A DNA stretch of 39,089 nucleotides from a virus. Below, one piece after another: positions 1-39,089 of this stretch (position 1 is its first letter; the number at the start of each line of letters is the position of its first letter). The translations under genes were made by a program, and so were the position numbers. The DNA is taken from positions 1 through 39,089 of IMG/VR virus record IMGVR_UViG_3300037247_001380; one strand, written 5' to 3'. The notes beneath the pieces are model-generated. The model made no database searches, had not been told where the DNA came from, and was given only the letters and a program-made list of their open reading frames with translations.

Positions 1-127
1 CAGCCGCGCTGAGCCACCCGTCACGGGCCCGTGATGCAATCACCAGGGCCGTGAAGGGATTAGGCGGCTGCGGGCTGACTAGGTGGGCCAGCGTGACCCA
101 CTGAGCGGCGTGGTAGCCGAACATCAG
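1..127. repeat. Direct terminal repeat, left copy
   Basis: These 127 bases are identical to the last 127 bases of the window. The length equals a common assembler k-mer, so the likeliest reading is the overlap left when a circular or circularly permuted genome is assembled, rather than a true biological terminal repeat. The unique unit is then 38,962 bp. The coding frame continues intact across the join, which supports closure. Confidence 0.95.
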
Positions 128-211
128 GAACTTGTACCGCCCCAGGGCGCCCCACGCCCTCCGCTCGGCCTGGGCCATCGCGGCCAGTATCCGCATCCGC
201 TGGGTGACCAT
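1..211 (-). CDS. Hypothetical protein, N-terminal part of junction-spanning gene
   Basis: The ATG at 211-209 shares one base with the TGA of the gene upstream (TGATG). The frame stays open to base 1 and, after joining base 1 to 38962, ends at TAG 38951-38949, giving 74 residues in all. The protein starts MVTQRMRILAAMAQ, has a basic amphipathic first half (AERRAWGALGRYK) and ends GWLSAAGLDK. I do not recognise a family and assign no function. It sits in the early operon between an 87-residue hypothetical gene and the first 103-nt intercistronic element. Confidence 0.7.
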   Translation of the reverse strand, partial: MVTQRMRILAAMAQAERRAWGALGRYKFLMFGYHAAQWVTLAHLVSPQPPNPFTALVIASRARDGWLSAA

Positions 212-474
212 CAGCTGGGCCTCTCGGCCACATCGGCTTCTGTCATCCCGTGCTGCTGCACGTCCTTGAAGACATCCCCGACCTGCTGGCTGATAGCCTG
301 CACCTGCCCCCTGAGCGCCAGGAGCTGGTCGCCATCTTCCCGGTTGTAGGCCGCGAAGTAGACGCCCCACAGCAGGTTGGACGCCAGGCCCAGCTCCCGC
401 CGGGCGGCCATCAGGGCCTTCTCCGTCGCTTTGAGCCCGCTATCGTGGGCCCGTATCTTCGCCTCATCCGTCAT
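211..474 (-). CDS. Hypothetical early protein, 87 aa
   Basis: I chose the ATG at 474 (MTDEAKIRAHDSGLK) because GAAAGGGGGA lies just upstream, the same ribosome binding site that precedes the genes starting at 37444 and 38801. An upstream in-frame ATG at 489 would place that site inside the gene. The protein is helical and charged, with a middle stretch LLWGVYFAAYNREDGDQ, and is likely soluble. The stop overlaps the next start as TGATG. No family is recognised. Confidence 0.65.
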   Translation of the reverse strand: MTDEAKIRAHDSGLKATEKALMAARRELGLASNLLWGVYFAAYNREDGDQLLALRGQVQAISQQVGDVFKDVQQHGMTEADVAERPS

Positions 475-500
475 CACTCCCCCTTTCATGGGTGCTGCTA

Positions 501-542
501 AACCGACCGGGCGGTGGGCTCACCACCGCCTGGTGGGTCTAG
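501..542 (-). repeat. Short copy of the intercistronic element
   Basis: This gap shares the plus-strand start AACCGACCGGGCGG and the end GGGTCTAG with the two 103-nt elements at 37471-37573 and 38844-38946, but lacks their middle. It contains a hairpin with arms GCGGTGG (511-517) and CCACCGC (523-529). As in the long copies, it begins at the stop codon of one gene and ends before the GAAAGGGGGA ribosome binding site of the next. Confidence 0.6.
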
Positions 543-808
543 CGGTTGTCCCGCACCACCCGCACACCGTTGCCCATGTACGTGCGGGTGACCTTCTTCG
601 CCGCTTCCGGCAGGGCCTGGTGGAAGGCCCGCATGATGACCAGCACCGCCGCCCGGTCACCTTCGTCTAGCAGCTCGGCGAGCACGTCCACCCGCCGGTT
701 GCTCACGCTGTCCGGGGCCCCATAAGGGGTTTCCCGCAGCATCCGCACCACCATCTCCAGGGCCGCGAACCCGGCGGTGCTCTCTCGCGGTGTCGTCACT
801 TCCAGCAT
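539..808 (-). CDS. Hypothetical early protein, 89 aa
   Basis: The likely start is the ATG at 808 (MLEVTTPRES), with GGGAG six bases upstream. An ATG at 814 is in frame but sits almost on the Shine-Dalgarno sequence. The product is a small mixed-charge protein with a helical core (FAALEMVVRMLRETPYG, LLDEGDRAAVLVIMRAFHQAL) and a basic end (VRVVRDNR). I recognise no family. It lies in the early operon, 37 bases after the previous gene, and its stop forms the edge of the short intercistronic repeat. Confidence 0.6.
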   Translation of the reverse strand: MLEVTTPRESTAGFAALEMVVRMLRETPYGAPDSVSNRRVDVLAELLDEGDRAAVLVIMRAFHQALPEAAKKVTRTYMGNGVRVVRDNR

Positions 809-845
809 CTGCATCTCCCTTCTACTCCCCTTGTCTGTCGGCCTG

Positions 846-1034
846 TCAGGCCCGCAGCGAGCGGTTTGTGGGCAGGCTGGTCACGTCGCCGTCGATGTGG
901 TGGACGTCCCCCAGCGTATAGCCCGGCTCACCGTACTCTTCCTCTAGCTCTTCGGGGGGCAGGTCGTCGTCGTCAATGACGACATACTCCAGCGAAGTGC
1001 CCGTCTCCTGGTAGAAGTGAACTAGCTGTGCCAT
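846..1034 (-). CDS. Small acidic protein, 62 aa
   Basis: The ATG at 1034 overlaps the TGA of the upstream zinc protein by one base (TGATG), and GAAAGGGGA lies a few bases before it. The protein starts MAQLVHFYQETG and has a strongly acidic middle (VVIDDDDLPPEELEEEYGE), then GDVHHIDGDVTSLP. Such a net negative charge is seen in phage DNA-mimic and regulator proteins, but nothing here proves that role. No family is recognised. Confidence 0.65.
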   Translation of the reverse strand: MAQLVHFYQETGTSLEYVVIDDDDLPPEELEEEYGEPGYTLGDVHHIDGDVTSLPTNRSLRA

Positions 1035-1300
1035 CACGTTCCCCTTTCGTTGAAGCTCGCCCCGGCCTGGCAGGCCGGGCATATCGAGCGGTCGTGTCGC
1101 CGCCCGTAGTCGTGAGCCTGAGCGGCCTGGTGGCGACGGTCGCGCAGGCGTCGGCTCTTCCGCACCCGCTCGCTGGCCGCCGCCCCCATCGCTTCGTTCT
1201 GCCCCCGGCGGCAGACCGGGCAGCTAATATGCCGGGGGTCTGGTGGGCGCAGCCGCTGGTATTCGACCAGATGACCGCAGCCGAACCTGACGCTGGGCAT
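1034..1300 (-). CDS. Zinc-binding protein, 88 aa
   Basis: The ATG at 1300 follows the TAG of the upstream gene with no spacer. Two Cys/His groups can be seen: CGH near residue 8 with CPVC at about 27-30, and CPAC near residue 74. The middle is very basic (SERVRKSRRLRDRRHQ). The pattern suggests two small zinc knuckles around a nucleic-acid-binding helix, by inference only. The stop is coupled to the next start through TGATG. Confidence 0.7.
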   Translation of the reverse strand: MPSVRFGCGHLVEYQRLRPPDPRHISCPVCRRGQNEAMGAAASERVRKSRRLRDRRHQAAQAHDYGRRHDRSICPACQAGASFNERGT

Positions 1301-1798
1301 CTACTCCCGGCCCCTGCCGGTGCGCTCCAGCGTCAGCTCGTTGACGTAGGTGCGGATGACGGCCCGCAGCTCATCAGTCTCACACTCAGCGCCCACGCCC
1401 ATCGCTTCCCGAATCTCCCGGCTGATGATGTCCACCCCCAGGGCGCTGTCGATAGCGTCCTGCCGCAGTCGCTCTGCCCGCCGGGCCCGCTCTGCCGCCA
1501 GGTCGAAGCCCACCGTGCAGTCGTACTCTTCCACCGTCAGAATCGCCTTGCGGCTATTGCGGACGGCTCCGGTGCGGAAGTGGGCCACCAGATCGTGGCC
1601 GCCCTTCTGCCACCAGCTGGTCTGTGGCTCCCACACCCGGACATTGTGGACGGTAGCGGTGATATTGCTGTGCATCCCCCACCGCTTCTCTTGCCGTGGT
1701 ATGTCGGGGTCGACCACCACGACCGCCACCCAGGTGCGGTGAGACTGGTGACGCATCACCGTTTCACCTTGCTTGAACTCCTGCCGTGTCTGACGCAT
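1301..1798 (-). CDS. Hypothetical protein, first gene of the early operon, 165 aa
   Basis: The ATG at 1798 is preceded by GGAAGGGAGAAGAAGG, a strong ribosome binding site. The N-terminal half looks beta-rich (TWVAVVVVDPDIP, ITATVHNVRVWEPQTSWW) and the C-terminal half is helical and charged (FDLAAERARRAERLRQDAIDS). It is the first gene after the TTGACA promoter at 2193-2221, which leaves a leader of almost 400 bases. No family is recognised; early expression is inferred from position. Confidence 0.75.
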   Translation of the reverse strand: MRQTRQEFKQGETVMRHQSHRTWVAVVVVDPDIPRQEKRWGMHSNITATVHNVRVWEPQTSWWQKGGHDLVAHFRTGAVRNSRKAILTVEEYDCTVGFDLAAERARRAERLRQDAIDSALGVDIISREIREAMGVGAECETDELRAVIRTYVNELTLERTGRGRE

Positions 1799-1840
1799 CC
1801 TTCTTCTCCCTTCCCTGATACTGACCGACCAGCCGGGTAG

Positions 1841-1909
1841 CCCAGGACGGCAACCTGGGCCCAGGGGCGCAACAATCCTGAGCCACCCGGCTGGGCCGTC
1901 AGGCCCAGC
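1841..1909 (-). promoter_or_regulatory. Structured leader of the early operon
   Basis: The stem GCTGGGCC/GGCCCAGC (1890-1897 with 1902-1909) has an eight-base arm and a four-base loop. Closer to the gene, CCCAGG at 1841-1846 can pair with CCTGGG at 1854-1859, and a further CCCAGG follows at 1860-1865. No T run follows on the minus strand, so a simple terminator is unlikely. Attenuation, antitermination or transcript protection are possible. Confidence 0.4.
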
Positions 1910-2192
1910 GCTTTGTTCTCTCTCTGATGCCGGGGGTGTGTCCCCAGCCCTTCACCGGCAGCCGACCCGCCTGCGTCTCAGCGACGGTCGCCTGGCTCTC
2001 TGTGAGTCCTGCCGATTTTGTTCCGAAGACCCCCGCGCTGGGGGGCGTTCCGGCTGCCAGGTTGTGGGCTTGGCGTGATGTTGCCGCTCGCGGGTGGTGC
2101 CGCTTTTGCCATCGGGTGGCGTCGGGGCCCAGGGGCTTCGCCGGTCGTCTTCGGTTGTCGCCCCGGCCCCCTTCCGGCCTGGGCTCGCATCA

Positions 2193-2221
2193 AAGGTAAG
2201 CCCTACGCTTACACTTGTCAA
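2193..2221 (-). promoter_or_regulatory. Sigma70-type promoter P1, early operon
   Basis: The minus strand reads TTGACA (2221-2216), a 17-base spacer, then TACCTT (2198-2193). The -35 box is perfect and the -10 is moderate (3 of 6). It points at the early operon starting at 1798. The second promoter at 5095-5123 has the same design, including GGGCTTA across the spacer end and -10, which strengthens both. Confidence 0.7.
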
Positions 2222-2307
2222 GGGGGCGCAGCCAGAAATACGCTACAAGATGTCAGGCGTCGTCAGGCGATAACGGGGCGAAAACGTGTTTCCGGGTGAG
2301 CGCTGGT

Positions 2308-2315
2308 ACTATACC
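2308..2315 (-). promoter_or_regulatory. GGTATAGT -10-like element
   Basis: The minus strand reads GGTATAGT with the small dyad GGTA-TAG-TACC. The same core with one base changed is found at 25783-25790 and 34585-34592, also between genes and on the same strand. No matching -35 is visible. It may be a second, upstream start for the early operon. Confidence 0.4.
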
Positions 2316-2330
2316 GCTGGGCGCTAAACC

Positions 2331-2344
2331 CCCCGCTGACGGGG
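2331..2344 (-). terminator. Weak intrinsic terminator after the DNA-metabolism operon
   Basis: On the minus strand the stem CCCCG-TCAG-CGGGG is followed by GGTTTAG. The loop and stem resemble the strong terminator at 33550-33568, but the T run is short. It sits 66 bases after the last gene of the operon (stop at 2410), where a terminator would be expected. Confidence 0.45.
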
Positions 2345-2409
2345 CTCTCAGCGCGGCTGGTGGGACATTTTTCTTTAGCGGCTTAGAAAAGGGTAGGGGT
2401 TTCGGTAGG

Positions 2410-2619
2410 TCAAAGATCACCCTGGGCGTGGTCGTCCAGGGCCTTCAGCAGCGCCGATTTCGGCAGGGCGTGGGCCCGCCCAGCGACCACCACCACGACG
2501 TCGATGACTGGCGACGGGCCGCGAAGATGAGCCAACATGAAGACCCGCTGGGCCGCCGTCCGGGCCCCGCACCAGGCCGCCGCCGTCGCCCTGATGTGGG
2601 CCTCATCCGCGCAGGTCAC
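2410..2619 (-). CDS. Hypothetical protein, 69 aa, last gene of the DNA-metabolism operon
   Basis: The GTG at 2619 overlaps the end of the RusA gene by 17 bases. The protein has a helical start (ADEAHIRATAAAWCGARTAAQRVFML), a hydrophobic strand (VIDVVVVVAGRA) and an acidic end. The alternative frame that begins at the ATGA overlap is rich in Arg and Ser and not protein-like, so I prefer this one. No family is recognised. The gene could end the operon before the weak terminator at 2331. Confidence 0.5.
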   Translation of the reverse strand: MTCADEAHIRATAAAWCGARTAAQRVFMLAHLRGPSPVIDVVVVVAGRAHALPKSALLKALDDHAQGDL

Positions 2620-3184
2620 CGACCCACACCCTGGCGTGCTCCACCCCCCGGCTGGCCGCCCGCTCCACCACCGACTCCAGCCGCTTCACCCGCCGGTCGT
2701 CGTCGTAGAAGATGCCCTGAAGGGCGTCCATCACGCCCTTGCCGTAGTTGTCCGGGTCGCCGGGGTGGCCGTGGACGAAGACCTGGACGGCCACCGCCAC
2801 CGGCCCCTGGAGCAGCGGCCTTTTGCCCTCCAGCTCCACCAGGGAGAGCATCGCCACCCGGTCGCGCCAGGCTTCGTACTCCGGGTCGGTGTAGTAGCGG
2901 CCCCGCCGCGTCCGGGCCCGGACGTAGGGCTTCGGGCGGCCATCGACCTCAAACGACCAGCTGCTACGGTGCAGCCCCGCGCCGGGGTAGAGCAGGCCGT
3001 AGGTCGCCACCGGCACGCTGCCGCACTTGCAGTTGCCGTTCAGGTGGTGCAGGACGCTGGTGTGGCTGACCAGGTCAAGCGCTGCCGCTATCTGTTTCAG
3101 CAGCAGGTTGTGGGGTGGGCCCCGCAGCTCCACGATGCGCTGGTGCAGCTGCCGGGCCCGCGTCGGTGTGGAGCGTGTGGCCAC
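2603..3184 (-). CDS. rusA: RusA-type Holliday junction resolvase with N-terminal helix-turn-helix
   Basis: RusA cuts four-way DNA junctions and resolves recombination or replication intermediates. The C-terminal part (about residues 85-185) carries the family signature GDPDNYGKGVMDAL (142-155) followed by FYDDDRRV, giving the acidic residues D143, D145, D153 and D161-163 that bind magnesium. The first 60 residues are extra to usual RusA proteins of about 120 residues: ELRGPPHNLLLKQIAAALD looks like a helix-turn-helix, and NCKCG adds two Cys. The GTG at 3184 directly follows the TAA of the preceding gene. The operon also encodes an SSB-like protein, which fits a recombination or replication role. 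Confidence 0.85.
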   Translation of the reverse strand: MATRSTPTRARQLHQRIVELRGPPHNLLLKQIAAALDLVSHTSVLHHLNGNCKCGSVPVATYGLLYPGAGLHRSSWSFEVDGRPKPYVRARTRRGRYYTDPEYEAWRDRVAMLSLVELEGKRPLLQGPVAVAVQVFVHGHPGDPDNYGKGVMDALQGIFYDDDRRVKRLESVVERAASRGVEHARVWVGDLRG

Positions 3185-3457
3185 TTATTCACATCCTGTC
3201 CAGCTAGGCGGTAGATAGGTTATCAACATCTTCCACATCTCCACTACGACTATCTCCCGCCATCGCCTCTGAGTCGTAAAGGTAAGCCGCTCCACGTTCT
3301 TCCCCGCCCCCCGCCCCCCTTCCGGGGTGATACGTTTGCAAACGGTAGGGGGCGGATGTGATAGGCTGGTGGCGAGCGCGGTGTACTCACGTTCGCCGGG
3401 CTTGGCAGAAGGGCGGCCACCCCTACTACGGGCAGAGGGTGGCCGTCTTCGCGTCAT
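3185..3457 (-). CDS. Small basic protein, 90 aa
   Basis: The ATG at 3457 overlaps the upstream TGA by four bases (ATGA). The N-terminus is Arg/Pro-rich and resembles an AT-hook type DNA-binding tail (RSRGGRPSAKPGEREYTAL). The end is hydrophobic (EMWKMLITYLPPSWTGCE). The coding sequence holds a perfect 12-base palindrome at 3333-3344. Coding is supported mainly by the coupled start and the stop directly abutting rusA. A DNA-binding role is inferred only. Confidence 0.5.
   Translation of the reverse strand: MTRRRPPSARSRGGRPSAKPGEREYTALATSLSHPPPTVCKRITPEGGRGAGKNVERLTFTTQRRWREIVVVEMWKMLITYLPPSWTGCE
3333..3344. promoter_or_regulatory. Perfect palindrome CGTTTGCAAACG
   Basis: Twelve bases read the same on both strands, in an AT-richer pocket of an otherwise GC-rich sequence. 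Size and symmetry fit a dimeric regulator's operator. It lies inside a small coding sequence in the DNA-metabolism operon. No second copy was noticed. Confidence 0.35.
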
Positions 3458-3801
3458 AGCCCCAGCACGGTCTGGTGCTCTGCTGGCTTGGCCGCCACCC
3501 ACACGATGCCCTGGCGGCCAGAGCTGAGCAGTCGCCGCCGCCCGGAGTCTTCCACCAACCCCAGCAGCACCAGCTCGCGCCTCCGGGCCGTCTCAGTCTG
3601 CACCCGCATCCCCAGGGCGAGCTGCACCTGTTCGTCAGTCCGCCCTTCCCAGGCCAGGGACGCGGTGGCGTCCCTGATGAGCCGGTACACCCTGCCGCGC
3701 AGCGCCCGGCTCTGGCATTCAATGGCGACGGCGGCAGCCAGTGACGTGTCGGTGTGGACGTGTGGCGGGCCGCCACCGTAGAGGCTCCGGGGGTACTTCA
3801 A
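3454..3801 (-). CDS. Winged-helix phage protein, 115 aa
   Basis: The TTG at 3801 overlaps the upstream TGA as TTGA, which sets the start at MKYPRSLYGG. From about residue 25, the order is HTDTSLAAA, RGRVYRLIRDA, GRTDEQVQLALGM, ARRRELVLLGLVEDSGRRR and GRQGIVWVA. This order (test for DNA, recognition helix, wing ending in VW) is the common small phage winged-helix family, typically around 100 residues. It probably binds DNA as a regulator or replication accessory. The target is unknown. Confidence 0.75.
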   Translation of the reverse strand: MKYPRSLYGGGPPHVHTDTSLAAAVAIECQSRALRGRVYRLIRDATASLAWEGRTDEQVQLALGMRVQTETARRRELVLLGLVEDSGRRRLLSSGRQGIVWVAAKPAEHQTVLGL

Positions 3802-3998
3802 GCCCGCACCCCCCTGGGGAAGTACGGCACCCGGCTGGGCGGTCGCAGCGATGGGGGCCGCTCCAGCCACCGCAACCAGAGCTGACAGGGGTGACACATC
3901 CCGCCCAGATGTATCACATCATCGGTCGACCGCGTCCAGGCCAGTACCGCCGTCGTGGGGCCGTCATTAGGGCAGATCAACGGCAGGTCACGGCTCAC
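3798..3998 (-). CDS. Zinc-ribbon mini-protein, 66 aa
   Basis: The GTG at 3998 overlaps the stop of the SSB-like gene as GTGA, and its own TGA overlaps the next TTG start. CPND at 9-12 and CHPC at 35-38 form a four-ligand zinc site separated by a short beta-like stretch. The C-terminus is rich in Pro and Arg. It is one of many small zinc proteins in this genome; its partner is unknown. Confidence 0.7.
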   Translation of the reverse strand: MSRDLPLICPNDGPTTAVLAWTRSTDDVIHLGGMCHPCQLWLRWLERPPSLRPPSRVPYFPRGVRA

Positions 3999-4726
3999 TC
4001 GAACGGTATCTCTTCAGCGGGGGCTTCGGGCCCGTCGCCGCCGAACGGTATCTCTTCGGCAGGGGTCGGCGCCGCCAGGCGCTCCATGTAGGCCACCAGC
4101 TCACTCAGCACCTGGGCGTAGGCCCCCTGTTCGTCCGTGCCCTGCGCCGTCGCCACCCGCCCGATGTACTGCTGCCACTCCTGCTTCGCCTGCTGCTCAT
4201 TGAAGTTGACCCCCAGCGCCACCATCGCGTCCCGCGCCGTCCAGCGGTAGTGCGTCAGCCAGCTCCCCAGCTGCTGAGTGGGGCTATCCCCCGGACGGGC
4301 CTGCCAGGGGCCGCTGACGGGCTGCTCAGCGCGGCTGCTGGCGCTCTGGGGTGGAGTCGCCGCTGCCGGTCGCCCCGTCATCGCTGCGTCGGGTGGGGGT
4401 GGTGACGTGGTGGCAGAGCCCTGCGGCCAGGTCAGCTCGTAAGCCTGGCCGTCCTGCGACATCGTGACCCGGCAGGGCAGCCGCCGGTTCCTGTCCATAT
4501 CGGCCAGCTGTTCCTTCACCCCCACACCGTCCAGCCATGCCTTGATAGTCTCTTGCTCGCCGTCCATCTGGAGCACGCCCACGTAGGCCCAGCTCTCATC
4601 CCGGCGCTCCACCACTTCCAGCTTGTGAATGGTGAACGTGCGGTTCACCAGCAGGGCGGTCTTCACGAGGTCGCTGCCCTTGCGCCCTTCGTCGTAGCTG
4701 CTCTTCAGCCAGTCGCCGTTGCTCAC
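3995..4726 (-). CDS. SSB-like protein with duplicated acidic tail, 243 aa
   Basis: The GTG at 4726 is set by a GTGA overlap. Residues about 20-115 form a beta-rich domain (TALLVNRTFTIHKLEVVERR, SWAYVGVLQMDGEQETIKAW, RVTMSQDGQAYELTWP) compatible with an OB-like fold. A Pro/Ala/Ser linker follows, then a helical segment (LTHYRWTARDAMVALGVNF). The end reads AEEIPFGG and then AEEIPFE: two copies of the acidic-IPF tip by which bacterial SSB proteins recruit partners. Single-strand DNA binding is inferred from tail and operon context (RusA, winged helix), not from a recognised fold. Confidence 0.6.
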   Translation of the reverse strand: MSNGDWLKSSYDEGRKGSDLVKTALLVNRTFTIHKLEVVERRDESWAYVGVLQMDGEQETIKAWLDGVGVKEQLADMDRNRRLPCRVTMSQDGQAYELTWPQGSATTSPPPPDAAMTGRPAAATPPQSASSRAEQPVSGPWQARPGDSPTQQLGSWLTHYRWTARDAMVALGVNFNEQQAKQEWQQYIGRVATAQGTDEQGAYAQVLSELVAYMERLAAPTPAEEIPFGGDGPEAPAEEIPFE

Positions 4727-4929
4727 GCTCGCACCTTCTTCCGAATGGGCGGATTCGGACACGTCACCCAATGGTTCACGTAGCCGTCCGGGCTCTCTGG
4801 GTTGTCGAAGGGGGCCTTCCGCCCCCTGTTCGTCAGGCCCCACACGATAGACCTGCCGCAGCCACGGCAGAGGCCGACGCTGTGGGGCTCAACCGAAGCC
4901 GCATAGACATGCGGTTCGTACTCAGCCAT
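4723..4929 (-). CDS. Zinc-ribbon mini-protein, 68 aa
   Basis: This first gene of the DNA-metabolism operon starts at ATG 4929 with GAAAGAGGTC a few bases upstream. CRGCGRSIVW (about 21-30), KAPFDNP and HWVTCP match a small phage zinc-ribbon family with the order CxxC, Trp, Pro, His, Cys. It is likely a nucleic-acid or protein binder. The stop is coupled to the SSB-like gene through GTGA, which suggests they are made together. Confidence 0.75.
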   Translation of the reverse strand: MAEYEPHVYAASVEPHSVGLCRGCGRSIVWGLTNRGRKAPFDNPESPDGYVNHWVTCPNPPIRKKVRA

Positions 4930-4947
4930 GCCTGACCTCTTTCCACG

Positions 4948-5112
4948 GGTGAGCAGAGGGGCGGGGACAAGCGGGGGGTCAGGTCGGTTCAGGGAGGGGT
5001 GGGCGCCTAACGGCTCGCTTACACAGGTTAGGAACCCAGGGTTTGCCTGTCCCCGCCCCTCTGCTCACCAGCAGCTCCTGACCCCGGTGGGGACAGGATA
5101 AGCCCCCCGCTT
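4948..5112. repeat. Complex inverted repeats between operons
   Basis: A 22-base perfect inverted repeat has arms at 4948-4969 and 5048-5069, 78 bases apart (each contains the pair AGAGGGGCGGGG / CCCCGCCCCTCT). A second set follows in the same order: AAGCGGGGGG (4969-4978) with CCCCCCGCTT (5103-5112), and GGGTCAGG (4977-4984) with CCTGACCC (5077-5084). Because the order is A-B-A'-B', the arms cannot all form one simple hairpin. Promoter P2 lies on the right end. Origin, recombination site or structured 5' leader are possible roles. Confidence 0.6.
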
Positions 5113-5123
5113 TCCGCTGTCAA
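5095..5123 (-). promoter_or_regulatory. Sigma70-type promoter P2, DNA-metabolism operon
   Basis: The minus strand reads TTGACA (5123-5118), 17 bases, then TATCCT (5100-5095): a perfect -35 and a 4-of-6 -10. The first gene downstream starts at 4929, so the transcript has a leader of about 160 bases that contains the inverted repeats. It lies 14 bases after the stop of the holin-like gene, at the boundary between modules. Confidence 0.75.
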
Positions 5124-5136
5124 GTGCCGCCCCGCG

Positions 5137-5373
5137 CTAGGTGCCGGTGCCGCTCTTGTAGCGGGTCACGATGTCGCCCGTGGCCTCGGCCCCGATGTAG
5201 ACCACGAGAGCTGAGCTGGCCGCCGTCAGCACGGTGTCGCTCAACGCCACGTAGCCGTAGCCGTGCAGTAGGATGAGCGTGAAGCCCGCCGCCGCCGCCA
5301 GGAACTTCCGGCTGGTGAAGCGCCGGAACAGGTCGATGGCTAGGTCGCGTATAGTCACCTTCGGTTCTGCCAT
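5137..5373 (-). CDS. Holin-like membrane protein, 78 aa
   Basis: The ATG at 5373 has CTGAAAGGGGGAGAAG upstream. A basic start (LFRRFTSRKFLAAAAGFTLI) leads into a membrane segment (about 24-41), a short turn (GYGYVALSDT) and a second segment (LTAASSALVVYIGAEATGD). Two helices, about 80 residues and the ending YIGAEATGD resemble a common phage holin type, which makes holes for the endolysin. It is the last gene of the virion operon. The endolysin is far away at 26906-27775. Confidence 0.6.
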   Translation of the reverse strand: MAEPKVTIRDLAIDLFRRFTSRKFLAAAAGFTLILLHGYGYVALSDTVLTAASSALVVYIGAEATGDIVTRYKSGTGT

Positions 5374-5391
5374 CTTCTCCCCCTTTCAGGG

Positions 5392-5580
5392 CTAGTGGGC
5401 CCGTGGGTCAAGGTAGTCAGGCTGTGCGACGGGTGGTAGCGCTCTGGCCCCGTGGTGGCCGTTGTCGTGCAGCTCAGCGCCCCTGCTGCGCTTGCGACGC
5501 TCCACCGCCGGGACGAAGAGGCCGACAGTGTAGCCGGTCAGGAAGCCCACGGCGTAGGCCCAGGCGAGCAGCAGCATCAC
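5392..5580 (-). CDS. Small membrane protein, 62 aa
   Basis: The ATG at 5580 overlaps the upstream stop as ATGA. One N-terminal membrane helix (residues 2-24, MLLLAWAYAVGFLTGYTVGLF) is followed by a basic patch (ERRKRSRG) and a hydrophilic His-rich tail, so the N-terminus is probably anchored with the tail in the cytoplasm. Placed beside the holin-like gene, it could be a holin partner or antiholin. No family is recognised. Confidence 0.6.
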   Translation of the reverse strand: MMLLLAWAYAVGFLTGYTVGLFVPAVERRKRSRGAELHDNGHHGARALPPVAQPDYLDPRAH

Positions 5581-5939
5581 GCCTCGTCTTCCCCTGAGGG
5601 TGGGGCCTCCACGGCCCCGGTCAGCATCGGCAGCAGCAGCCCCTTCACGAGATTGCTGGCTTGGTCGGCGTCCACCAGGGTGTTAATCAGCGTCAGGTCA
5701 CTCTCTTCCAGCGTGACTTCAGAGCCCGCCCTGAAGATTTGCCGCCCCACTTCCATCGCGTGGATGGGATCTTGACTCAGCCCCCGCCCGATGATGTCGG
5801 TCAGCAGCTTCTTCGCCGTCACCACCGTCTGCTCCAGCGGCTGCCCGCAGGTGGGGCAGCGGTCGGTCGTCAGGGGCGACTTCACCGGGGCCCCGGTAAA
5901 GTCGCTCAGCACCGTGTCCAGGCCGGTCAGTACCTTCAT
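5577..5939 (-). CDS. Hypothetical protein with CxxC site, 120 aa
   Basis: The ATG at 5939 (MKVLTGLDTVLSD) is chosen because GAAAGGAAGGCCCAC lies directly before it. CPTCGQPLEQ at about 28-37 suggests one half of a zinc site or a redox pair. The rest is helical (VVTAKKLLTDIIGRGLSQDP, LINTLVDADQASNLVKGLLL). It lies between the tail fibre and the membrane proteins. No family is recognised. Confidence 0.6.
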   Translation of the reverse strand: MKVLTGLDTVLSDFTGAPVKSPLTTDRCPTCGQPLEQTVVTAKKLLTDIIGRGLSQDPIHAMEVGRQIFRAGSEVTLEESDLTLINTLVDADQASNLVKGLLLPMLTGAVEAPPSGEDEA

Positions 5940-5956
5940 CGTGGGCCTTCCTTTCG

Positions 5957-7183
5957 CTATACCGCCACCTGGACGCGGTCGCCCGCCACCAGGTTGGCAA
6001 AGTCCTTCCACTCGTAGCGCCGGATGTTGAGGGCACCGTTCTCGTTGAAGACGCCCAGCACCTGCGACCGCCCCAGGCTGGCGCCGGGGTTGGTGGGGTC
6101 GCCCGCCTCAACCCGCAGGTTGGTGCTGGTCAGCCCCAGCGCCTCCAGCAAGCGGGCCGTGGCCGAGCCGGTCTGATTAGCGATGCGAAGGCCGAAGGCG
6201 GTGGGGAAGTTGACGTGGCCCCAATCGGCGATGTCGAACGCCGCTACAGTACCAGAGCCAGCGCCGATGATGTACTGGAAAGGCGAGCGGCTGAGATGCA
6301 CGCCGCGCAGCGTACCTATCACGGTATTGGCGATGCGGGCCTCTACGAAAATGGGCGTCATAAAAGACAGCGTGCCGCCGCTGGTTTGGGGTACGAACTC
6401 CAGCCCGATTATGTTTGCTACGCCACTCGCTGCCGCAGTATTGATGGTGCCGCCGACGTGGACAATGGACACGCCCACCCCCCCACCCATGATAGGCGTA
6501 GCGTTGATGTTCAATATGCGAAGTGTACCTGCCACCACCCGCGTGGCCGAGAGGCTGAGGATAGCGGCGGGGTGGGGCGTCGGGTCGTCGCCGATGCCGA
6601 TGGTGTCGCCGATGCCGATGCGGTGGGCCCCCGCTGGGGTGGTGATGTAGCTGGGGTCTAGCGTGAAGCCCAGCCTGCCCGCGATGCCGACGTTCACCCC
6701 CGCCCCCGCGATGATGAACAGCCGGTCGGCCCCGGCGCTGTCCCTGATGGTCTGCGCCACGCCGAACTGGAGCCCCACCGTCATGGTCTGCCGCAGGGCC
6801 CAGGTGTTGGCCACCACCAGGGGGCCGTAGTCGGGGTGGAGCTGCCCCACCAGGGCGGGGTGACGGTGTACGTGGTCGTCCCGCAGCGCCAGGAGTCCCG
6901 ACCCAGCGGCGTTGGCCAGCCCGATGTCCACCGGCACCCCGATGTTGTGGAGTGAGGCACCGTGGGGGCTGTCGACGCTGTCCAGCACCACGGTGGTGGG
7001 GGTCTCTGTCACCGCCACCGTGGTGGCCGCCGCCGCCGCCACTTCCTCAATGACTTCGGTGATGGTGACCGTGGCGCCCGCGTCGGTGACTTCGACCACG
7101 TTCTTCGTCTCAGTGATGGCCACGGTCGTCCTGGCGTCGGGCGTGACGGTGTTGACAACCTGGGTGACGGTAACGGTGGTCAA
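5957..7183 (-). CDS. Tail fibre protein, 408 aa
   Basis: The ATG at 7183 overlaps the upstream stop by four bases. The N-terminal 65 residues are three imperfect repeats rich in Thr and Val (TTVAITETKNVVEV, ATVTITEVIEEV, TTVAVTETPTTVVL), probably beta strands of a stalk. GVPVDIGLANAAGSG then LRDDHVHRHP is a joint motif seen in many phage fibres. The rest is Gly/Ala/Ile/Thr-rich beta sequence, with a conserved-looking end FNENGALNIRRYEWKDF. Its last position in the tail module fits receptor binding. The receptor is unknown. Confidence 0.75.
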   Translation of the reverse strand: MTTVTVTQVVNTVTPDARTTVAITETKNVVEVTDAGATVTITEVIEEVAAAAATTVAVTETPTTVVLDSVDSPHGASLHNIGVPVDIGLANAAGSGLLALRDDHVHRHPALVGQLHPDYGPLVVANTWALRQTMTVGLQFGVAQTIRDSAGADRLFIIAGAGVNVGIAGRLGFTLDPSYITTPAGAHRIGIGDTIGIGDDPTPHPAAILSLSATRVVAGTLRILNINATPIMGGGVGVSIVHVGGTINTAAASGVANIIGLEFVPQTSGGTLSFMTPIFVEARIANTVIGTLRGVHLSRSPFQYIIGAGSGTVAAFDIADWGHVNFPTAFGLRIANQTGSATARLLEALGLTSTNLRVEAGDPTNPGASLGRSQVLGVFNENGALNIRRYEWKDFANLVAGDRVQVAV

Positions 7184-7539
7184 CGGGTGACCTCTGCGAA
7201 GACGTTGCCCTTGCCTTCCAGTAGGCGGGTGACTTCACCCCCCGCCGTCACCAGCTCCAAGTCCCACACGCCGTCCACCGGCTTCAGGGCGGCGGTGACG
7301 GCGCTCAGCACCAGCAGCTGGATGGTGCCCGCAGCGTCCCCCAGCACAATCTCGCCGGTGCCGCTCGTCATGTTGAGGATGACGGCGCCCCCCACCCGGT
7401 CACGGATTTGGGCCCTGGCGGTGTAGCCCGTGATGTCGATGGGCGACCCGCCTGAGTCCTTCCAGGTGAAGGTCTTGTCCAGCTTCGCCCCCTGGTACAC
7501 CTTCAGGTCGAACCGTCCCGGCTCTGAAGAGTCTGCCAT
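7180..7539 (-). CDS. Baseplate-type protein, BppU N-terminal-like, 119 aa
   Basis: The start at 7539 has GGGGGCAACG before the ATG. The order FDLKVYQGAKLDKTFTWKDS, IDITGYTARAQIRDRVGG, GEIVLGDAAGTIQLLVLSA, DGVWDLEL and a final EVTR matches the small beta-sandwich common to phage baseplate upper proteins, which joins fibres to the tail tip. The four-base overlap with the fibre gene supports a joint role. Confidence 0.7.
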   Translation of the reverse strand: MADSSEPGRFDLKVYQGAKLDKTFTWKDSGGSPIDITGYTARAQIRDRVGGAVILNMTSGTGEIVLGDAAGTIQLLVLSAVTAALKPVDGVWDLELVTAGGEVTRLLEGKGNVFAEVTR

Positions 7540-7565
7540 CGTTGCCCCCTAGTGTACTACGGCTA

Positions 7566-8066
7566 TCAACTGCGGCTCCAGAAGCCCAGCAGGTAGAAGG
7601 TGATGTCGGTGACGTTCTCGGCGTAGATTTCGATGATGCTGTCCGGGTCGGCGGTGACCAGCATCGGCAGGAAAACGTCGGCGGGCCCCATATCAATCCG
7701 GCGCTCCAGGGAAGAGCCCTTGGCCCGGACGCCCGCAAACCGCTTCTGGGTGGCGTGGCTGTTCTGCATGATGACCTGGCAGACGCTGCCAGATGGCACG
7801 AAGAACGGGCCCAACGCCAGGCTGAACTCTTCCCAGGCGGCGGCACCGACCGCGTTGAAGCTCTCAAACCGTTCCACGAAGGTGGGGATGTGCTGATGGT
7901 CAGGTGTCGCATAGCTGTCCAGGTGCCGCTCGCTGGCGTGCTGCGCGACGGTAGTGGCCAGGGACGGGTTCGCCGCCTGGCTCTGGTCGCGGACGCTCTT
8001 CTGCGGCAACCGCTCCCGCCGCCGCTCCTGGGGCCGTTCCGGGTCAAGTCGTGGGGGGGTTGGCAT
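7566..8066 (-). CDS. Putative tail-tip protein, 166 aa
   Basis: The ATG at 8066 has GGGAAGAGA upstream. The N-terminus is basic and Pro-rich (PERPQERRRERLPQKS), then comes a beta-rich region (FSLALGPFFVPSGSVCQVIM, RIDMGPADVFLPMLVTADP, IIEIYAENVTDITFYLLGFW). It sits between the lectin-like fibre and the baseplate-type gene, so a virion role is likely. I do not recognise the family. Confidence 0.65.
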   Translation of the reverse strand: MPTPPRLDPERPQERRRERLPQKSVRDQSQAANPSLATTVAQHASERHLDSYATPDHQHIPTFVERFESFNAVGAAAWEEFSLALGPFFVPSGSVCQVIMQNSHATQKRFAGVRAKGSSLERRIDMGPADVFLPMLVTADPDSIIEIYAENVTDITFYLLGFWSRS

Positions 8067-8068
8067 TT

Positions 8069-8914
8069 TTATCTCTTCCCCACAAAGTCCATGAACTCCA
8101 AGTCCAGCCGCGTATCTACCGCCGCCGCCGCCCTTATGTTGTAGAAAAGAATGAGGCGCACCGTAGGTATGTTGTCTACGTGGGTGGCCTTTAGTACGTT
8201 GTCGACGTAGAACTTAACGGACGTAAGGGATTGCACCTCAAAGCGAAAGACGTGGGGGTTGGTGTCCGAGATGAGGGTGTCCGTCGCCGTTGTCGCGCCA
8301 GCTTTCGTCGTTATCGCCCGCCAAGTGTTCGTCGGCTCGAAGAAGTGGAAGCCGATTTCGTTGAGGCCGCCGGATTCGATTAGACTGAGCGAAGCATCCA
8401 GATCAGCTACCGCATCAATGGTGGCCCCGACTTCAAAGATGGCGGGCGGCTGTGTGGCCAGCCAATGCGGGACAGTTATGGGGCGGGGCATCAATCGCGC
8501 TAGGCTGCCGTTGGTGGCGCCGGTGCGTAGACGTATCTTGTTGGTGACCAAGAATATAGAGGCGCTACCCGTAAGGGTTTCGTCCCAGCGGCCACCAGTA
8601 TCCAGAAGGAAATCGTCACGCAGCCGCTCACTTATCTGTGGGACATGGCTCAGGATGAGCCAATTGGTGCCGTCGTCTACGAACAGGACACCCAGATCGG
8701 TCGCGTAATACAGACGGCCCGCGTTACCGGCGGCGGGGCGGGCCGCCAGGGTGCCGGTGGCGTGGGCGTGCTTCTGCTGGGTGCTGCTGTCGCCGGTCAG
8801 GGTCTTCAGCAGCACGTTCAGGTTGTCCCGCAGCTGTTGATTGAACTCGGTCGCGCCGGGGATTTCGTCGGTGACCCAATCCCTGAGCGCTGTCCAAAGG
8901 TCGCTAACGGCCAT
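8069..8914 (-). CDS. Tail fibre or tip protein with lectin-like domain, 281 aa
   Basis: Residues 1-85 carry the phage fibre pattern LWTALRDWVTDE, QLRDNLNVLLKTLTG, HAHATGTLAARPAAGNAGRLYY and DDGTNWLIL, known from prophage tail proteins. Residues about 95-281 form a jelly-roll-like domain (TNTWRAITTKAGATTATDT, FRFEVQSLTSVKFYVDNVLK, RLDLEFMDF) resembling concanavalin A-like sugar-binding folds. It may bind surface glycans. The start has AGGGGGACATC before the ATG. Confidence 0.75.
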   Translation of the reverse strand: MAVSDLWTALRDWVTDEIPGATEFNQQLRDNLNVLLKTLTGDSSTQQKHAHATGTLAARPAAGNAGRLYYATDLGVLFVDDGTNWLILSHVPQISERLRDDFLLDTGGRWDETLTGSASIFLVTNKIRLRTGATNGSLARLMPRPITVPHWLATQPPAIFEVGATIDAVADLDASLSLIESGGLNEIGFHFFEPTNTWRAITTKAGATTATDTLISDTNPHVFRFEVQSLTSVKFYVDNVLKATHVDNIPTVRLILFYNIRAAAAVDTRLDLEFMDFVGKR

Positions 8915-8923
8915 GATGTCCCC

Positions 8924-10936
8924 CTATGGTGCCAGGCGGGTCTCCGAGCCCAGCTTGCTGGTGCCCAATGTCCAGTAGTCGTTGTCCACTTCCGAGCACT
9001 TCCACACCGCCGTCATGTTGCCGCCGCCGAAGCGCCGCGTGATGGAGTCGATATAGAAGTCACGGGCGTCGTAGCCGGTGGAGAACGCCTGCTGCTTCTG
9101 CGTGACGGTGATGCGGTCGCCCACGTTGCGTTCGATGATGGGCAGTATCTCCGTCAGGACGTCGTCGGCCACCGGCCAGGGGGCCGCCACTTCCACTCCC
9201 AGCCGCTGCCGCTGCTTGTCACCGAAGAAGTTGGCCAGGTACTGACCCCAGGGCTGCATCGACGCCGCGTTGCTGTTCAGCCGGAACAGCAGCCGCAGGT
9301 CGGCGGCCAGGTCGGGTGGCGTCACCGGGACGACCCGGATGGGCGACACGTCAGACTCCCGCCGTACCGGCTTGCCCCTGATTTCCAGCTGCTCCAGCAG
9401 TAGGTTATCGCCGCTGGTGTCGGTGAACTTCGCCACCCCGGCGCCGCCGAAGTCCTCGAAGTCCAGCGTCACGTCGCCGCTGCGGTCGGCTCCGCTGCCG
9501 TCGCTGATGATGTAGTCCTGATTCGCCACCGGCGTCTGGGCATCCCGCACGACGGTGCCGAAGTATTCGGCCTCTATCGTGAGCGTCCCGTTAGGCGGTA
9601 TCTGGCGCGGCATGGAGCCGAACAGGATGAACACCGGCTCCAGCTCGGTGGTGAACTCCCAGCGGGGGTACTCTATGATGACCTCACTGAGCCGGTCGGC
9701 GGTGGTCTTCAGCGGCGTCAGCCTGCCCCGTTCCGTCAGGGTCAGCTGGCTCACCCGGCTGGGGCTGTCCTTCTGCCAGCGGTGCTTCTTCGAGTGGAAG
9801 GTGGCCAGCCCTTTCTCAAAGAAGAACAGCCCACCCTGCTCTTCACGGGCCAGCTCCTGAAGGTATGACAGAGCCCGCCCGCTGTCGAACGCCACCTGCT
9901 CCAGCCGCGTGTCGCCCAGGTCGATGGCGTCCACGACATCGGCATCGCTGCCCCGCTCCATCGCCCTGCCCAGCGTGGCACAGTGGACGGCCCCGGTGCG
10001 GAAAGCGTAGGCGCTGACCGCGTTGTGGGCCACGGCCTGGACGTAGAAATCGGTGGCCGCCCCATCGAAGGTCTGAATGTGGCCGATGGGTTGGGGCTCG
10101 GTGGAGATGGTCACCGGCGGGCCGTAGCCGACCGACGGAAGAGTGACTGAATCGGTCAGCCCCACCTTGACTTGGTTCCCAGCCGCCGCCGCCACGGGGT
10201 CTTCCGTCCACACGTAGGTCACCACCAGCACCCTCACGCCCTGGAACTCCGAGTCAGCGGCGTGCGGGATGGCGTACCGCCAGCCGTCCCCGACAGCCCC
10301 CGACAACGCCACGTCCATCACCGCCGGGTCGTGGAGCAGCCTGCCGGTGGTGACCCTCACGGGGGCCCCGGCGGCACCCAGGGCGCTGTAGCCGCTGACG
10401 TTGTCCCTGAAACGGGGGTTGTCGATATGCTCACCCTTCGTCGCCAGGTCAAGCAGGCGGTGGATGACCAGGCCGGTGCGGACATCCCGCATCAGGGGCA
10501 GCCGCACGTCGGCCCGCTCCAGGCGGGCGGCGAAATCGCGGGCCGTGATGACGACCGTTTTCTGGTCGGCATGGGGGGCGGGCACGACCGTTTCGATGAC
10601 GCCCTGGAAGATGATGTCGAACAGGAAGCCGTCGTGCTTCGTCCGCAGCCGGATGTTGCGCCCCGGCTGCACCTTGTTCTCCAGGCGGGCCCCATCCCAA
10701 TAGGGTGAGCTGGCGTTGTCCGGGGAGAAGTCGCCCTGCTCGTTGTCCAGCAGCAGCGTCAGCTTGCTGATGGCGGCAACCGGGAGCTGCCCCTTCTGGC
10801 CCTGGTCGCTGATGTGGATGGCGCCGGGGTGACCCTTCTGCTTCGGTCGGTAGACCCGCCCGCTGATGTCGGTGGCGAAGGTGCCGCTGTTATCCAGGTC
10901 TAGGTGTATCTCCAGGTTGAACGTCTTCAGCGCCAT
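8924..10936 (-). CDS. Tail hub / tip protein, 670 aa
   Basis: It follows the tape measure gene directly (shared base at 10936), the usual place for distal tail and baseplate hub proteins. The first 130 residues (LEIHLDLDNSGTFATDISGR, GQLPVAAISKLTLLLDNEQG, WDGARLENKVQPGRNIRLRT, FQGVIETVVPAP) resemble a tail-tube-like beta domain. A long middle region of mixed beta sheets and a C-terminal part with ITVTQKQQAFSTGYDARDFY and ITRRFGGGNMTAVWKC resemble hub proteins. Some tail hubs also carry enzymes, but none is recognised here. Confidence 0.75.
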   Translation of the reverse strand: MALKTFNLEIHLDLDNSGTFATDISGRVYRPKQKGHPGAIHISDQGQKGQLPVAAISKLTLLLDNEQGDFSPDNASSPYWDGARLENKVQPGRNIRLRTKHDGFLFDIIFQGVIETVVPAPHADQKTVVITARDFAARLERADVRLPLMRDVRTGLVIHRLLDLATKGEHIDNPRFRDNVSGYSALGAAGAPVRVTTGRLLHDPAVMDVALSGAVGDGWRYAIPHAADSEFQGVRVLVVTYVWTEDPVAAAAGNQVKVGLTDSVTLPSVGYGPPVTISTEPQPIGHIQTFDGAATDFYVQAVAHNAVSAYAFRTGAVHCATLGRAMERGSDADVVDAIDLGDTRLEQVAFDSGRALSYLQELAREEQGGLFFFEKGLATFHSKKHRWQKDSPSRVSQLTLTERGRLTPLKTTADRLSEVIIEYPRWEFTTELEPVFILFGSMPRQIPPNGTLTIEAEYFGTVVRDAQTPVANQDYIISDGSGADRSGDVTLDFEDFGGAGVAKFTDTSGDNLLLEQLEIRGKPVRRESDVSPIRVVPVTPPDLAADLRLLFRLNSNAASMQPWGQYLANFFGDKQRQRLGVEVAAPWPVADDVLTEILPIIERNVGDRITVTQKQQAFSTGYDARDFYIDSITRRFGGGNMTAVWKCSEVDNDYWTLGTSKLGSETRLAP

Positions 10937-13590
10937 CAGAGCGCCACCTGGTCGCGCACCACCTGGGCGATGAAGTCAGCCGCCACCGTCAGGTCATCCG
11001 GGCTGGCGGTGTTGATGAAGCTGGGGAACGCCCCCTCGAAGGCACCGGCGGCGAAGATGACCGTGGCTCCACCGCCGCCACCATCACCGCCACCGCCACC
11101 GCCGGGCGTGATGTCCACCCGCTCTGGGCGGCCCCCTTCACCCACAAGCATCAGCGTGGGACGGTCGACGACGCCGTGGAAGCCGTGCTGGCCCTTCAGG
11201 ATGGACAGCGTGATGGGGTCGGGCCCTATGGTGGACAGCGAGATGGTGACGTGCTTGGAAGTGGGGATGCTGTTGATAGCGGTCTTGACCCTGCCCGTGT
11301 CTGCCTCTACACCGGCCACGTCCATCTTGAACTCGGTGCGCCAGGACAGCGGCACGTTTTCGATGTTGTTGATGACCGCTTCCGTCAGGGCCCGAAGGTA
11401 GCCCGGCCCCTGCTGGCTGATGATGCGGCTGGCCTGGCCCACCCAATCCGACGCCAGGCCGGGGGCGATGTCCTGAAAGCCCTCCAGCGTGGCCTGGGGG
11501 TTGTCCTTGAAGAACTCCGCTATCTGGGCGGTGTAGATGGGGCCCGCTTCCGCTATCTTGGCCACGATGACGTCGGCCATCTGGACGTTCCCGGCCTCTA
11601 GCTCGCCGAAGATGGTCTGTATGTTGTCGTTGAAGCCAGCGAAGGCGGCGGCGAACTCTGCCGCCTCATCCCGCCATTCTTGGAAGGTCTGCCCCGGCTT
11701 CGGCAGCAGCACGTCCAGGGCGTCACCGATGGCTTCCAGGCCGCTGGTTATCCCCTCTGACGTCTCTTCCATCAGGGCCTGCATCGGCGTCAGCTCGCGC
11801 TCAGTGACCAGCCCCAGCTCTTCCATCTCCTTTTGCACCACGTTGAAGGCGAAGGCGGTGGACATCAGGAAGTCAGGCACGTCGGAACCGATGATTTTCT
11901 CATCTATCGCTTCGCCCAGCGCTATCGCCTCTTCCCTGGTCAGGCCCAGGTCTTCGATAAGCGATACCAGCTGCCGCCGCCACTCCCCGGTCGTATCGAC
12001 TAAGGGGGCGAACTGGCTGGCGACTTCGTTCAGCTCTCTGGACAGTATCGAAAAGAAGATGGTCTGCTTCTCAAGGTCTGAGAAATCCATCTCCGATACT
12101 CTCGCCTGAACCAGAGCCATGTGGGCAGTCGTCTCATCCCCCCAGGTGATGGCGGCCTGGGTCGCTTCGCTCAGCTGCGCTATCGCCTCATCCGCTTCAC
12201 GCTGCCGCCGGGGGCCCGGCAGGTCGCGCAGCAGCGGCACCAGCCCTTCCAGCCGCGCCACTTCCCTGAAGACATCCTCTACGAAGCCGACAATCTGACT
12301 GCGGCCCGTTTCGGTGACGGCCAGGAAGCCCAGGAAGGCCGCCGGGAGCCCCAGCATACTGAGCCGGAATAGACGGCTGGCCCGCCACAGCGCCAGGAAC
12401 TGCCCCACCCCCTGGGTGAGCGTCGGCAGGAGTATCAGGAAGGCGCCCCCGGCCAGCGCGGTGACGCTGCCCACCAGCGCCAGCTCAGACCCCACCTTGC
12501 GAATCGGGTCAGGCAGGGACTGGAAGGCGGCGATGAAGCTGGTCACCAGCGTGATGGCGTCCTTCATCATCGGCAGCACGTCTTCCCCGATGCTGATGAC
12601 CAGGACATCGAAGGCGGCCTTCATCTCGTTGAACTGCTGCTGGGCCGTTTCCTTCGTCGTGATGAAGCCTTCGTCGACCAGCCCCAGGGCGTTGTTGATG
12701 TTGTCGCCGATTTGGGCGAACTCTTCCCCCTGGGCGGCGGCGGTGCCCAGCACGCCCGACAGGGCGCGGACGTTCGGGATGACCTTGCTCAACGACTCCA
12801 CGTTGCCGTCGAAGCGCTGGATGAGCCCGATAAGGGCCTGGTCTAGCCCCCGTTCCTGAATGTCGCCCCGCAGCTGCTCGAACGTCAGCCCCACTTCCCC
12901 CAGGGCTTCCCTGGCCTCATCCGTGGGCTTAATCATCAGCGCCAGGGTGCCCCGCAGAGATGTGACGGCCTCTTCGGCGCTGACCCCCAGGCGGGTAAAG
13001 GTGGCGATGAACGCCCCGACGTCGGCGAAGCTGACCCCCACCTGGGCCGCGATACCGATGACGCGGCCCAGGCTGCCCGCCAGCTCCGATGCTTCCAGGT
13101 TGCCTTCCCTGACGGTAGCGGCCAGGATGTCGGTCGCCAGCGCGGCGTCCAGGTTCTCTACGCCGTAAGCCTGGACGGCAGCTGTGACCGCCCTGGCGAT
13201 GTCCTTAGTGTCGCCCAGCCCGATGGCGCTGGCCTTCGCCGCCTGCTCCAGCAGCCCCAGCGCTTCACTCCCCCGGACACCGGCGGACGTGACGACGAAC
13301 AGCGCCTCGGCCAGCTCCTGGGGGCCACGGCCCGTCTTGCGGGCCAGGTTCTTGATGTCGTCGGCCCATTCGTCGACCTGCTCGCGGTTGACACCCACCA
13401 GGGTGACAACCTTCGTCATCTCGGCCTCGAAGCCCGCCGCCCCCCTGGCGGCCAGGCCGAAGGCGGCTGTCCCGGCGGCACCCACGACGGCCATCTGGGT
13501 GCCGACCGCCTTCATCTGCCGGTTGACGTCGCCCAGCTTGCCAGTGGCTTCGTCGCGCAGGCGAAGGACTACGTCCAGTTCCTGGGCCAT
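10936..13590 (-). CDS. Tape measure protein, 884 aa
   Basis: It sets tail length and is threaded inside the tail tube. The N-terminus (LDVVLRLRDEATGKLGDVNR) and the region 60-330 (FEAEMTKVVTLVGVNREQVD, LYVVTSAG-like LFVVTSAGVRGSEALGLLEQ, AAVQAYGVENLDAALATDIL) are the PhageMin_Tail core. A hydrophobic segment near 365-430 (ALVGSVTALAGGAFLILLPT) may cross the host membrane. Gly-rich GGGGGGDGGGGG lies near the C-terminus. It is the longest tail gene and lies right after the G/GT pair, as in lambda-like tails. Confidence 0.9.
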   Translation of the reverse strand: MAQELDVVLRLRDEATGKLGDVNRQMKAVGTQMAVVGAAGTAAFGLAARGAAGFEAEMTKVVTLVGVNREQVDEWADDIKNLARKTGRGPQELAEALFVVTSAGVRGSEALGLLEQAAKASAIGLGDTKDIARAVTAAVQAYGVENLDAALATDILAATVREGNLEASELAGSLGRVIGIAAQVGVSFADVGAFIATFTRLGVSAEEAVTSLRGTLALMIKPTDEAREALGEVGLTFEQLRGDIQERGLDQALIGLIQRFDGNVESLSKVIPNVRALSGVLGTAAAQGEEFAQIGDNINNALGLVDEGFITTKETAQQQFNEMKAAFDVLVISIGEDVLPMMKDAITLVTSFIAAFQSLPDPIRKVGSELALVGSVTALAGGAFLILLPTLTQGVGQFLALWRASRLFRLSMLGLPAAFLGFLAVTETGRSQIVGFVEDVFREVARLEGLVPLLRDLPGPRRQREADEAIAQLSEATQAAITWGDETTAHMALVQARVSEMDFSDLEKQTIFFSILSRELNEVASQFAPLVDTTGEWRRQLVSLIEDLGLTREEAIALGEAIDEKIIGSDVPDFLMSTAFAFNVVQKEMEELGLVTERELTPMQALMEETSEGITSGLEAIGDALDVLLPKPGQTFQEWRDEAAEFAAAFAGFNDNIQTIFGELEAGNVQMADVIVAKIAEAGPIYTAQIAEFFKDNPQATLEGFQDIAPGLASDWVGQASRIISQQGPGYLRALTEAVINNIENVPLSWRTEFKMDVAGVEADTGRVKTAINSIPTSKHVTISLSTIGPDPITLSILKGQHGFHGVVDRPTLMLVGEGGRPERVDITPGGGGGGDGGGGGATVIFAAGAFEGAFPSFINTASPDDLTVAADFIAQVVRDQVAL

Positions 13591-13666
13591 CAGGTATTCT
13601 CCCCCGCCTGGGGGGCCAAACCGTGGCCTACGGGGCTCTCAGTGAGCCTGAGCGTACTGTGGAGCG

Positions 13667-14370
13667 TCACCGGCGATCGCGCCCCTTGAGCACGGCAGCG
13701 TCCTGCTGGGCCTTCACGTCGGACAGGTCGCGCCTGTACTTTTCCACTTCCCTCTGCACCGTCCTGAGAAACAGCTGCTGCTCCAGCACCAGCGCTGGCC
13801 AGGCGGCCAGCTCCCCCAGCGTCCGGGGCCAGATGTCCAGCTGGAAAGCGTCTACTGCAAGCGGCTCTAGTCTTCCGAGCGCTCCCCTTCTGTCCCTGCC
13901 GCTACGGAAGACGGCGGCGATGTCGTCTCTAAAGGGGCGGTGTCCACCCCTTTGTTCTGCACGTTGATGCTGTCGTACAGCTCGGCCACCACGTCTTCCC
14001 GCAGCATCTCGATATGCTCCGCGTCGACCGGCACCGGCTGGCCCGCCTGGGGGTGGCCCTCAGGGAAGACCAGCGACCAGCTGATGATGACCCGCTCCAG
14101 AATGGCCAGCTGGGCGGCGTCGGGGTCGAACTCGGTGACGATGCGGGGCTGCTCCACCTTCGCCTCTTCGCCCGCCTGCTGGTCAGGCTGCGGGCCGTTG
14201 CGCTTGTCAGCTTCCTTCAGGTCTGCCAGGATGCGGGTCTTCACCGCCTTGCTGCGGGCGTAGGAACGGTCACCCCGGCTGATGTAGCGCTTGTGCCGGA
14301 TGGTGATGTCCACCCCGTCACGGGTGATGACCAGCTCCACCTGGTCTTCCTCAAACGACATGAAGGACAT
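13667..14370 (-). CDS. Tail assembly chaperone GT (frameshift product), 234 aa
   Basis: Ribosomes that slip back one base at 13936-13930 read 147 codons of the G frame and then 87 residues beginning RDDIAAVFRSGRDRRG and ending at TGA 13669-13667. The extension (DAFQLDIWPRTLGELAAWPA, LVLEQQLFLRTVQREVEKYR) is protein-like, has no start codon of its own near its beginning, and lies between G and the tape measure gene. This is the usual arrangement of the G/GT chaperones that load tape measure protein during tail assembly. Confidence 0.8.
13867..14370 (-). CDS. Tail assembly chaperone G, 167 aa
   Basis: The ATG at 14370 follows GGAAAGGAAGGGCCCACT. The N-terminal domain (FEEDQVELVITRDGVDITIR) is beta-rich, followed by helices (YARSKAVKTRILADLKEADK, DAAQLAILERVIISWSLVFP) and an acidic, Pro/Ser/Thr-rich tail ending EGERSED. 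Position between tail tube and tape measure, length and the slippery site near the end identify it as the shorter of the two tail chaperones. Confidence 0.8.
   Translation of the reverse strand: MSFMSFEEDQVELVITRDGVDITIRHKRYISRGDRSYARSKAVKTRILADLKEADKRNGPQPDQQAGEEAKVEQPRIVTEFDPDAAQLAILERVIISWSLVFPEGHPQAGQPVPVDAEHIEMLREDVVAELYDSINVQNKGVDTAPLETTSPPSSVAAGTEGERSED
13930..13936 (-). promoter_or_regulatory. -1 ribosomal frameshift site CCCTTTA
   Basis: In the zero frame of gene G the codons read GCC CCT TTA, giving C CCT TTA, which fits the X XXY YYZ rule exactly (X=C, Y=T, Z=A). Both tRNAs can re-pair after slipping by one base. The new frame stays open for 87 codons to a stop just before the tape measure gene. 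Confidence 0.8.
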
Positions 14371-14425
14371 AGTGGGCCCTTCCTTTCCAGCCGCCCATCA
14401 GGACGGCTCTACAGAACCGTTTAGC

Positions 14426-15505
14426 TTAGACCGGGAAGGCCGTCAGGGTGTTGATGACCCGCACTTCCAGGTCGTTGTCGTCGTCGTCGGCCAGGGTCTG
14501 GAGCCTGAGCGCCACCACGTCGTTCCCATTGGCCTCGCGGCCCAGCTCGCCGAAGCCCTGGTCGACGTAGTCGAACGCCCCCTGGAGCAGCACCGTCTTG
14601 TTGAAGCCGGTGCCGATGCGCGACCCTTCGCCCAGCAGGCGGATGAAGCGCTTGGCTGGCGTCTCGAACTTGCCCCGCTCGGTGTCGGCTGAGCCGTTGA
14701 ACTCGAACTCCATCTCCAGCTCCACCCCCCGGACGCCGTAGCGGTAGGTCGCCATATCAAGGCGACCGTCGCCGACGAACAGCGCCGGGCTGATGCCGGT
14801 GATGTAGCGCCAAGTCATGCTCCGCATGGTGGAGCTTATCTGGGTGCCGCCGCCGTAGGTCGGGGCCGCCCCGGGAATGTCCATCGCGGCCCAGGTGTCA
14901 TCGATGTAGAGCTTCCAGTCCAGCGCCGCCAGCATATCGAAGGGGGTGGGGAGCGTCAGGGCGTCGAAGCTGGCGTCATCGGCGGCGGTGCGGGCTATCA
15001 GGTCGTAGTTGAGCAGGGTGGCGTCCCCGCCTTCGTCCATGCTTATCTCGTAGCCCGTCACCAGGCCGAAGGCGGCTTCCCGGTCGAAGTTGCCCGCCCC
15101 GTTGGCGTTGCGGTGCTTCCAGGTGTAGGTGTCGGGGATGGGGTCACCCGTGATGGGGGTGTGCTTGAATATCCACTCCTGGTCGTTCTGGCTGACGGTC
15201 TTCTCGGTGGGCGTCACCCCACCCTTGTGACCGGCCAGCAGGGGCAGCAGCAAGTCCTCGAAGCTCAGGTCTGTCTCCACCCGCCCGGTGAAGCCCTTGC
15301 GGGTTATCTCGCCGATGTCGGGCCGCAGCGACAGCCGCCCGATGTCGTAGGGCGGCACGTACTTCCGCCAGCTGCCTGAGTCGCCCCAGGTGACGTTGCG
15401 GGCCCTGATGATGCGGGTGGCGACCACCGGCGTCCCGGCGACCACTTCCGCCCCGACCTCGAAGATACGCTTCGCCTTGATAGTCGACTGGACTGGCGTG
15501 GCCAT
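14426..15505 (-). CDS. Major tail tube protein, 359 aa
   Basis: The ATG at 15505 shares a base with the upstream TAA. The protein is rich in beta strands and Gly/Asp (AKRIFEVGAEVVAGTPVVAT, RKGFTGRVETDLSFEDLLLP, ELEMEFEFNGSADTERGKFE) and ends DLEVRVINTLTAFPV. Order (connector proteins before, chaperones after) and size fit the tube subunit of a long non-contractile tail. At 359 residues it is longer than a minimal tube protein, so it probably has an extra surface domain. Confidence 0.8.
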   Translation of the reverse strand: MATPVQSTIKAKRIFEVGAEVVAGTPVVATRIIRARNVTWGDSGSWRKYVPPYDIGRLSLRPDIGEITRKGFTGRVETDLSFEDLLLPLLAGHKGGVTPTEKTVSQNDQEWIFKHTPITGDPIPDTYTWKHRNANGAGNFDREAAFGLVTGYEISMDEGGDATLLNYDLIARTAADDASFDALTLPTPFDMLAALDWKLYIDDTWAAMDIPGAAPTYGGGTQISSTMRSMTWRYITGISPALFVGDGRLDMATYRYGVRGVELEMEFEFNGSADTERGKFETPAKRFIRLLGEGSRIGTGFNKTVLLQGAFDYVDQGFGELGREANGNDVVALRLQTLADDDDNDLEVRVINTLTAFPV

Positions 15506-15747
15506 TAGCTCTCACCTTCCTCTGTGGCGGCGGGCTCGGTGGCCACGGCCTCTTCCGTGGGCTCCGGGTCTGCCCCCCTCTTGCGCCGGGCACGGTGCTC
15601 GGCTTCCGTTTCCACTTCGATGGCGGGGTCGCTGGTCACGAGCGTGTCGGGGAACGCGGCGGCATCTATGCCCTGCCATCTGGTGGTCACCACCAGGCCG
15701 CTCCCGTGTCGGTGCTCGCCGTGCGTCCGCCTCACGTAAATCTTCAT
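15505..15747 (-). CDS. Small accessory tail protein, 80 aa
   Basis: The start (MKIYVRRTHGEHRHGSG) at 15747 has a purine-rich GGGAGC before it. A short folded part (VVTTRWQGIDAAAFPDTLVT) is followed by an acidic Glu/Ala-rich tail (PEPTEEAVATEPAATEEGES). It is encoded between the tail terminator-like gene and the tail tube, with a one-base overlap to the latter. No family is recognised. Confidence 0.65.
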   Translation of the reverse strand: MKIYVRRTHGEHRHGSGLVVTTRWQGIDAAAFPDTLVTSDPAIEVETEAEHRARRKRGADPEPTEEAVATEPAATEEGES

Positions 15748-15750
15748 GGC

Positions 15751-16191
15751 TCAGCTCCCTTTCCAGACGACCCGCAGCCTGAACGATGCCGATATGTAGA
15801 CACCGCCCTGTAGGGCCAGCGGGTTGTCCGCGTTCCTGTACCCGACGTTGGTTATGTGGGCCCGCAGCGCTTCGCCGTTCAGGTCACGCCCCGGCTTGAC
15901 ATCGAAGACGTCCAGCACCGGGCCGCGCCAGGCCCGGCGGGCCGCGATGCTGTAGCGGCTGTCGGCGGCGGCGAAGAGCAGGTGCATCCCCACTATCAGG
16001 ACTTCTTCGCGCAGCCCCAGGTTGATGCTGTCTATCTCCTCTTCCTCTTCGATGTTGACGAAGACGGGAAAGACGGTGAGCGGCGTGGCGGGGTCGTCGT
16101 TGACCACACCCGCCAGCGGCTGGCCCCCCTGGGGCGCTGTGATGCTCTTCAGCACCACTTCCAGCTCGGTGAAGACCTTGACTATGTCCAT
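15751..16191 (-). CDS. Tail terminator-like protein, 146 aa
   Basis: It begins MDIVKVFTELEVVLKSITAP, then strands (LTVFPVFVNIEEEEEIDSIN, EEVLIVGMHLLFAAADSRYS) and ends GGVYISASFRLRVVWKGS. This alpha-beta pattern and its place after the gp10-like gene and before the tube fit the protein that caps the tail and sets its final length. The assignment rests on position and overall pattern. Confidence 0.65.
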   Translation of the reverse strand: MDIVKVFTELEVVLKSITAPQGGQPLAGVVNDDPATPLTVFPVFVNIEEEEEIDSINLGLREEVLIVGMHLLFAAADSRYSIAARRAWRGPVLDVFDVKPGRDLNGEALRAHITNVGYRNADNPLALQGGVYISASFRLRVVWKGS

Positions 16192-16700
16192 CAGCCGAAG
16201 CGCCTCTTAATCGCCCGCTCAGCGTTCCTCGCCAGCCTGTCGATGGTGGCCTGCGATGCCTCGAAGCCCAGCTTCAGGAACGGCACCAGCGGCGTACCCT
16301 TGCGGGCGATGCTCCACGCCACGGCGTAGACCGGGATGCCCTTCGCTTTCGCCCAGGCCCGCAGGGCCGCCCCCCTGGGGCCCTTGACCGGCGGGAAGTG
16401 GGGCTTCGTCCTGGTGGCGGTGGTGTCGAAGAAGCCGTGGACGAAGGGGGCGTGGCTGACGTTGCTGCCCACCACCACGAAGCCGGGCAGCTCCCCCTGG
16501 TCGACCCGGTGGGTGATGCTACGCTGTAGGTCGCCGGTGAAGCGGGGGGCCCTGTTCTTCGCAGCCCGCTCTATCTCCGCACCGGCCTGCTGGAAGAAGC
16601 GCCTGACCGGCGGCCCCGCCAGCGTGCCCGCGTCCCGTATCTTCGCCTGAAGGCTGGCCAGCTGCCGCTTGTCGAAGTGGATTTCCACCGCGTTAGGCAA
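16191..16700 (-). CDS. HK97 gp10-like neck / tail completion protein, 169 aa
   Basis: Typical elements are RRFFQQAGAEIERAAKNRAP near 33-52, RFTGDLQRSITHRVDQG at 53-69, SHAPFVHGFF near 85 and RGAALRAWAKAKG. RaPxxTGxLrxSI is the hallmark of the gp10-like family that joins head and tail. The gene overlaps the connector gene by eight bases at its start and the terminator-like gene by one base at its end. Confidence 0.85.
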   Translation of the reverse strand: MPNAVEIHFDKRQLASLQAKIRDAGTLAGPPVRRFFQQAGAEIERAAKNRAPRFTGDLQRSITHRVDQGELPGFVVVGSNVSHAPFVHGFFDTTATRTKPHFPPVKGPRGAALRAWAKAKGIPVYAVAWSIARKGTPLVPFLKLGFEASQATIDRLARNAERAIKRRFG

Positions 16701-17592
16701 ACGGCACCCCCTTCCGCACCAGCCCCGCTTCCCGCAGCATCCGGGCGGCGTCGGGGTCGAAGTCCTTCAGCACTTCGATGGCGCCCACATTGGGGTCGAT
16801 GATGGTGGTGGCGAAGGCGGTCTTCCGCCGCTCCCACAGCCTGCCCGCCTGGATGATGGTGGCGCCGGTCACGGGCGGGATGTAGACGTAGCGCTCTATC
16901 ACGGTGCCCTGAAGGTGGGGGCTGGCGGTGCTGCCGTTCCGGCCCCGCACCACGCTCAGCGTCGTGGACGACAGCAGGCCGTCTACGTAGACCTGCTCCA
17001 CCGTGGGGCCCGACGCCAGGATTATCTTCAGCGTCTGCCCCACCCGGAACCGGGAGCTGTCGCCCACCGTCAGCACCGTGCTGCTGTCCGTCCAGGGGTT
17101 GTCCTGCACGGTGTCGCCAGTGTCTTCGACCGCCTGGCCGTAGCCCCAGACGCCGTCCAGCTCCACCGCCTCTTCCCCGAAGGGAAACCAGCTCACGGTG
17201 ACGTTGTTCTGGCGGTCGCGTTCGATGTGGGTGAAGGGCCCATCAGCGCCGCCGAAGCCCTGGTGGCGGGGCCGCAGGAAGTAGTCGGTGGCGGCAGCCC
17301 AGGTGGTCTCAAACGTCCTGTCCCGGTCATCGTCCGTCTTCAGGGTCACGATGCTGAGCAAATCCCAGGGGAGCCACAGCCGCTGAGTATTCCGCTCCAC
17401 CCGTATCAGCCGCTTCTCTTCCACCGGGTAGAAGTGACGGCGACCGGCGCCGTGGGAGCAGAAGGCGTCCACGAAGCGGCTGGCCCGCTCTATCGTGCGC
17501 TCTATCTCCCTGGCGTCTTTGATGTTCAGCTCGGCGTAGTTGGCGAACTGCGCCGCGAAGCCACCCAGGTCGACGTACAGGTTCTCGCTCAT
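16693..17592 (-). CDS. Head-tail connector (adaptor) protein, 299 aa
   Basis: The helical N-terminus (DAREIERTIERASRFVDAFC) matches the adaptor (gp6-like) fold that binds under the portal. A middle beta insertion (STVLTVGDSSRFRVGQTLKI, TLSVVRGRNGSTAS) is shared with longer members of the family and looks like a small tube-like domain. The C-terminus returns to helix (AGRLWERRKTAFATT). Next to the gp10-like gene, this fits head completion. Confidence 0.8.
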   Translation of the reverse strand: MSENLYVDLGGFAAQFANYAELNIKDAREIERTIERASRFVDAFCSHGAGRRHFYPVEEKRLIRVERNTQRLWLPWDLLSIVTLKTDDDRDRTFETTWAAATDYFLRPRHQGFGGADGPFTHIERDRQNNVTVSWFPFGEEAVELDGVWGYGQAVEDTGDTVQDNPWTDSSTVLTVGDSSRFRVGQTLKIILASGPTVEQVYVDGLLSSTTLSVVRGRNGSTASPHLQGTVIERYVYIPPVTGATIIQAGRLWERRKTAFATTIIDPNVGAIEVLKDFDPDAARMLREAGLVRKGVPFA

Positions 17593-17617
17593 CTAAAACG
17601 GTCGCACCCTTCCCGGC

Positions 17618-17980
17618 CTAATCGGGCTCCGCGTCCCCCTTAGTCTCTGCCGTCTCAGCGGGCTCAGACTCGCCCCCATTGCCGTCGCTTTTGTCGGCGG
17701 GCGGTTCCTTCACCGCCTTGTCACGGGTAGCCCGCTTCACCGCCTTGCTCCCCGTGCCCTTCGACCCGGCCAGCTTGTAGCGATCGACGGTCGCCTGGGG
17801 CACCACCTGGCCCTTCCCCGCCACCATCTTGGCCGCTTCGGGGTCGTTTGCATCACACACCTTCCCGTCAGCGGTGACGCAGATTCGCTGCTGTGCTATC
17901 CACGGCTCGTTGGCCATCTCTGCCCTCTTCCTAGCCGCAGCCCTGCTGTCCCAGAAGCTGCCGCTGCTCAGCGTCGTCAT
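17618..17980 (-). CDS. Hypothetical virion-module protein, 120 aa (or 99 aa)
   Basis: Two starts are possible: ATG 17980 (MTTLSSGSFWDSR) with GGGGGG before it, and ATG 17917 (MANEPWIAQQRICVTADG) with GGAAGAGGG. The second Shine-Dalgarno sequence looks better spaced. The folded part carries CVTADGKVCDANDPEAAKM and VVPQATVDRYKLAG; the end is a long Lys/Glu/Asp-rich tail. It lies between the capsid and connector genes, so a minor head role is possible. No family is recognised. Confidence 0.65.
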   Translation of the reverse strand: MTTLSSGSFWDSRAAARKRAEMANEPWIAQQRICVTADGKVCDANDPEAAKMVAGKGQVVPQATVDRYKLAGSKGTGSKAVKRATRDKAVKEPPADKSDGNGGESEPAETAETKGDAEPD

Positions 17981-18050
17981 TCATTCCCCCCCTGGCCGGG
18001 AGCGGGGCCAGCCGGTACTCCAGCCCCGCCGCCCGACCGGGCCCCCAGGG

Positions 18051-18254
18051 TTAGGTCTGGGTGCCGGTCACCGTCCAGGTGTTGGACGCCTTCGTGCCGG
18101 TGTTGATGTAGTCCACCCCGTTGGTGGTATCCCGACACTTGGCCCCCTTCGCCGCCACGCCGTTGAACTGCGTGGTGGGGGCCCCGGCGCTGAAGAAGGG
18201 CCCGTACTCACCGATGCGGTGGCTGGGGCTCTCTGTCGCTGCCGGTATCGCCAT
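18051..18254 (-). CDS. Small head-associated protein, 67 aa
   Basis: The product MAIPAATESPSHRIGEYGPF is Gly/Thr-rich and likely beta, with FSAGAPTTQFNGVAAKGAKC and a final TWTVTGTQT. It is transcribed directly after the capsid gene, behind an 11-base-pair stem-loop, the usual position of decoration or minor capsid proteins. No family is recognised. The start has GGAAGGGAACGCG upstream. Confidence 0.65.
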   Translation of the reverse strand: MAIPAATESPSHRIGEYGPFFSAGAPTTQFNGVAAKGAKCRDTTNGVDYINTGTKASNTWTVTGTQT

Positions 18255-18288
18255 ATCGCGTTCCCTTCCTTCTCCGCTATTCCATCAG

Positions 18289-18335
18289 CCGCTGGGGCCT
18301 GCCCTGGGCCCACTCCGCAGAACCGGCCCCAGCGG
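18289..18335 (-). other. Stem-loop after the capsid gene
   Basis: An 11-base perfect inverted repeat (CCGCTGGGGCC at 18289-18299, GGCCCCAGCGG at 18325-18335) lies 14 bases after the capsid stop. No T run follows. It could stabilise the capsid mRNA end or lower read-through into downstream genes. Confidence 0.5.
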
Positions 18336-18348
18336 GTAGATGGCTCGT

Positions 18349-19629
18349 TTAGATGCCGGTGACCTCGCAGAAGCCGGTCGGGCGGAAGACCACCAGCGCG
18401 ATGCGCTCTTCAGCTCGCAGCATCAGCTTGTTCTTGATGAAGAAGTCGCTGTGGCTGTCGCTGACGGCCAGCGTGATGCCCGTGCGGCGGAATATCTGCG
18501 ACGATGCCCGGAAGGCACCGACCAGACCCGTGTTCTCCGTCAGGGCCGTGGTCAGCGTCACCGGCAGGCCCCAGATGCGGTCGGGGCCGGGCGCTGAAGG
18601 TGGGCCGAAGATGTAGATGCCGTCCGCCGTCTGGAGCAGGCGGATGTCCTGCCAGTCCAGGGGGTTGAAGACCGCCGAATCGGGCTGAAGGAAGGACGTG
18701 GTCTGACACTTGACGATGCCCTTGTAGACCGCGTCCGGGGCCGAATCGGCACCCTTCGCCTGGGTGTTGATGCCCGACACGTTCAGGATGCCTTCAAGGT
18801 TCGGGGCCACCCCGTTGCCGACCAGCAGCTGGGTGTCCTCACGGTCTTCCACGAACGTCCGCAGGCGGTTGTTGACGTAGGACTCCAGGGCCGGAGCGTC
18901 CTCCATCAGCATGATGGTCACCGGCAGCACGGTGGCGATGTTCCGCACCGGGCTGGTCTGCTCGGTGAAGTCGATGGCGCTTTCCGGCTTGGCCGCCCCT
19001 TCCGCCGTCTCTGCGGCGGCGGCGGTGGTGGTCGTCTCCTCCATGTAGACGATGCTGTTCCCCACGGTCGTGCCCGAAGGGAACAGGTCGGCCACCACCG
19101 GCGGCTTCAGGACGCCCGGCAGGATGAGGCCCGTCCGCAGGTTCTCGATAGCGAATTGGGTGTCGACGTCCGCCAGGCTGTCGTCCGTCCCCAGCACGCT
19201 CTTCAGGTGGCTGTAGGGGTTCCGCAGGGCCGAGATGGGGAACTCGGCGGTGGGGCCCTTCTTCTGTGTGGGGTCGAAGTCCTTGACCGCCACCGACTCA
19301 GCGAACAGCCGCCCCAGGCTCTTCCCCGTCATGGGGTTGTAGCCGCCGCCCCCGTTGCCGGGGTCGTTCGGGTCGCCACCGGCGTGGCGCACCGACGTGC
19401 CCGGCACCTTGCTCCTCGTAATGGCTTCGTCGTTGAAGTCGCGGGCCCGCTCCAGCACGGCCAGCTCGTCCTGCTTCTTCCCCAGGTCGCCCAGCTCGTC
19501 GTTCAGGGCCTTGACCTGGCCCGCCTCTTCGGGGGTCAGGTCGGCCACGTCGTCGTGAAGCGCGAACAGGTCATGCACCTGCTTCCGCTTCGCGTCTATC
19601 TCGGCCAGCATCTCTGCCAGTTTTGTCAT
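18349..19629 (-). CDS. Major capsid protein, HK97 fold, 426 aa
   Basis: An N-terminal coiled coil (LAEMLAEIDAKRKQVHDLFA, ALNDELGDLGKKQDELAVLE) of about 110 residues is the scaffolding delta domain normally removed by the protease encoded next. The mature part shows family landmarks: SIVYMEETT, VLPVTIMLMEDAPALESYVN, DTQLLVGNG, LNPLDW-like FNPLDWQDIRLLQTADG, IWGLPVTLTTAL and the C-terminal RAEERIALVVFRPTGFCEV. GGAGAAC precedes the ATG at 19629. Confidence 0.92.
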   Translation of the reverse strand: MTKLAEMLAEIDAKRKQVHDLFALHDDVADLTPEEAGQVKALNDELGDLGKKQDELAVLERARDFNDEAITRSKVPGTSVRHAGGDPNDPGNGGGGYNPMTGKSLGRLFAESVAVKDFDPTQKKGPTAEFPISALRNPYSHLKSVLGTDDSLADVDTQFAIENLRTGLILPGVLKPPVVADLFPSGTTVGNSIVYMEETTTTAAAAETAEGAAKPESAIDFTEQTSPVRNIATVLPVTIMLMEDAPALESYVNNRLRTFVEDREDTQLLVGNGVAPNLEGILNVSGINTQAKGADSAPDAVYKGIVKCQTTSFLQPDSAVFNPLDWQDIRLLQTADGIYIFGPPSAPGPDRIWGLPVTLTTALTENTGLVGAFRASSQIFRRTGITLAVSDSHSDFFIKNKLMLRAEERIALVVFRPTGFCEVTGI

Positions 19630-19644
19630 GTTCTCCCTCTTCTG

Positions 19645-20430
19645 CTAGGTGGGCACTCCGATGTACTCCGATTCCCAGCGCAGGAACTCCCCCCGCAGCC
19701 GGGCCGGGTCAAGGTCAGCGCCAGCCGCCAGCAGCAGCTCGGCCACCCGTTCCCCGGTGGCCATCAGCCCTGCCTGCATCTCCCTGAGCGCTTCCCGGTT
19801 TGCTTCCGATAGGTCACGCCCCGCCTGCTCGCGGAACGCCTTGCGGTCGGCCACCCTCTTCAGGTAGCCGTCCAGCATCTCCAGGGCCAGCTCACCATGC
19901 GCCGCCAGAGATACTTCAGTAGCCAGCGGATTCCGCAGGCCCATCTCCAGCTTGCCGTCCTTGATAGCGATGGTGTGGGTCTCACGGTTGGCCCCCACCA
20001 GGGTGGGGGTGGCCTCGAACGTCTCACCCCGTATTAGGAAGTTGGCCACCCCATCCGGTTCGCCGGTTTCCGGGTTGATATACTCCCGCTCTTCCTCTTC
20101 CAGCACGCGGAAGCCGAACGACCACTCCTGAAGGTCGCCCATATTCTTCACGGTGCGGAAGTGCTGGACGCCCTGCTCGGTGTCCATGAAGAAGCGACCG
20201 TCGAAGACGGCCCCCTTCTCCTGCACTTTGACGACTCCCTTGCCCGGCGGCAGCGCTCCCCAGGTGTGCGACCAGGCCGACATCGGGATAGCCTGGCCAT
20301 CTTCAAAGAAGCTGGGCAGCACCACGTCGTCCTGGTCGTCGCGGATGTCGAAGACGCTGAACATCGCCTCAATCTCGCCCGCCTCTTCGTCCTTCAGCAC
20401 CACCTTCGCCCGGAACGTCTTGAAGTCCAT
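19645..20430 (-). CDS. HK97-type prohead protease, 261 aa
   Basis: The ATG at 20430 shares a base with the upstream TGA (TGATG) and has AAGGGAGCG before it. The family core reads GEIEAMFSVFDIRDDQDDVV, AWSHTWGALPPGKG with His55, and LQEWSFGFRVL with Ser104, the usual catalytic His and Ser. After residue 190 comes a long helical C-terminal part (LALEMLDGYLKRVADRKAF), which may act in scaffolding. It lies between portal and capsid, as expected. Confidence 0.9.
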   Translation of the reverse strand: MDFKTFRAKVVLKDEEAGEIEAMFSVFDIRDDQDDVVLPSFFEDGQAIPMSAWSHTWGALPPGKGVVKVQEKGAVFDGRFFMDTEQGVQHFRTVKNMGDLQEWSFGFRVLEEEEREYINPETGEPDGVANFLIRGETFEATPTLVGANRETHTIAIKDGKLEMGLRNPLATEVSLAAHGELALEMLDGYLKRVADRKAFREQAGRDLSEANREALREMQAGLMATGERVAELLLAAGADLDPARLRGEFLRWESEYIGVPT

Positions 20431-20609
20431 CACTCGCTCCCTTCGGCCATCTCGGCGAACGCCCGCTCCTGCTCTTCGGCAGCCGCGTTGACTTCGGCCA
20501 GCCACTCATCAAACGACTGCTCAGCTGTGCCCTGACGGTGGGGGCCGAACGGCTGCGGCACTTCGTCCAGCGCCACTTCTTGCTGCTCGCCCTGGTGTTC
20601 TGTCGTCAT
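20430..20609 (-). CDS. Small acidic protein, 59 aa
   Basis: The ATG at 20609 overlaps the portal stop as ATGA and the TGA at 20430 overlaps the protease start as TGATG, so both ends are fixed by their neighbours. The product (MTTEHQGEQQEVALDEVPQP, then SFDEWLAEVNAAAEEQERAF) is acidic and helical. It lies between portal and protease; a scaffold or head-assembly helper is possible but not shown. Confidence 0.75.
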   Translation of the reverse strand: MTTEHQGEQQEVALDEVPQPFGPHRQGTAEQSFDEWLAEVNAAAEEQERAFAEMAEGSE

Positions 20610-23293
20610 AGCGCTGCCTCTCTGACGTAAACGACCCGGCCCGACAGCTCGCCGCCGGGGGCGGTCAGCGTCGTCCAGATTTCGTGCTGTATCTGCATAT
20701 TGGCCTCGAAGTTTTGCAGCGTCCCTTCCGACACCCGCTTGACGTAGGACGCCCGCAGGCTCTCTGCCTGCGACTGATAGGCTCTCCGCAGCTCAGGGAT
20801 AAGGGGCCACTCCTGGCCTTCCGCCGATCGCAGGATGTGGGTGTGCAGGTGGGTGGTGGCCCGCATCTCTATCACCCTGGTGTTGGACGCGAACAGGGCG
20901 TCCGCCAGGCTGAAGGTGACGCTCTCCAGCTCTTCAATGTGGGGGTGATTGTGCGTGAAGGAAGGCCGCTTCGCCGCCCTGACGGTGTTCACTTCGGTCT
21001 GAGTGAAGCGGACGCTGCTCTTCCCACCGCTCTTCGTCAGCACCACGTTACCGGCTTCGTCCACCACCAGGGCCCGCTCAGTGGCCCGGAAGCGAGTAGC
21101 GAGCGCTTCCTTCTGGAGCACGCTGAGCCGCTTCGCTTCGCCGCTCAGCAGCGGCTCTTCCGGTGCCGGTTCCCCGCCCGCCGGTGCCCGGCCCCGCCCG
21201 ATGATGGGGGCCAGCACCAGGGTGCCGTTGGGGTGCTCGAAGTCCACTTCGGCGTTCCCTTCCGCCAGGGTGACTTCCCGACCGTCCCGGTTAGAGCAGA
21301 CATCATCATCGCGCCCGTCTATCATCTGCACCCGGCTGATGCCCTCTGAGCGGTAGAGCGCCACGGCCCCCTTGTTGGTCGTCCACATCGCCTCAGTCCG
21401 GGCGATGGCCTGGGAGCGGTTCAGGTACGTCTCACGCACCACGCTGTCGATGCCCAGGAAGCCATCTTCCGGCACCCCACGGGCCAGCTGGAAGGCGTTG
21501 TAGCCCCGCTCTTCGGCGGTCACTACCAGGCCCCGCACCGCTTCCTTCGTCGTGTCGTACACCGCCGTGATGCGGGTGGCGGCCCCGCTTATCTCATCCA
21601 GCACGAAGGGGTTGCTGACATCGAACGCCGACCCCAGGCCCCAGGCGTCGGCGGTGGTGCTCCACCCGGACTCCACGCCGCTCAGCTGGCCCGGCTGCAT
21701 GACGCCCTGAAGATCGGTCAACTCACTGGCGGGCAGCAGCTCATCCGCGCCGGGTAGGTGGTGCTTCATCCCGCGTCCGTTGCCCCCCGCCGGGACAGCC
21801 GACGCCAGGCGGGTGATGCGGCGGCTCACCCTGGCCGCCTGAGCCGCGAAGAAGGCTTCCAGCCGGGGCCTCATCAGCCGGGCCTGCGCCTGGCGCACCA
21901 GCTCCATCTGCACCTGGTACTGCCGCGCCCCCGGACGGGCGGCCTTCAGCCCGGTCGCCGTTCCCGGCTCCTGCTCTTCCCTGACCTGGCTGGGGGTCAG
22001 CGCCGGTGTCGTCTCACCGGCGACCGCCAGCGGCACCGCCTGGGTGGTGAAGGGCCGCAGGTAGTAGTCCTCTGAGTCGTCGGTGGCCACGCCTATCATG
22101 CGCTTGAACTCGCTCACCATCAGCGCGCCCTTGCCCACCGAGTCGGTGGCCCGCTCCCACACCTTGAAGCGGTCATCCTGCAACACCCGCACGTTGGTCA
22201 GGTCGAAGCCGACCCGCTGCCGCCCTTCGTCGGCGAAGTCGGGGAGCAGCTGCACCTGTAGGTCGGCGCTCATCAGCCGCTGGGTGGGGACGATGTTGGA
22301 CTCGTAGGCCATCTCGCGCAGCTCCGCCATCGTGGCCCCCACCTTCGTCTGCTCCAGGCCACTCCCCAGACCCACCACCGCCGCTGGGATGCCCAAGACG
22401 GCGCTGACCCGCTCTTCGGGGATGCGGCGGGCGAGCTTCAGCGCCATCTGCTCCGGGGTGAAGGACATCACCTGCACGTTCATCGGCACCTTCATCACCA
22501 GCGGCTCCCCCCGTTTGTCACCGCTGAACTTCGCGCCCCATACGTCCTTCGTCTCTTCGGCGTCGGCGTCCGACAGGCCGCCACCGCCTGAGTCGTCCCC
22601 CTTCGGGGACAGCATCACCCCCGCCACCCCCATGTTGCGCAGCAGGCTGGCGCTGAAGTTGGCCGCTTCGTCGTCGGTGAATATCTCCCTGAAGAGCGAC
22701 TTCAGGGGGCTGAGCCCCTTCCGCACGTTCTTCGGGTCTAGGCCCCAGCGGAAGTGAACCACGTCAGCCGGGTCTATTTTGTCGGGCGCCCTGGAGTCGT
22801 CGGGCTTGTACTCGTAATGGCTGATGTACTCGGCGCCCGACAGGGGCCACTTCGGCGTCATCGTCCAGGCCGGGGCGTACCACAGCTGCACCACCCGGTT
22901 GTCAGGGCCCCGTAGCTTCAGCCAGTAGGCGTTGCCGTCAAGGCCGTAGTCCGAGATGGTCGCCATCCACAGCACCACGCCGCTGTAGAACGGGTTGGGC
23001 CGCTCTATCAGCTCCACCATCGGGTGGGGCGTCACTGGCTCCAGGTCGCCGCCTTCGTCCACCGGCTGCGACACCTGCACTGGCGCTTCGGGGAACGTCC
23101 GCGCCATCCAGTTGATGGGGGCCATGACGACAGAAGAGCCACGGCCATCTCCCACTTCACGGGCGTAGTTGTACTTCGTCCGGGGCAGTAGCGCGGTGCT
23201 CCAGCTGGCGGTCTGCCCGGTGAAGCGCAGGGCCTTGAAGCCCGCCCGCGCCGGGGCGGTGAGGAGCCGCAGGAAGTCGGTGGCCAGGCTCAC
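20606..23293 (-). CDS. Portal-MuF fusion with C-terminal HNHP domain, 895 aa
   Basis: The GTG at 23293 overlaps the upstream stop as GTGA. Residues 1-420 are an HK97-type portal (MAPINWMARTFPEAPVQV, DPADVVHFRWGLDPKNVRKG, ERVSAVLGIPAAVVGLGSGL), the dodecameric gate for DNA. Residues about 540-695 are a MuF-type minor head domain (ARTEAMWTTNKGAVALYRS, MIDGRDDDVCSNRDGREV). Residues about 715-895 form a further domain with DEAGNVVLTKSGGKSSVRFT, FTHNHPH (779-785) and FSLADALFASNTRVIEMRAT. The His-rich motif suggests metal binding. MuF tails of other phages often carry effector domains, but the function here is unknown. Confidence 0.9.
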   Translation of the reverse strand: MSLATDFLRLLTAPARAGFKALRFTGQTASWSTALLPRTKYNYAREVGDGRGSSVVMAPINWMARTFPEAPVQVSQPVDEGGDLEPVTPHPMVELIERPNPFYSGVVLWMATISDYGLDGNAYWLKLRGPDNRVVQLWYAPAWTMTPKWPLSGAEYISHYEYKPDDSRAPDKIDPADVVHFRWGLDPKNVRKGLSPLKSLFREIFTDDEAANFSASLLRNMGVAGVMLSPKGDDSGGGGLSDADAEETKDVWGAKFSGDKRGEPLVMKVPMNVQVMSFTPEQMALKLARRIPEERVSAVLGIPAAVVGLGSGLEQTKVGATMAELREMAYESNIVPTQRLMSADLQVQLLPDFADEGRQRVGFDLTNVRVLQDDRFKVWERATDSVGKGALMVSEFKRMIGVATDDSEDYYLRPFTTQAVPLAVAGETTPALTPSQVREEQEPGTATGLKAARPGARQYQVQMELVRQAQARLMRPRLEAFFAAQAARVSRRITRLASAVPAGGNGRGMKHHLPGADELLPASELTDLQGVMQPGQLSGVESGWSTTADAWGLGSAFDVSNPFVLDEISGAATRITAVYDTTKEAVRGLVVTAEERGYNAFQLARGVPEDGFLGIDSVVRETYLNRSQAIARTEAMWTTNKGAVALYRSEGISRVQMIDGRDDDVCSNRDGREVTLAEGNAEVDFEHPNGTLVLAPIIGRGRAPAGGEPAPEEPLLSGEAKRLSVLQKEALATRFRATERALVVDEAGNVVLTKSGGKSSVRFTQTEVNTVRAAKRPSFTHNHPHIEELESVTFSLADALFASNTRVIEMRATTHLHTHILRSAEGQEWPLIPELRRAYQSQAESLRASYVKRVSEGTLQNFEANMQIQHEIWTTLTAPGGELSGRVVYVREAAL

Positions 23294-23592
23294 TTCGCCA
23301 CCGCCGAACGAGCGGCCTGGAGCTTCTGCCGCGCCCTACCGTAGAAGCGCTCAGCCGCCAGCCAGTCGTCTTCGTTCTCCTGCCAACGGATGATGCCCTT
23401 CAGCGGCGTGTAGTCACAGTGGTTCAGGTCGTTCTGGTGCTCGGAACCGTCATAGCTGAAGGCGACCGGCCTGGGCATTATGCCGAAGCAAACGAAGCTA
23501 TCGCCTGGCGTCGGTTCCGGCCCCACCTGATAGTTGAAGACCGGCTGACACTTGGGCTCAGGACAGCACCAGGGCCGGATGTACTCGCTCAC
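23290..23592 (-). CDS. Cys-rich hypothetical protein, 100 aa
   Basis: The GTG at 23592 overlaps the upstream TGA as GTGA. An N-terminal group of Cys (WCCPEPKCQP, then FVCFGIMPRP and HCDYTPLKG) suggests a zinc site. The C-terminus is helical and basic (AAERFYGRARQKLQAARSAV). It precedes the portal gene with a four-base overlap. No family is recognised. Confidence 0.7.
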   Translation of the reverse strand: MSEYIRPWCCPEPKCQPVFNYQVGPEPTPGDSFVCFGIMPRPVAFSYDGSEHQNDLNHCDYTPLKGIIRWQENEDDWLAAERFYGRARQKLQAARSAVAK

Positions 23593-23705
23593 CACCCACC
23601 CCGCAGCCAGTCCACCACCACCATCAGGGCCGCCACCACCATGATGCCGACAGCGGCACCGAAGAGGCCGACGACCGCGCAGCCGGTGGCGGTGATGACC
23701 ATCAC
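23589..23705 (-). CDS. Tiny membrane protein, 38 aa
   Basis: The GTG at 23705 (then ATG) overlaps the XhlA-like gene's stop by four bases, and its own stop overlaps the next start. Almost the entire product is one membrane helix (VITATGCAVVGLFGAAVGIM, then VVAALMVVVDWL) ending RGGW. With the preceding coiled-coil membrane protein it may form a lysis or membrane-permeability unit. This is inferred from context only. Confidence 0.65.
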   Translation of the reverse strand: MMVITATGCAVVGLFGAAVGIMVVAALMVVVDWLRGGW

Positions 23706-23947
23706 TTGAACAGCTCCACGATTGACTCCCGAATACCGAGCAGGAACAGCGGGGCCATCAGGCCCAGCAGCGCCGTGCCGCCCACTATCCGCTGCACCCA
23801 TCGCTCCAGGGCCGTGATGCGCCCGTTCTGCTCTATCTGGTGTTCCTTCACTTCGGATATGTCCGCCTGGATGCCCTCACTCCGCTCATCCAGGCGGCCC
23901 AGCACCGCCGCTATCGTGCTCAGGGGGTCGCGCTCAGGTTCCTGCAC
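23702..23947 (-). CDS. XhlA-like coiled-coil membrane protein, 81 aa
   Basis: The GTG at 23947 follows GAGGGG. Residues 8-48 form a heptad coiled coil (LGRLDERSEGIQADISEVKE, HQIEQNGRITALERWVQRIV) and residues 53-72 a membrane helix (GTALLGLMAPLFLLGIRES). This order is that of the hemolysin XhlA / holin-accessory family. It may act in lysis, although it lies in the head module close to the terminase. Confidence 0.7.
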   Translation of the reverse strand: MQEPERDPLSTIAAVLGRLDERSEGIQADISEVKEHQIEQNGRITALERWVQRIVGGTALLGLMAPLFLLGIRESIVELFK

Positions 23948-23950
23948 CCC

Positions 23951-24316
23951 TCAGCCGACCTTCCTCATGTAGACCGCCACCGCCGACGTGATGGCCCCAC
24001 CGGCGGCGGGGGCGAGCACGTCCACGGTGTCGTCGGGGAAGATGGGCGTGGGGCCGTCAGGCCACAGCACCGTATCCTGGTCGTTGGCCGACCCTGTCTT
24101 CAGCGGCGTGTCATAGGCGGCCCCCTTGCCGCTGTTCAGCGTGGCGGTGGCACCGGCCTGGACGGGCACGGCGCTGTACTTCACCGTGGCGTACAGGAAC
24201 TCCCATTCCTGCCCCGCCGGGGGGTCGGCCACGACCGTCAGCACCGTGTCGGCAGCGCTCGCATCGCTCAGCCGGATGAGCCGCCCGTCATCCGATACGT
24301 CTGTGACCAGCGCCAT
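23951..24316 (-). CDS. Hypothetical beta-rich protein, 121 aa
   Basis: The ATG at 24316 has AAGGGGGCACAAG upstream. The protein is made of strands with Thr/Val/Ala (LVTDVSDDGRLIRLSDASAA, EWEFLYATVKYSAVPVQAGA, ITSAVAVYMRKVG). It looks like a compact virion surface or decoration protein, but no family is recognised. It lies between terminase and the membrane proteins. Confidence 0.65.
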   Translation of the reverse strand: MALVTDVSDDGRLIRLSDASAADTVLTVVADPPAGQEWEFLYATVKYSAVPVQAGATATLNSGKGAAYDTPLKTGSANDQDTVLWPDGPTPIFPDDTVDVLAPAAGGAITSAVAVYMRKVG

Positions 24317-24328
24317 CTTGTGCCCCCT

Positions 24329-25726
24329 TCAGGCTGCTATGCTGCCCCGCCGGAAGGCCCGCCCGGCCCGCCAGGCCAGGGCCGCCGCCGCTATCGTGTC
24401 GGGTAGGTGGTGGCTCTTGCCGCCACCGAATACGTCCTCGTGGCTGGCGTACAGGTGCTCACTGTGCATCGACGTGATGAAGGGAGAGACCAGGGCTTCG
24501 CTCTCCACCGCCTGGGCGATGTAGTCGGTCAGCAAGCCGGTGCGCTTCTGGCCCACGAAGAGGAAGCCGGTGGCGAAGTCCCGCACGTTGTCGTCCACCC
24601 GATTGCCCACGCCAGTCTTGTCGTGCAGCGCCCGTCCGCCGTAGCGGGCCTTGCGCATCGCCAGCTCCGCTTCCATCGCGCCCCAGGCCCGCCGCCGCAT
24701 CCTCTTGAAGCTGACGACGTGCGCAGGCTGGCAGCGGAAGCAGATGCTGGTCACCACGGTGTAGTCCTGTTCCTTCGCCCAATCGGCACCGTGGCCCACA
24801 GAGCCGTCTGTGTGGTCGGGCCCGTCCGTCTCTATGTACTCGCCTTCGGCCCCGGCGAACACGCCCAGCTCGCGCCGGAACATGGTGGCGATCGCCGCCG
24901 GTTGGATGGCCCGCCCCTCCGCGCTCGGTTCCTGTAGCTCGAACTCAGTGTCCCACATGACGCTGGTGACCTGGCCCCGGCGCACGTCGACCGTGCGCTG
25001 GGCCAGCCAGCCGTGGGGCCGCAGCGTCTCACGGTAGCACCAGCGGTGTACCGGCCACCCCTTCTCAGCCGCCCGGCGCTTCACTTCCGTCATGGTGCCC
25101 TCGGCGTGCTGGTGGGTGGAGCTGATGACGGTCTGCTGCCGCACTTCCTCTGCCTGGCCGGTCGCCAGGTTGAAGCCCATCTGCTCCATCGGCTGCCCCA
25201 GGGCGGCGTCGAAGATGGGCAGCTCCATCTCATCTACCTCATCCAGCAGCAGGTAGGGCTGGTGCGGCCCCCTGGCGCTCTTCTGTGACGCCGCCTGGGT
25301 GCGTATCTTGCCGCCGTTCCGTAGGTAGGTGTGGGTCGCGGCGGGGTCGCTGGCCAGCAGGTAGGTGGGGGCCTGCCGGTGGCCCCAGGCGGCGGTCATG
25401 TGCTCGTGAACGCGGTTAGACTGCTCCAGGGAGCCGCCCAGGATGCCAACCTCGCAGCTGAGTGTGACGCTCTTCAGCAGCCCCAGGAGCGCCAGCAGGG
25501 TGGACTTGCCGCCGAAGCCACGGCTGGCTTCCCACACCTGGGTGGGGTTGCGCCCGAAGTAGGCGTCGGCGAAGGCCGTCAAGGGGGCGACGTGGTCATC
25601 GCAGACCTTTCGGTGGGGGATGGTGATGCCGAAGAGCAGCTGACTGAGCAGCCACAGCTCTTCATCGGTCTGCGGCAGTCTCTTCAGTCGAACGGTTGCG
25701 GGCCGTTCGGCGGTGGCGGTCGTGAT
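24329..25726 (-). CDS. terL: Terminase large subunit, 465 aa (start uncertain)
   Basis: This ATPase-nuclease packages DNA through the portal. In the 465-residue reading, EASRGFGGKST (66-76) is the Walker A loop, YLLLDEVDE (158-166) the Walker B box, and GADWAKEQDYTVV, DKTGVGNRVDD and HHLPDTIAAAALAW carry acidic residues of the nuclease. The first TTG (25582) would cut off RKVCDDHVAPLTAFADAYFG, which is family-like. The frame is open up to TAG 25735-25733, but holds no ATG, GTG or TTG before 25582. ATC at 25726 (with AGGCGGT nine bases before) and CTG at 25687 are candidates. Confidence 0.85.
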   Translation of the reverse strand: MTTATAERPATVRLKRLPQTDEELWLLSQLLFGITIPHRKVCDDHVAPLTAFADAYFGRNPTQVWEASRGFGGKSTLLALLGLLKSVTLSCEVGILGGSLEQSNRVHEHMTAAWGHRQAPTYLLASDPAATHTYLRNGGKIRTQAASQKSARGPHQPYLLLDEVDEMELPIFDAALGQPMEQMGFNLATGQAEEVRQQTVISSTHQHAEGTMTEVKRRAAEKGWPVHRWCYRETLRPHGWLAQRTVDVRRGQVTSVMWDTEFELQEPSAEGRAIQPAAIATMFRRELGVFAGAEGEYIETDGPDHTDGSVGHGADWAKEQDYTVVTSICFRCQPAHVVSFKRMRRRAWGAMEAELAMRKARYGGRALHDKTGVGNRVDDNVRDFATGFLFVGQKRTGLLTDYIAQAVESEALVSPFITSMHSEHLYASHEDVFGGGKSHHLPDTIAAAALAWRAGRAFRRGSIAA

Positions 25727-25782
25727 GCTGTTCTAACCGCCTGAGTGGGCCGTAACGGGCAGGTCGCTGGTCGCTGTGGGGG

Positions 25783-25791
25783 ATTATACCA
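25783..25791 (-). promoter_or_regulatory. Extended -10 promoter of the virion operon
   Basis: The minus strand reads TGGTATAAT, a perfect -10 with the TGn extension, which can replace a -35 box. It lies about 60 bases before the terminase frame. The arms GCTGTGG (25773-25779) and CCACAGC (25789-25795) surround it, a dyad that could bind a regulator. Confidence 0.65.
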
Positions 25792-25814
25792 CAGCTCAAA
25801 AGGCAGGCGGGTGA

Positions 25815-25826
25815 CCCCCGAAGGGG
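25815..25826 (-). terminator. UUCG-loop hairpin between operons
   Basis: On the minus strand CCCC-TTCG-GGGG forms a four-pair stem closed by the very stable UUCG loop, 24 bases before the virion promoter. TTTT follows only after about 15 bases, so termination is possible but weak. Confidence 0.35.
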
Positions 25827-25894
25827 CGAACCTGGGCTCAGCCGCCGGTCAAGGCGGGAGCGTCCCAGCACCCGGCCCCGCACGGTGGATTCTA

Positions 25895-26026
25895 TCACAG
25901 CGTCAAGAGCACCGCCCTGGGCAGCTTGTCCCTGCGGCACGGTCGGCACCGCCGCCGCCTCTTGAGCTGGCCACCGCAGACGGGGCAGAGCCGCCACACC
26001 CGCTGAGCGCAGCCGGTGTTCCTCAC
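25895..26026 (-). CDS. Zinc-ribbon mini-protein, 43 aa
   Basis: The GTG at 26026 overlaps the TGA of the gene before it (GTGA). The product begins MRNTGCAQRVWRLCPVCGGQ and continues with LKRRRRCRPCRRDKLPR, giving CPVC and CRPC separated by a basic loop: a very short zinc knuckle likely to bind nucleic acid. It is the last gene of the second cluster. Confidence 0.7.
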   Translation of the reverse strand: MRNTGCAQRVWRLCPVCGGQLKRRRRCRPCRRDKLPRAVLLTL

Positions 26027-26178
26027 GTCCCCAGATCACCTTCCACCACCGTCACCCGCATAGCCGCGATCGGCGGCCAGCCGTGATGATACCAGACCCA
26101 CAGCCGGGCGGTGGACTGCCGGATGGTCAACCCCGGACGCACAAGCCGCAGCCACTTCCTGCTGGTATCCCGCTTCAC
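26023..26178 (-). CDS. Small basic protein, 51 aa
   Basis: The GTG at 26178 overlaps the upstream stop by four bases. The product MKRDTSRKWLRLVRPGLTIR has a basic start followed by a hydrophobic aromatic stretch (STARLWVWYHHGWPPIAAM) and ends VVEGDLGT. It could attach to membrane or nucleic acid. No family is recognised. Both ends are fixed by GTGA overlaps. Confidence 0.6.
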   Translation of the reverse strand: MKRDTSRKWLRLVRPGLTIRQSTARLWVWYHHGWPPIAAMRVTVVEGDLGT

Positions 26179-26411
26179 AGCTCCCCTTCCACCAGGCAGA
26201 CGGTGGCGAAGACCGCCAGGGCGAGCATCAGCGCCAGCAGGACACAGAGCTGGGCCAGGTGCTGGGCCCGGCGGCGGGCCCAGCGGTAGACGGGCCATGC
26301 CAGCCTCTTCCCGTCAGGCGTCCACCGCGCCCCGCAGGGGCAGGCGTAACCGTAGGTCTGTTCCCCCAGCCGCCGGTCACAGTCGGGACAGGTGACATAG
26401 GTATACGTCAC
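26175..26411 (-). CDS. Zinc-ribbon membrane protein, 78 aa
   Basis: The GTG at 26411 lies three bases after the TAG of the gene upstream. CPDCDRRLGEQTYGYACPCG (8-27) is a zinc ribbon; KRLAWPVYRWARRRAQ is basic; LCVLLALMLALAVFATVCLV (about 55-74) is a membrane helix. The zinc part probably faces the cytoplasm. It is in the same cluster as the endolysin, so a role at the membrane late in infection is possible. Confidence 0.7.
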   Translation of the reverse strand: MTYTYVTCPDCDRRLGEQTYGYACPCGARWTPDGKRLAWPVYRWARRRAQHLAQLCVLLALMLALAVFATVCLVEGEL

Positions 26412-26414
26412 CGC

Positions 26415-26909
26415 CTAGTCGGGCCCTTCCGGCTCAGCCTTCGACTCCTGCCGCCGCAGCGCCGGGAGCTGGTAGCCGCCCCGCAGCAGGGCCGTGGCCA
26501 CTTCCTCTTCCGTGATGCTGCCGCTCAGGTCGACCAGCGTGCCCTGGTCTTCGATGATGGGCAGCAGGCAGCCAGCGCAGACGTAGACGGTGTCGTGGCC
26601 TTCCCAGCCCTGGTAACGGCTGTCGGGCCGCCCCAGGGGCGTCCGCTCGTAGTTGGCGTGCCGCACCATCACCCGCAGCCCTGCGTTGAGGAACAGATGG
26701 CCGTCGCACTTCAGGCAGCCGAGCAGCGGCACCTTGTCCCCTTCGAGCACGGTGATTTCTGGGAGCGTCATCGTGGGCCTTCCTTTCAGATAGCCCGTAG
26801 CATCAACGGGCGTCGGCTTCGGCGGGCGGGGATGCTGCGGCACCGCCCCGATTCGCTTGAAGAAGGGGTACTCGAACACCCAGCCCCTGAGGGGCCAGGG
26901 CAATCTCAC
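26415..26909 (-). CDS. Zinc-binding protein, 164 aa (or 118 aa)
   Basis: The GTG at 26909 overlaps the endolysin stop as GTGA (MRLPWPLRGWVFEYPFFKR). An internal ATG at 26771 (MTLPEITVLEGDK) is preceded by GAAAGGAAGGCCCAC, the same leader as at 5939 and 31605, so a shorter form of 118 residues is possible. CLKCDGHLFL and VCAGCLLPII make a four-Cys site around GLRVMVRHANYERTPLGR. The C-terminus is helical and charged. No family is recognised. Confidence 0.65.
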   Translation of the reverse strand: MRLPWPLRGWVFEYPFFKRIGAVPQHPRPPKPTPVDATGYLKGRPTMTLPEITVLEGDKVPLLGCLKCDGHLFLNAGLRVMVRHANYERTPLGRPDSRYQGWEGHDTVYVCAGCLLPIIEDQGTLVDLSGSITEEEVATALLRGGYQLPALRRQESKAEPEGPD

Positions 26910-27775
26910 AACTTCGTCACCCGCAGCTTGCGGTCTTCTTCCTGCGCTATCTCACGCATCCGCGCTTCGCTGGTGCCACCGCCGCTATCGGCGTGGGGAT
27001 GCTGCACCATCTGGGCCCAGGCGGCCCGTTGACCCTTCTGCCCACTCTGACGGCCCAGCACCAGCTCAATGTAGGCGGGCGCGATATGGGGCATCAGCGC
27101 CACCAGGTTGTCGAATAGCGCCTGCTCATCGGTGGTAAGTAGGTCGCCCCTGCCCTTCTTACGCTGGATGGTGCGCAGCACCGAGGCTAGTTCACTGGTC
27201 GCCATATCGTCCCCTTCCTGCATCTCCGCTTTCAACTGCCGGATGAATCGTGCTTCGTCGAACTGGTCGCCGGGGTCGGTCTTGCCGAGTATCCGCCCGT
27301 TCTGGCAACGGTCGTGCCGCACGATGCCGGTGGGCACCGCCCCGCTCTGGTCGAAGACCGCAATCATCACTGGCGGGATGCCGTACCGCAGGCAGTCCAC
27401 CGCTACCTCTTTCGCCAGCCGGTCGTAGATCGCATCGCTGAACGGCTCCTGGGCCGGGCTCTGGGCCAGCTCGTAGGAGATGCCGTACCAGTCGATGGCG
27501 TAGGTGCTGTTGGGGCCCCCGAAGCCCGCGCTGTAGGTCGGCTGCTGGTTATCGTCCAGCACCGTCCCCTGGCTGCCGTCCGTCCCGATGACGTGTGAGA
27601 AGCTGGAGCCCCACCCGTCCTGCTTGTTCAGGGGTGACTGTACCCAATTGAGCGCTGACTGTTTCTGCAACGCTGGCGTGGTGTCGCCACGGACGGCGTG
27701 AATCTCAATGAAGCGGATGGGCCGGGTGCGCGGCACCCAGAGCCACCGCTGCGGCATCACGCGAACGTCCGTCAC
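26906..27775 (-). CDS. Endolysin, N-acetylmuramoyl-L-alanine amidase, 289 aa
   Basis: It cuts the bond between MurNAc and the stem peptide. The GTG at 27775 is set by a GTGA overlap. The Amidase_2/PGRP fold is seen in FIEIHAVRG (His26), FSHVIGTDGSQGTVLDD, WYGISYELAQSP, IVRHDRCQNG (His154) and GKTDPG (Asp167), giving the His-His-Asp zinc ligands. Residues 191-289 are a helical C-terminal domain (MATSELASVLRTIQRKKGRG, ALFDNLVALMPHIAPAYIEL), probably for binding or oligomer formation. A ribosome binding site lies right before its Met191, so the domain may also be made alone. Confidence 0.85.
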   Translation of the reverse strand: MTDVRVMPQRWLWVPRTRPIRFIEIHAVRGDTTPALQKQSALNWVQSPLNKQDGWGSSFSHVIGTDGSQGTVLDDNQQPTYSAGFGGPNSTYAIDWYGISYELAQSPAQEPFSDAIYDRLAKEVAVDCLRYGIPPVMIAVFDQSGAVPTGIVRHDRCQNGRILGKTDPGDQFDEARFIRQLKAEMQEGDDMATSELASVLRTIQRKKGRGDLLTTDEQALFDNLVALMPHIAPAYIELVLGRQSGQKGQRAAWAQMVQHPHADSGGGTSEARMREIAQEEDRKLRVTKL

Positions 27776-28050
27776 GTCGTTGCTCCCATCATCGCAGCCC
27801 GGACTCGGTGGACGTGCCGCACCGACATCCCCACCAGGTCGGCGACCTGGCGGGGCCCGACGCCCCGCGCCCTGAGCTGCATTATCCGGCTGTTCCGTTC
27901 CCGGTTCAGGATGCCCCGCAGGCCACCGGGGTCGTCGAAGCGGCACGTCACCAGGGGGCAAGTGAGGCAGGTGGGGCTGACCTCGCAGCCGGTATCGCGG
28001 TACTCCACGTTCTCAGGCAGCGCGTCAGAGCGCACGCGGGCCAGGGTCAC
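27772..28050 (-). CDS. Helix-turn-helix protein with Cys cluster, 92 aa
   Basis: The GTG at 28050 overlaps the upstream stop by four bases. After a short start come CEVSPTCLTCPLVTC (four Cys at about 21-35) and RFDDPGGLRGILNRERNSRI, then a helix-turn-helix, ARGVGPRQVADLVGMSVRHV. This Cys-group-plus-HTH order is shared by small regulators in phages and plasmids. The Cys may bind zinc or an iron-sulfur cluster. It could control the adjacent lysis and methylase genes. Confidence 0.7.
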   Translation of the reverse strand: MTLARVRSDALPENVEYRDTGCEVSPTCLTCPLVTCRFDDPGGLRGILNRERNSRIMQLRARGVGPRQVADLVGMSVRHVHRVRAAMMGATT

Positions 28051-28229
28051 AGCAGCTTCTCCCCGCAGCGGTGCTGGCGGTACTCTTCCCGGCTCAGCCC
28101 GACGTGACAGCCGGGGCAGGTCAGCACCTGCGGCTGCCACCGGCGGCGTCCCGTTATCGTCAGCCCCTGCTCCACGACGGCGTACCGCACCAGGGGGCCG
28201 TCTGTCGGCGCCAGGCCCAGGCCGTTCAC
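28047..28229 (-). CDS. Zinc-finger mini-protein, 60 aa
   Basis: The GTG at 28229 overlaps the methyltransferase stop as GTGA. The C-terminal half contains CPGCHVGLSREEYRQHRC, a C2HC-type finger (CxxC, His, Cys). The first half (APTDGPLVRYAVVEQGLTIT) is probably a beta strand pair. It lies between the DNA methyltransferase and the helix-turn-helix gene and may act with either. Confidence 0.7.
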   Translation of the reverse strand: MNGLGLAPTDGPLVRYAVVEQGLTITGRRRWQPQVLTCPGCHVGLSREEYRQHRCGEKLL

Positions 28230-29161
28230 GCCACCCCTTTATCTGCGTCTACAATCCAGCGCCCTATCACTTCTGCGACCTGCGGGACGACGGCGTTGCC
28301 GAGTCCTCTAAGTCTGTCCACCCTAGCGGGAATCCCTGAAGCCACTCGACCCACTGAGGGTTCAACTGCCCATTGTCTCCCTGTCTCCGCTGCATCTCTT
28401 CCGATAGGTTCACACCCCTGGAGAGTTCCTCTTCCCGGCGCTGCAACGCTTCTTCGCTCATCCCGTGTCGGTAGTCCCGTGCCGCTGGCGTAGGCCACTT
28501 CTGCACCCGCGTTGACAGCGCTACGCTTCGCGCCTTCGGGTTCATGCCCGCACCCTGAGCGTGATGGTCGCGAACGTTCGGCGTGGGCCACGATGAAGAC
28601 TCGCTCTCTGAGGTGGGGTGCCCCGACATCGGCAGCGGATAGGTCGAACCAGACCGCATCGTACCCCGCTTCGGCCAAGTCCCTGAGTATCCCTCCAAAC
28701 ACCCGTCCATCATCAATTGACCGCAGCCCTGGTACATTCTCTGCCAAGACCCATCGGGGTCTAACTTCGCGAATGATTCGGTAGAACTCAGGCCAAAGCC
28801 AGCGAGGATCGGATTCTCCTGTGCGTCTGCCAGCGTGGGAGACGGGCTGGCAGGGGAAGCCGCCGCAGATGAGGTCGACGGAGGGGAGGCAACCGCCGCA
28901 TGGAGAAGATAGTCGGCGGGGCGATTCTCCCTCTCCCATTCCGTTACCGCCCCGTGCTTGGCATCCTGCGCCCGTGGCGTCGGCCATCGCTGCTCCGTGG
29001 CAGTCTCGTACGTCTCGAAACCGAGCAACATCGGGCCAGTGTCTTTCAAGGACTCGTCTGCACCAATCATCTATCTCAACCTGCCAGACAATCTCCAGCC
29101 CCGCCCTCTCCAAGCCGAGGTCAAGGCCACCGATGCCGCTGAAGAGAGACCCGGCCTTCAT
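28226..29161 (-). CDS. dcm: DNA (cytosine-5) methyltransferase, 311 aa
   Basis: It transfers a methyl group from S-adenosylmethionine to C5 of cytosine in a DNA target. Motifs in order: I LFSGIGGLDLGLERAG (6-21), IV GGFPCQPVS with catalytic Cys104, VI ENVPGL (141-146), VIII RERVFIVA (185-192), X RLRGLGNAVVP near the C-terminus. A 40-residue insertion rich in Gly, Ala and Cys lies between motifs II and IV. The target-recognition region (about 193-275) is low in hydrophobics. The ATGA overlap sets the start. Most of its DNA also encodes a second protein in another frame (28267-29070). Methylation may protect phage DNA from restriction. Confidence 0.92.
   Translation of the reverse strand: MKAGSLFSGIGGLDLGLERAGLEIVWQVEIDDWCRRVLERHWPDVARFRDVRDCHGAAMADATGAGCQARGGNGMGEGESPRRLSSPCGGCLPSVDLICGGFPCQPVSHAGRRTGESDPRWLWPEFYRIIREVRPRWVLAENVPGLRSIDDGRVFGGILRDLAEAGYDAVWFDLSAADVGAPHLRERVFIVAHAERSRPSRSGCGHEPEGAKRSAVNAGAEVAYASGTGLPTRDERRSVAAPGRGTLQGCEPIGRDAAETGRQWAVEPSVGRVASGIPARVDRLRGLGNAVVPQVAEVIGRWIVDADKGVA
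28267..29070 (-). CDS. Nested WPTP / WVEWLxGFP protein overlapping dcm, 267 aa
   Basis: This frame lies entirely inside dcm on the same strand, shifted by one base. It is not a random shadow: WPTP occurs at 29, 161 and 192, TWPKRGTMRSGSTYPLP at 131-147, and LNPQWVEWLQGFPLGWTDL at 236-254, followed by SATPSSRR. These are landmarks of a phage protein region known to me as an extension of, or neighbour to, phage cytosine methyltransferases. The start is uncertain (ATG 29070 or ATG 29031). Function is unknown; it might aid target choice of the methyltransferase. Confidence 0.65.
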   Translation of the reverse strand: MIGADESLKDTGPMLLGFETYETATEQRWPTPRAQDAKHGAVTEWERENRPADYLLHAAVASPPSTSSAAASPASPSPTLADAQENPILAGFGLSSTESFAKLDPDGSWQRMYQGCGQLMMDGCLEGYSGTWPKRGTMRSGSTYPLPMSGHPTSESESSSWPTPNVRDHHAQGAGMNPKARSVALSTRVQKWPTPAARDYRHGMSEEALQRREEELSRGVNLSEEMQRRQGDNGQLNPQWVEWLQGFPLGWTDLEDSATPSSRRSQK

Positions 29162-29490
29162 CCATGCGCCAAGCCGCGCTGCCGGGCCCGCTTCCGCCCG
29201 CTCCGGGGCCCATGCCAGGCGTGGAAGCCGACTTCAGACCAGGTGGGGCGGGCGACCCGCTTGCGCTTAAAACCCGGTAGCGCTCCCTGGCCTACCGTCC
29301 GGGCGCCCGCCCTTCCCTGCACGCCTAGCGTCCCCCTGGGGACGCGCACGACCTCTTCCCCCGGCTGGGGCAGTAGAGGCACGCTGCCGTGGCTCTCAGT
29401 GAACCTGACGGGCTTCTGGGGCTCCACCTGGACGGGCCGGGGCCGGTTCAGGTCGTCCATCTCTTCCCTACTGGTCACGATGTCCGTCAT
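29158..29490 (-). CDS. Hypothetical basic protein, 110 aa
   Basis: The ATG at 29490 overlaps the upstream TGA by four bases, and the stop overlaps dcm in the same way. The first half is mixed and Pro-rich (RPRPVQVEPQKPVRFTESHG), the second strongly basic (GFKRKRVARPTWSEVGFHAW, then SGRKRARQRGLAHG). It probably binds nucleic acid. No family is recognised. Confidence 0.65.
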   Translation of the reverse strand: MTDIVTSREEMDDLNRPRPVQVEPQKPVRFTESHGSVPLLPQPGEEVVRVPRGTLGVQGRAGARTVGQGALPGFKRKRVARPTWSEVGFHAWHGPRSGRKRARQRGLAHG

Positions 29491-29783
29491 GCCGCTCGCC
29501 TCTGGTGCTCACTCAGGGCCAGCTGACCCGCGCCGGTTAGGCGCATCTCGGTGTAGTAGTAGCGGTGGCGGCTGTTCTCCACCCAGCCCTTCCGCCGCAG
29601 GCGGCCCAGGTAGGCCCCGCCGCTGCGATACATCGCGCCGCCACGGTGGGAGCCGTTCGGCCCGCAGTTGTAGCTCACCTGCCAGAAGCGGCTGTCGGGC
29701 CACATGGCTTTAGCGAACTCACGCGGCATCATCGGCCCGTGGGCCGCCAGGATGTCCAGGGCCCGCGCTTCGCTGTCGGTCAA
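29487..29783 (-). CDS. Winged-helix protein, 98 aa
   Basis: The TTG at 29783 overlaps the upstream TGA as TTGA and has GGAAGGTGA before it. The order EARALDILAAHGPMMPREFA, then AMYRSGGAYLGRLRRKGWVE and RYYYTEMRLTGAGQLAL is a winged helix: first helices, recognition helix, then a beta wing. It is likely a DNA-binding regulator. A longer reading upstream would run through two other coupled genes and is not supported. Confidence 0.7.
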   Translation of the reverse strand: MTDSEARALDILAAHGPMMPREFAKAMWPDSRFWQVSYNCGPNGSHRGGAMYRSGGAYLGRLRRKGWVENSRHRYYYTEMRLTGAGQLALSEHQRRAA

Positions 29784-29890
29784 CGCTTCACCTTCCGGGG
29801 ACGGCGCCTGAGCGCCAGGCCCAGCACCCAGGGAGCCAGCGGGCCCAGCGGGGGCCCGTCGAAGACCAGCCAGAGCAGGAAACGTCTCAG
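29780..29890 (-). CDS. Tiny membrane protein with CTG start, 36 aa
   Basis: No ATG, GTG or TTG is available, but CTG at 29890-29888 overlaps the upstream TGA as CTGA, the same geometry as its neighbours, with GGTGGAAA just before. The product RRFLLWLVFDGPPLGPLAPW then VLGLALRRRPRKVKR is one membrane segment between basic ends. Its stop overlaps the next start as TTGA. Coding is inferred from the two fitting overlaps and the membrane-protein composition. Confidence 0.5.
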   Translation of the reverse strand: MRRFLLWLVFDGPPLGPLAPWVLGLALRRRPRKVKR

Positions 29891-30003
29891 AACTTTCCAC
29901 CCGCCTCTGCGCGGCAGTAGTAGCAGCGTCCCTTCCTGATGTCCATACGCTGGGGGCTTCCACTCTCACCACATCGGGGGCACCTAACGTCGAACGTCAC
30001 CAC
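29887..30003 (-). CDS. Zinc-ribbon mini-protein, 38 aa
   Basis: It starts at GTG 30003 (or the adjacent GTG 30000). The product contains FDVRCPRCGESGSPQRMDIR followed by KGRCYYCRAEAGGKF: CPRC and CYYC, 17 residues apart, a complete minimal zinc ribbon. A TTGACA promoter-like sequence ends only a few bases before it. It is probably nucleic-acid or protein binding. Confidence 0.7.
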   Translation of the reverse strand: MVTFDVRCPRCGESGSPQRMDIRKGRCYYCRAEAGGKF

Positions 30004-30010
30004 GGTGCTT

Positions 30011-30039
30011 ATCTAACGCCCTGAGGGGCCCGCTGTCAA
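30011..30039 (-). promoter_or_regulatory. Possible internal promoter P3
   Basis: The minus strand reads TTGACA (30039-30034), 17 bases, TTAGAT (30016-30011). The -35 is perfect, the -10 weak (3 of 6). The -35 overlaps the stop codon of the gene upstream. A start site about seven bases on would leave almost no leader before the GTG at 30003. Confidence 0.45.
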
Positions 30040-30251
30040 GCGCTCCGGGGCGGCTTGAAGGCCCGCTTCAGGTCGGCCAGCTGGTCATCCGTCACGGCGT
30101 CCGCCGCCACCCCCATAGCGAAGGCGAACAGCGCCCGGCTGCGGTCGTCCTTCTCCTGGCCGAAGTGCCGCTGCACCACCGCTATCGGCAGCGGGTCGTC
30201 CGTCCGCGCCGCCTCTGTCAGCTCGGTGATGTCCCAATGGGTCGTGCTCAT
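30036..30251 (-). CDS. Hypothetical protein, 71 aa
   Basis: The ATG at 30251 (MSTTHWDITELTEAARTDDP) shares a base with the upstream TGA (TGATG) and has AAAGGA eight bases before. The helical body (LPIAVVQRHFGQEKDDRSRA, LFAFAMGVAADAVTDDQLAD) ends LKRAFKPPRSA. A longer in-frame start exists but would overlap the previous gene. No family is recognised. Confidence 0.7.
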   Translation of the reverse strand: MSTTHWDITELTEAARTDDPLPIAVVQRHFGQEKDDRSRALFAFAMGVAADAVTDDQLADLKRAFKPPRSA

Positions 30252-30409
30252 CAGCGCCATCCTTTCACTAGCCGGAAAATCCATCTGAGCGCCACCCCCT
30301 GGGGGTCATCCTCTACCTTCCAGCGAAACGCCAGGGTGCGCGTCGGCCACCCCTGGGGTCGGACGTCGTGGAGCCGGGGGGGCCGGGGCTTCCGCTTAGC
30401 TGTAGTCAC
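30251..30409 (-). CDS. Small basic protein, 52 aa
   Basis: The GTG at 30409 overlaps the end of the upstream gene by 14 bases, and the stop overlaps the next start as TGATG. The product MTTAKRKPRPPRLHDVRPQG then WPTRTLAFRWKVEDDPQGVA and LRWIFRLVKGWR is very basic and Trp-rich, as in some nucleic-acid-binding mini-proteins. No family is recognised. Confidence 0.6.
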   Translation of the reverse strand: MTTAKRKPRPPRLHDVRPQGWPTRTLAFRWKVEDDPQGVALRWIFRLVKGWR

Positions 30410-30731
30410 CCAGCACCACCTTCCCCGCCTTCTCCTGGTGGAAGCGCATGAAGAAGCTGGCGTCGGCGCTCCCGGTGGCCAGCTCTATCAGCCGCATCCT
30501 GACGAAGACGGGCTGGAAGAAGCCGAGCAGCATCCCTTCCATCATGCCGTTCACAAACACCGCCTCAAGGTCGGCGACGTGCGCCTGGGGCCCCCGCTCC
30601 GGGTGCTCGTGGGCCGCGTGTACCCAGCCGTTCCTGACGACGTGGGCCTGGGCCACCTTCGTCAGCCAGCGCAGCTCAGGGCTGTCCTCTTCCCACGGCT
30701 GAGTCGGGTCCTGGCCGTTACCGGCGGTCAT
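30396..30731 (-). CDS. Hypothetical helical protein, 111 aa
   Basis: The ATG at 30731 overlaps the previous tiny gene by 14 bases. The product has a helical N-terminus (SPELRWLTKVAQAHVVRNGW), His-rich HAAHEHPERGPQAHVADLEA, and a hydrophobic helix (MMEGMLLGFFQPVFVRMRLI). No family is recognised. It may be a soluble accessory protein. Confidence 0.65.
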   Translation of the reverse strand: MTAGNGQDPTQPWEEDSPELRWLTKVAQAHVVRNGWVHAAHEHPERGPQAHVADLEAVFVNGMMEGMLLGFFQPVFVRMRLIELATGSADASFFMRFHQEKAGKVVLGDYS

Positions 30732-30819
30732 AACGGGTTCTCAGAGACGCCGCCCACAAGACCATGTGGTGCATCACAAAGATGGCCTGCCATTCGCCAT
30801 TCGACAGCATCACTCTCAT
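30718..30819 (-). CDS. Tiny hypothetical protein, 33 aa
   Basis: The ATG at 30819 overlaps the upstream TGA as ATGA. The product MRVMLSNGEWQAIFVMHHMV then LWAASLRTRYDRR is Met-rich with a hydrophobic centre. Support is only the coupled start and the overlap with the next gene. Confidence 0.45.
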   Translation of the reverse strand: MRVMLSNGEWQAIFVMHHMVLWAASLRTRYDRR

Positions 30820-31109
30820 CGGGGCGGCGTCCAGACATCCCCCTGAGACCCGGCCCTGGGGTCGGGCTCCACCCCTTCGACCATCAACCGCACCGGCTGA
30901 AGCTCCCCGCCGAACGTCAGGATGGTCAGCTGCACACGGGCCCCAGCCGCCACCGCCTTCCGCTCCGCGTGCGTCAGCTCCCACTCGGTATGCACGCCCC
31001 CATCCGCTGTCACCCGCGCCGGGAGCGGGTGATACTGCGGCTGGTGCTCCGCGAAGACGACCGCCTTGCCCTCTCGCGCTTCCTCCGACCGGGGTATCAC
31101 GGGTTGCAT
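30816..31109 (-). CDS. Hypothetical protein, 97 aa
   Basis: The ATG at 31109 shares one base with the upstream stop (TGATG), which rejects a longer in-frame reading. The product MQPVIPRSEEAREGKAVVFA is followed by WELTHAERKAVAAGARVQLT and ILTFGGELQPVRLMVEGVEP. It may be a small alpha-beta fold. No family is recognised. Confidence 0.65.
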   Translation of the reverse strand: MQPVIPRSEEAREGKAVVFAEHQPQYHPLPARVTADGGVHTEWELTHAERKAVAAGARVQLTILTFGGELQPVRLMVEGVEPDPRAGSQGDVWTPPR

Positions 31110-31273
31110 CAGTCCGACCCCCATTTCTTGTATTCGACACAGGAGCGGCATCGTCCACACTGGCCAGTTCGCAGAAGGCGTTCCCGCCCCATGCTGTCCT
31201 TCTGTCGCATCCGCAGGCGGTGATCGCGGCGGATGTGACCGCACTCGCACTTGTCGTCGGGTGTTGCAGCCAT
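31109..31273 (-). CDS. Zinc-finger mini-protein, 54 aa
   Basis: The ATG at 31273 and the stop at 31109 both overlap neighbours as TGATG. DKCECGHIRRDHRLR (7-21) and QCGRCRSCVEYKKW (38-51) supply Cys and His for one or two zinc sites. The CxCGHxxxxH order is common in small phage zinc proteins. It probably binds nucleic acid or a host protein. Confidence 0.7.
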   Translation of the reverse strand: MAATPDDKCECGHIRRDHRLRMRQKDSMGRERLLRTGQCGRCRSCVEYKKWGSD

Positions 31274-31605
31274 CAGTCCGGCAGCTTCCTGGGCGTCCAG
31301 GCCGCCATCGCGTCGGCGAACGCCATCAGGTGGTCGAACGCGGCTTGACCTTCCGGCTCACCCAGCCCAATGCCGAACGCCCCCTCGGCAGCCGCGTCTT
31401 CCGCGTAGTTGCGGACGATGGGCGGGGCGAGCACGTCCTGGCCCCGAAGGACGAAGATAGGTTCGCCCTTCGGGAAGCCGAGCGTGTCCAGCTGCGAGAG
31501 CGCCATCGCCGCTTCGTTCGATGACAGGGCTAGCTGCTCCAGCACCTTCCGCGCCGGGGCCACGGCCCGCTCCGGGTAGATGCGAATATACTTGCCGTCG
31601 TTCAC
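31273..31605 (-). CDS. Conserved-looking phage protein, 110 aa
   Basis: The GTG at 31605 overlaps the upstream TGA as GTGA and has GAAAGGAAGGCCCAC before it. The product (MNDGKYIRIYPERAVAPARK) has the central block GEPIFVLRGQDVLAPPIVRN YAE and a C-terminal helix HLMAFADAMAAW. The block FVLRgQDxLAPxxVRxYA recurs in proteins of unknown function in many phages of GC-rich hosts. No activity can be assigned. Confidence 0.7.
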   Translation of the reverse strand: MNDGKYIRIYPERAVAPARKVLEQLALSSNEAAMALSQLDTLGFPKGEPIFVLRGQDVLAPPIVRNYAEDAAAEGAFGIGLGEPEGQAAFDHLMAFADAMAAWTPRKLPD

Positions 31606-32000
31606 TGTGGGCCTTCCTTTCCTGCCGTCGCTAGGACGCTCCCTTGCGGTGCTCGCGGGAAGCGCTCTTCGATGACGGTCACTACGGGTTCTGCATGATG
31701 GTAGCACTTCCAGGCACCGACGCGCCGCACCATAGTGGCGACACAGAAGACATCGGGACAACGGGGCGCTCGCTCACTACTCGCCAGGAAGGCGGGGGAT
31801 TCGGCCAGCAGGTGACCGTAGCCCCGGCTCATCACCCAGCCTGACCAGACCGTGGTGATGCCGTACACCCCAATGTAGGAACGATCGACAGGAGCGTGGG
31901 CCTCATCCGCGATGCACCAGGAGTACCAGCAGTCACCGCATAGGCCATCGCGGTCAGGAGCAGCGGGCCAGCTACACCGGCAGCGGCAGGTGCAGCTCAC
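31602..32000 (-). CDS. Cys-rich zinc-binding protein, 132 aa
   Basis: The GTG at 32000 overlaps the upstream stop by four bases. The N-terminus SCTCRCRCSWPAAPDRDGLC then GDCWYSWC gives up to seven Cys in 28 residues, enough for two zinc sites. The middle is hydrophobic and aromatic (DRSYIGVYGITTVWSGWVMS), followed by CPDVFCVATM and KCYHHAEPVVTVIEERF. No family is recognised. It is directly coupled to the neighbouring genes. Confidence 0.7.
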   Translation of the reverse strand: MSCTCRCRCSWPAAPDRDGLCGDCWYSWCIADEAHAPVDRSYIGVYGITTVWSGWVMSRGYGHLLAESPAFLASSERAPRCPDVFCVATMVRRVGAWKCYHHAEPVVTVIEERFPRAPQGSVLATAGKEGPQ

Positions 32001-32593
32001 TTGTCACCTTCGCCGAACATCTCCAGCGCTCGCTTATAGCTCTCGGCATCGTCCACCGGGATGGTCAACCCCTGCTGCCGGGCGTCCACCGGGCCGGTGA
32101 AGACGTTGACGCCCTGGCCCCGCCCGGCCAGCTTGCCCCGCAGCTCGAAGTAGGTGCGTATCGCGTCGTCCGAGATGGCGGTGCGCCGCACCAGGTTCTG
32201 CCACACCTGGGTGTCGTAGCTGCCGCTGCCCAGAGAGACGTCCACGATGGTGGCGACCAGGTCGACGACGCGGGGGTGTTGCCGCCACCGCCTGGCGGTG
32301 CGGTCGGGCACCCGGTTGGCCAGACACCAGCCGACCAGCGAACGCTCAGCTTGCGGCCTGTCCCACGTCGGGGTGGCCATCCACTCCGCAAGGGCGAGCT
32401 GCCGCAGGTCAAGCCCCGGCCACTTCCGGCCCGTCGTGTTCTCCAGCAGCCGCAGCAGCCGCAGCAGCCGGTCGGCCACCCGGACTTCGTCGGCCAGCGC
32501 CTGCGCCGCGTCAGGCCCGTTCTGGTAGAGCGCCACGGCCCGCTGGCTGTTCTGGTGGGGCGTCGGCTTCGCCTTCGCCTTCCGCTTCGTCAC
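31997..32593 (-). CDS. Possible terminase small subunit / HTH protein, 198 aa
   Basis: The ATG at 32593 overlaps the upstream TGA by four bases. After a basic start (TKRKAKAKPTPHQNSQRAVA), a region near 80-112 reads PQAERSLVGWCLANRVPDRT ARRWRQHP, a helix-turn-helix like those of small terminase proteins. Helices DTQVWQNLVRRTAISDDAIR and a C-terminal tail follow, as in terminases that recognise the pac or cos site. It lies about 6 kb from the large subunit gene, so the call is tentative. Confidence 0.5.
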   Translation of the reverse strand: MTKRKAKAKPTPHQNSQRAVALYQNGPDAAQALADEVRVADRLLRLLRLLENTTGRKWPGLDLRQLALAEWMATPTWDRPQAERSLVGWCLANRVPDRTARRWRQHPRVVDLVATIVDVSLGSGSYDTQVWQNLVRRTAISDDAIRTYFELRGKLAGRGQGVNVFTGPVDARQQGLTIPVDDAESYKRALEMFGEGDK

Positions 32594-32805
32594 GCCCTTG
32601 CCTTCTCCTCATCAGGGCCATCCGCATCGGGACGGGCATAGCGGAACACATGGGTCTGGTTTACCCGCACGTCATGGTCGTAACGGTCATGGTGCTGGGC
32701 CCCCAGGCCGTGGGCGTTCTTCGTCTCTGCCGTCCAGTCACAGTCGGCACAGTAGGCGCTGACATCTATGAGCGCATGACGCCTGATGCGGCCCCGGCAC
32801 GTCAT
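32590..32805 (-). CDS. C2H2-like zinc-finger mini-protein, 71 aa
   Basis: The ATG at 32805 overlaps the upstream stop as ATGA. The core YCADCDWTAETKNAHGLGAQ HHDRYDH has CxxC followed about 17 residues later by two His in HxxxxxH spacing, a family of phage fingers with CxxCxW and a distal His pair. The basic N-terminus (RGRIRRH) supports nucleic-acid binding. The stop is coupled to the next gene through ATGA. Confidence 0.7.
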   Translation of the reverse strand: MTCRGRIRRHALIDVSAYCADCDWTAETKNAHGLGAQHHDRYDHDVRVNQTHVFRYARPDADGPDEEKARA

Positions 32806-32963
32806 CGGCGGTCATCCGTCCAGCCGCAGACCCCACAGGGCGGCTTCTCCAGGGTGGCGCCGCAGTCCGGGCAGTTGAAGCGGCGGGGCAGCCGGTAGCA
32901 CCAGTCGAAGTATCGCTTCCACCACTTCAGGCCAGCTCTGGCATCATCCATCAGCTTCGTCAT
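32802..32963 (-). CDS. Zinc-ribbon mini-protein, 53 aa, paralogue of next gene
   Basis: The ATG at 32963 shares its A with the upstream TGA (TGATG). The N-terminal half is a basic aromatic helix (LKWWKRYFDWCYRLPRRF), the C-terminal half a ribbon: CPDCGATLEKPPCGVCGW. The ribbon is closely similar to that of the gene at 32963-33127 (CPDC, then CPVCGW), so the two are tandem relatives. Confidence 0.7.
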   Translation of the reverse strand: MTKLMDDARAGLKWWKRYFDWCYRLPRRFNCPDCGATLEKPPCGVCGWTDDRR

Positions 32964-33127
32964 CAGCAGCTGGCCCCAGGGTATCGTTGCCAGCCACATA
33001 CGGGGCACTTCTCCCACGTCACGGGCAGGCTTGTGCCACAGTCTGGGCAGGCGAAGGTGCGGGGCATCGGCAGATGGAGCTGATTCACCGGCTCTGGCCT
33101 GAGCCAGTCCGGGTTGTGCAGGCTCAC
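32963..33127 (-). CDS. Zinc-ribbon mini-protein, 54 aa
   Basis: The GTG at 33127 overlaps the upstream stop as GTGA. After MSLHNPDWLRPEPVNQLHLP comes PRTFACPDCGTSLP and EKCPVCGWQRYPGAS. The CPDCG...CPVCGW ribbon resembles those of ribosomal or RNA-polymerase-type zinc ribbons. It is probably a binding module for a host or phage complex. Confidence 0.7.
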   Translation of the reverse strand: MSLHNPDWLRPEPVNQLHLPMPRTFACPDCGTSLPVTWEKCPVCGWQRYPGASC

Positions 33128-33333
33128 GGTCGCAGCCGCCCCGCCAGGTGAGCGTCGGCCAGCAGCCTTGCCGGTGCGGGCCCGGTGACGATCACCGTGT
33201 TGCTACAGCGGTAGCAGGTGGTCTTCTTCACCAGCTGGGCACCCTCTACCCGGTGCTCCACCACCTGCCGGGTGGGACGACCACACCGCCGGTTGTGGCA
33301 GAACAGCTGGGTGGTGGTCGTCCAGTAGCGCAT
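33124..33333 (-). CDS. Zinc-ribbon mini-protein, 69 aa
   Basis: The likely start is ATG 33333 (MRYWTTTTQLFCHNRRCGRP). CHNRRCG and CYRCSNTVIV form a CxxxxC/CxxC site around a basic loop, TRQVVEHRVEGAQLVKKTT. A longer frame upstream runs through the intrinsic terminator and is not credible. The Shine-Dalgarno sequence is weak. This is the first gene after the terminator. The stop is coupled to the next gene by GTGA. Confidence 0.65.
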   Translation of the reverse strand: MRYWTTTTQLFCHNRRCGRPTRQVVEHRVEGAQLVKKTTCYRCSNTVIVTGPAPARLLADAHLAGRLRP

Positions 33334-33540
33334 CGTCGGTTTCAGCGGACGGGGGGCGGCGTTGCGGGTTCGTGACCGTAGTGGGGGGTCGACTGGCTGC
33401 CGCCAGGCCGCCATTCCCCACGCTTGTCCACCCCGGAAGCGCCAGGTCGCTAGGGGCCGTTCGCTTCCGTCAGGGCTCTGAAGCCTGTTACCCCGACCAC
33501 CGCCCGCCCGTCGCCTGACAGCGTACACCGCCGCCGGGCA
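33334..33540. other. Intergenic region after the early terminator
   Basis: About 200 bases lie between the intrinsic terminator and the next gene. No convincing -35/-10 pair, repeat or small gene was found. A promoter for the second gene cluster would be expected here, or the cluster is reached by read-through. Confidence 0.5.
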
Positions 33541-33568
33541 AAAAGAAAGCCCCCGGCTGACGGGGGCA
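33541..33568 (-). terminator. Intrinsic terminator of the early operon
   Basis: On the minus strand GCCCCCG-TCAGC-CGGGGGC forms a seven-pair GC stem, followed directly by TTTCTTTTT. It lies 32 bases after the stop of the last early gene (33600) and fits a classic Rho-independent terminator. Confidence 0.88.
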
Positions 33569-33599
33569 ACCACCAGGCCGGGGGCGTAGCAGGGGGATG

Positions 33600-33839
33600 T
33601 CAAGCGGGAACGGCGACGGCGTCCTGCCGGGCCGCAGCGCGGCGCATCGTCACCACCGGGACGTAGTCAGCTGCCGCGTCGATGAAGGGCTGGAGACACT
33701 TCAGGCACCAGAGAGAGAAGCCGCCGGTACTGTAGGCGGGTCTGCCGCAGAGGCAGCAGCGGCTGTGGGCCGCCAGGTAGGCCATCGTGTGCTGCTTCAG
33801 GGGGCCCGCGCAGAGCGTGACCAGCGGGGGATAGGTCAC
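33600..33839 (-). CDS. Zinc-ribbon mini-protein, 79 aa
   Basis: The GTG at 33839 overlaps the upstream TGA as GTGA and has AAAGGCGGC before it. Cys residues appear at LCAGPLKQH, RCCLCGRPAY and WCLKCLQPFI, giving a ribbon of two CxxC knuckles (about 28-48). The C-terminus is basic. It is the last gene before the intrinsic terminator. Confidence 0.7.
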   Translation of the reverse strand: MTYPPLVTLCAGPLKQHTMAYLAAHSRCCLCGRPAYSTGGFSLWCLKCLQPFIDAAADYVPVVTMRRAAARQDAVAVPA

Positions 33840-34054
33840 GTCGCCGCCGCCTTTCGCCGTTTGTAGGCCCGTTGGTTCGCCACGTTCTTGCACGCCACGG
33901 TGCAGTACAGGGCGGTGGGGCTGCGGCCCGGTGGCCAGTCGCTGAACGGCAGGTGACAGATGGGGCAGGCGGGGTGGGCCCAGGCACCCCCACAGGTCGG
34001 GCAGGCCAGCGTCATCATCTCGGCTGCTGTCTTCCTTCCGCCGTTCGTTCCCAT
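33836..34054 (-). CDS. Zinc-finger mini-protein, 72 aa (or 60 aa)
   Basis: ATG 34054 or ATG 34018 may start the protein; AAGGAAG lies about 13 bases before the second. LACPTCGGAWAHPACPICHL (17-36) and ALYCTVACKNVANQRAYKRR K show six Cys: two CxxC pairs, then YCxxxC with a basic helix. The last part resembles the CxxxCRxxANxRAxRRR zinc finger of small phage DNA-binding proteins. Confidence 0.7.
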   Translation of the reverse strand: MGTNGGRKTAAEMMTLACPTCGGAWAHPACPICHLPFSDWPPGRSPTALYCTVACKNVANQRAYKRRKAAAT

Positions 34055-34090
34055 CTCCCCGCCATGATAAGCCGGGGGCTGGGGGGCTGT

Positions 34091-34558
34091 CTAGTAGCCC
34101 GCGTCCTCTTCAGGGAACGTCACCCGGCCCTGCCAGCTGCTGGCGTCCGCGTCGTGGCCGGGGCACCGGGGCCCACGCCACAGAACGGCAGCAGACGCCG
34201 CCAGGCGGCCCAGGAAGGCCCCTGGCAGACTGAGCAGCACCCTGGCGCCACGGCGTCCCTGGTGCCGGTGCAGGTGCATCTGGCGCTCCAGGTCGCGCAG
34301 CCGTTCACGGTGGCCGTGGTGGGTGTGGTCATCGTCACCGTCCGTCTGGTCGGCCCGTAGGGCCCGCGCCAGGCGTTGGACGCCAGGCGGGATGTCCTCT
34401 TCTACTTCATGCAGCCGCACATGGTCACCGTCGGGCCGCACCAGCTCCACCAGCTTGCCGTCCAGGGTGGCCACGTCCTTGTCGATGCGCTCCACCAGCA
34501 GCCTCATCCGGGCCTGCTCGGCTTCCACGTCCTTCATCGTCAGCTTCTTCTTCGGCAT
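34091..34558 (-). CDS. Hypothetical protein with coiled coil and His-rich region, 155 aa
   Basis: The ATG at 34558 has GGAAGGGAGAG before it. The start (PKKKLTMKDVEAEQARMRLL VERIDKDVATLDGKL) is a clear coiled coil. The middle is His- and Arg-rich (DDDHTHHGHRERLRDLERQM), the end mixed. Another frame over the second half has a CxC pattern, so a frame change cannot be excluded. No family is recognised. It lies just after the 25-base palindrome. Confidence 0.6.
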   Translation of the reverse strand: MPKKKLTMKDVEAEQARMRLLVERIDKDVATLDGKLVELVRPDGDHVRLHEVEEDIPPGVQRLARALRADQTDGDDDHTHHGHRERLRDLERQMHLHRHQGRRGARVLLSLPGAFLGRLAASAAVLWRGPRCPGHDADASSWQGRVTFPEEDAGY

Positions 34559-34574
34559 GGGTGCCTCTCCCTTC

Positions 34575-34599
34575 CCTGGCCGGTAATATACCGGCCAGG
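34575..34599. promoter_or_regulatory. 25-base palindrome with -10 box at its centre
   Basis: Arms of 11 bases (CCTGGCCGGTA and TACCGGCCAGG) surround three bases. On the minus strand the centre reads GGTATATT (34592-34585), which is like a -10 box. It sits between two early genes. An operator over a promoter is the simplest reading; a hairpin in the mRNA is also possible. Confidence 0.55.
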
Positions 34600-34624
34600 A
34601 CTACTACGTAATCGGTGAAGGGGG

Positions 34625-34927
34625 TCAGCTCCTGGGGGCCCTGGCCTGCTTCGCCCCCTTCCCCTTCCGCGCCTGGGCGGCCTTCGCCTTCCGTTCGCCC
34701 CGGTCAACGGCCAGCTGCATCATCGCCTTGCTGAGCGCGTCGATGTCCACCAGGACGCCGCGCCGGTGGCCCCGGATGTTCTTCCCGATGCCCATGTAGG
34801 GCACCCCCAGGGCCGACAGCTTGGCCGTCACCTTGCGCTGATTCTCCAGGGTGTGCTGCGGCGGGTCACCTTCGGTCTGGAAGCCCATCGCGTCTAGCAG
34901 GTCGGACAGGCCCACCACTCCCTGCAT
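34625..34927 (-). CDS. Hypothetical basic protein, 100 aa
   Basis: The ATG at 34927 has GAAAGGAAGG upstream, and the first 62 bases overlap the end of the previous gene. The product (MQGVVGLSDLLDAMGFQTEG) shows a small helical domain with GIGKNIRGHRRGVLVDIDAL, then a Lys/Ala/Arg tail (GERKAKAAQARKGKGAKQAR). A DNA-binding role is likely from charge. No family is recognised. Confidence 0.65.
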   Translation of the reverse strand: MQGVVGLSDLLDAMGFQTEGDPPQHTLENQRKVTAKLSALGVPYMGIGKNIRGHRRGVLVDIDALSKAMMQLAVDRGERKAKAAQARKGKGAKQARAPRS

Positions 34928-35594
34928 CGCTACCTTCCTTTCTCTCGTGGCTGGTGGTGCCGCGTGCGTGGTCGGGGTCGTCCGCAGGCACCGGGATGAT
35001 CGTGACCCCTTTGGCCTTCAGGTCTTGCACCCACTCCTCTTCGAGCCGGTCGTCTTCCACCAGGCACTCCACCCGCTGGGGCACGAAGGCGTGGAAGAGG
35101 CCGGGGCCGTCGAAGAGATGGCCGTCTTCATGACTGCACTCTGACTCGCCCCGTGGGCCGCCGCAGCGGTAGCAGCTGTCACAGGTGTAGCCCTTCGGGT
35201 GAGCCAGGAACACCCAGGTGCGGCCCAGCTCCAGGCCCGCCGGGATGCCCGGCACCCGCTTGCTGACGCCCATCTCTTCCACTTCCAGGGTGAAGCTCTG
35301 CGGGGTGTAGTCCCGCTCCCCCACCCAGCTGACGCCCACCGGCGTGGTGGGGTCGATGCGGGGCGGCCACCGCAACGGGCAGGTGAAGCGGGCGCCGGTG
35401 CAGTCGTCCCGGCGGCAGGGGATGTGGTCAGTGCCCGCCAGCACTTCTATCAGGGGGTGGAGCTGAAACTGCCTTGACTGCTCCAGGCTGGTGGGCAGGG
35501 GCAACCTGCCGCACCATCGGCTCACGCCATCGCTGACCAGGTACAGGGCCCCGCAGACGCGGAAGCCGCACCCCCTGGCCTTCTCAATCGCCAT
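34866..35594 (-). CDS. Cys-rich hypothetical protein, 242 aa
   Basis: The ATG at 35594 overlaps the previous gene by 11 bases. Three Cys groups can be seen: GCGFRVCGALY near 8-18; PCRRDDCTGARFTCP near 59-73; and TCDSCYRCGGPRGESECSHE near 136-155, which probably bind zinc. Between them lies RWPPRIDPTTPVGVSWVGER. The C-terminal part (PGLFHAFVPQRVECLVEDDR, LKAKGVTIIPVPADDPD) looks alpha-beta and is globular. No family is recognised with confidence. The last 20 residues overlap the next gene and may be unimportant. Confidence 0.65.
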   Translation of the reverse strand: MAIEKARGCGFRVCGALYLVSDGVSRWCGRLPLPTSLEQSRQFQLHPLIEVLAGTDHIPCRRDDCTGARFTCPLRWPPRIDPTTPVGVSWVGERDYTPQSFTLEVEEMGVSKRVPGIPAGLELGRTWVFLAHPKGYTCDSCYRCGGPRGESECSHEDGHLFDGPGLFHAFVPQRVECLVEDDRLEEEWVQDLKAKGVTIIPVPADDPDHARGTTSHERKEGSDAGSGGPVRPARRDGLPDRR

Positions 35595-35859
35595 CGTGTT
35601 CGCTCCCTTCTTCGTTCATCCGGCGCACAGCGAAGTCGGCATCCTGAAGGGCCGACAACGCGGCCTCTTCCTGCGCTATCCGCTGTGCGATACCTATCAG
35701 GTTGATGCCCAGACTGCTGTACTGCGGGCCCATCTGCGCCAGGTCGCGCAGCAGCATGTAGGCCATCGCCAGGTGGCGAATCCAGCGCTGCTTCACTTCC
35801 AGGGCCCGCTGCTCCAGCAGGTCGTAGCAGTAGGTGTGGTTGTCGCGCACGTTCAACAT
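35584..35859 (-). CDS. Hypothetical helical protein, 91 aa
   Basis: The start at ATG 35859 (MLNVRDNHTYCYDLLEQRAL) is chosen for AGGAAGAGAG upstream. The product is almost entirely helical (EVKQRWIRHLAMAYMLLRDL, INLIGIAQRIAQEEAALSAL) with an acidic end (NEEGSEHDGD). No family is recognised. It follows the methyltransferase-like gene by 14 bases. Confidence 0.65.
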   Translation of the reverse strand: MLNVRDNHTYCYDLLEQRALEVKQRWIRHLAMAYMLLRDLAQMGPQYSSLGINLIGIAQRIAQEEAALSALQDADFAVRRMNEEGSEHDGD

Positions 35860-35873
35860 CCGATTCTCTCTTC

Positions 35874-36524
35874 CTAGCCGAACCAATCGCCCCAACCGTA
35901 AACGTGGTCTTCAACCCAGCACACGGTCTTGGGCGAGCCCAGCCGGTAGCGGGCCAGCTTCTTGAAGCGCTTGTACTCTTCGCGGGTGTCGCGGCATATC
36001 TCGCTCCAGATGTCGCCGTACACCGCGTCGAAGGTGCCCCGGATGAAGAGCTTGTCCATCTCCCAGGCGTCACCCACCTTCAGGTGCCAGTTGGCCCCCT
36101 TGACGTATGACCACACGGCTGTGACCACGGCAGGGTTCAGCTCCAGCACCGTCACCCGCTGGTACTTCTTCTCCACCAGCTGGGGGAAGACGCCCAGCCC
36201 CAGGCCGACCACCAGGATGTGGGCCCCGCCGGGGAGCTTCGCCACGTCCATCCGGGCCAGCTGCACTTCCTGGGGGCTGTCGCTCATCCAGGTGCTGCGG
36301 TCGCCGTCCTGGTCGATGATGAGCCGGTGGATTTCGTGGGGGCCCTGCCGGAAGCTGTGGAAGTAGGTGGGGCAGCTCACCGTCAGGGTGTTGACTTCCA
36401 CGGTGCCGAAGCTCCCGTGGCCCACCTTCAAGTCCGGGGGCAGCCTGAGCCCCGACTTCACCACCGGCAGGTCGTCGTACTTGCCGCTCTCACGAGCGAA
36501 GCGGGCCAGGATGCTGGCGTACAT
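35874..36524 (-). CDS. Spermidine-synthase-like methyltransferase-fold protein, 216 aa
   Basis: The ATG at 36524 shares a base with the upstream stop. ILVVGLGLGVFPQ (103-115) is the nucleotide loop (GxGxG) and VTVLELNPAVV (124-134) the acidic second motif of the Rossmann-like fold that binds S-adenosylmethionine. TFDAVYGDIW (about 164-173) resembles the catalytic stretch of the polyamine-synthase branch. The N-terminal beta region (FGTVEVNTLTVSCPTYFHSF) also fits that branch. Whether it makes polyamines or methylates something is unknown. Confidence 0.7.
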   Translation of the reverse strand: MYASILARFARESGKYDDLPVVKSGLRLPPDLKVGHGSFGTVEVNTLTVSCPTYFHSFRQGPHEIHRLIIDQDGDRSTWMSDSPQEVQLARMDVAKLPGGAHILVVGLGLGVFPQLVEKKYQRVTVLELNPAVVTAVWSYVKGANWHLKVGDAWEMDKLFIRGTFDAVYGDIWSEICRDTREEYKRFKKLARYRLGSPKTVCWVEDHVYGWGDWFG

Positions 36525-37027
36525 CAGTACATCCCCGGAAAGTCGACGCTCTCTACCTCACTGAGAGCGCTGGACAGCTCACCGCCGAGCTGCTGCAAGC
36601 TCCCCACGTCCAGGTCGTGGTCGGCCAGATTTTCTTCCAGCTCTTCGTCGTCCGCGTCCAGGTTCTCCAGGTAGTCAGCCGCCGCCCCCATCGGGGCCAG
36701 GGCGTTGGCCAGCGTCATGTGGCGGGGCGTGCCCTTCCGCCCGTAGGGCCGCATCTCGGTGAAGGTCACCTTCGCATCGGCGATGCTGTCGATTTCGTCG
36801 ACGACGTTGTGGATGTCGCTCACCGCCACTTCGACCGCCTGGTGGCCTTCTTCCAGGGCGTCGGCGCACTCGCCCACTTCCTCAGACTTCGTCGGAAAGC
36901 TCTCTGCGGTGTTGTCGCTCCACTCCCGCATCTCACCCCCCAGCTCTTCGATGTCCCCGGCGTAGTCCAGGGCATCCCTCAGGGGCAGCTCCTTCGTCTC
37001 GGTCTTCCACTGTTTGCCTCTTGCCAT
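36524..37027 (-). CDS. Coiled-coil protein, 167 aa
   Basis: The ATG at 37027 (MARGKQWKTETKELPLRD) has GGAAGGGAAGGCGAG before it. The protein is acidic and helical (YAGDIEELGGEMREWSDNTA, CADALEEGHQAVEVAVSDIH, ADYLENLDADDEELEENLAD), with a short basic segment (MRPYGRKGTPRHMTL) in the middle. It looks like a dimeric coiled coil. Its stop is coupled to the methyltransferase-fold gene. No family is recognised. Confidence 0.7.
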   Translation of the reverse strand: MARGKQWKTETKELPLRDALDYAGDIEELGGEMREWSDNTAESFPTKSEEVGECADALEEGHQAVEVAVSDIHNVVDEIDSIADAKVTFTEMRPYGRKGTPRHMTLANALAPMGAAADYLENLDADDEELEENLADHDLDVGSLQQLGGELSSALSEVESVDFPGMY

Positions 37028-37084
37028 CTCGCCTTCCCTTCCGGCGGCGGTAGGGCCAGGACGGCCCGGCCCCATCCGTCACCA

Positions 37085-37444
37085 CTAGCCGAACAGCGGC
37101 GGGTCGCCGTCCAGCGTCATACCGTTCCCGGCTCCCGCTAGGCTCTTCTGCTCCAGGCTGGCCCGCTGCCACGCTATGGCGAAGCGATTGCATCCTGGGC
37201 ACTTGTCAGGCACCATCCGGGTGATGCCGTGCTCCGGGCACGGCACCGCCTGGTCAGGTATCGACACGTCGGGCCGCCCCTGAGCTTCAAGCCGGGCCGC
37301 GTCAGCCCGCCAGTGTCGCTCATCAGACGCCAGCTGCGGTATCGAGCGCCGCCAGCGCCGTAGGGCCTGCTCGGCATCGTTGCACGCCACGGCCAGCTTC
37401 CGCGTGTCAGGCGGCAGCTGGCGCAGCGTCTTCTTCTGGAACAT
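37085..37444 (-). CDS. Zinc-ribbon protein, 119 aa
   Basis: The ATG at 37444 (MFQKKTLRQLPPDTRKLAVA) has GAAAGGGGGAAGCC before it, which excludes a longer form. The first half is basic and helical (CNDAEQALRRWRRSIPQLAS). CPEHGITRMVPDKCPGCNRF (about 71-90) is a zinc ribbon with CPxH and CPGC. The gene follows the first 103-nt intercistronic element. No family is recognised. Confidence 0.7.
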   Translation of the reverse strand: MFQKKTLRQLPPDTRKLAVACNDAEQALRRWRRSIPQLASDERHWRADAARLEAQGRPDVSIPDQAVPCPEHGITRMVPDKCPGCNRFAIAWQRASLEQKSLAGAGNGMTLDGDPPLFG

Positions 37445-37470
37445 AGGCTTCCCCCTTTCAGGGCTCCATA

Positions 37471-37573
37471 AACCGACCGGGGCGGGGGCCATCAGGCTGC
37501 ATGAAGCGACACGTCATCACACGGCGCAAAGCACTCCTTTCCAGAAGTCCCGATGGCCCCCACGCTGGGGGGT
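37471..37573 (-). repeat. 103-nt intercistronic element, copy 1
   Basis: It starts (plus strand) AACCGACCGGGGCGGGGGCC and ends GATGGCCCCCACGCTGGGGG plus GTC. The arms GGGGGCCATC (37484-37493) and GATGGCCCCC (37552-37561) are inverted, and CCCCCACGCTGGGGG can form a second hairpin. It fills the gap between two early genes from the stop codon to the ribosome binding site. Confidence 0.75.
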
Positions 37574-38446
37574 CTAGTCGTCTTCGTCCAGCCCCAGGTC
37601 GTCGGCGGTGGGCTTGTGGTCTCCCCACCACTCCCTGAAGGCCGTCATCCGCCGGTCGTCCTTCTCTTCGCAGGCGTCACCGGCGGCGATGTCCAGATGG
37701 GGCTCCACGGCGCCGGTGATTAGCTCCCCGGCGGTGTCGTCGTCCAGCGCTTCCCACTGGTAGGTGCCGGGCCGCTCCGGGTTCTCAGCGATGTTGTAGG
37801 TGTCCTCATCACCGGGGTTCAGCCCAGCCCGTTCGTACTCGAAATCCTTGAAGGCCCCCACTGGCAGCCACTCTTCGATGTCCCGCCGGGCTGACTCAGG
37901 GATGAGCAGCCCCTTATCGTCCAGATCGCCGAAGTAGACCATCCGCAGCGGCTTGTCGTAGCGCCGGTGGGCCCAGCCGAACAGCTCCGCTATCTTCCAC
38001 TTTGCCGGTATGCTGACGTCACCGCCGAACGCCACCTGCGGCACCCAGGCCGGAAGGTAGTGGTCGAACTGTGACGCCATCGCCTTCGCCTCGAAACAGA
38101 CCACCACATAGCTGGGTTGCGCCTGCCAGCGGTCAACGTAGCTGAAGACCTGGCTGCTGGCCACGGCCTTCAGCCACTCTGCCAGGTCTTGATAGCCGTG
38201 GCCCACGCCGTCCACCGCCCGCGTCTCATCCGCCAGGGTGTCGGGCCGCCAGTCCTTCCAGAACGACTTGCGGGCCTTCGACAGCAGGCTGATGACCTTC
38301 TTATAGTCGGCCTTCGTCGACACCCAGCTGTCCTGAAGCAGCCGGTAGAAGAGCCACCTGGCGCTGACCTGGTAGGGGACGCTCTGCACGAAGCCGTAGG
38401 CCGCGTCCAGCAGGGCGGCGGCCTGGGGCCTGGGGTTGTAGTCCAT
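37574..38446 (-). CDS. Top6A/Spo11-like TOPRIM protein, 290 aa
   Basis: The winged-helix half holds SARWLFYRLLQDS (28-40) with Tyr34 at the place of the cleaving Tyr of Spo11 and Top6A, followed by KADYKKVISLLSKARKSFWK. The TOPRIM half has VVVCFEAKAMASQF with Glu119 and RMVYFGDLDDKGLLIPES with Asp174 and Asp176, the E...DxD that binds magnesium. The order is that of phage and plasmid Top6A relatives without a B subunit (sometimes called Mini-A). It may cut or nick DNA during replication or recombination. No ATPase partner is seen nearby. The C-terminal 80 residues are acidic and family-variable. Confidence 0.75.
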   Translation of the reverse strand: MDYNPRPQAAALLDAAYGFVQSVPYQVSARWLFYRLLQDSWVSTKADYKKVISLLSKARKSFWKDWRPDTLADETRAVDGVGHGYQDLAEWLKAVASSQVFSYVDRWQAQPSYVVVCFEAKAMASQFDHYLPAWVPQVAFGGDVSIPAKWKIAELFGWAHRRYDKPLRMVYFGDLDDKGLLIPESARRDIEEWLPVGAFKDFEYERAGLNPGDEDTYNIAENPERPGTYQWEALDDDTAGELITGAVEPHLDIAAGDACEEKDDRRMTAFREWWGDHKPTADDLGLDEDD

Positions 38447-38447
38447 C

Positions 38448-38801
38448 TCAGTCGCCCGCCTGGTAGTCCGCCGCCACGTCGATATTGGTATCGCTGATTT
38501 CGACCCGCACCGGCGTCAAGTTATCCAAGCCGAACAGCGCCGCCCTTAGCTCTTCCGGGCTGCCCCGCATTGAGCCCATGAAATCCCCTATCGACTTTCT
38601 GGGCGTGGCGATTAGATGCCGGATCACATCGGCTCCGCTGCCGGTCATGGCGAAGAAGACATTGTAGACCTTCTTCGTATTCTTGCTGGGCTCAGCCACG
38701 ATGGCCGTCGCCCGAATGTAGTGGCGATCGCTCTCACCGCCACCGCCGTCCCCCCGGATGGCCACCAGGGTGATGGCCCTCTTCAGACTGATGAGAAGCA
38801 T
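38448..38801 (-). CDS. Hypothetical protein, 117 aa
   Basis: The ATG at 38801 has GAAAGGGGGAAGCAG before it. The protein is an alpha-beta mix: LISLKRAITLVAIRGDGGGG, then RATAIVAEPSKNTKKVYNVF, FAMTGSGADVIRHLIATPRK and LTPVRVEISDTNIDVAADYQ. The middle (GSGADVIRHLIATPRKSIGD) may form a helix that binds nucleic acid. No family is recognised. It ends one base before the TOPRIM gene, so they are made together. Confidence 0.65.
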   Translation of the reverse strand: MLLISLKRAITLVAIRGDGGGGESDRHYIRATAIVAEPSKNTKKVYNVFFAMTGSGADVIRHLIATPRKSIGDFMGSMRGSPEELRAALFGLDNLTPVRVEISDTNIDVAADYQAGD

Positions 38802-38843
38802 CTGCTTCCCCCTTTCGTTGCTAACCCGGCTCCCGCCGGGGAT

Positions 38844-38946
38844 AACCGACCAGGGCGGGGGCCATCCGAGTGGGTTTCACTCCCGCGTCTCAGCAGCACG
38901 CCCTTCGGCATGATAGTGACCCGGATGGCCCCCACGCTGGGGGGTC
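38844..38946 (-). repeat. 103-nt intercistronic element, copy 2
   Basis: It has the same length and ends as copy 1 but a different middle. The 12-base arms GGGGGCCATCCG (38857-38868) and CGGATGGCCCCC (38922-38933) pair perfectly. It lies between the stop of the junction-spanning gene (38949) and the ribosome binding site of the gene at 38801. Confidence 0.75.
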
Positions 38947-38948
38947 GT

Positions 38949-39089
38949 CTACTTATCCAGCCCAGCCGCGCTGAGCCACCCGTCACGGGCCCGTGATGCA
39001 ATCACCAGGGCCGTGAAGGGATTAGGCGGCTGCGGGCTGACTAGGTGGGCCAGCGTGACCCACTGAGCGGCGTGGTAGCCGAACATCAG
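38949..39089 (-). CDS. Hypothetical protein, C-terminal part of junction-spanning gene
   Basis: The segment reads in frame from the right edge to TAG 38951-38949, ending VIASRARDGWLSAAGLDK. It is the 3' part of the 74-residue gene that starts at 211 on the left of the window. Because 38963-39089 repeats 1-127, part of this coding sequence appears twice in the window. Confidence 0.7.
   Translation of the reverse strand: MMFGYHAAQWVTLAHLVSPQPPNPFTALVIASRARDGWLSAAGLDK
38963..39089. repeat. Direct terminal repeat, right copy
   Basis: Exact copy of bases 1-127. Joining base 38962 to base 1 closes the genome and restores one reading frame across the join. Confidence 0.95.

Follow-up and report, generated by a model that had tools for sequence, protein, structure and literature searches.

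The overlapping reading frames of a single stretch of phage DNA very probably specify the two subunits of one cytosine-5 DNA methyltransferase, an enzyme of the M.EcoHK31I kind. The window, meaning the whole stretch of 39,089 nucleotides that was analysed (IMG/VR record IMGVR_UViG_3300037247_001380), belongs to the genome of a tailed phage, in which genes for portal, major head, tape-measure and endolysin proteins are present; on the minus strand of the window the gene for a catalytic subunit, here called alpha, has a second gene, beta, nested within it in the +1 frame (Table 1). Both frames are conserved and separately constrained, the methyltransferase motifs are distributed between them, and alpha has the predicted fold of a methyltransferase core. 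In the enzyme we propose, alpha would form the SAM-binding and catalytic large domain, with motifs I–VIII, a C-terminal motif X helix and a long unstructured strap running from VIII to X, while beta, presumably started at its own internal ATG, would contribute motif IX and very likely also the region that recognises the target, that is, the small domain, with a putative role in specificity. The two chains would join on DNA to give the active enzyme, which would methylate phage DNA, probably to evade host restriction or for regulation.

The locus had been picked out in a first-pass annotation made from the letters alone, and its coordinates, strand and two frames are borne out by translation and by domain matches (alpha to PF00145, E 1.2e-46, and also to TIGR00675; beta to phrog_1008, E 1.6e-31). 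Translation and alignment recover all of the motifs it listed for the cytosine methyltransferase (dcm) frame (I, IV, VI, VIII and X), and the three WPTP units, TWPKRGTMRSGS and LNPQWVEWLQGFPLGWTDL lie in the second frame as described. It was mistaken in placing the WVEWLQGFPLGW block on the same bases as RLRGLGNAVVP: the block, at 28318-28353, overlies alpha VGRVASGIPARV just before motif X, and RLRGLGNAVVP (28283-28315) is the next stretch, overlying beta TDLEDSATPSSR. Two short minus-strand frames follow the dcm gene in the window (27772-28140 and 28047-28238, with a 94-base mutual overlap), one of them helix-turn-helix-like and the other with zinc-ribbon-like cysteines.

Table 1. Features of the two overlapping methyltransferase genes, in window coordinates.
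Feature	Position	Strand	Description or basis
Alpha, cytosine-5 DNA methyltransferase catalytic subunit	28226..29161	(-)	311 aa; motifs I-VIII and X; no in-frame motif IX
Beta, nested protein	28267..29070	(-)	267 aa, +1 relative to alpha; WPTP units and motif IX; starts at ATG
Alpha motif I (GSLFSGIGGLDLGLE)	29108..29152	(-)	Translation, family alignment
Alpha insertion, approximately residues 52-93	28883..29008	(-)	Before motif IV; boundaries approximate; low model confidence
Alpha motif IV with catalytic Cys (GGFPCQPVS)	28838..28864	(-)	Translation, alignment
Alpha motif VI (ENV)	28733..28741	(-)	Translation, alignment
Alpha motif VIII (HLRERVFIVA)	28586..28615	(-)	Translation, alignment
Alpha motif X (RVDRLRGLGNAVVPQ)	28280..28324	(-)	Translation, frozen codons, alpha model
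Shine-Dalgarno-like AGGT	29079..29082	(-)	Upstream of beta ATG (29068-29070); weak by itself
Beta WPTP unit 1	28975..28986	(-)	Translation
Beta TWPKRGTMRSGS block	28645..28680	(-)	Translation; W132 almost invariant across beta family
Beta WPTP unit 2	28579..28590	(-)	Bases shared with alpha VAHA after motif VIII
Beta WPTP unit 3	28486..28497	(-)	Translation, beta family alignment
VIII-to-IX/X segment	28373..28567	(-)	Mainly beta-frame constraint; proposed target-recognition region (beta) / disordered linker (alpha)
Beta motif IX (LNPQWVEWLQGFPLGWTDL)	28309..28365	(-)	Same bases code alpha EPSVGRVASGIPARVDRL; frozen codons, placement against single-chain enzymes

Alpha is a cytosine-5 DNA methyltransferase by its PF00145 domain and by motifs I, IV (PCQ), VI (ENV), VIII and X, but it falls short of a single-chain enzyme, motif IX and a structured recognition region being absent from the chain on translation and AlphaFold modelling. 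The model is confident at residues 1–198 and 291–308, except for the insertion at approximately residues 60–90, and matches M.HhaI with Z 26.6 over 195 residues (rmsd 1.8), whereas residues 211–286, under beta, are disordered (pLDDT < 50). The alpha core is like that of M.HhaI, but single-chain enzymes such as M.HhaI and M.HaeIII also encode their recognition domain and motif IX in the frame of the other motifs. Early WPTP-like units resembling that of the window insertion were noted in three other loci (L064, L180 and L208).

The motif IX that alpha lacks is found in the other frame. In single-chain methyltransferase controls motif IX is RRLTPRECARLMGFPDTF, approximately 16 residues before motif X, and the C-terminal end of beta, LNPxWVEWLMGFPxGWTDL, sits where those enzymes have motif IX; a profile of beta motif IX found its best match just before motif X in 14/25 of them. 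Three related loci (L059, L423 and L101) have motif X following motif IX within the beta frame, so that beta is there the C-terminal half of a methyltransferase, as in M.AquI; forms of beta with an in-frame motif X of their own thus exist, which tells against the refutation foreseen in the first-pass annotation, namely that the nested protein would nowhere else be seen free-standing or fused. Motif X in these loci is PRVATGIKxRVNRLK, against GRVAxGIPxRVDRLK in the overlapping form, and the residues changed are among those encoding beta motif IX where the frames overlap. Directly after the beta of L059, and overlapping its end, lies an N4/N6 DNA methyltransferase-like frame (SPPYW; L059:3783-5216).

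Between motifs VIII and IX the relatives diverge abruptly. Over 75 disjoint pairs, median identity was 80% in the catalytic part and 87% in the IX/X module, while the middle could not be aligned, and the exchanged middle was bounded on one side by the close of motif VIII (median -6 nt) and on the other by the point where beta motif IX begins (median +2 nt). Target-recognition regions are exchanged in just such a manner, and the sequence comparisons suggest that beta most likely holds this region. The number of WPTP-like units varied from 0 to 6 per beta. The report of a second recognisable protein over dcm holds, but the protein is not an unrelated one: most likely it provides this methyltransferase with the motif IX that alpha is without, and with its recognition part.

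The division of constraint between the frames emerges from codon positions, an analysis that the first-pass annotation had called for. Differences in 83 disjoint pairs were assigned to alpha codon positions, alpha position 1 corresponding to beta position 3. Where alpha alone is coded, differences were concentrated at the third position, both before beta (20, 11 and 70% at positions 1, 2 and 3) and after it (17, 11 and 72%); over the doubly coded later catalytic motifs the figures were 30, 16 and 55%. From motif VIII to motif IX the profile reversed to the beta frame (59, 21 and 20%), as it did on motif IX itself (54, 20 and 26%), and the 59% at alpha position 1 indicates that beta is the constrained frame between VIII and IX, which alpha there largely shadows. 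Synonymous alpha codons of the IX/X module were frozen where beta needs them, in loci ranging from 33 to 73% GC: Ala GCT in 208/219, Pro CCC in 214/219 and 191/192, Gly GGT in 188/190, Val GTG in 181/189 and Asp GAC in 195/197. Directly after these, in LGNAVVPQ, synonymous codons were free to vary.

Alpha is nevertheless kept open in the middle: among 196 loci, which had been selected for a continuous alpha frame, it contained 0 stops there, against 2.7 expected per locus under beta-codon shuffling. Taken together, these sequence comparisons show that alpha and beta are both under selection. The proposal that one sequence carries two protein constraints proved sound, and the constraint strong, on synonymous shuffles (below), codon positions and frozen codons; it also accounts, as had been suggested, for the odd insertion and low-complexity target-recognition region of this dcm, because alpha residues 52–93 or thereabouts merely reflect, out of frame, an additional WPTP unit of beta, and the alpha segment from VIII to X is mostly an out-of-frame shadow of beta.

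The same data bear on how beta is made. Programmed frameshifting, with ribosomes entering the beta frame once motif VIII is translated and returning to the alpha frame ahead of X, would yield an ordinary single-chain methyltransferase, and the strongest beta-frame constraint does start right where such a shift would be required; a single shift, moreover, would be sufficient in L059, L423 and L101, where motif X is in the beta frame. We nonetheless consider this very unlikely. The usual layout would require two shifts, alpha is open throughout the middle, the constraint on beta already holds far upstream of motif VIII, and M.EcoHK31I functions as two polypeptides (PMC3404938). Most loci, furthermore, have beta start codons of their own with Shine-Dalgarno-like sites: for beta ATGs located approximately 45–60 nt before the alpha PCQ codons, such a site was present in 75/101, compared with 15% among the remaining ATGs that are out of frame. 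The signal may owe something to alpha coding, and in the window the AGGT before the beta ATG is weak evidence alone because alpha codes there too.

A two-subunit enzyme in overlapping frames also fits the distribution of beta. A search of the second frame against phages (tblastn) found the nested protein in 118 phage records, with hosts including Mycobacterium, Escherichia, Paenibacillus, Lacticaseibacillus and Vibrio, and in those inspected it was the +1 frame of a dcm. An arrangement with alpha I–VIII and motif X both in frame 0 and beta in +1 was seen in 381/433 related loci, a set chosen partly by beta, in which some contigs are counted twice and part of the loci are unverified metagenome assemblies; the beta frame was likewise present in 80/80 relatives picked by alpha alignment alone, these being the 80 that most resemble the window alpha. 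The second frame, which might have been broken by stops or unconstrained in homologues, is there open and constrained. The median overlap was approximately 735 bases, and the titles of bacterial contigs cover approximately 15–20 phyla, besides phages. Probing with phrog_1008 gave matches in 14/200 genomes in the phylum of the Tropicimonas locus (where 59/100 genomes had any PF00145) and 2/199 in that of the Oscillospiraceae locus, all of them over alpha in the +1 frame. No free-standing beta was seen in these 399 sampled genomes, and among the loci there was no clear case of a single-chain enzyme whose WPTP and motif IX share the frame of I–VIII.

That beta never occurred without alpha in the sampled genomes having beta tells against a separate function, for example anti-restriction or regulatory, overprinted on a complete methyltransferase. 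Such a function would suit a protein with no recognised fold or family (its AlphaFold model is poor, pLDDT 58.8, and no family or match was found in Pfam, NCBIfam, PADLOC or PDB sequences), but the presence of motif IX in beta and its absence from alpha, and alpha's want of a structured recognition region, also speak against it, and we regard it as highly improbable.

Beta might lastly be no protein at all. Alpha synonymous codons were permuted within each gene, preserving the alpha protein and its codon usage, and in 81/81 loci the observed beta score was reached by 0/100 shuffles (median 138 vs 34 bits). The window second frame scored 204 bits, against a profile built without the window itself, where 1000 shuffles gave a mean of 59 bits (sd 11, maximum 108), and an open frame of at least 267 codons survived in just 1/1000. 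In held-out loci beta surpassed shuffles both over motifs I–VIII (median z 4.1; some of 50 shuffles reached the observed score in 26/199) and between VIII and IX (median z 6.5; 18/197). Part of the beta similarity over motifs VI–VIII is a shadow of alpha conservation, amounting to 59 bits; the remainder is not. The idea that the whole second frame is such a shadow, together with base composition, and untranslated, draws on those 59 bits, most of which come from the catalytic motifs, and on weak matches there to single-chain dcm genes, and is rejected at sequence level as next to impossible by the shuffles, the reversed codon-position profile and the frozen codons of the IX/X module.

Departures from the usual layout were also encountered. 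In approximately 18 loci, mostly from gut, motif IX was in the alpha frame and motif X in the third frame. L349, L353 and approximately 27 further loci, again mostly gut, had the IX/X module frame-shifted relative to I–VIII, and upstream of it a further motif IX that is degenerate; L353 contains a (CA)n tract reading HTHTHT, possibly a phase-variable frame switch. Tandem arrangements were seen in L131 (2823-4887), where a second beta lies over a degenerate motif X in the frame beneath, and in L051 (1216-2341), whose beta frame contains motif IX twice. In Paenibacillus phage Likha (L435, 1293-2330) beta ends upstream of alpha motif X, and IX and X are thus coded without overlap. Phosphoadenosine phosphosulfate reductase-like genes occur near the methyltransferase in L002, where annotated, and in L131 and L371, where recognised by eye.

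Nesting of this kind has a precedent. Lee, Kam and Shaw reportedly described in 1995 an M.EcoHK31I beta gene lying inside the alpha gene in a different frame, and in this feature the window is like it, its smaller-chain gene being inside the larger in the +1 frame. Of the two M.EcoHK31I polypeptides, the larger has motifs I–VIII, X and a predicted recognition domain and the smaller has IX, whereas in M.AquI the break falls after motif VIII and no later than where the recognition region ends, its smaller chain having IX and X (PMC3404938). Compared by published description, the window shares with M.EcoHK31I, and with M.EaeI, a larger chain bearing I–VIII and X and a smaller chain bearing IX; with motif X in alpha it is not of the M.AquI type, which L059, L423 and L101 resemble. 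It differs from M.EcoHK31I in being phage-borne and in the recognition domain, predicted in alpha for that enzyme (PMC3404938), where codon and structure evidence in the window points to beta. The same nested +1 layout is already annotated as two overlapping genes in Escherichia phage K1ind2 (an Mte8-like protein) and Paenibacillus phage Likha (LIKHA_51/52); for these we found annotation only and no test of the nested gene, and nothing on 'Mte8' in the literature beyond one passing mention. Contrary to the first-pass annotation the arrangement is not rare: known from M.EcoHK31I, it is met again in numerous dcm genes of phages and bacteria. No account of how widespread such nesting is was found among the open-access papers searched. 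The kind itself is already known; what is new here is the spread of the arrangement and the division of constraint between the frames.

On balance we favour, with some reserve, the broader reading that a frame-split methyltransferase family is widespread in phages and approximately 15–20 bacterial phyla, with its target-recognition domain in the other frame of the catalytic gene and its WPTP units (0 to 6 per protein) swapped as cassettes. With recognition written in the other frame, specificity could change while the catalytic subunit had merely to stay open there. In the records inspected, one or both frames are annotated as methyltransferase or hypothetical protein, so that many of the methyltransferases in databases may be only half of an enzyme. 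Claims that one bacterial or phage gene lies at length within another on the same strand usually meet with doubt; the present overlap is demonstrable from codon positions alone and recurs across many phyla. It offers a natural laboratory for two proteins sharing one sequence, and the loci provide a ready collection of naturally split methyltransferases.

Follow-up and report, generated by a model that had tools for sequence, protein, structure and literature searches.

The window, by which we mean the whole 39,089-nt stretch of DNA that was analysed, looks like a complete tailed-phage genome, with a 127-bp exact terminal repeat, a base composition of 67% GC and its genes on the minus strand. 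An earlier note had counted about twenty small zinc proteins here, named below by their stop-side coordinates; all 20 reading frames are indeed present at these coordinates on the minus strand, scattered across the non-structural part of the genome, with none in the structural head-and-tail block between 5939 and 23290. Several of the lengths reported for them vary with the choice of start, as for 33124, which spans 159 aa from a TTG or 69 aa from an ATG.

Eight of the frames form an array at 31109–34054. The outermost, 33836–34054 (72 aa), reads CxxC...CxxC...YCxxxC followed by a basic helix, and is joined by a 4-base overlap to 33600–33839 (79 aa); both carry a double CxxC. They are followed by 33124–33333 (69 aa from the ATG; CxxxxC...CxxC) and by the tandem paralogues 32963–33127 (54 aa; CPDC...CPVC, zinc-ribbon-like) and 32802–32999 (65 aa; CPDC...CGVC). 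The remaining three are 32590–32805 (71 aa), with a CxxC followed by HH and H, 31602–32000 (132 aa), with ten Cys, and 31109–31273 (54 aa; CxCxH...CxxCxxC). Searches of a phage collection with 33836, 32590 and 31109 returned no relative for any of them, and the PDB held no sequence match to 31602. In the presumed host phylum, 33836 was matched in 2 of 251 genomes, weakly and with internal stops.

Elsewhere on the same strand, a double CxxC is found in 1034–1300 (88 aa), 25895–26026 (43 aa), 26415–26771 (118 aa) and 29887–30003 (38 aa), the last with weak coding support, as it fails the codon filter and has a third-position GC (GC3) of 0.69. Other arrangements occur in 4723–4929 (68 aa; CxxC...HxxxC), a member of the phrog_5984 family, in 28047–28229 (60 aa; a CxxC, with an H and a C following close to the end), in 37085–37444 (119 aa; CPxH...CxxC) and in 26175–26411 (78 aa), where CxxC...CxC precedes a hydrophobic stretch that, read by eye, is possibly a membrane helix. 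Five Cys are present in 23290–23595 (101 aa), upstream of the portal gene, and eleven in 34866–35594, which at 242 aa is too long for a mini-protein. With only two Cys, 5577–5939 (120 aa) is probably no zinc protein on its own, and 3798–3998 (66 aa; three Cys) is doubtful both as a gene and as a zinc site; it shares 100 bases with 3454–3897, a frame backed by codon usage and by a PHROG match. The CxxC-type sites ascribed to all 20 frames are plausible for 18, which by eye combine a CxxC with further Cys or His residues able to complete a site, and fail for 5577 and 3798. Two CxxC pairs occur in eight (1034, 25895, 26415, 29887, 32802, 32963, 33600 and 33836), and a further ten offer four Cys or His residues that are plausible ligands, judged by eye from the translations, so that the count of about twenty becomes eight firm and ten plausible putative sites.

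Most of these frames are probably real genes, since 15 of the 20 are linked to an adjacent frame by a 4-base stop/start overlap; genome-wide, the gene strand has 50 of these overlaps and the opposite strand 22. GC3 is low (0.69–0.72, against 0.89 in the structural genes) in 29887, 31109, 31602 and 32590. The eight frames with a double CxxC all lie on the gene strand and compare with a mean of 1.4 over both strands in 20 Markov shuffles. A loose CxxC criterion gave 24 frames where the shuffles gave 31.3, at or below the chance level, so that loosely defined CxxC-type sites are uninformative at this base composition. Seven double-CxxC genes pass the codon filter (29887 is dropped), or 1.79 per 10 kb, against 0–1.11 (median 0.28) in 37 other records, the highest density among 38 phage records for a window chosen for this very trait; the same choice bears on the comparison of 7 observed with 1.6 expected (Poisson tail about 0.001). 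Unfiltered, the window ranks second of 27, with the relative G003 higher at 2.34 per 10 kb, and exceeds ten isolated phages (0–1.29) and the halovirus HF1 (1.40).

The comparison set is non-random: it consists of 26 distant relatives picked by length (26 of 29; G006, G013 and G027 were left out), ten isolated phages drawn from earlier match lists, and HF1. Some records were covered in part (HF1, 50,000 of 75,898 bases; Murp, 50,000 of 51,496; G002, G020, G025 and G029, 40,000 each), and those read piecewise may lack frames at the joints. The codon filter is a custom one and discards some genes that look real; in G002, seven unfiltered double-CxxC frames lie on one strand at 6.5–13.2 kb, and two survive it. 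Shuffles and codon-filtered density support an enriched set of small, probably metal-binding proteins.

Pairwise comparison of 20 proteins (190 pairs, with 5577 replaced by 27772, described below) identified 32802 and 32963 as the only clear paralogue pair; 25895 and 32963 share a ten-residue match around one knuckle. On this comparison we reject descent of the whole set as paralogues. For 16 of the 19 proteins scanned, PHROGs returned nothing better than E 0.01. The phrog_5984 profile matches residues 17–50 of 4723 (E 5.9e-8), and the ligands C21, C24, H53 and C57 of this protein, the one among the listed 20 for which ligand conservation was examined, are invariant in six of six aligned sequences. 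The likeness to phrog_5984, a family of unknown function widespread in phages, thus extends to the C,C,H,C ligands, and concerns one protein of the 20; in the phage collection 4723 gave weak rows only (best E 0.04). Known inhibitor families yielded no usable E-value in Pfam or PHROGs (19 of 20 proteins) or in NCBIfam (9 of 20), where nothing scored above cut-off, and Rfam gave nothing at the gathering threshold. The Pfam profile zf-dskA_traR, which we take to be that of the TraR/DksA family zinc finger, is missing from the Pfam rows of the 19 proteins scanned (29887 was left out). A single paralogue pair, the membership of 4723 in a widespread phage family and the 16 of 19 proteins lacking such a PHROG match indicate that the listed proteins are not one system.

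Zinc-site geometry was tried on two predicted structures. The 32963 model has a pLDDT of 81–86 over residues 21–50, with a beta hairpin, and aligns with short zinc fingers to roughly 0.9–3 Å over 25–32 columns, resembling solved zinc ribbon, NZF and RanBP2-type fingers at weak scores: Foldseek listed small zinc fingers without reaching significance (no E-value below 0.001), the VIA-align Z is at most 2.9, and the sequence matches are generic knuckles. The model leans towards such a site. That of 33836 is poor (pLDDT 63, with a helix at 46–70), and a PDB fold search with it returned no match.

Searches of the phage collection found no close relative of the window by DNA; HF1 is in that collection, and the window DNA matched nothing there. 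Terminase relatives were likewise absent from the collection, portal relatives were not encoded in the viral contigs searched, and searches with 31997 and 26415 gave no close relative (for 26415, none in viral contigs). Alignments of the terminase and the major capsid protein (MCP) led to distant relatives only, in which tblastn with the window proteins showed little or no conservation of the mini-protein set and a convincing counterpart for 4723 only; in an earlier tblastn of five loci, 37085 matched L002 weakly over 62 residues (E 0.001). A neighbour of the listed frames that the earlier note did not include, 27772–28050 (minus strand, 92 aa), encodes a four-Cys cluster followed by a helix-turn-helix that matches Pfam HTH_23 at its cut-off. 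Its four Cys are invariant in the window protein and six relatives, and relatives occur in 27 of 301 genomes, whereas in two other phyla the counts are 0 of 249 and, with weak matches, 2 of 149; the phage collection gave two weak rows, over the helix-turn-helix part only. The Cys4-HTH gene points to a probable Chloroflexota host. The idea that mini-proteins of this kind are common to phages of the presumed host phylum found no support: around three MCP relatives there, the unfiltered double-CxxC counts are 0 over 30 kb, 2 over 40 kb and 3 over 20 kb, with two of the three contigs covered in part.

The closest parallel lies in archaeal viruses. HF1-group haloviruses carry 21–23 CxxC genes, and the CxxC proteins of Serpecor1, Hardycor2 and HF1 are small, mostly of unknown function, with none in the virion-assembly region (PMC7230728). 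The HF1 annotation also contains adjacent CxxC genes. Both the HF1 group and the window combine a tailed-virus genome with numerous small CxxC proteins outside the structural block, a likeness of pattern (in the window, 8 of 20 double-CxxC, 18 of 20 plausible) and not of homology. They differ in that the HF1 group are archaeal myoviruses with genomes near 76 kb (HF1, 75,898 bases), about twice the window length, whereas the window phage is of bacterial type, measures 39 kb, has an HK97-type capsid protein and probably infects Chloroflexota. The claim that the complement is far above that of tailed phages stands against the bacteriophages compared here, but has to be set beside the 21–23 CxxC genes of the longer HF1-group genomes. 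A search for literature on phage zinc-ribbon sets found nothing beyond PMC7230728 and PMC9239242, the latter describing TraR and phage homologues such as lambda Orf73 as small C4 zinc-finger proteins that reprogram host transcription. As small phage or plasmid proteins with CxxC...CxxC, such RNA polymerase regulators offer a possible working model.

Judged from sequence, the window holds an unusually large, though not unprecedented, set of mostly unrelated tiny proteins with predicted metal sites. We propose, with a probability of roughly 0.6, that these are mostly real, coupled accessory genes for independent metal-stabilised mini-proteins, each with its own partner. In its favour are the excess of eight double-CxxC frames over 1.4 in shuffles, the top codon-filtered density, the overlaps of 15 frames, the lone paralogue pair, the invariant 4723 ligands, the ribbon-like hairpin predicted for 32963, the absence of listed frames from the structural block, the scant conservation among distant relatives and the same pattern in the HF1 group. 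Low GC3 in four frames, the poor 33836 model and the low Z of 32963 weigh on the other side. In the model, most frames would be accessory genes that an uncultured tailed phage expresses by coupled translation, and one small Cys/His site, presumably binding zinc, would shape each product. The set would turn over fast, and a metal site may be the cheapest route to a stable fold of ~40–120 residues. Each protein would most likely bind its own protein or nucleic-acid partner, leading to phage regulation or host interference. The frames, their enrichment and coupling, the paralogue pair, the family membership of 4723 and the empty structural block are observations, whereas zinc binding, the timing of expression, the targets and the functions are what we infer.

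That the listed proteins inhibit or adapt host machinery, as the earlier note proposed, is plausible only by analogy. The stronger version, in which most of them form a battery for counter-defence or host takeover directed against host transcription, translation and defence, fits genes that are small, non-structural, poorly conserved and operon-like, and the reported precedent of TraR and lambda Orf73 (PMC9239242); we nonetheless find it rather doubtful, because the known inhibitor families go unmatched in the Pfam, PHROG and NCBIfam scans above and no member is tied to any target. A sizeable share of chance frames, leaving only the double-CxxC subset and 4723 as real metal proteins, is quite unlikely given the four-base links in 15 of 20 frames and the placement of most frames in gaps between gene-strand genes, even though chance frames holding stray Cys residues arise often at 67% GC, the loose criterion does not exceed shuffles, 5577 and 3798 fail inspection, GC3 is weak in four frames and the non-gene strand also has 22 four-base links. 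Expansion from one ancestral ribbon, or subunits of one complex, would suit the operon-like arrangement and the tandem pair 32802 and 32963; it is very improbable, as no other pair of the 190 is notable, barring the 25895/32963 knuckle, and ligand spacings vary between proteins. The earlier suggestion of parts of a larger complex is accordingly unsupported, with one paralogue pair and genes dispersed through the non-structural regions.

For now, the finding amounts to an already known pattern in moderately enriched form. A bolder view, which we consider unlikely, is that a bacterial phage, probably infecting Chloroflexota, draws its host-interaction arsenal mainly from independent metal-knuckle mini-folds, with a dozen or more new families in a single 39-kb genome, several acting against host transcription, translation or defence. 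If most frames yield folded metal-binding proteins, the genome would be a compact source of new minimal folds and of factors that may act on hosts from a little-studied group of bacteria, and the richness in CxxC mini-proteins of haloarchaeal viruses would extend to a bacterial phage.

All 20 small minus-strand frames to which the earlier note had attributed zinc sites exist in the window, and grading of the sites by eye on the translations kept 8 as firm and 10 as plausible and rejected two. Two CxxC pairs occur in eight of the frames (1034, 25895, 26415, 29887, 32802, 32963, 33600 and 33836, each named by its lower coordinate), and ten have one CxxC with further Cys or His residues that would give four possible ligands. 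The plausible sites are those of 4723, 23290 (where the pair is CxxxxC, not CxxC), 26175, 28047, 31109, 31602, 32590, 33124, 34866 and 37085; 34866, at 242 residues, is no mini-protein, though its site is plausible. Frames 5577 and 3798, with two and three cysteines, are unconvincing as zinc sites.

Most of the 20 frames are probably genes. The gene strand has 50 four-base links, where the stop of one frame overlaps the start of another as ATGA or GTGA (each frame 35 codons or longer), vs 22 on the opposite strand, and 15 of the 20 have one or two of them. Third-position GC is 0.69–0.91 over 21 frames (these 20 and a neighbor, 27772), compared with 0.89 in structural genes, and is lowest in 29887, 31109, 31602 and 32590. 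The least certain as genes are 3798 and 29887.

The abundance of these sites depends on how they are counted. A loose pattern gave 24 frames in the window vs 31.3 in shuffles, so that loose motif counts are uninformative at this base composition. A strict pattern, two CxxC inside one frame of 30–260 residues, gave 8 frames, every one of them minus-strand, vs a mean of 1.4 over both strands in 20 shuffles. A codon filter, trained per record with Cys set neutral, was applied to 38 records; it left 7 double-CxxC genes in the window (1.79 per 10 kb), the second-highest record having 1.11 and the median of the other 37 being 0.28. The pooled rate predicts 1.58 genes for the window (Poisson tail 0.0012) and without the filter the window ranks second of 27 (itself and its distant relatives), but since the comparison records are a non-random set and the window was chosen for this very trait, the enrichment is read as real but moderate. 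In a distant relative (G002, record L186), seven unfiltered double-CxxC frames lie on one strand within 7 kb (~6.5–13.2 kb), two of which pass the codon filter; this is possibly a second cluster, of unrelated proteins.

The proposal that the small proteins are parts of one larger complex is not supported, and they are not a single system: of 190 pairs among 20 proteins, only 32802/32963 beat every one of 5000 shuffles, and a further pair of low probability is a ten-residue knuckle match. The genes of the clear pair (32802–33127, minus strand) are tandem paralogous ribbon genes that share 37 bases, read in different frames. PHROG searches with 19 of the 20 proteins matched 4723 to phrog_5984 (E 5.9e-8), the sole match at E <0.001; 32963 and 33836 each had one below 0.01. 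In an alignment of 4723 and five relatives (two from uncultured viruses, the others from phages of Geobacillus, Corynebacterium and Gordonia), C, C, G, P, D, H and C do not vary; no other result here argues as strongly that one such site is under selection. Its family is present in 3 of 29 distant relatives. Structure models were made for two proteins. That of 32963 is a beta hairpin (pLDDT 81–86 across residues 21–50) whose best hits in Foldseek are short zinc fingers and the zinc-binding regions within larger proteins, superposed at ~0.9–3 Å over 25–32 columns, none significant at such small size (VIA-align Z ≤2.9); the model leans towards supporting zinc-site geometry. The 33836 model was poor (pLDDT 63), and a structure search with it gave no match.

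The first 127 bases (1–127) recur as an exact direct repeat at 38963–39089, so that the ~39-kb record appears to be a complete genome; such a repeat marks a complete or circular assembly. GC is ~67%, and the minus strand carries nearly all frames with coding support. Family searches identified the tape measure (10936–13590), major capsid protein (18349–19629), portal (20606–23293), amidase endolysin (26906–27775), C5 cytosine methyltransferase (28226–29161) and RusA-like resolvase (2603–3184); the non-structural part also holds, on the minus strand, a DNA topoisomerase-family protein (37574–38446, phrog_6247) and a methyltransferase-like protein (35874–36524, phrog_15480). We assign 24329–25582 (minus strand) as the terminase from the look of its sequence and its position; PHROG and Pfam searches with it gave no match, and its relatives are present in many viral contigs. 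About 40 codons in phase upstream of its first ATG, GTG or TTG resemble, in translation, the N-terminus of those relatives, which would mean either an unusual start codon or an error in the sequence. A DNA search found no phage similar to the window; the relatives found have 39–53% of terminase or capsid sequence in common with it.

Adjoining the listed frames, 27772–28050 (minus strand) codes for a protein with a four-Cys cluster and, after it, a helix-turn-helix, and is a possible host marker. Chromosomal relatives of it occur in 27 of 301 genomes from the phylum of an Anaerolineales MAG, which we take to be Chloroflexota; in the phylum of a Thiotrichales MAG there are none in 249 genomes, and in that of an Acidobacteria MAG two weak matches in 149. 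The four cysteines are invariant in it and six aligned relatives from the 27 genomes. In one of these genomes (L255), the relative sits just upstream of a frame that, in our reading, resembles the DNA polymerase III delta-prime subunit. In the Anaerolineales MAG's phylum, the one phylum searched with the capsid protein, 3 of 251 genomes have capsid relatives at E <1e-50, and there are three weaker ones; terminase relatives occur also in contigs of MAGs from several other phyla. Together the 27772 and capsid relatives make a Chloroflexota host likely but unproved. Double-CxxC frames are not abundant in the elements that surround the three capsid genes, and the trait is therefore not shared by phages of that phylum in general.

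None of the listed frames lies inside the head-and-tail block, from 5939 to 23290. HF1-group haloviruses likewise keep CxxC genes out of the structural and assembly region: their authors report 23 and 21 such genes in two genomes, mostly of <100 residues and all outside the assembly region (PMC7230728). The pattern was thus already known, though from archaeal viruses, and the window is a new instance of it.

Very short proteins can form little hydrophobic core, and a metal site can cheaply stand in for one. The simplest account would be a set of coupled accessory genes, fast-changing as a set, whose products are independent mini-folds stabilized by metal, each with a partner of its own. Profile searches with 19 of the 20 proteins matched none to the family of TraR and lambda Orf73, which act on host transcription (PMC9239242). 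By analogy with these two, some of the mini-proteins may act on host transcription, and a role as host-directed factors is plausible.
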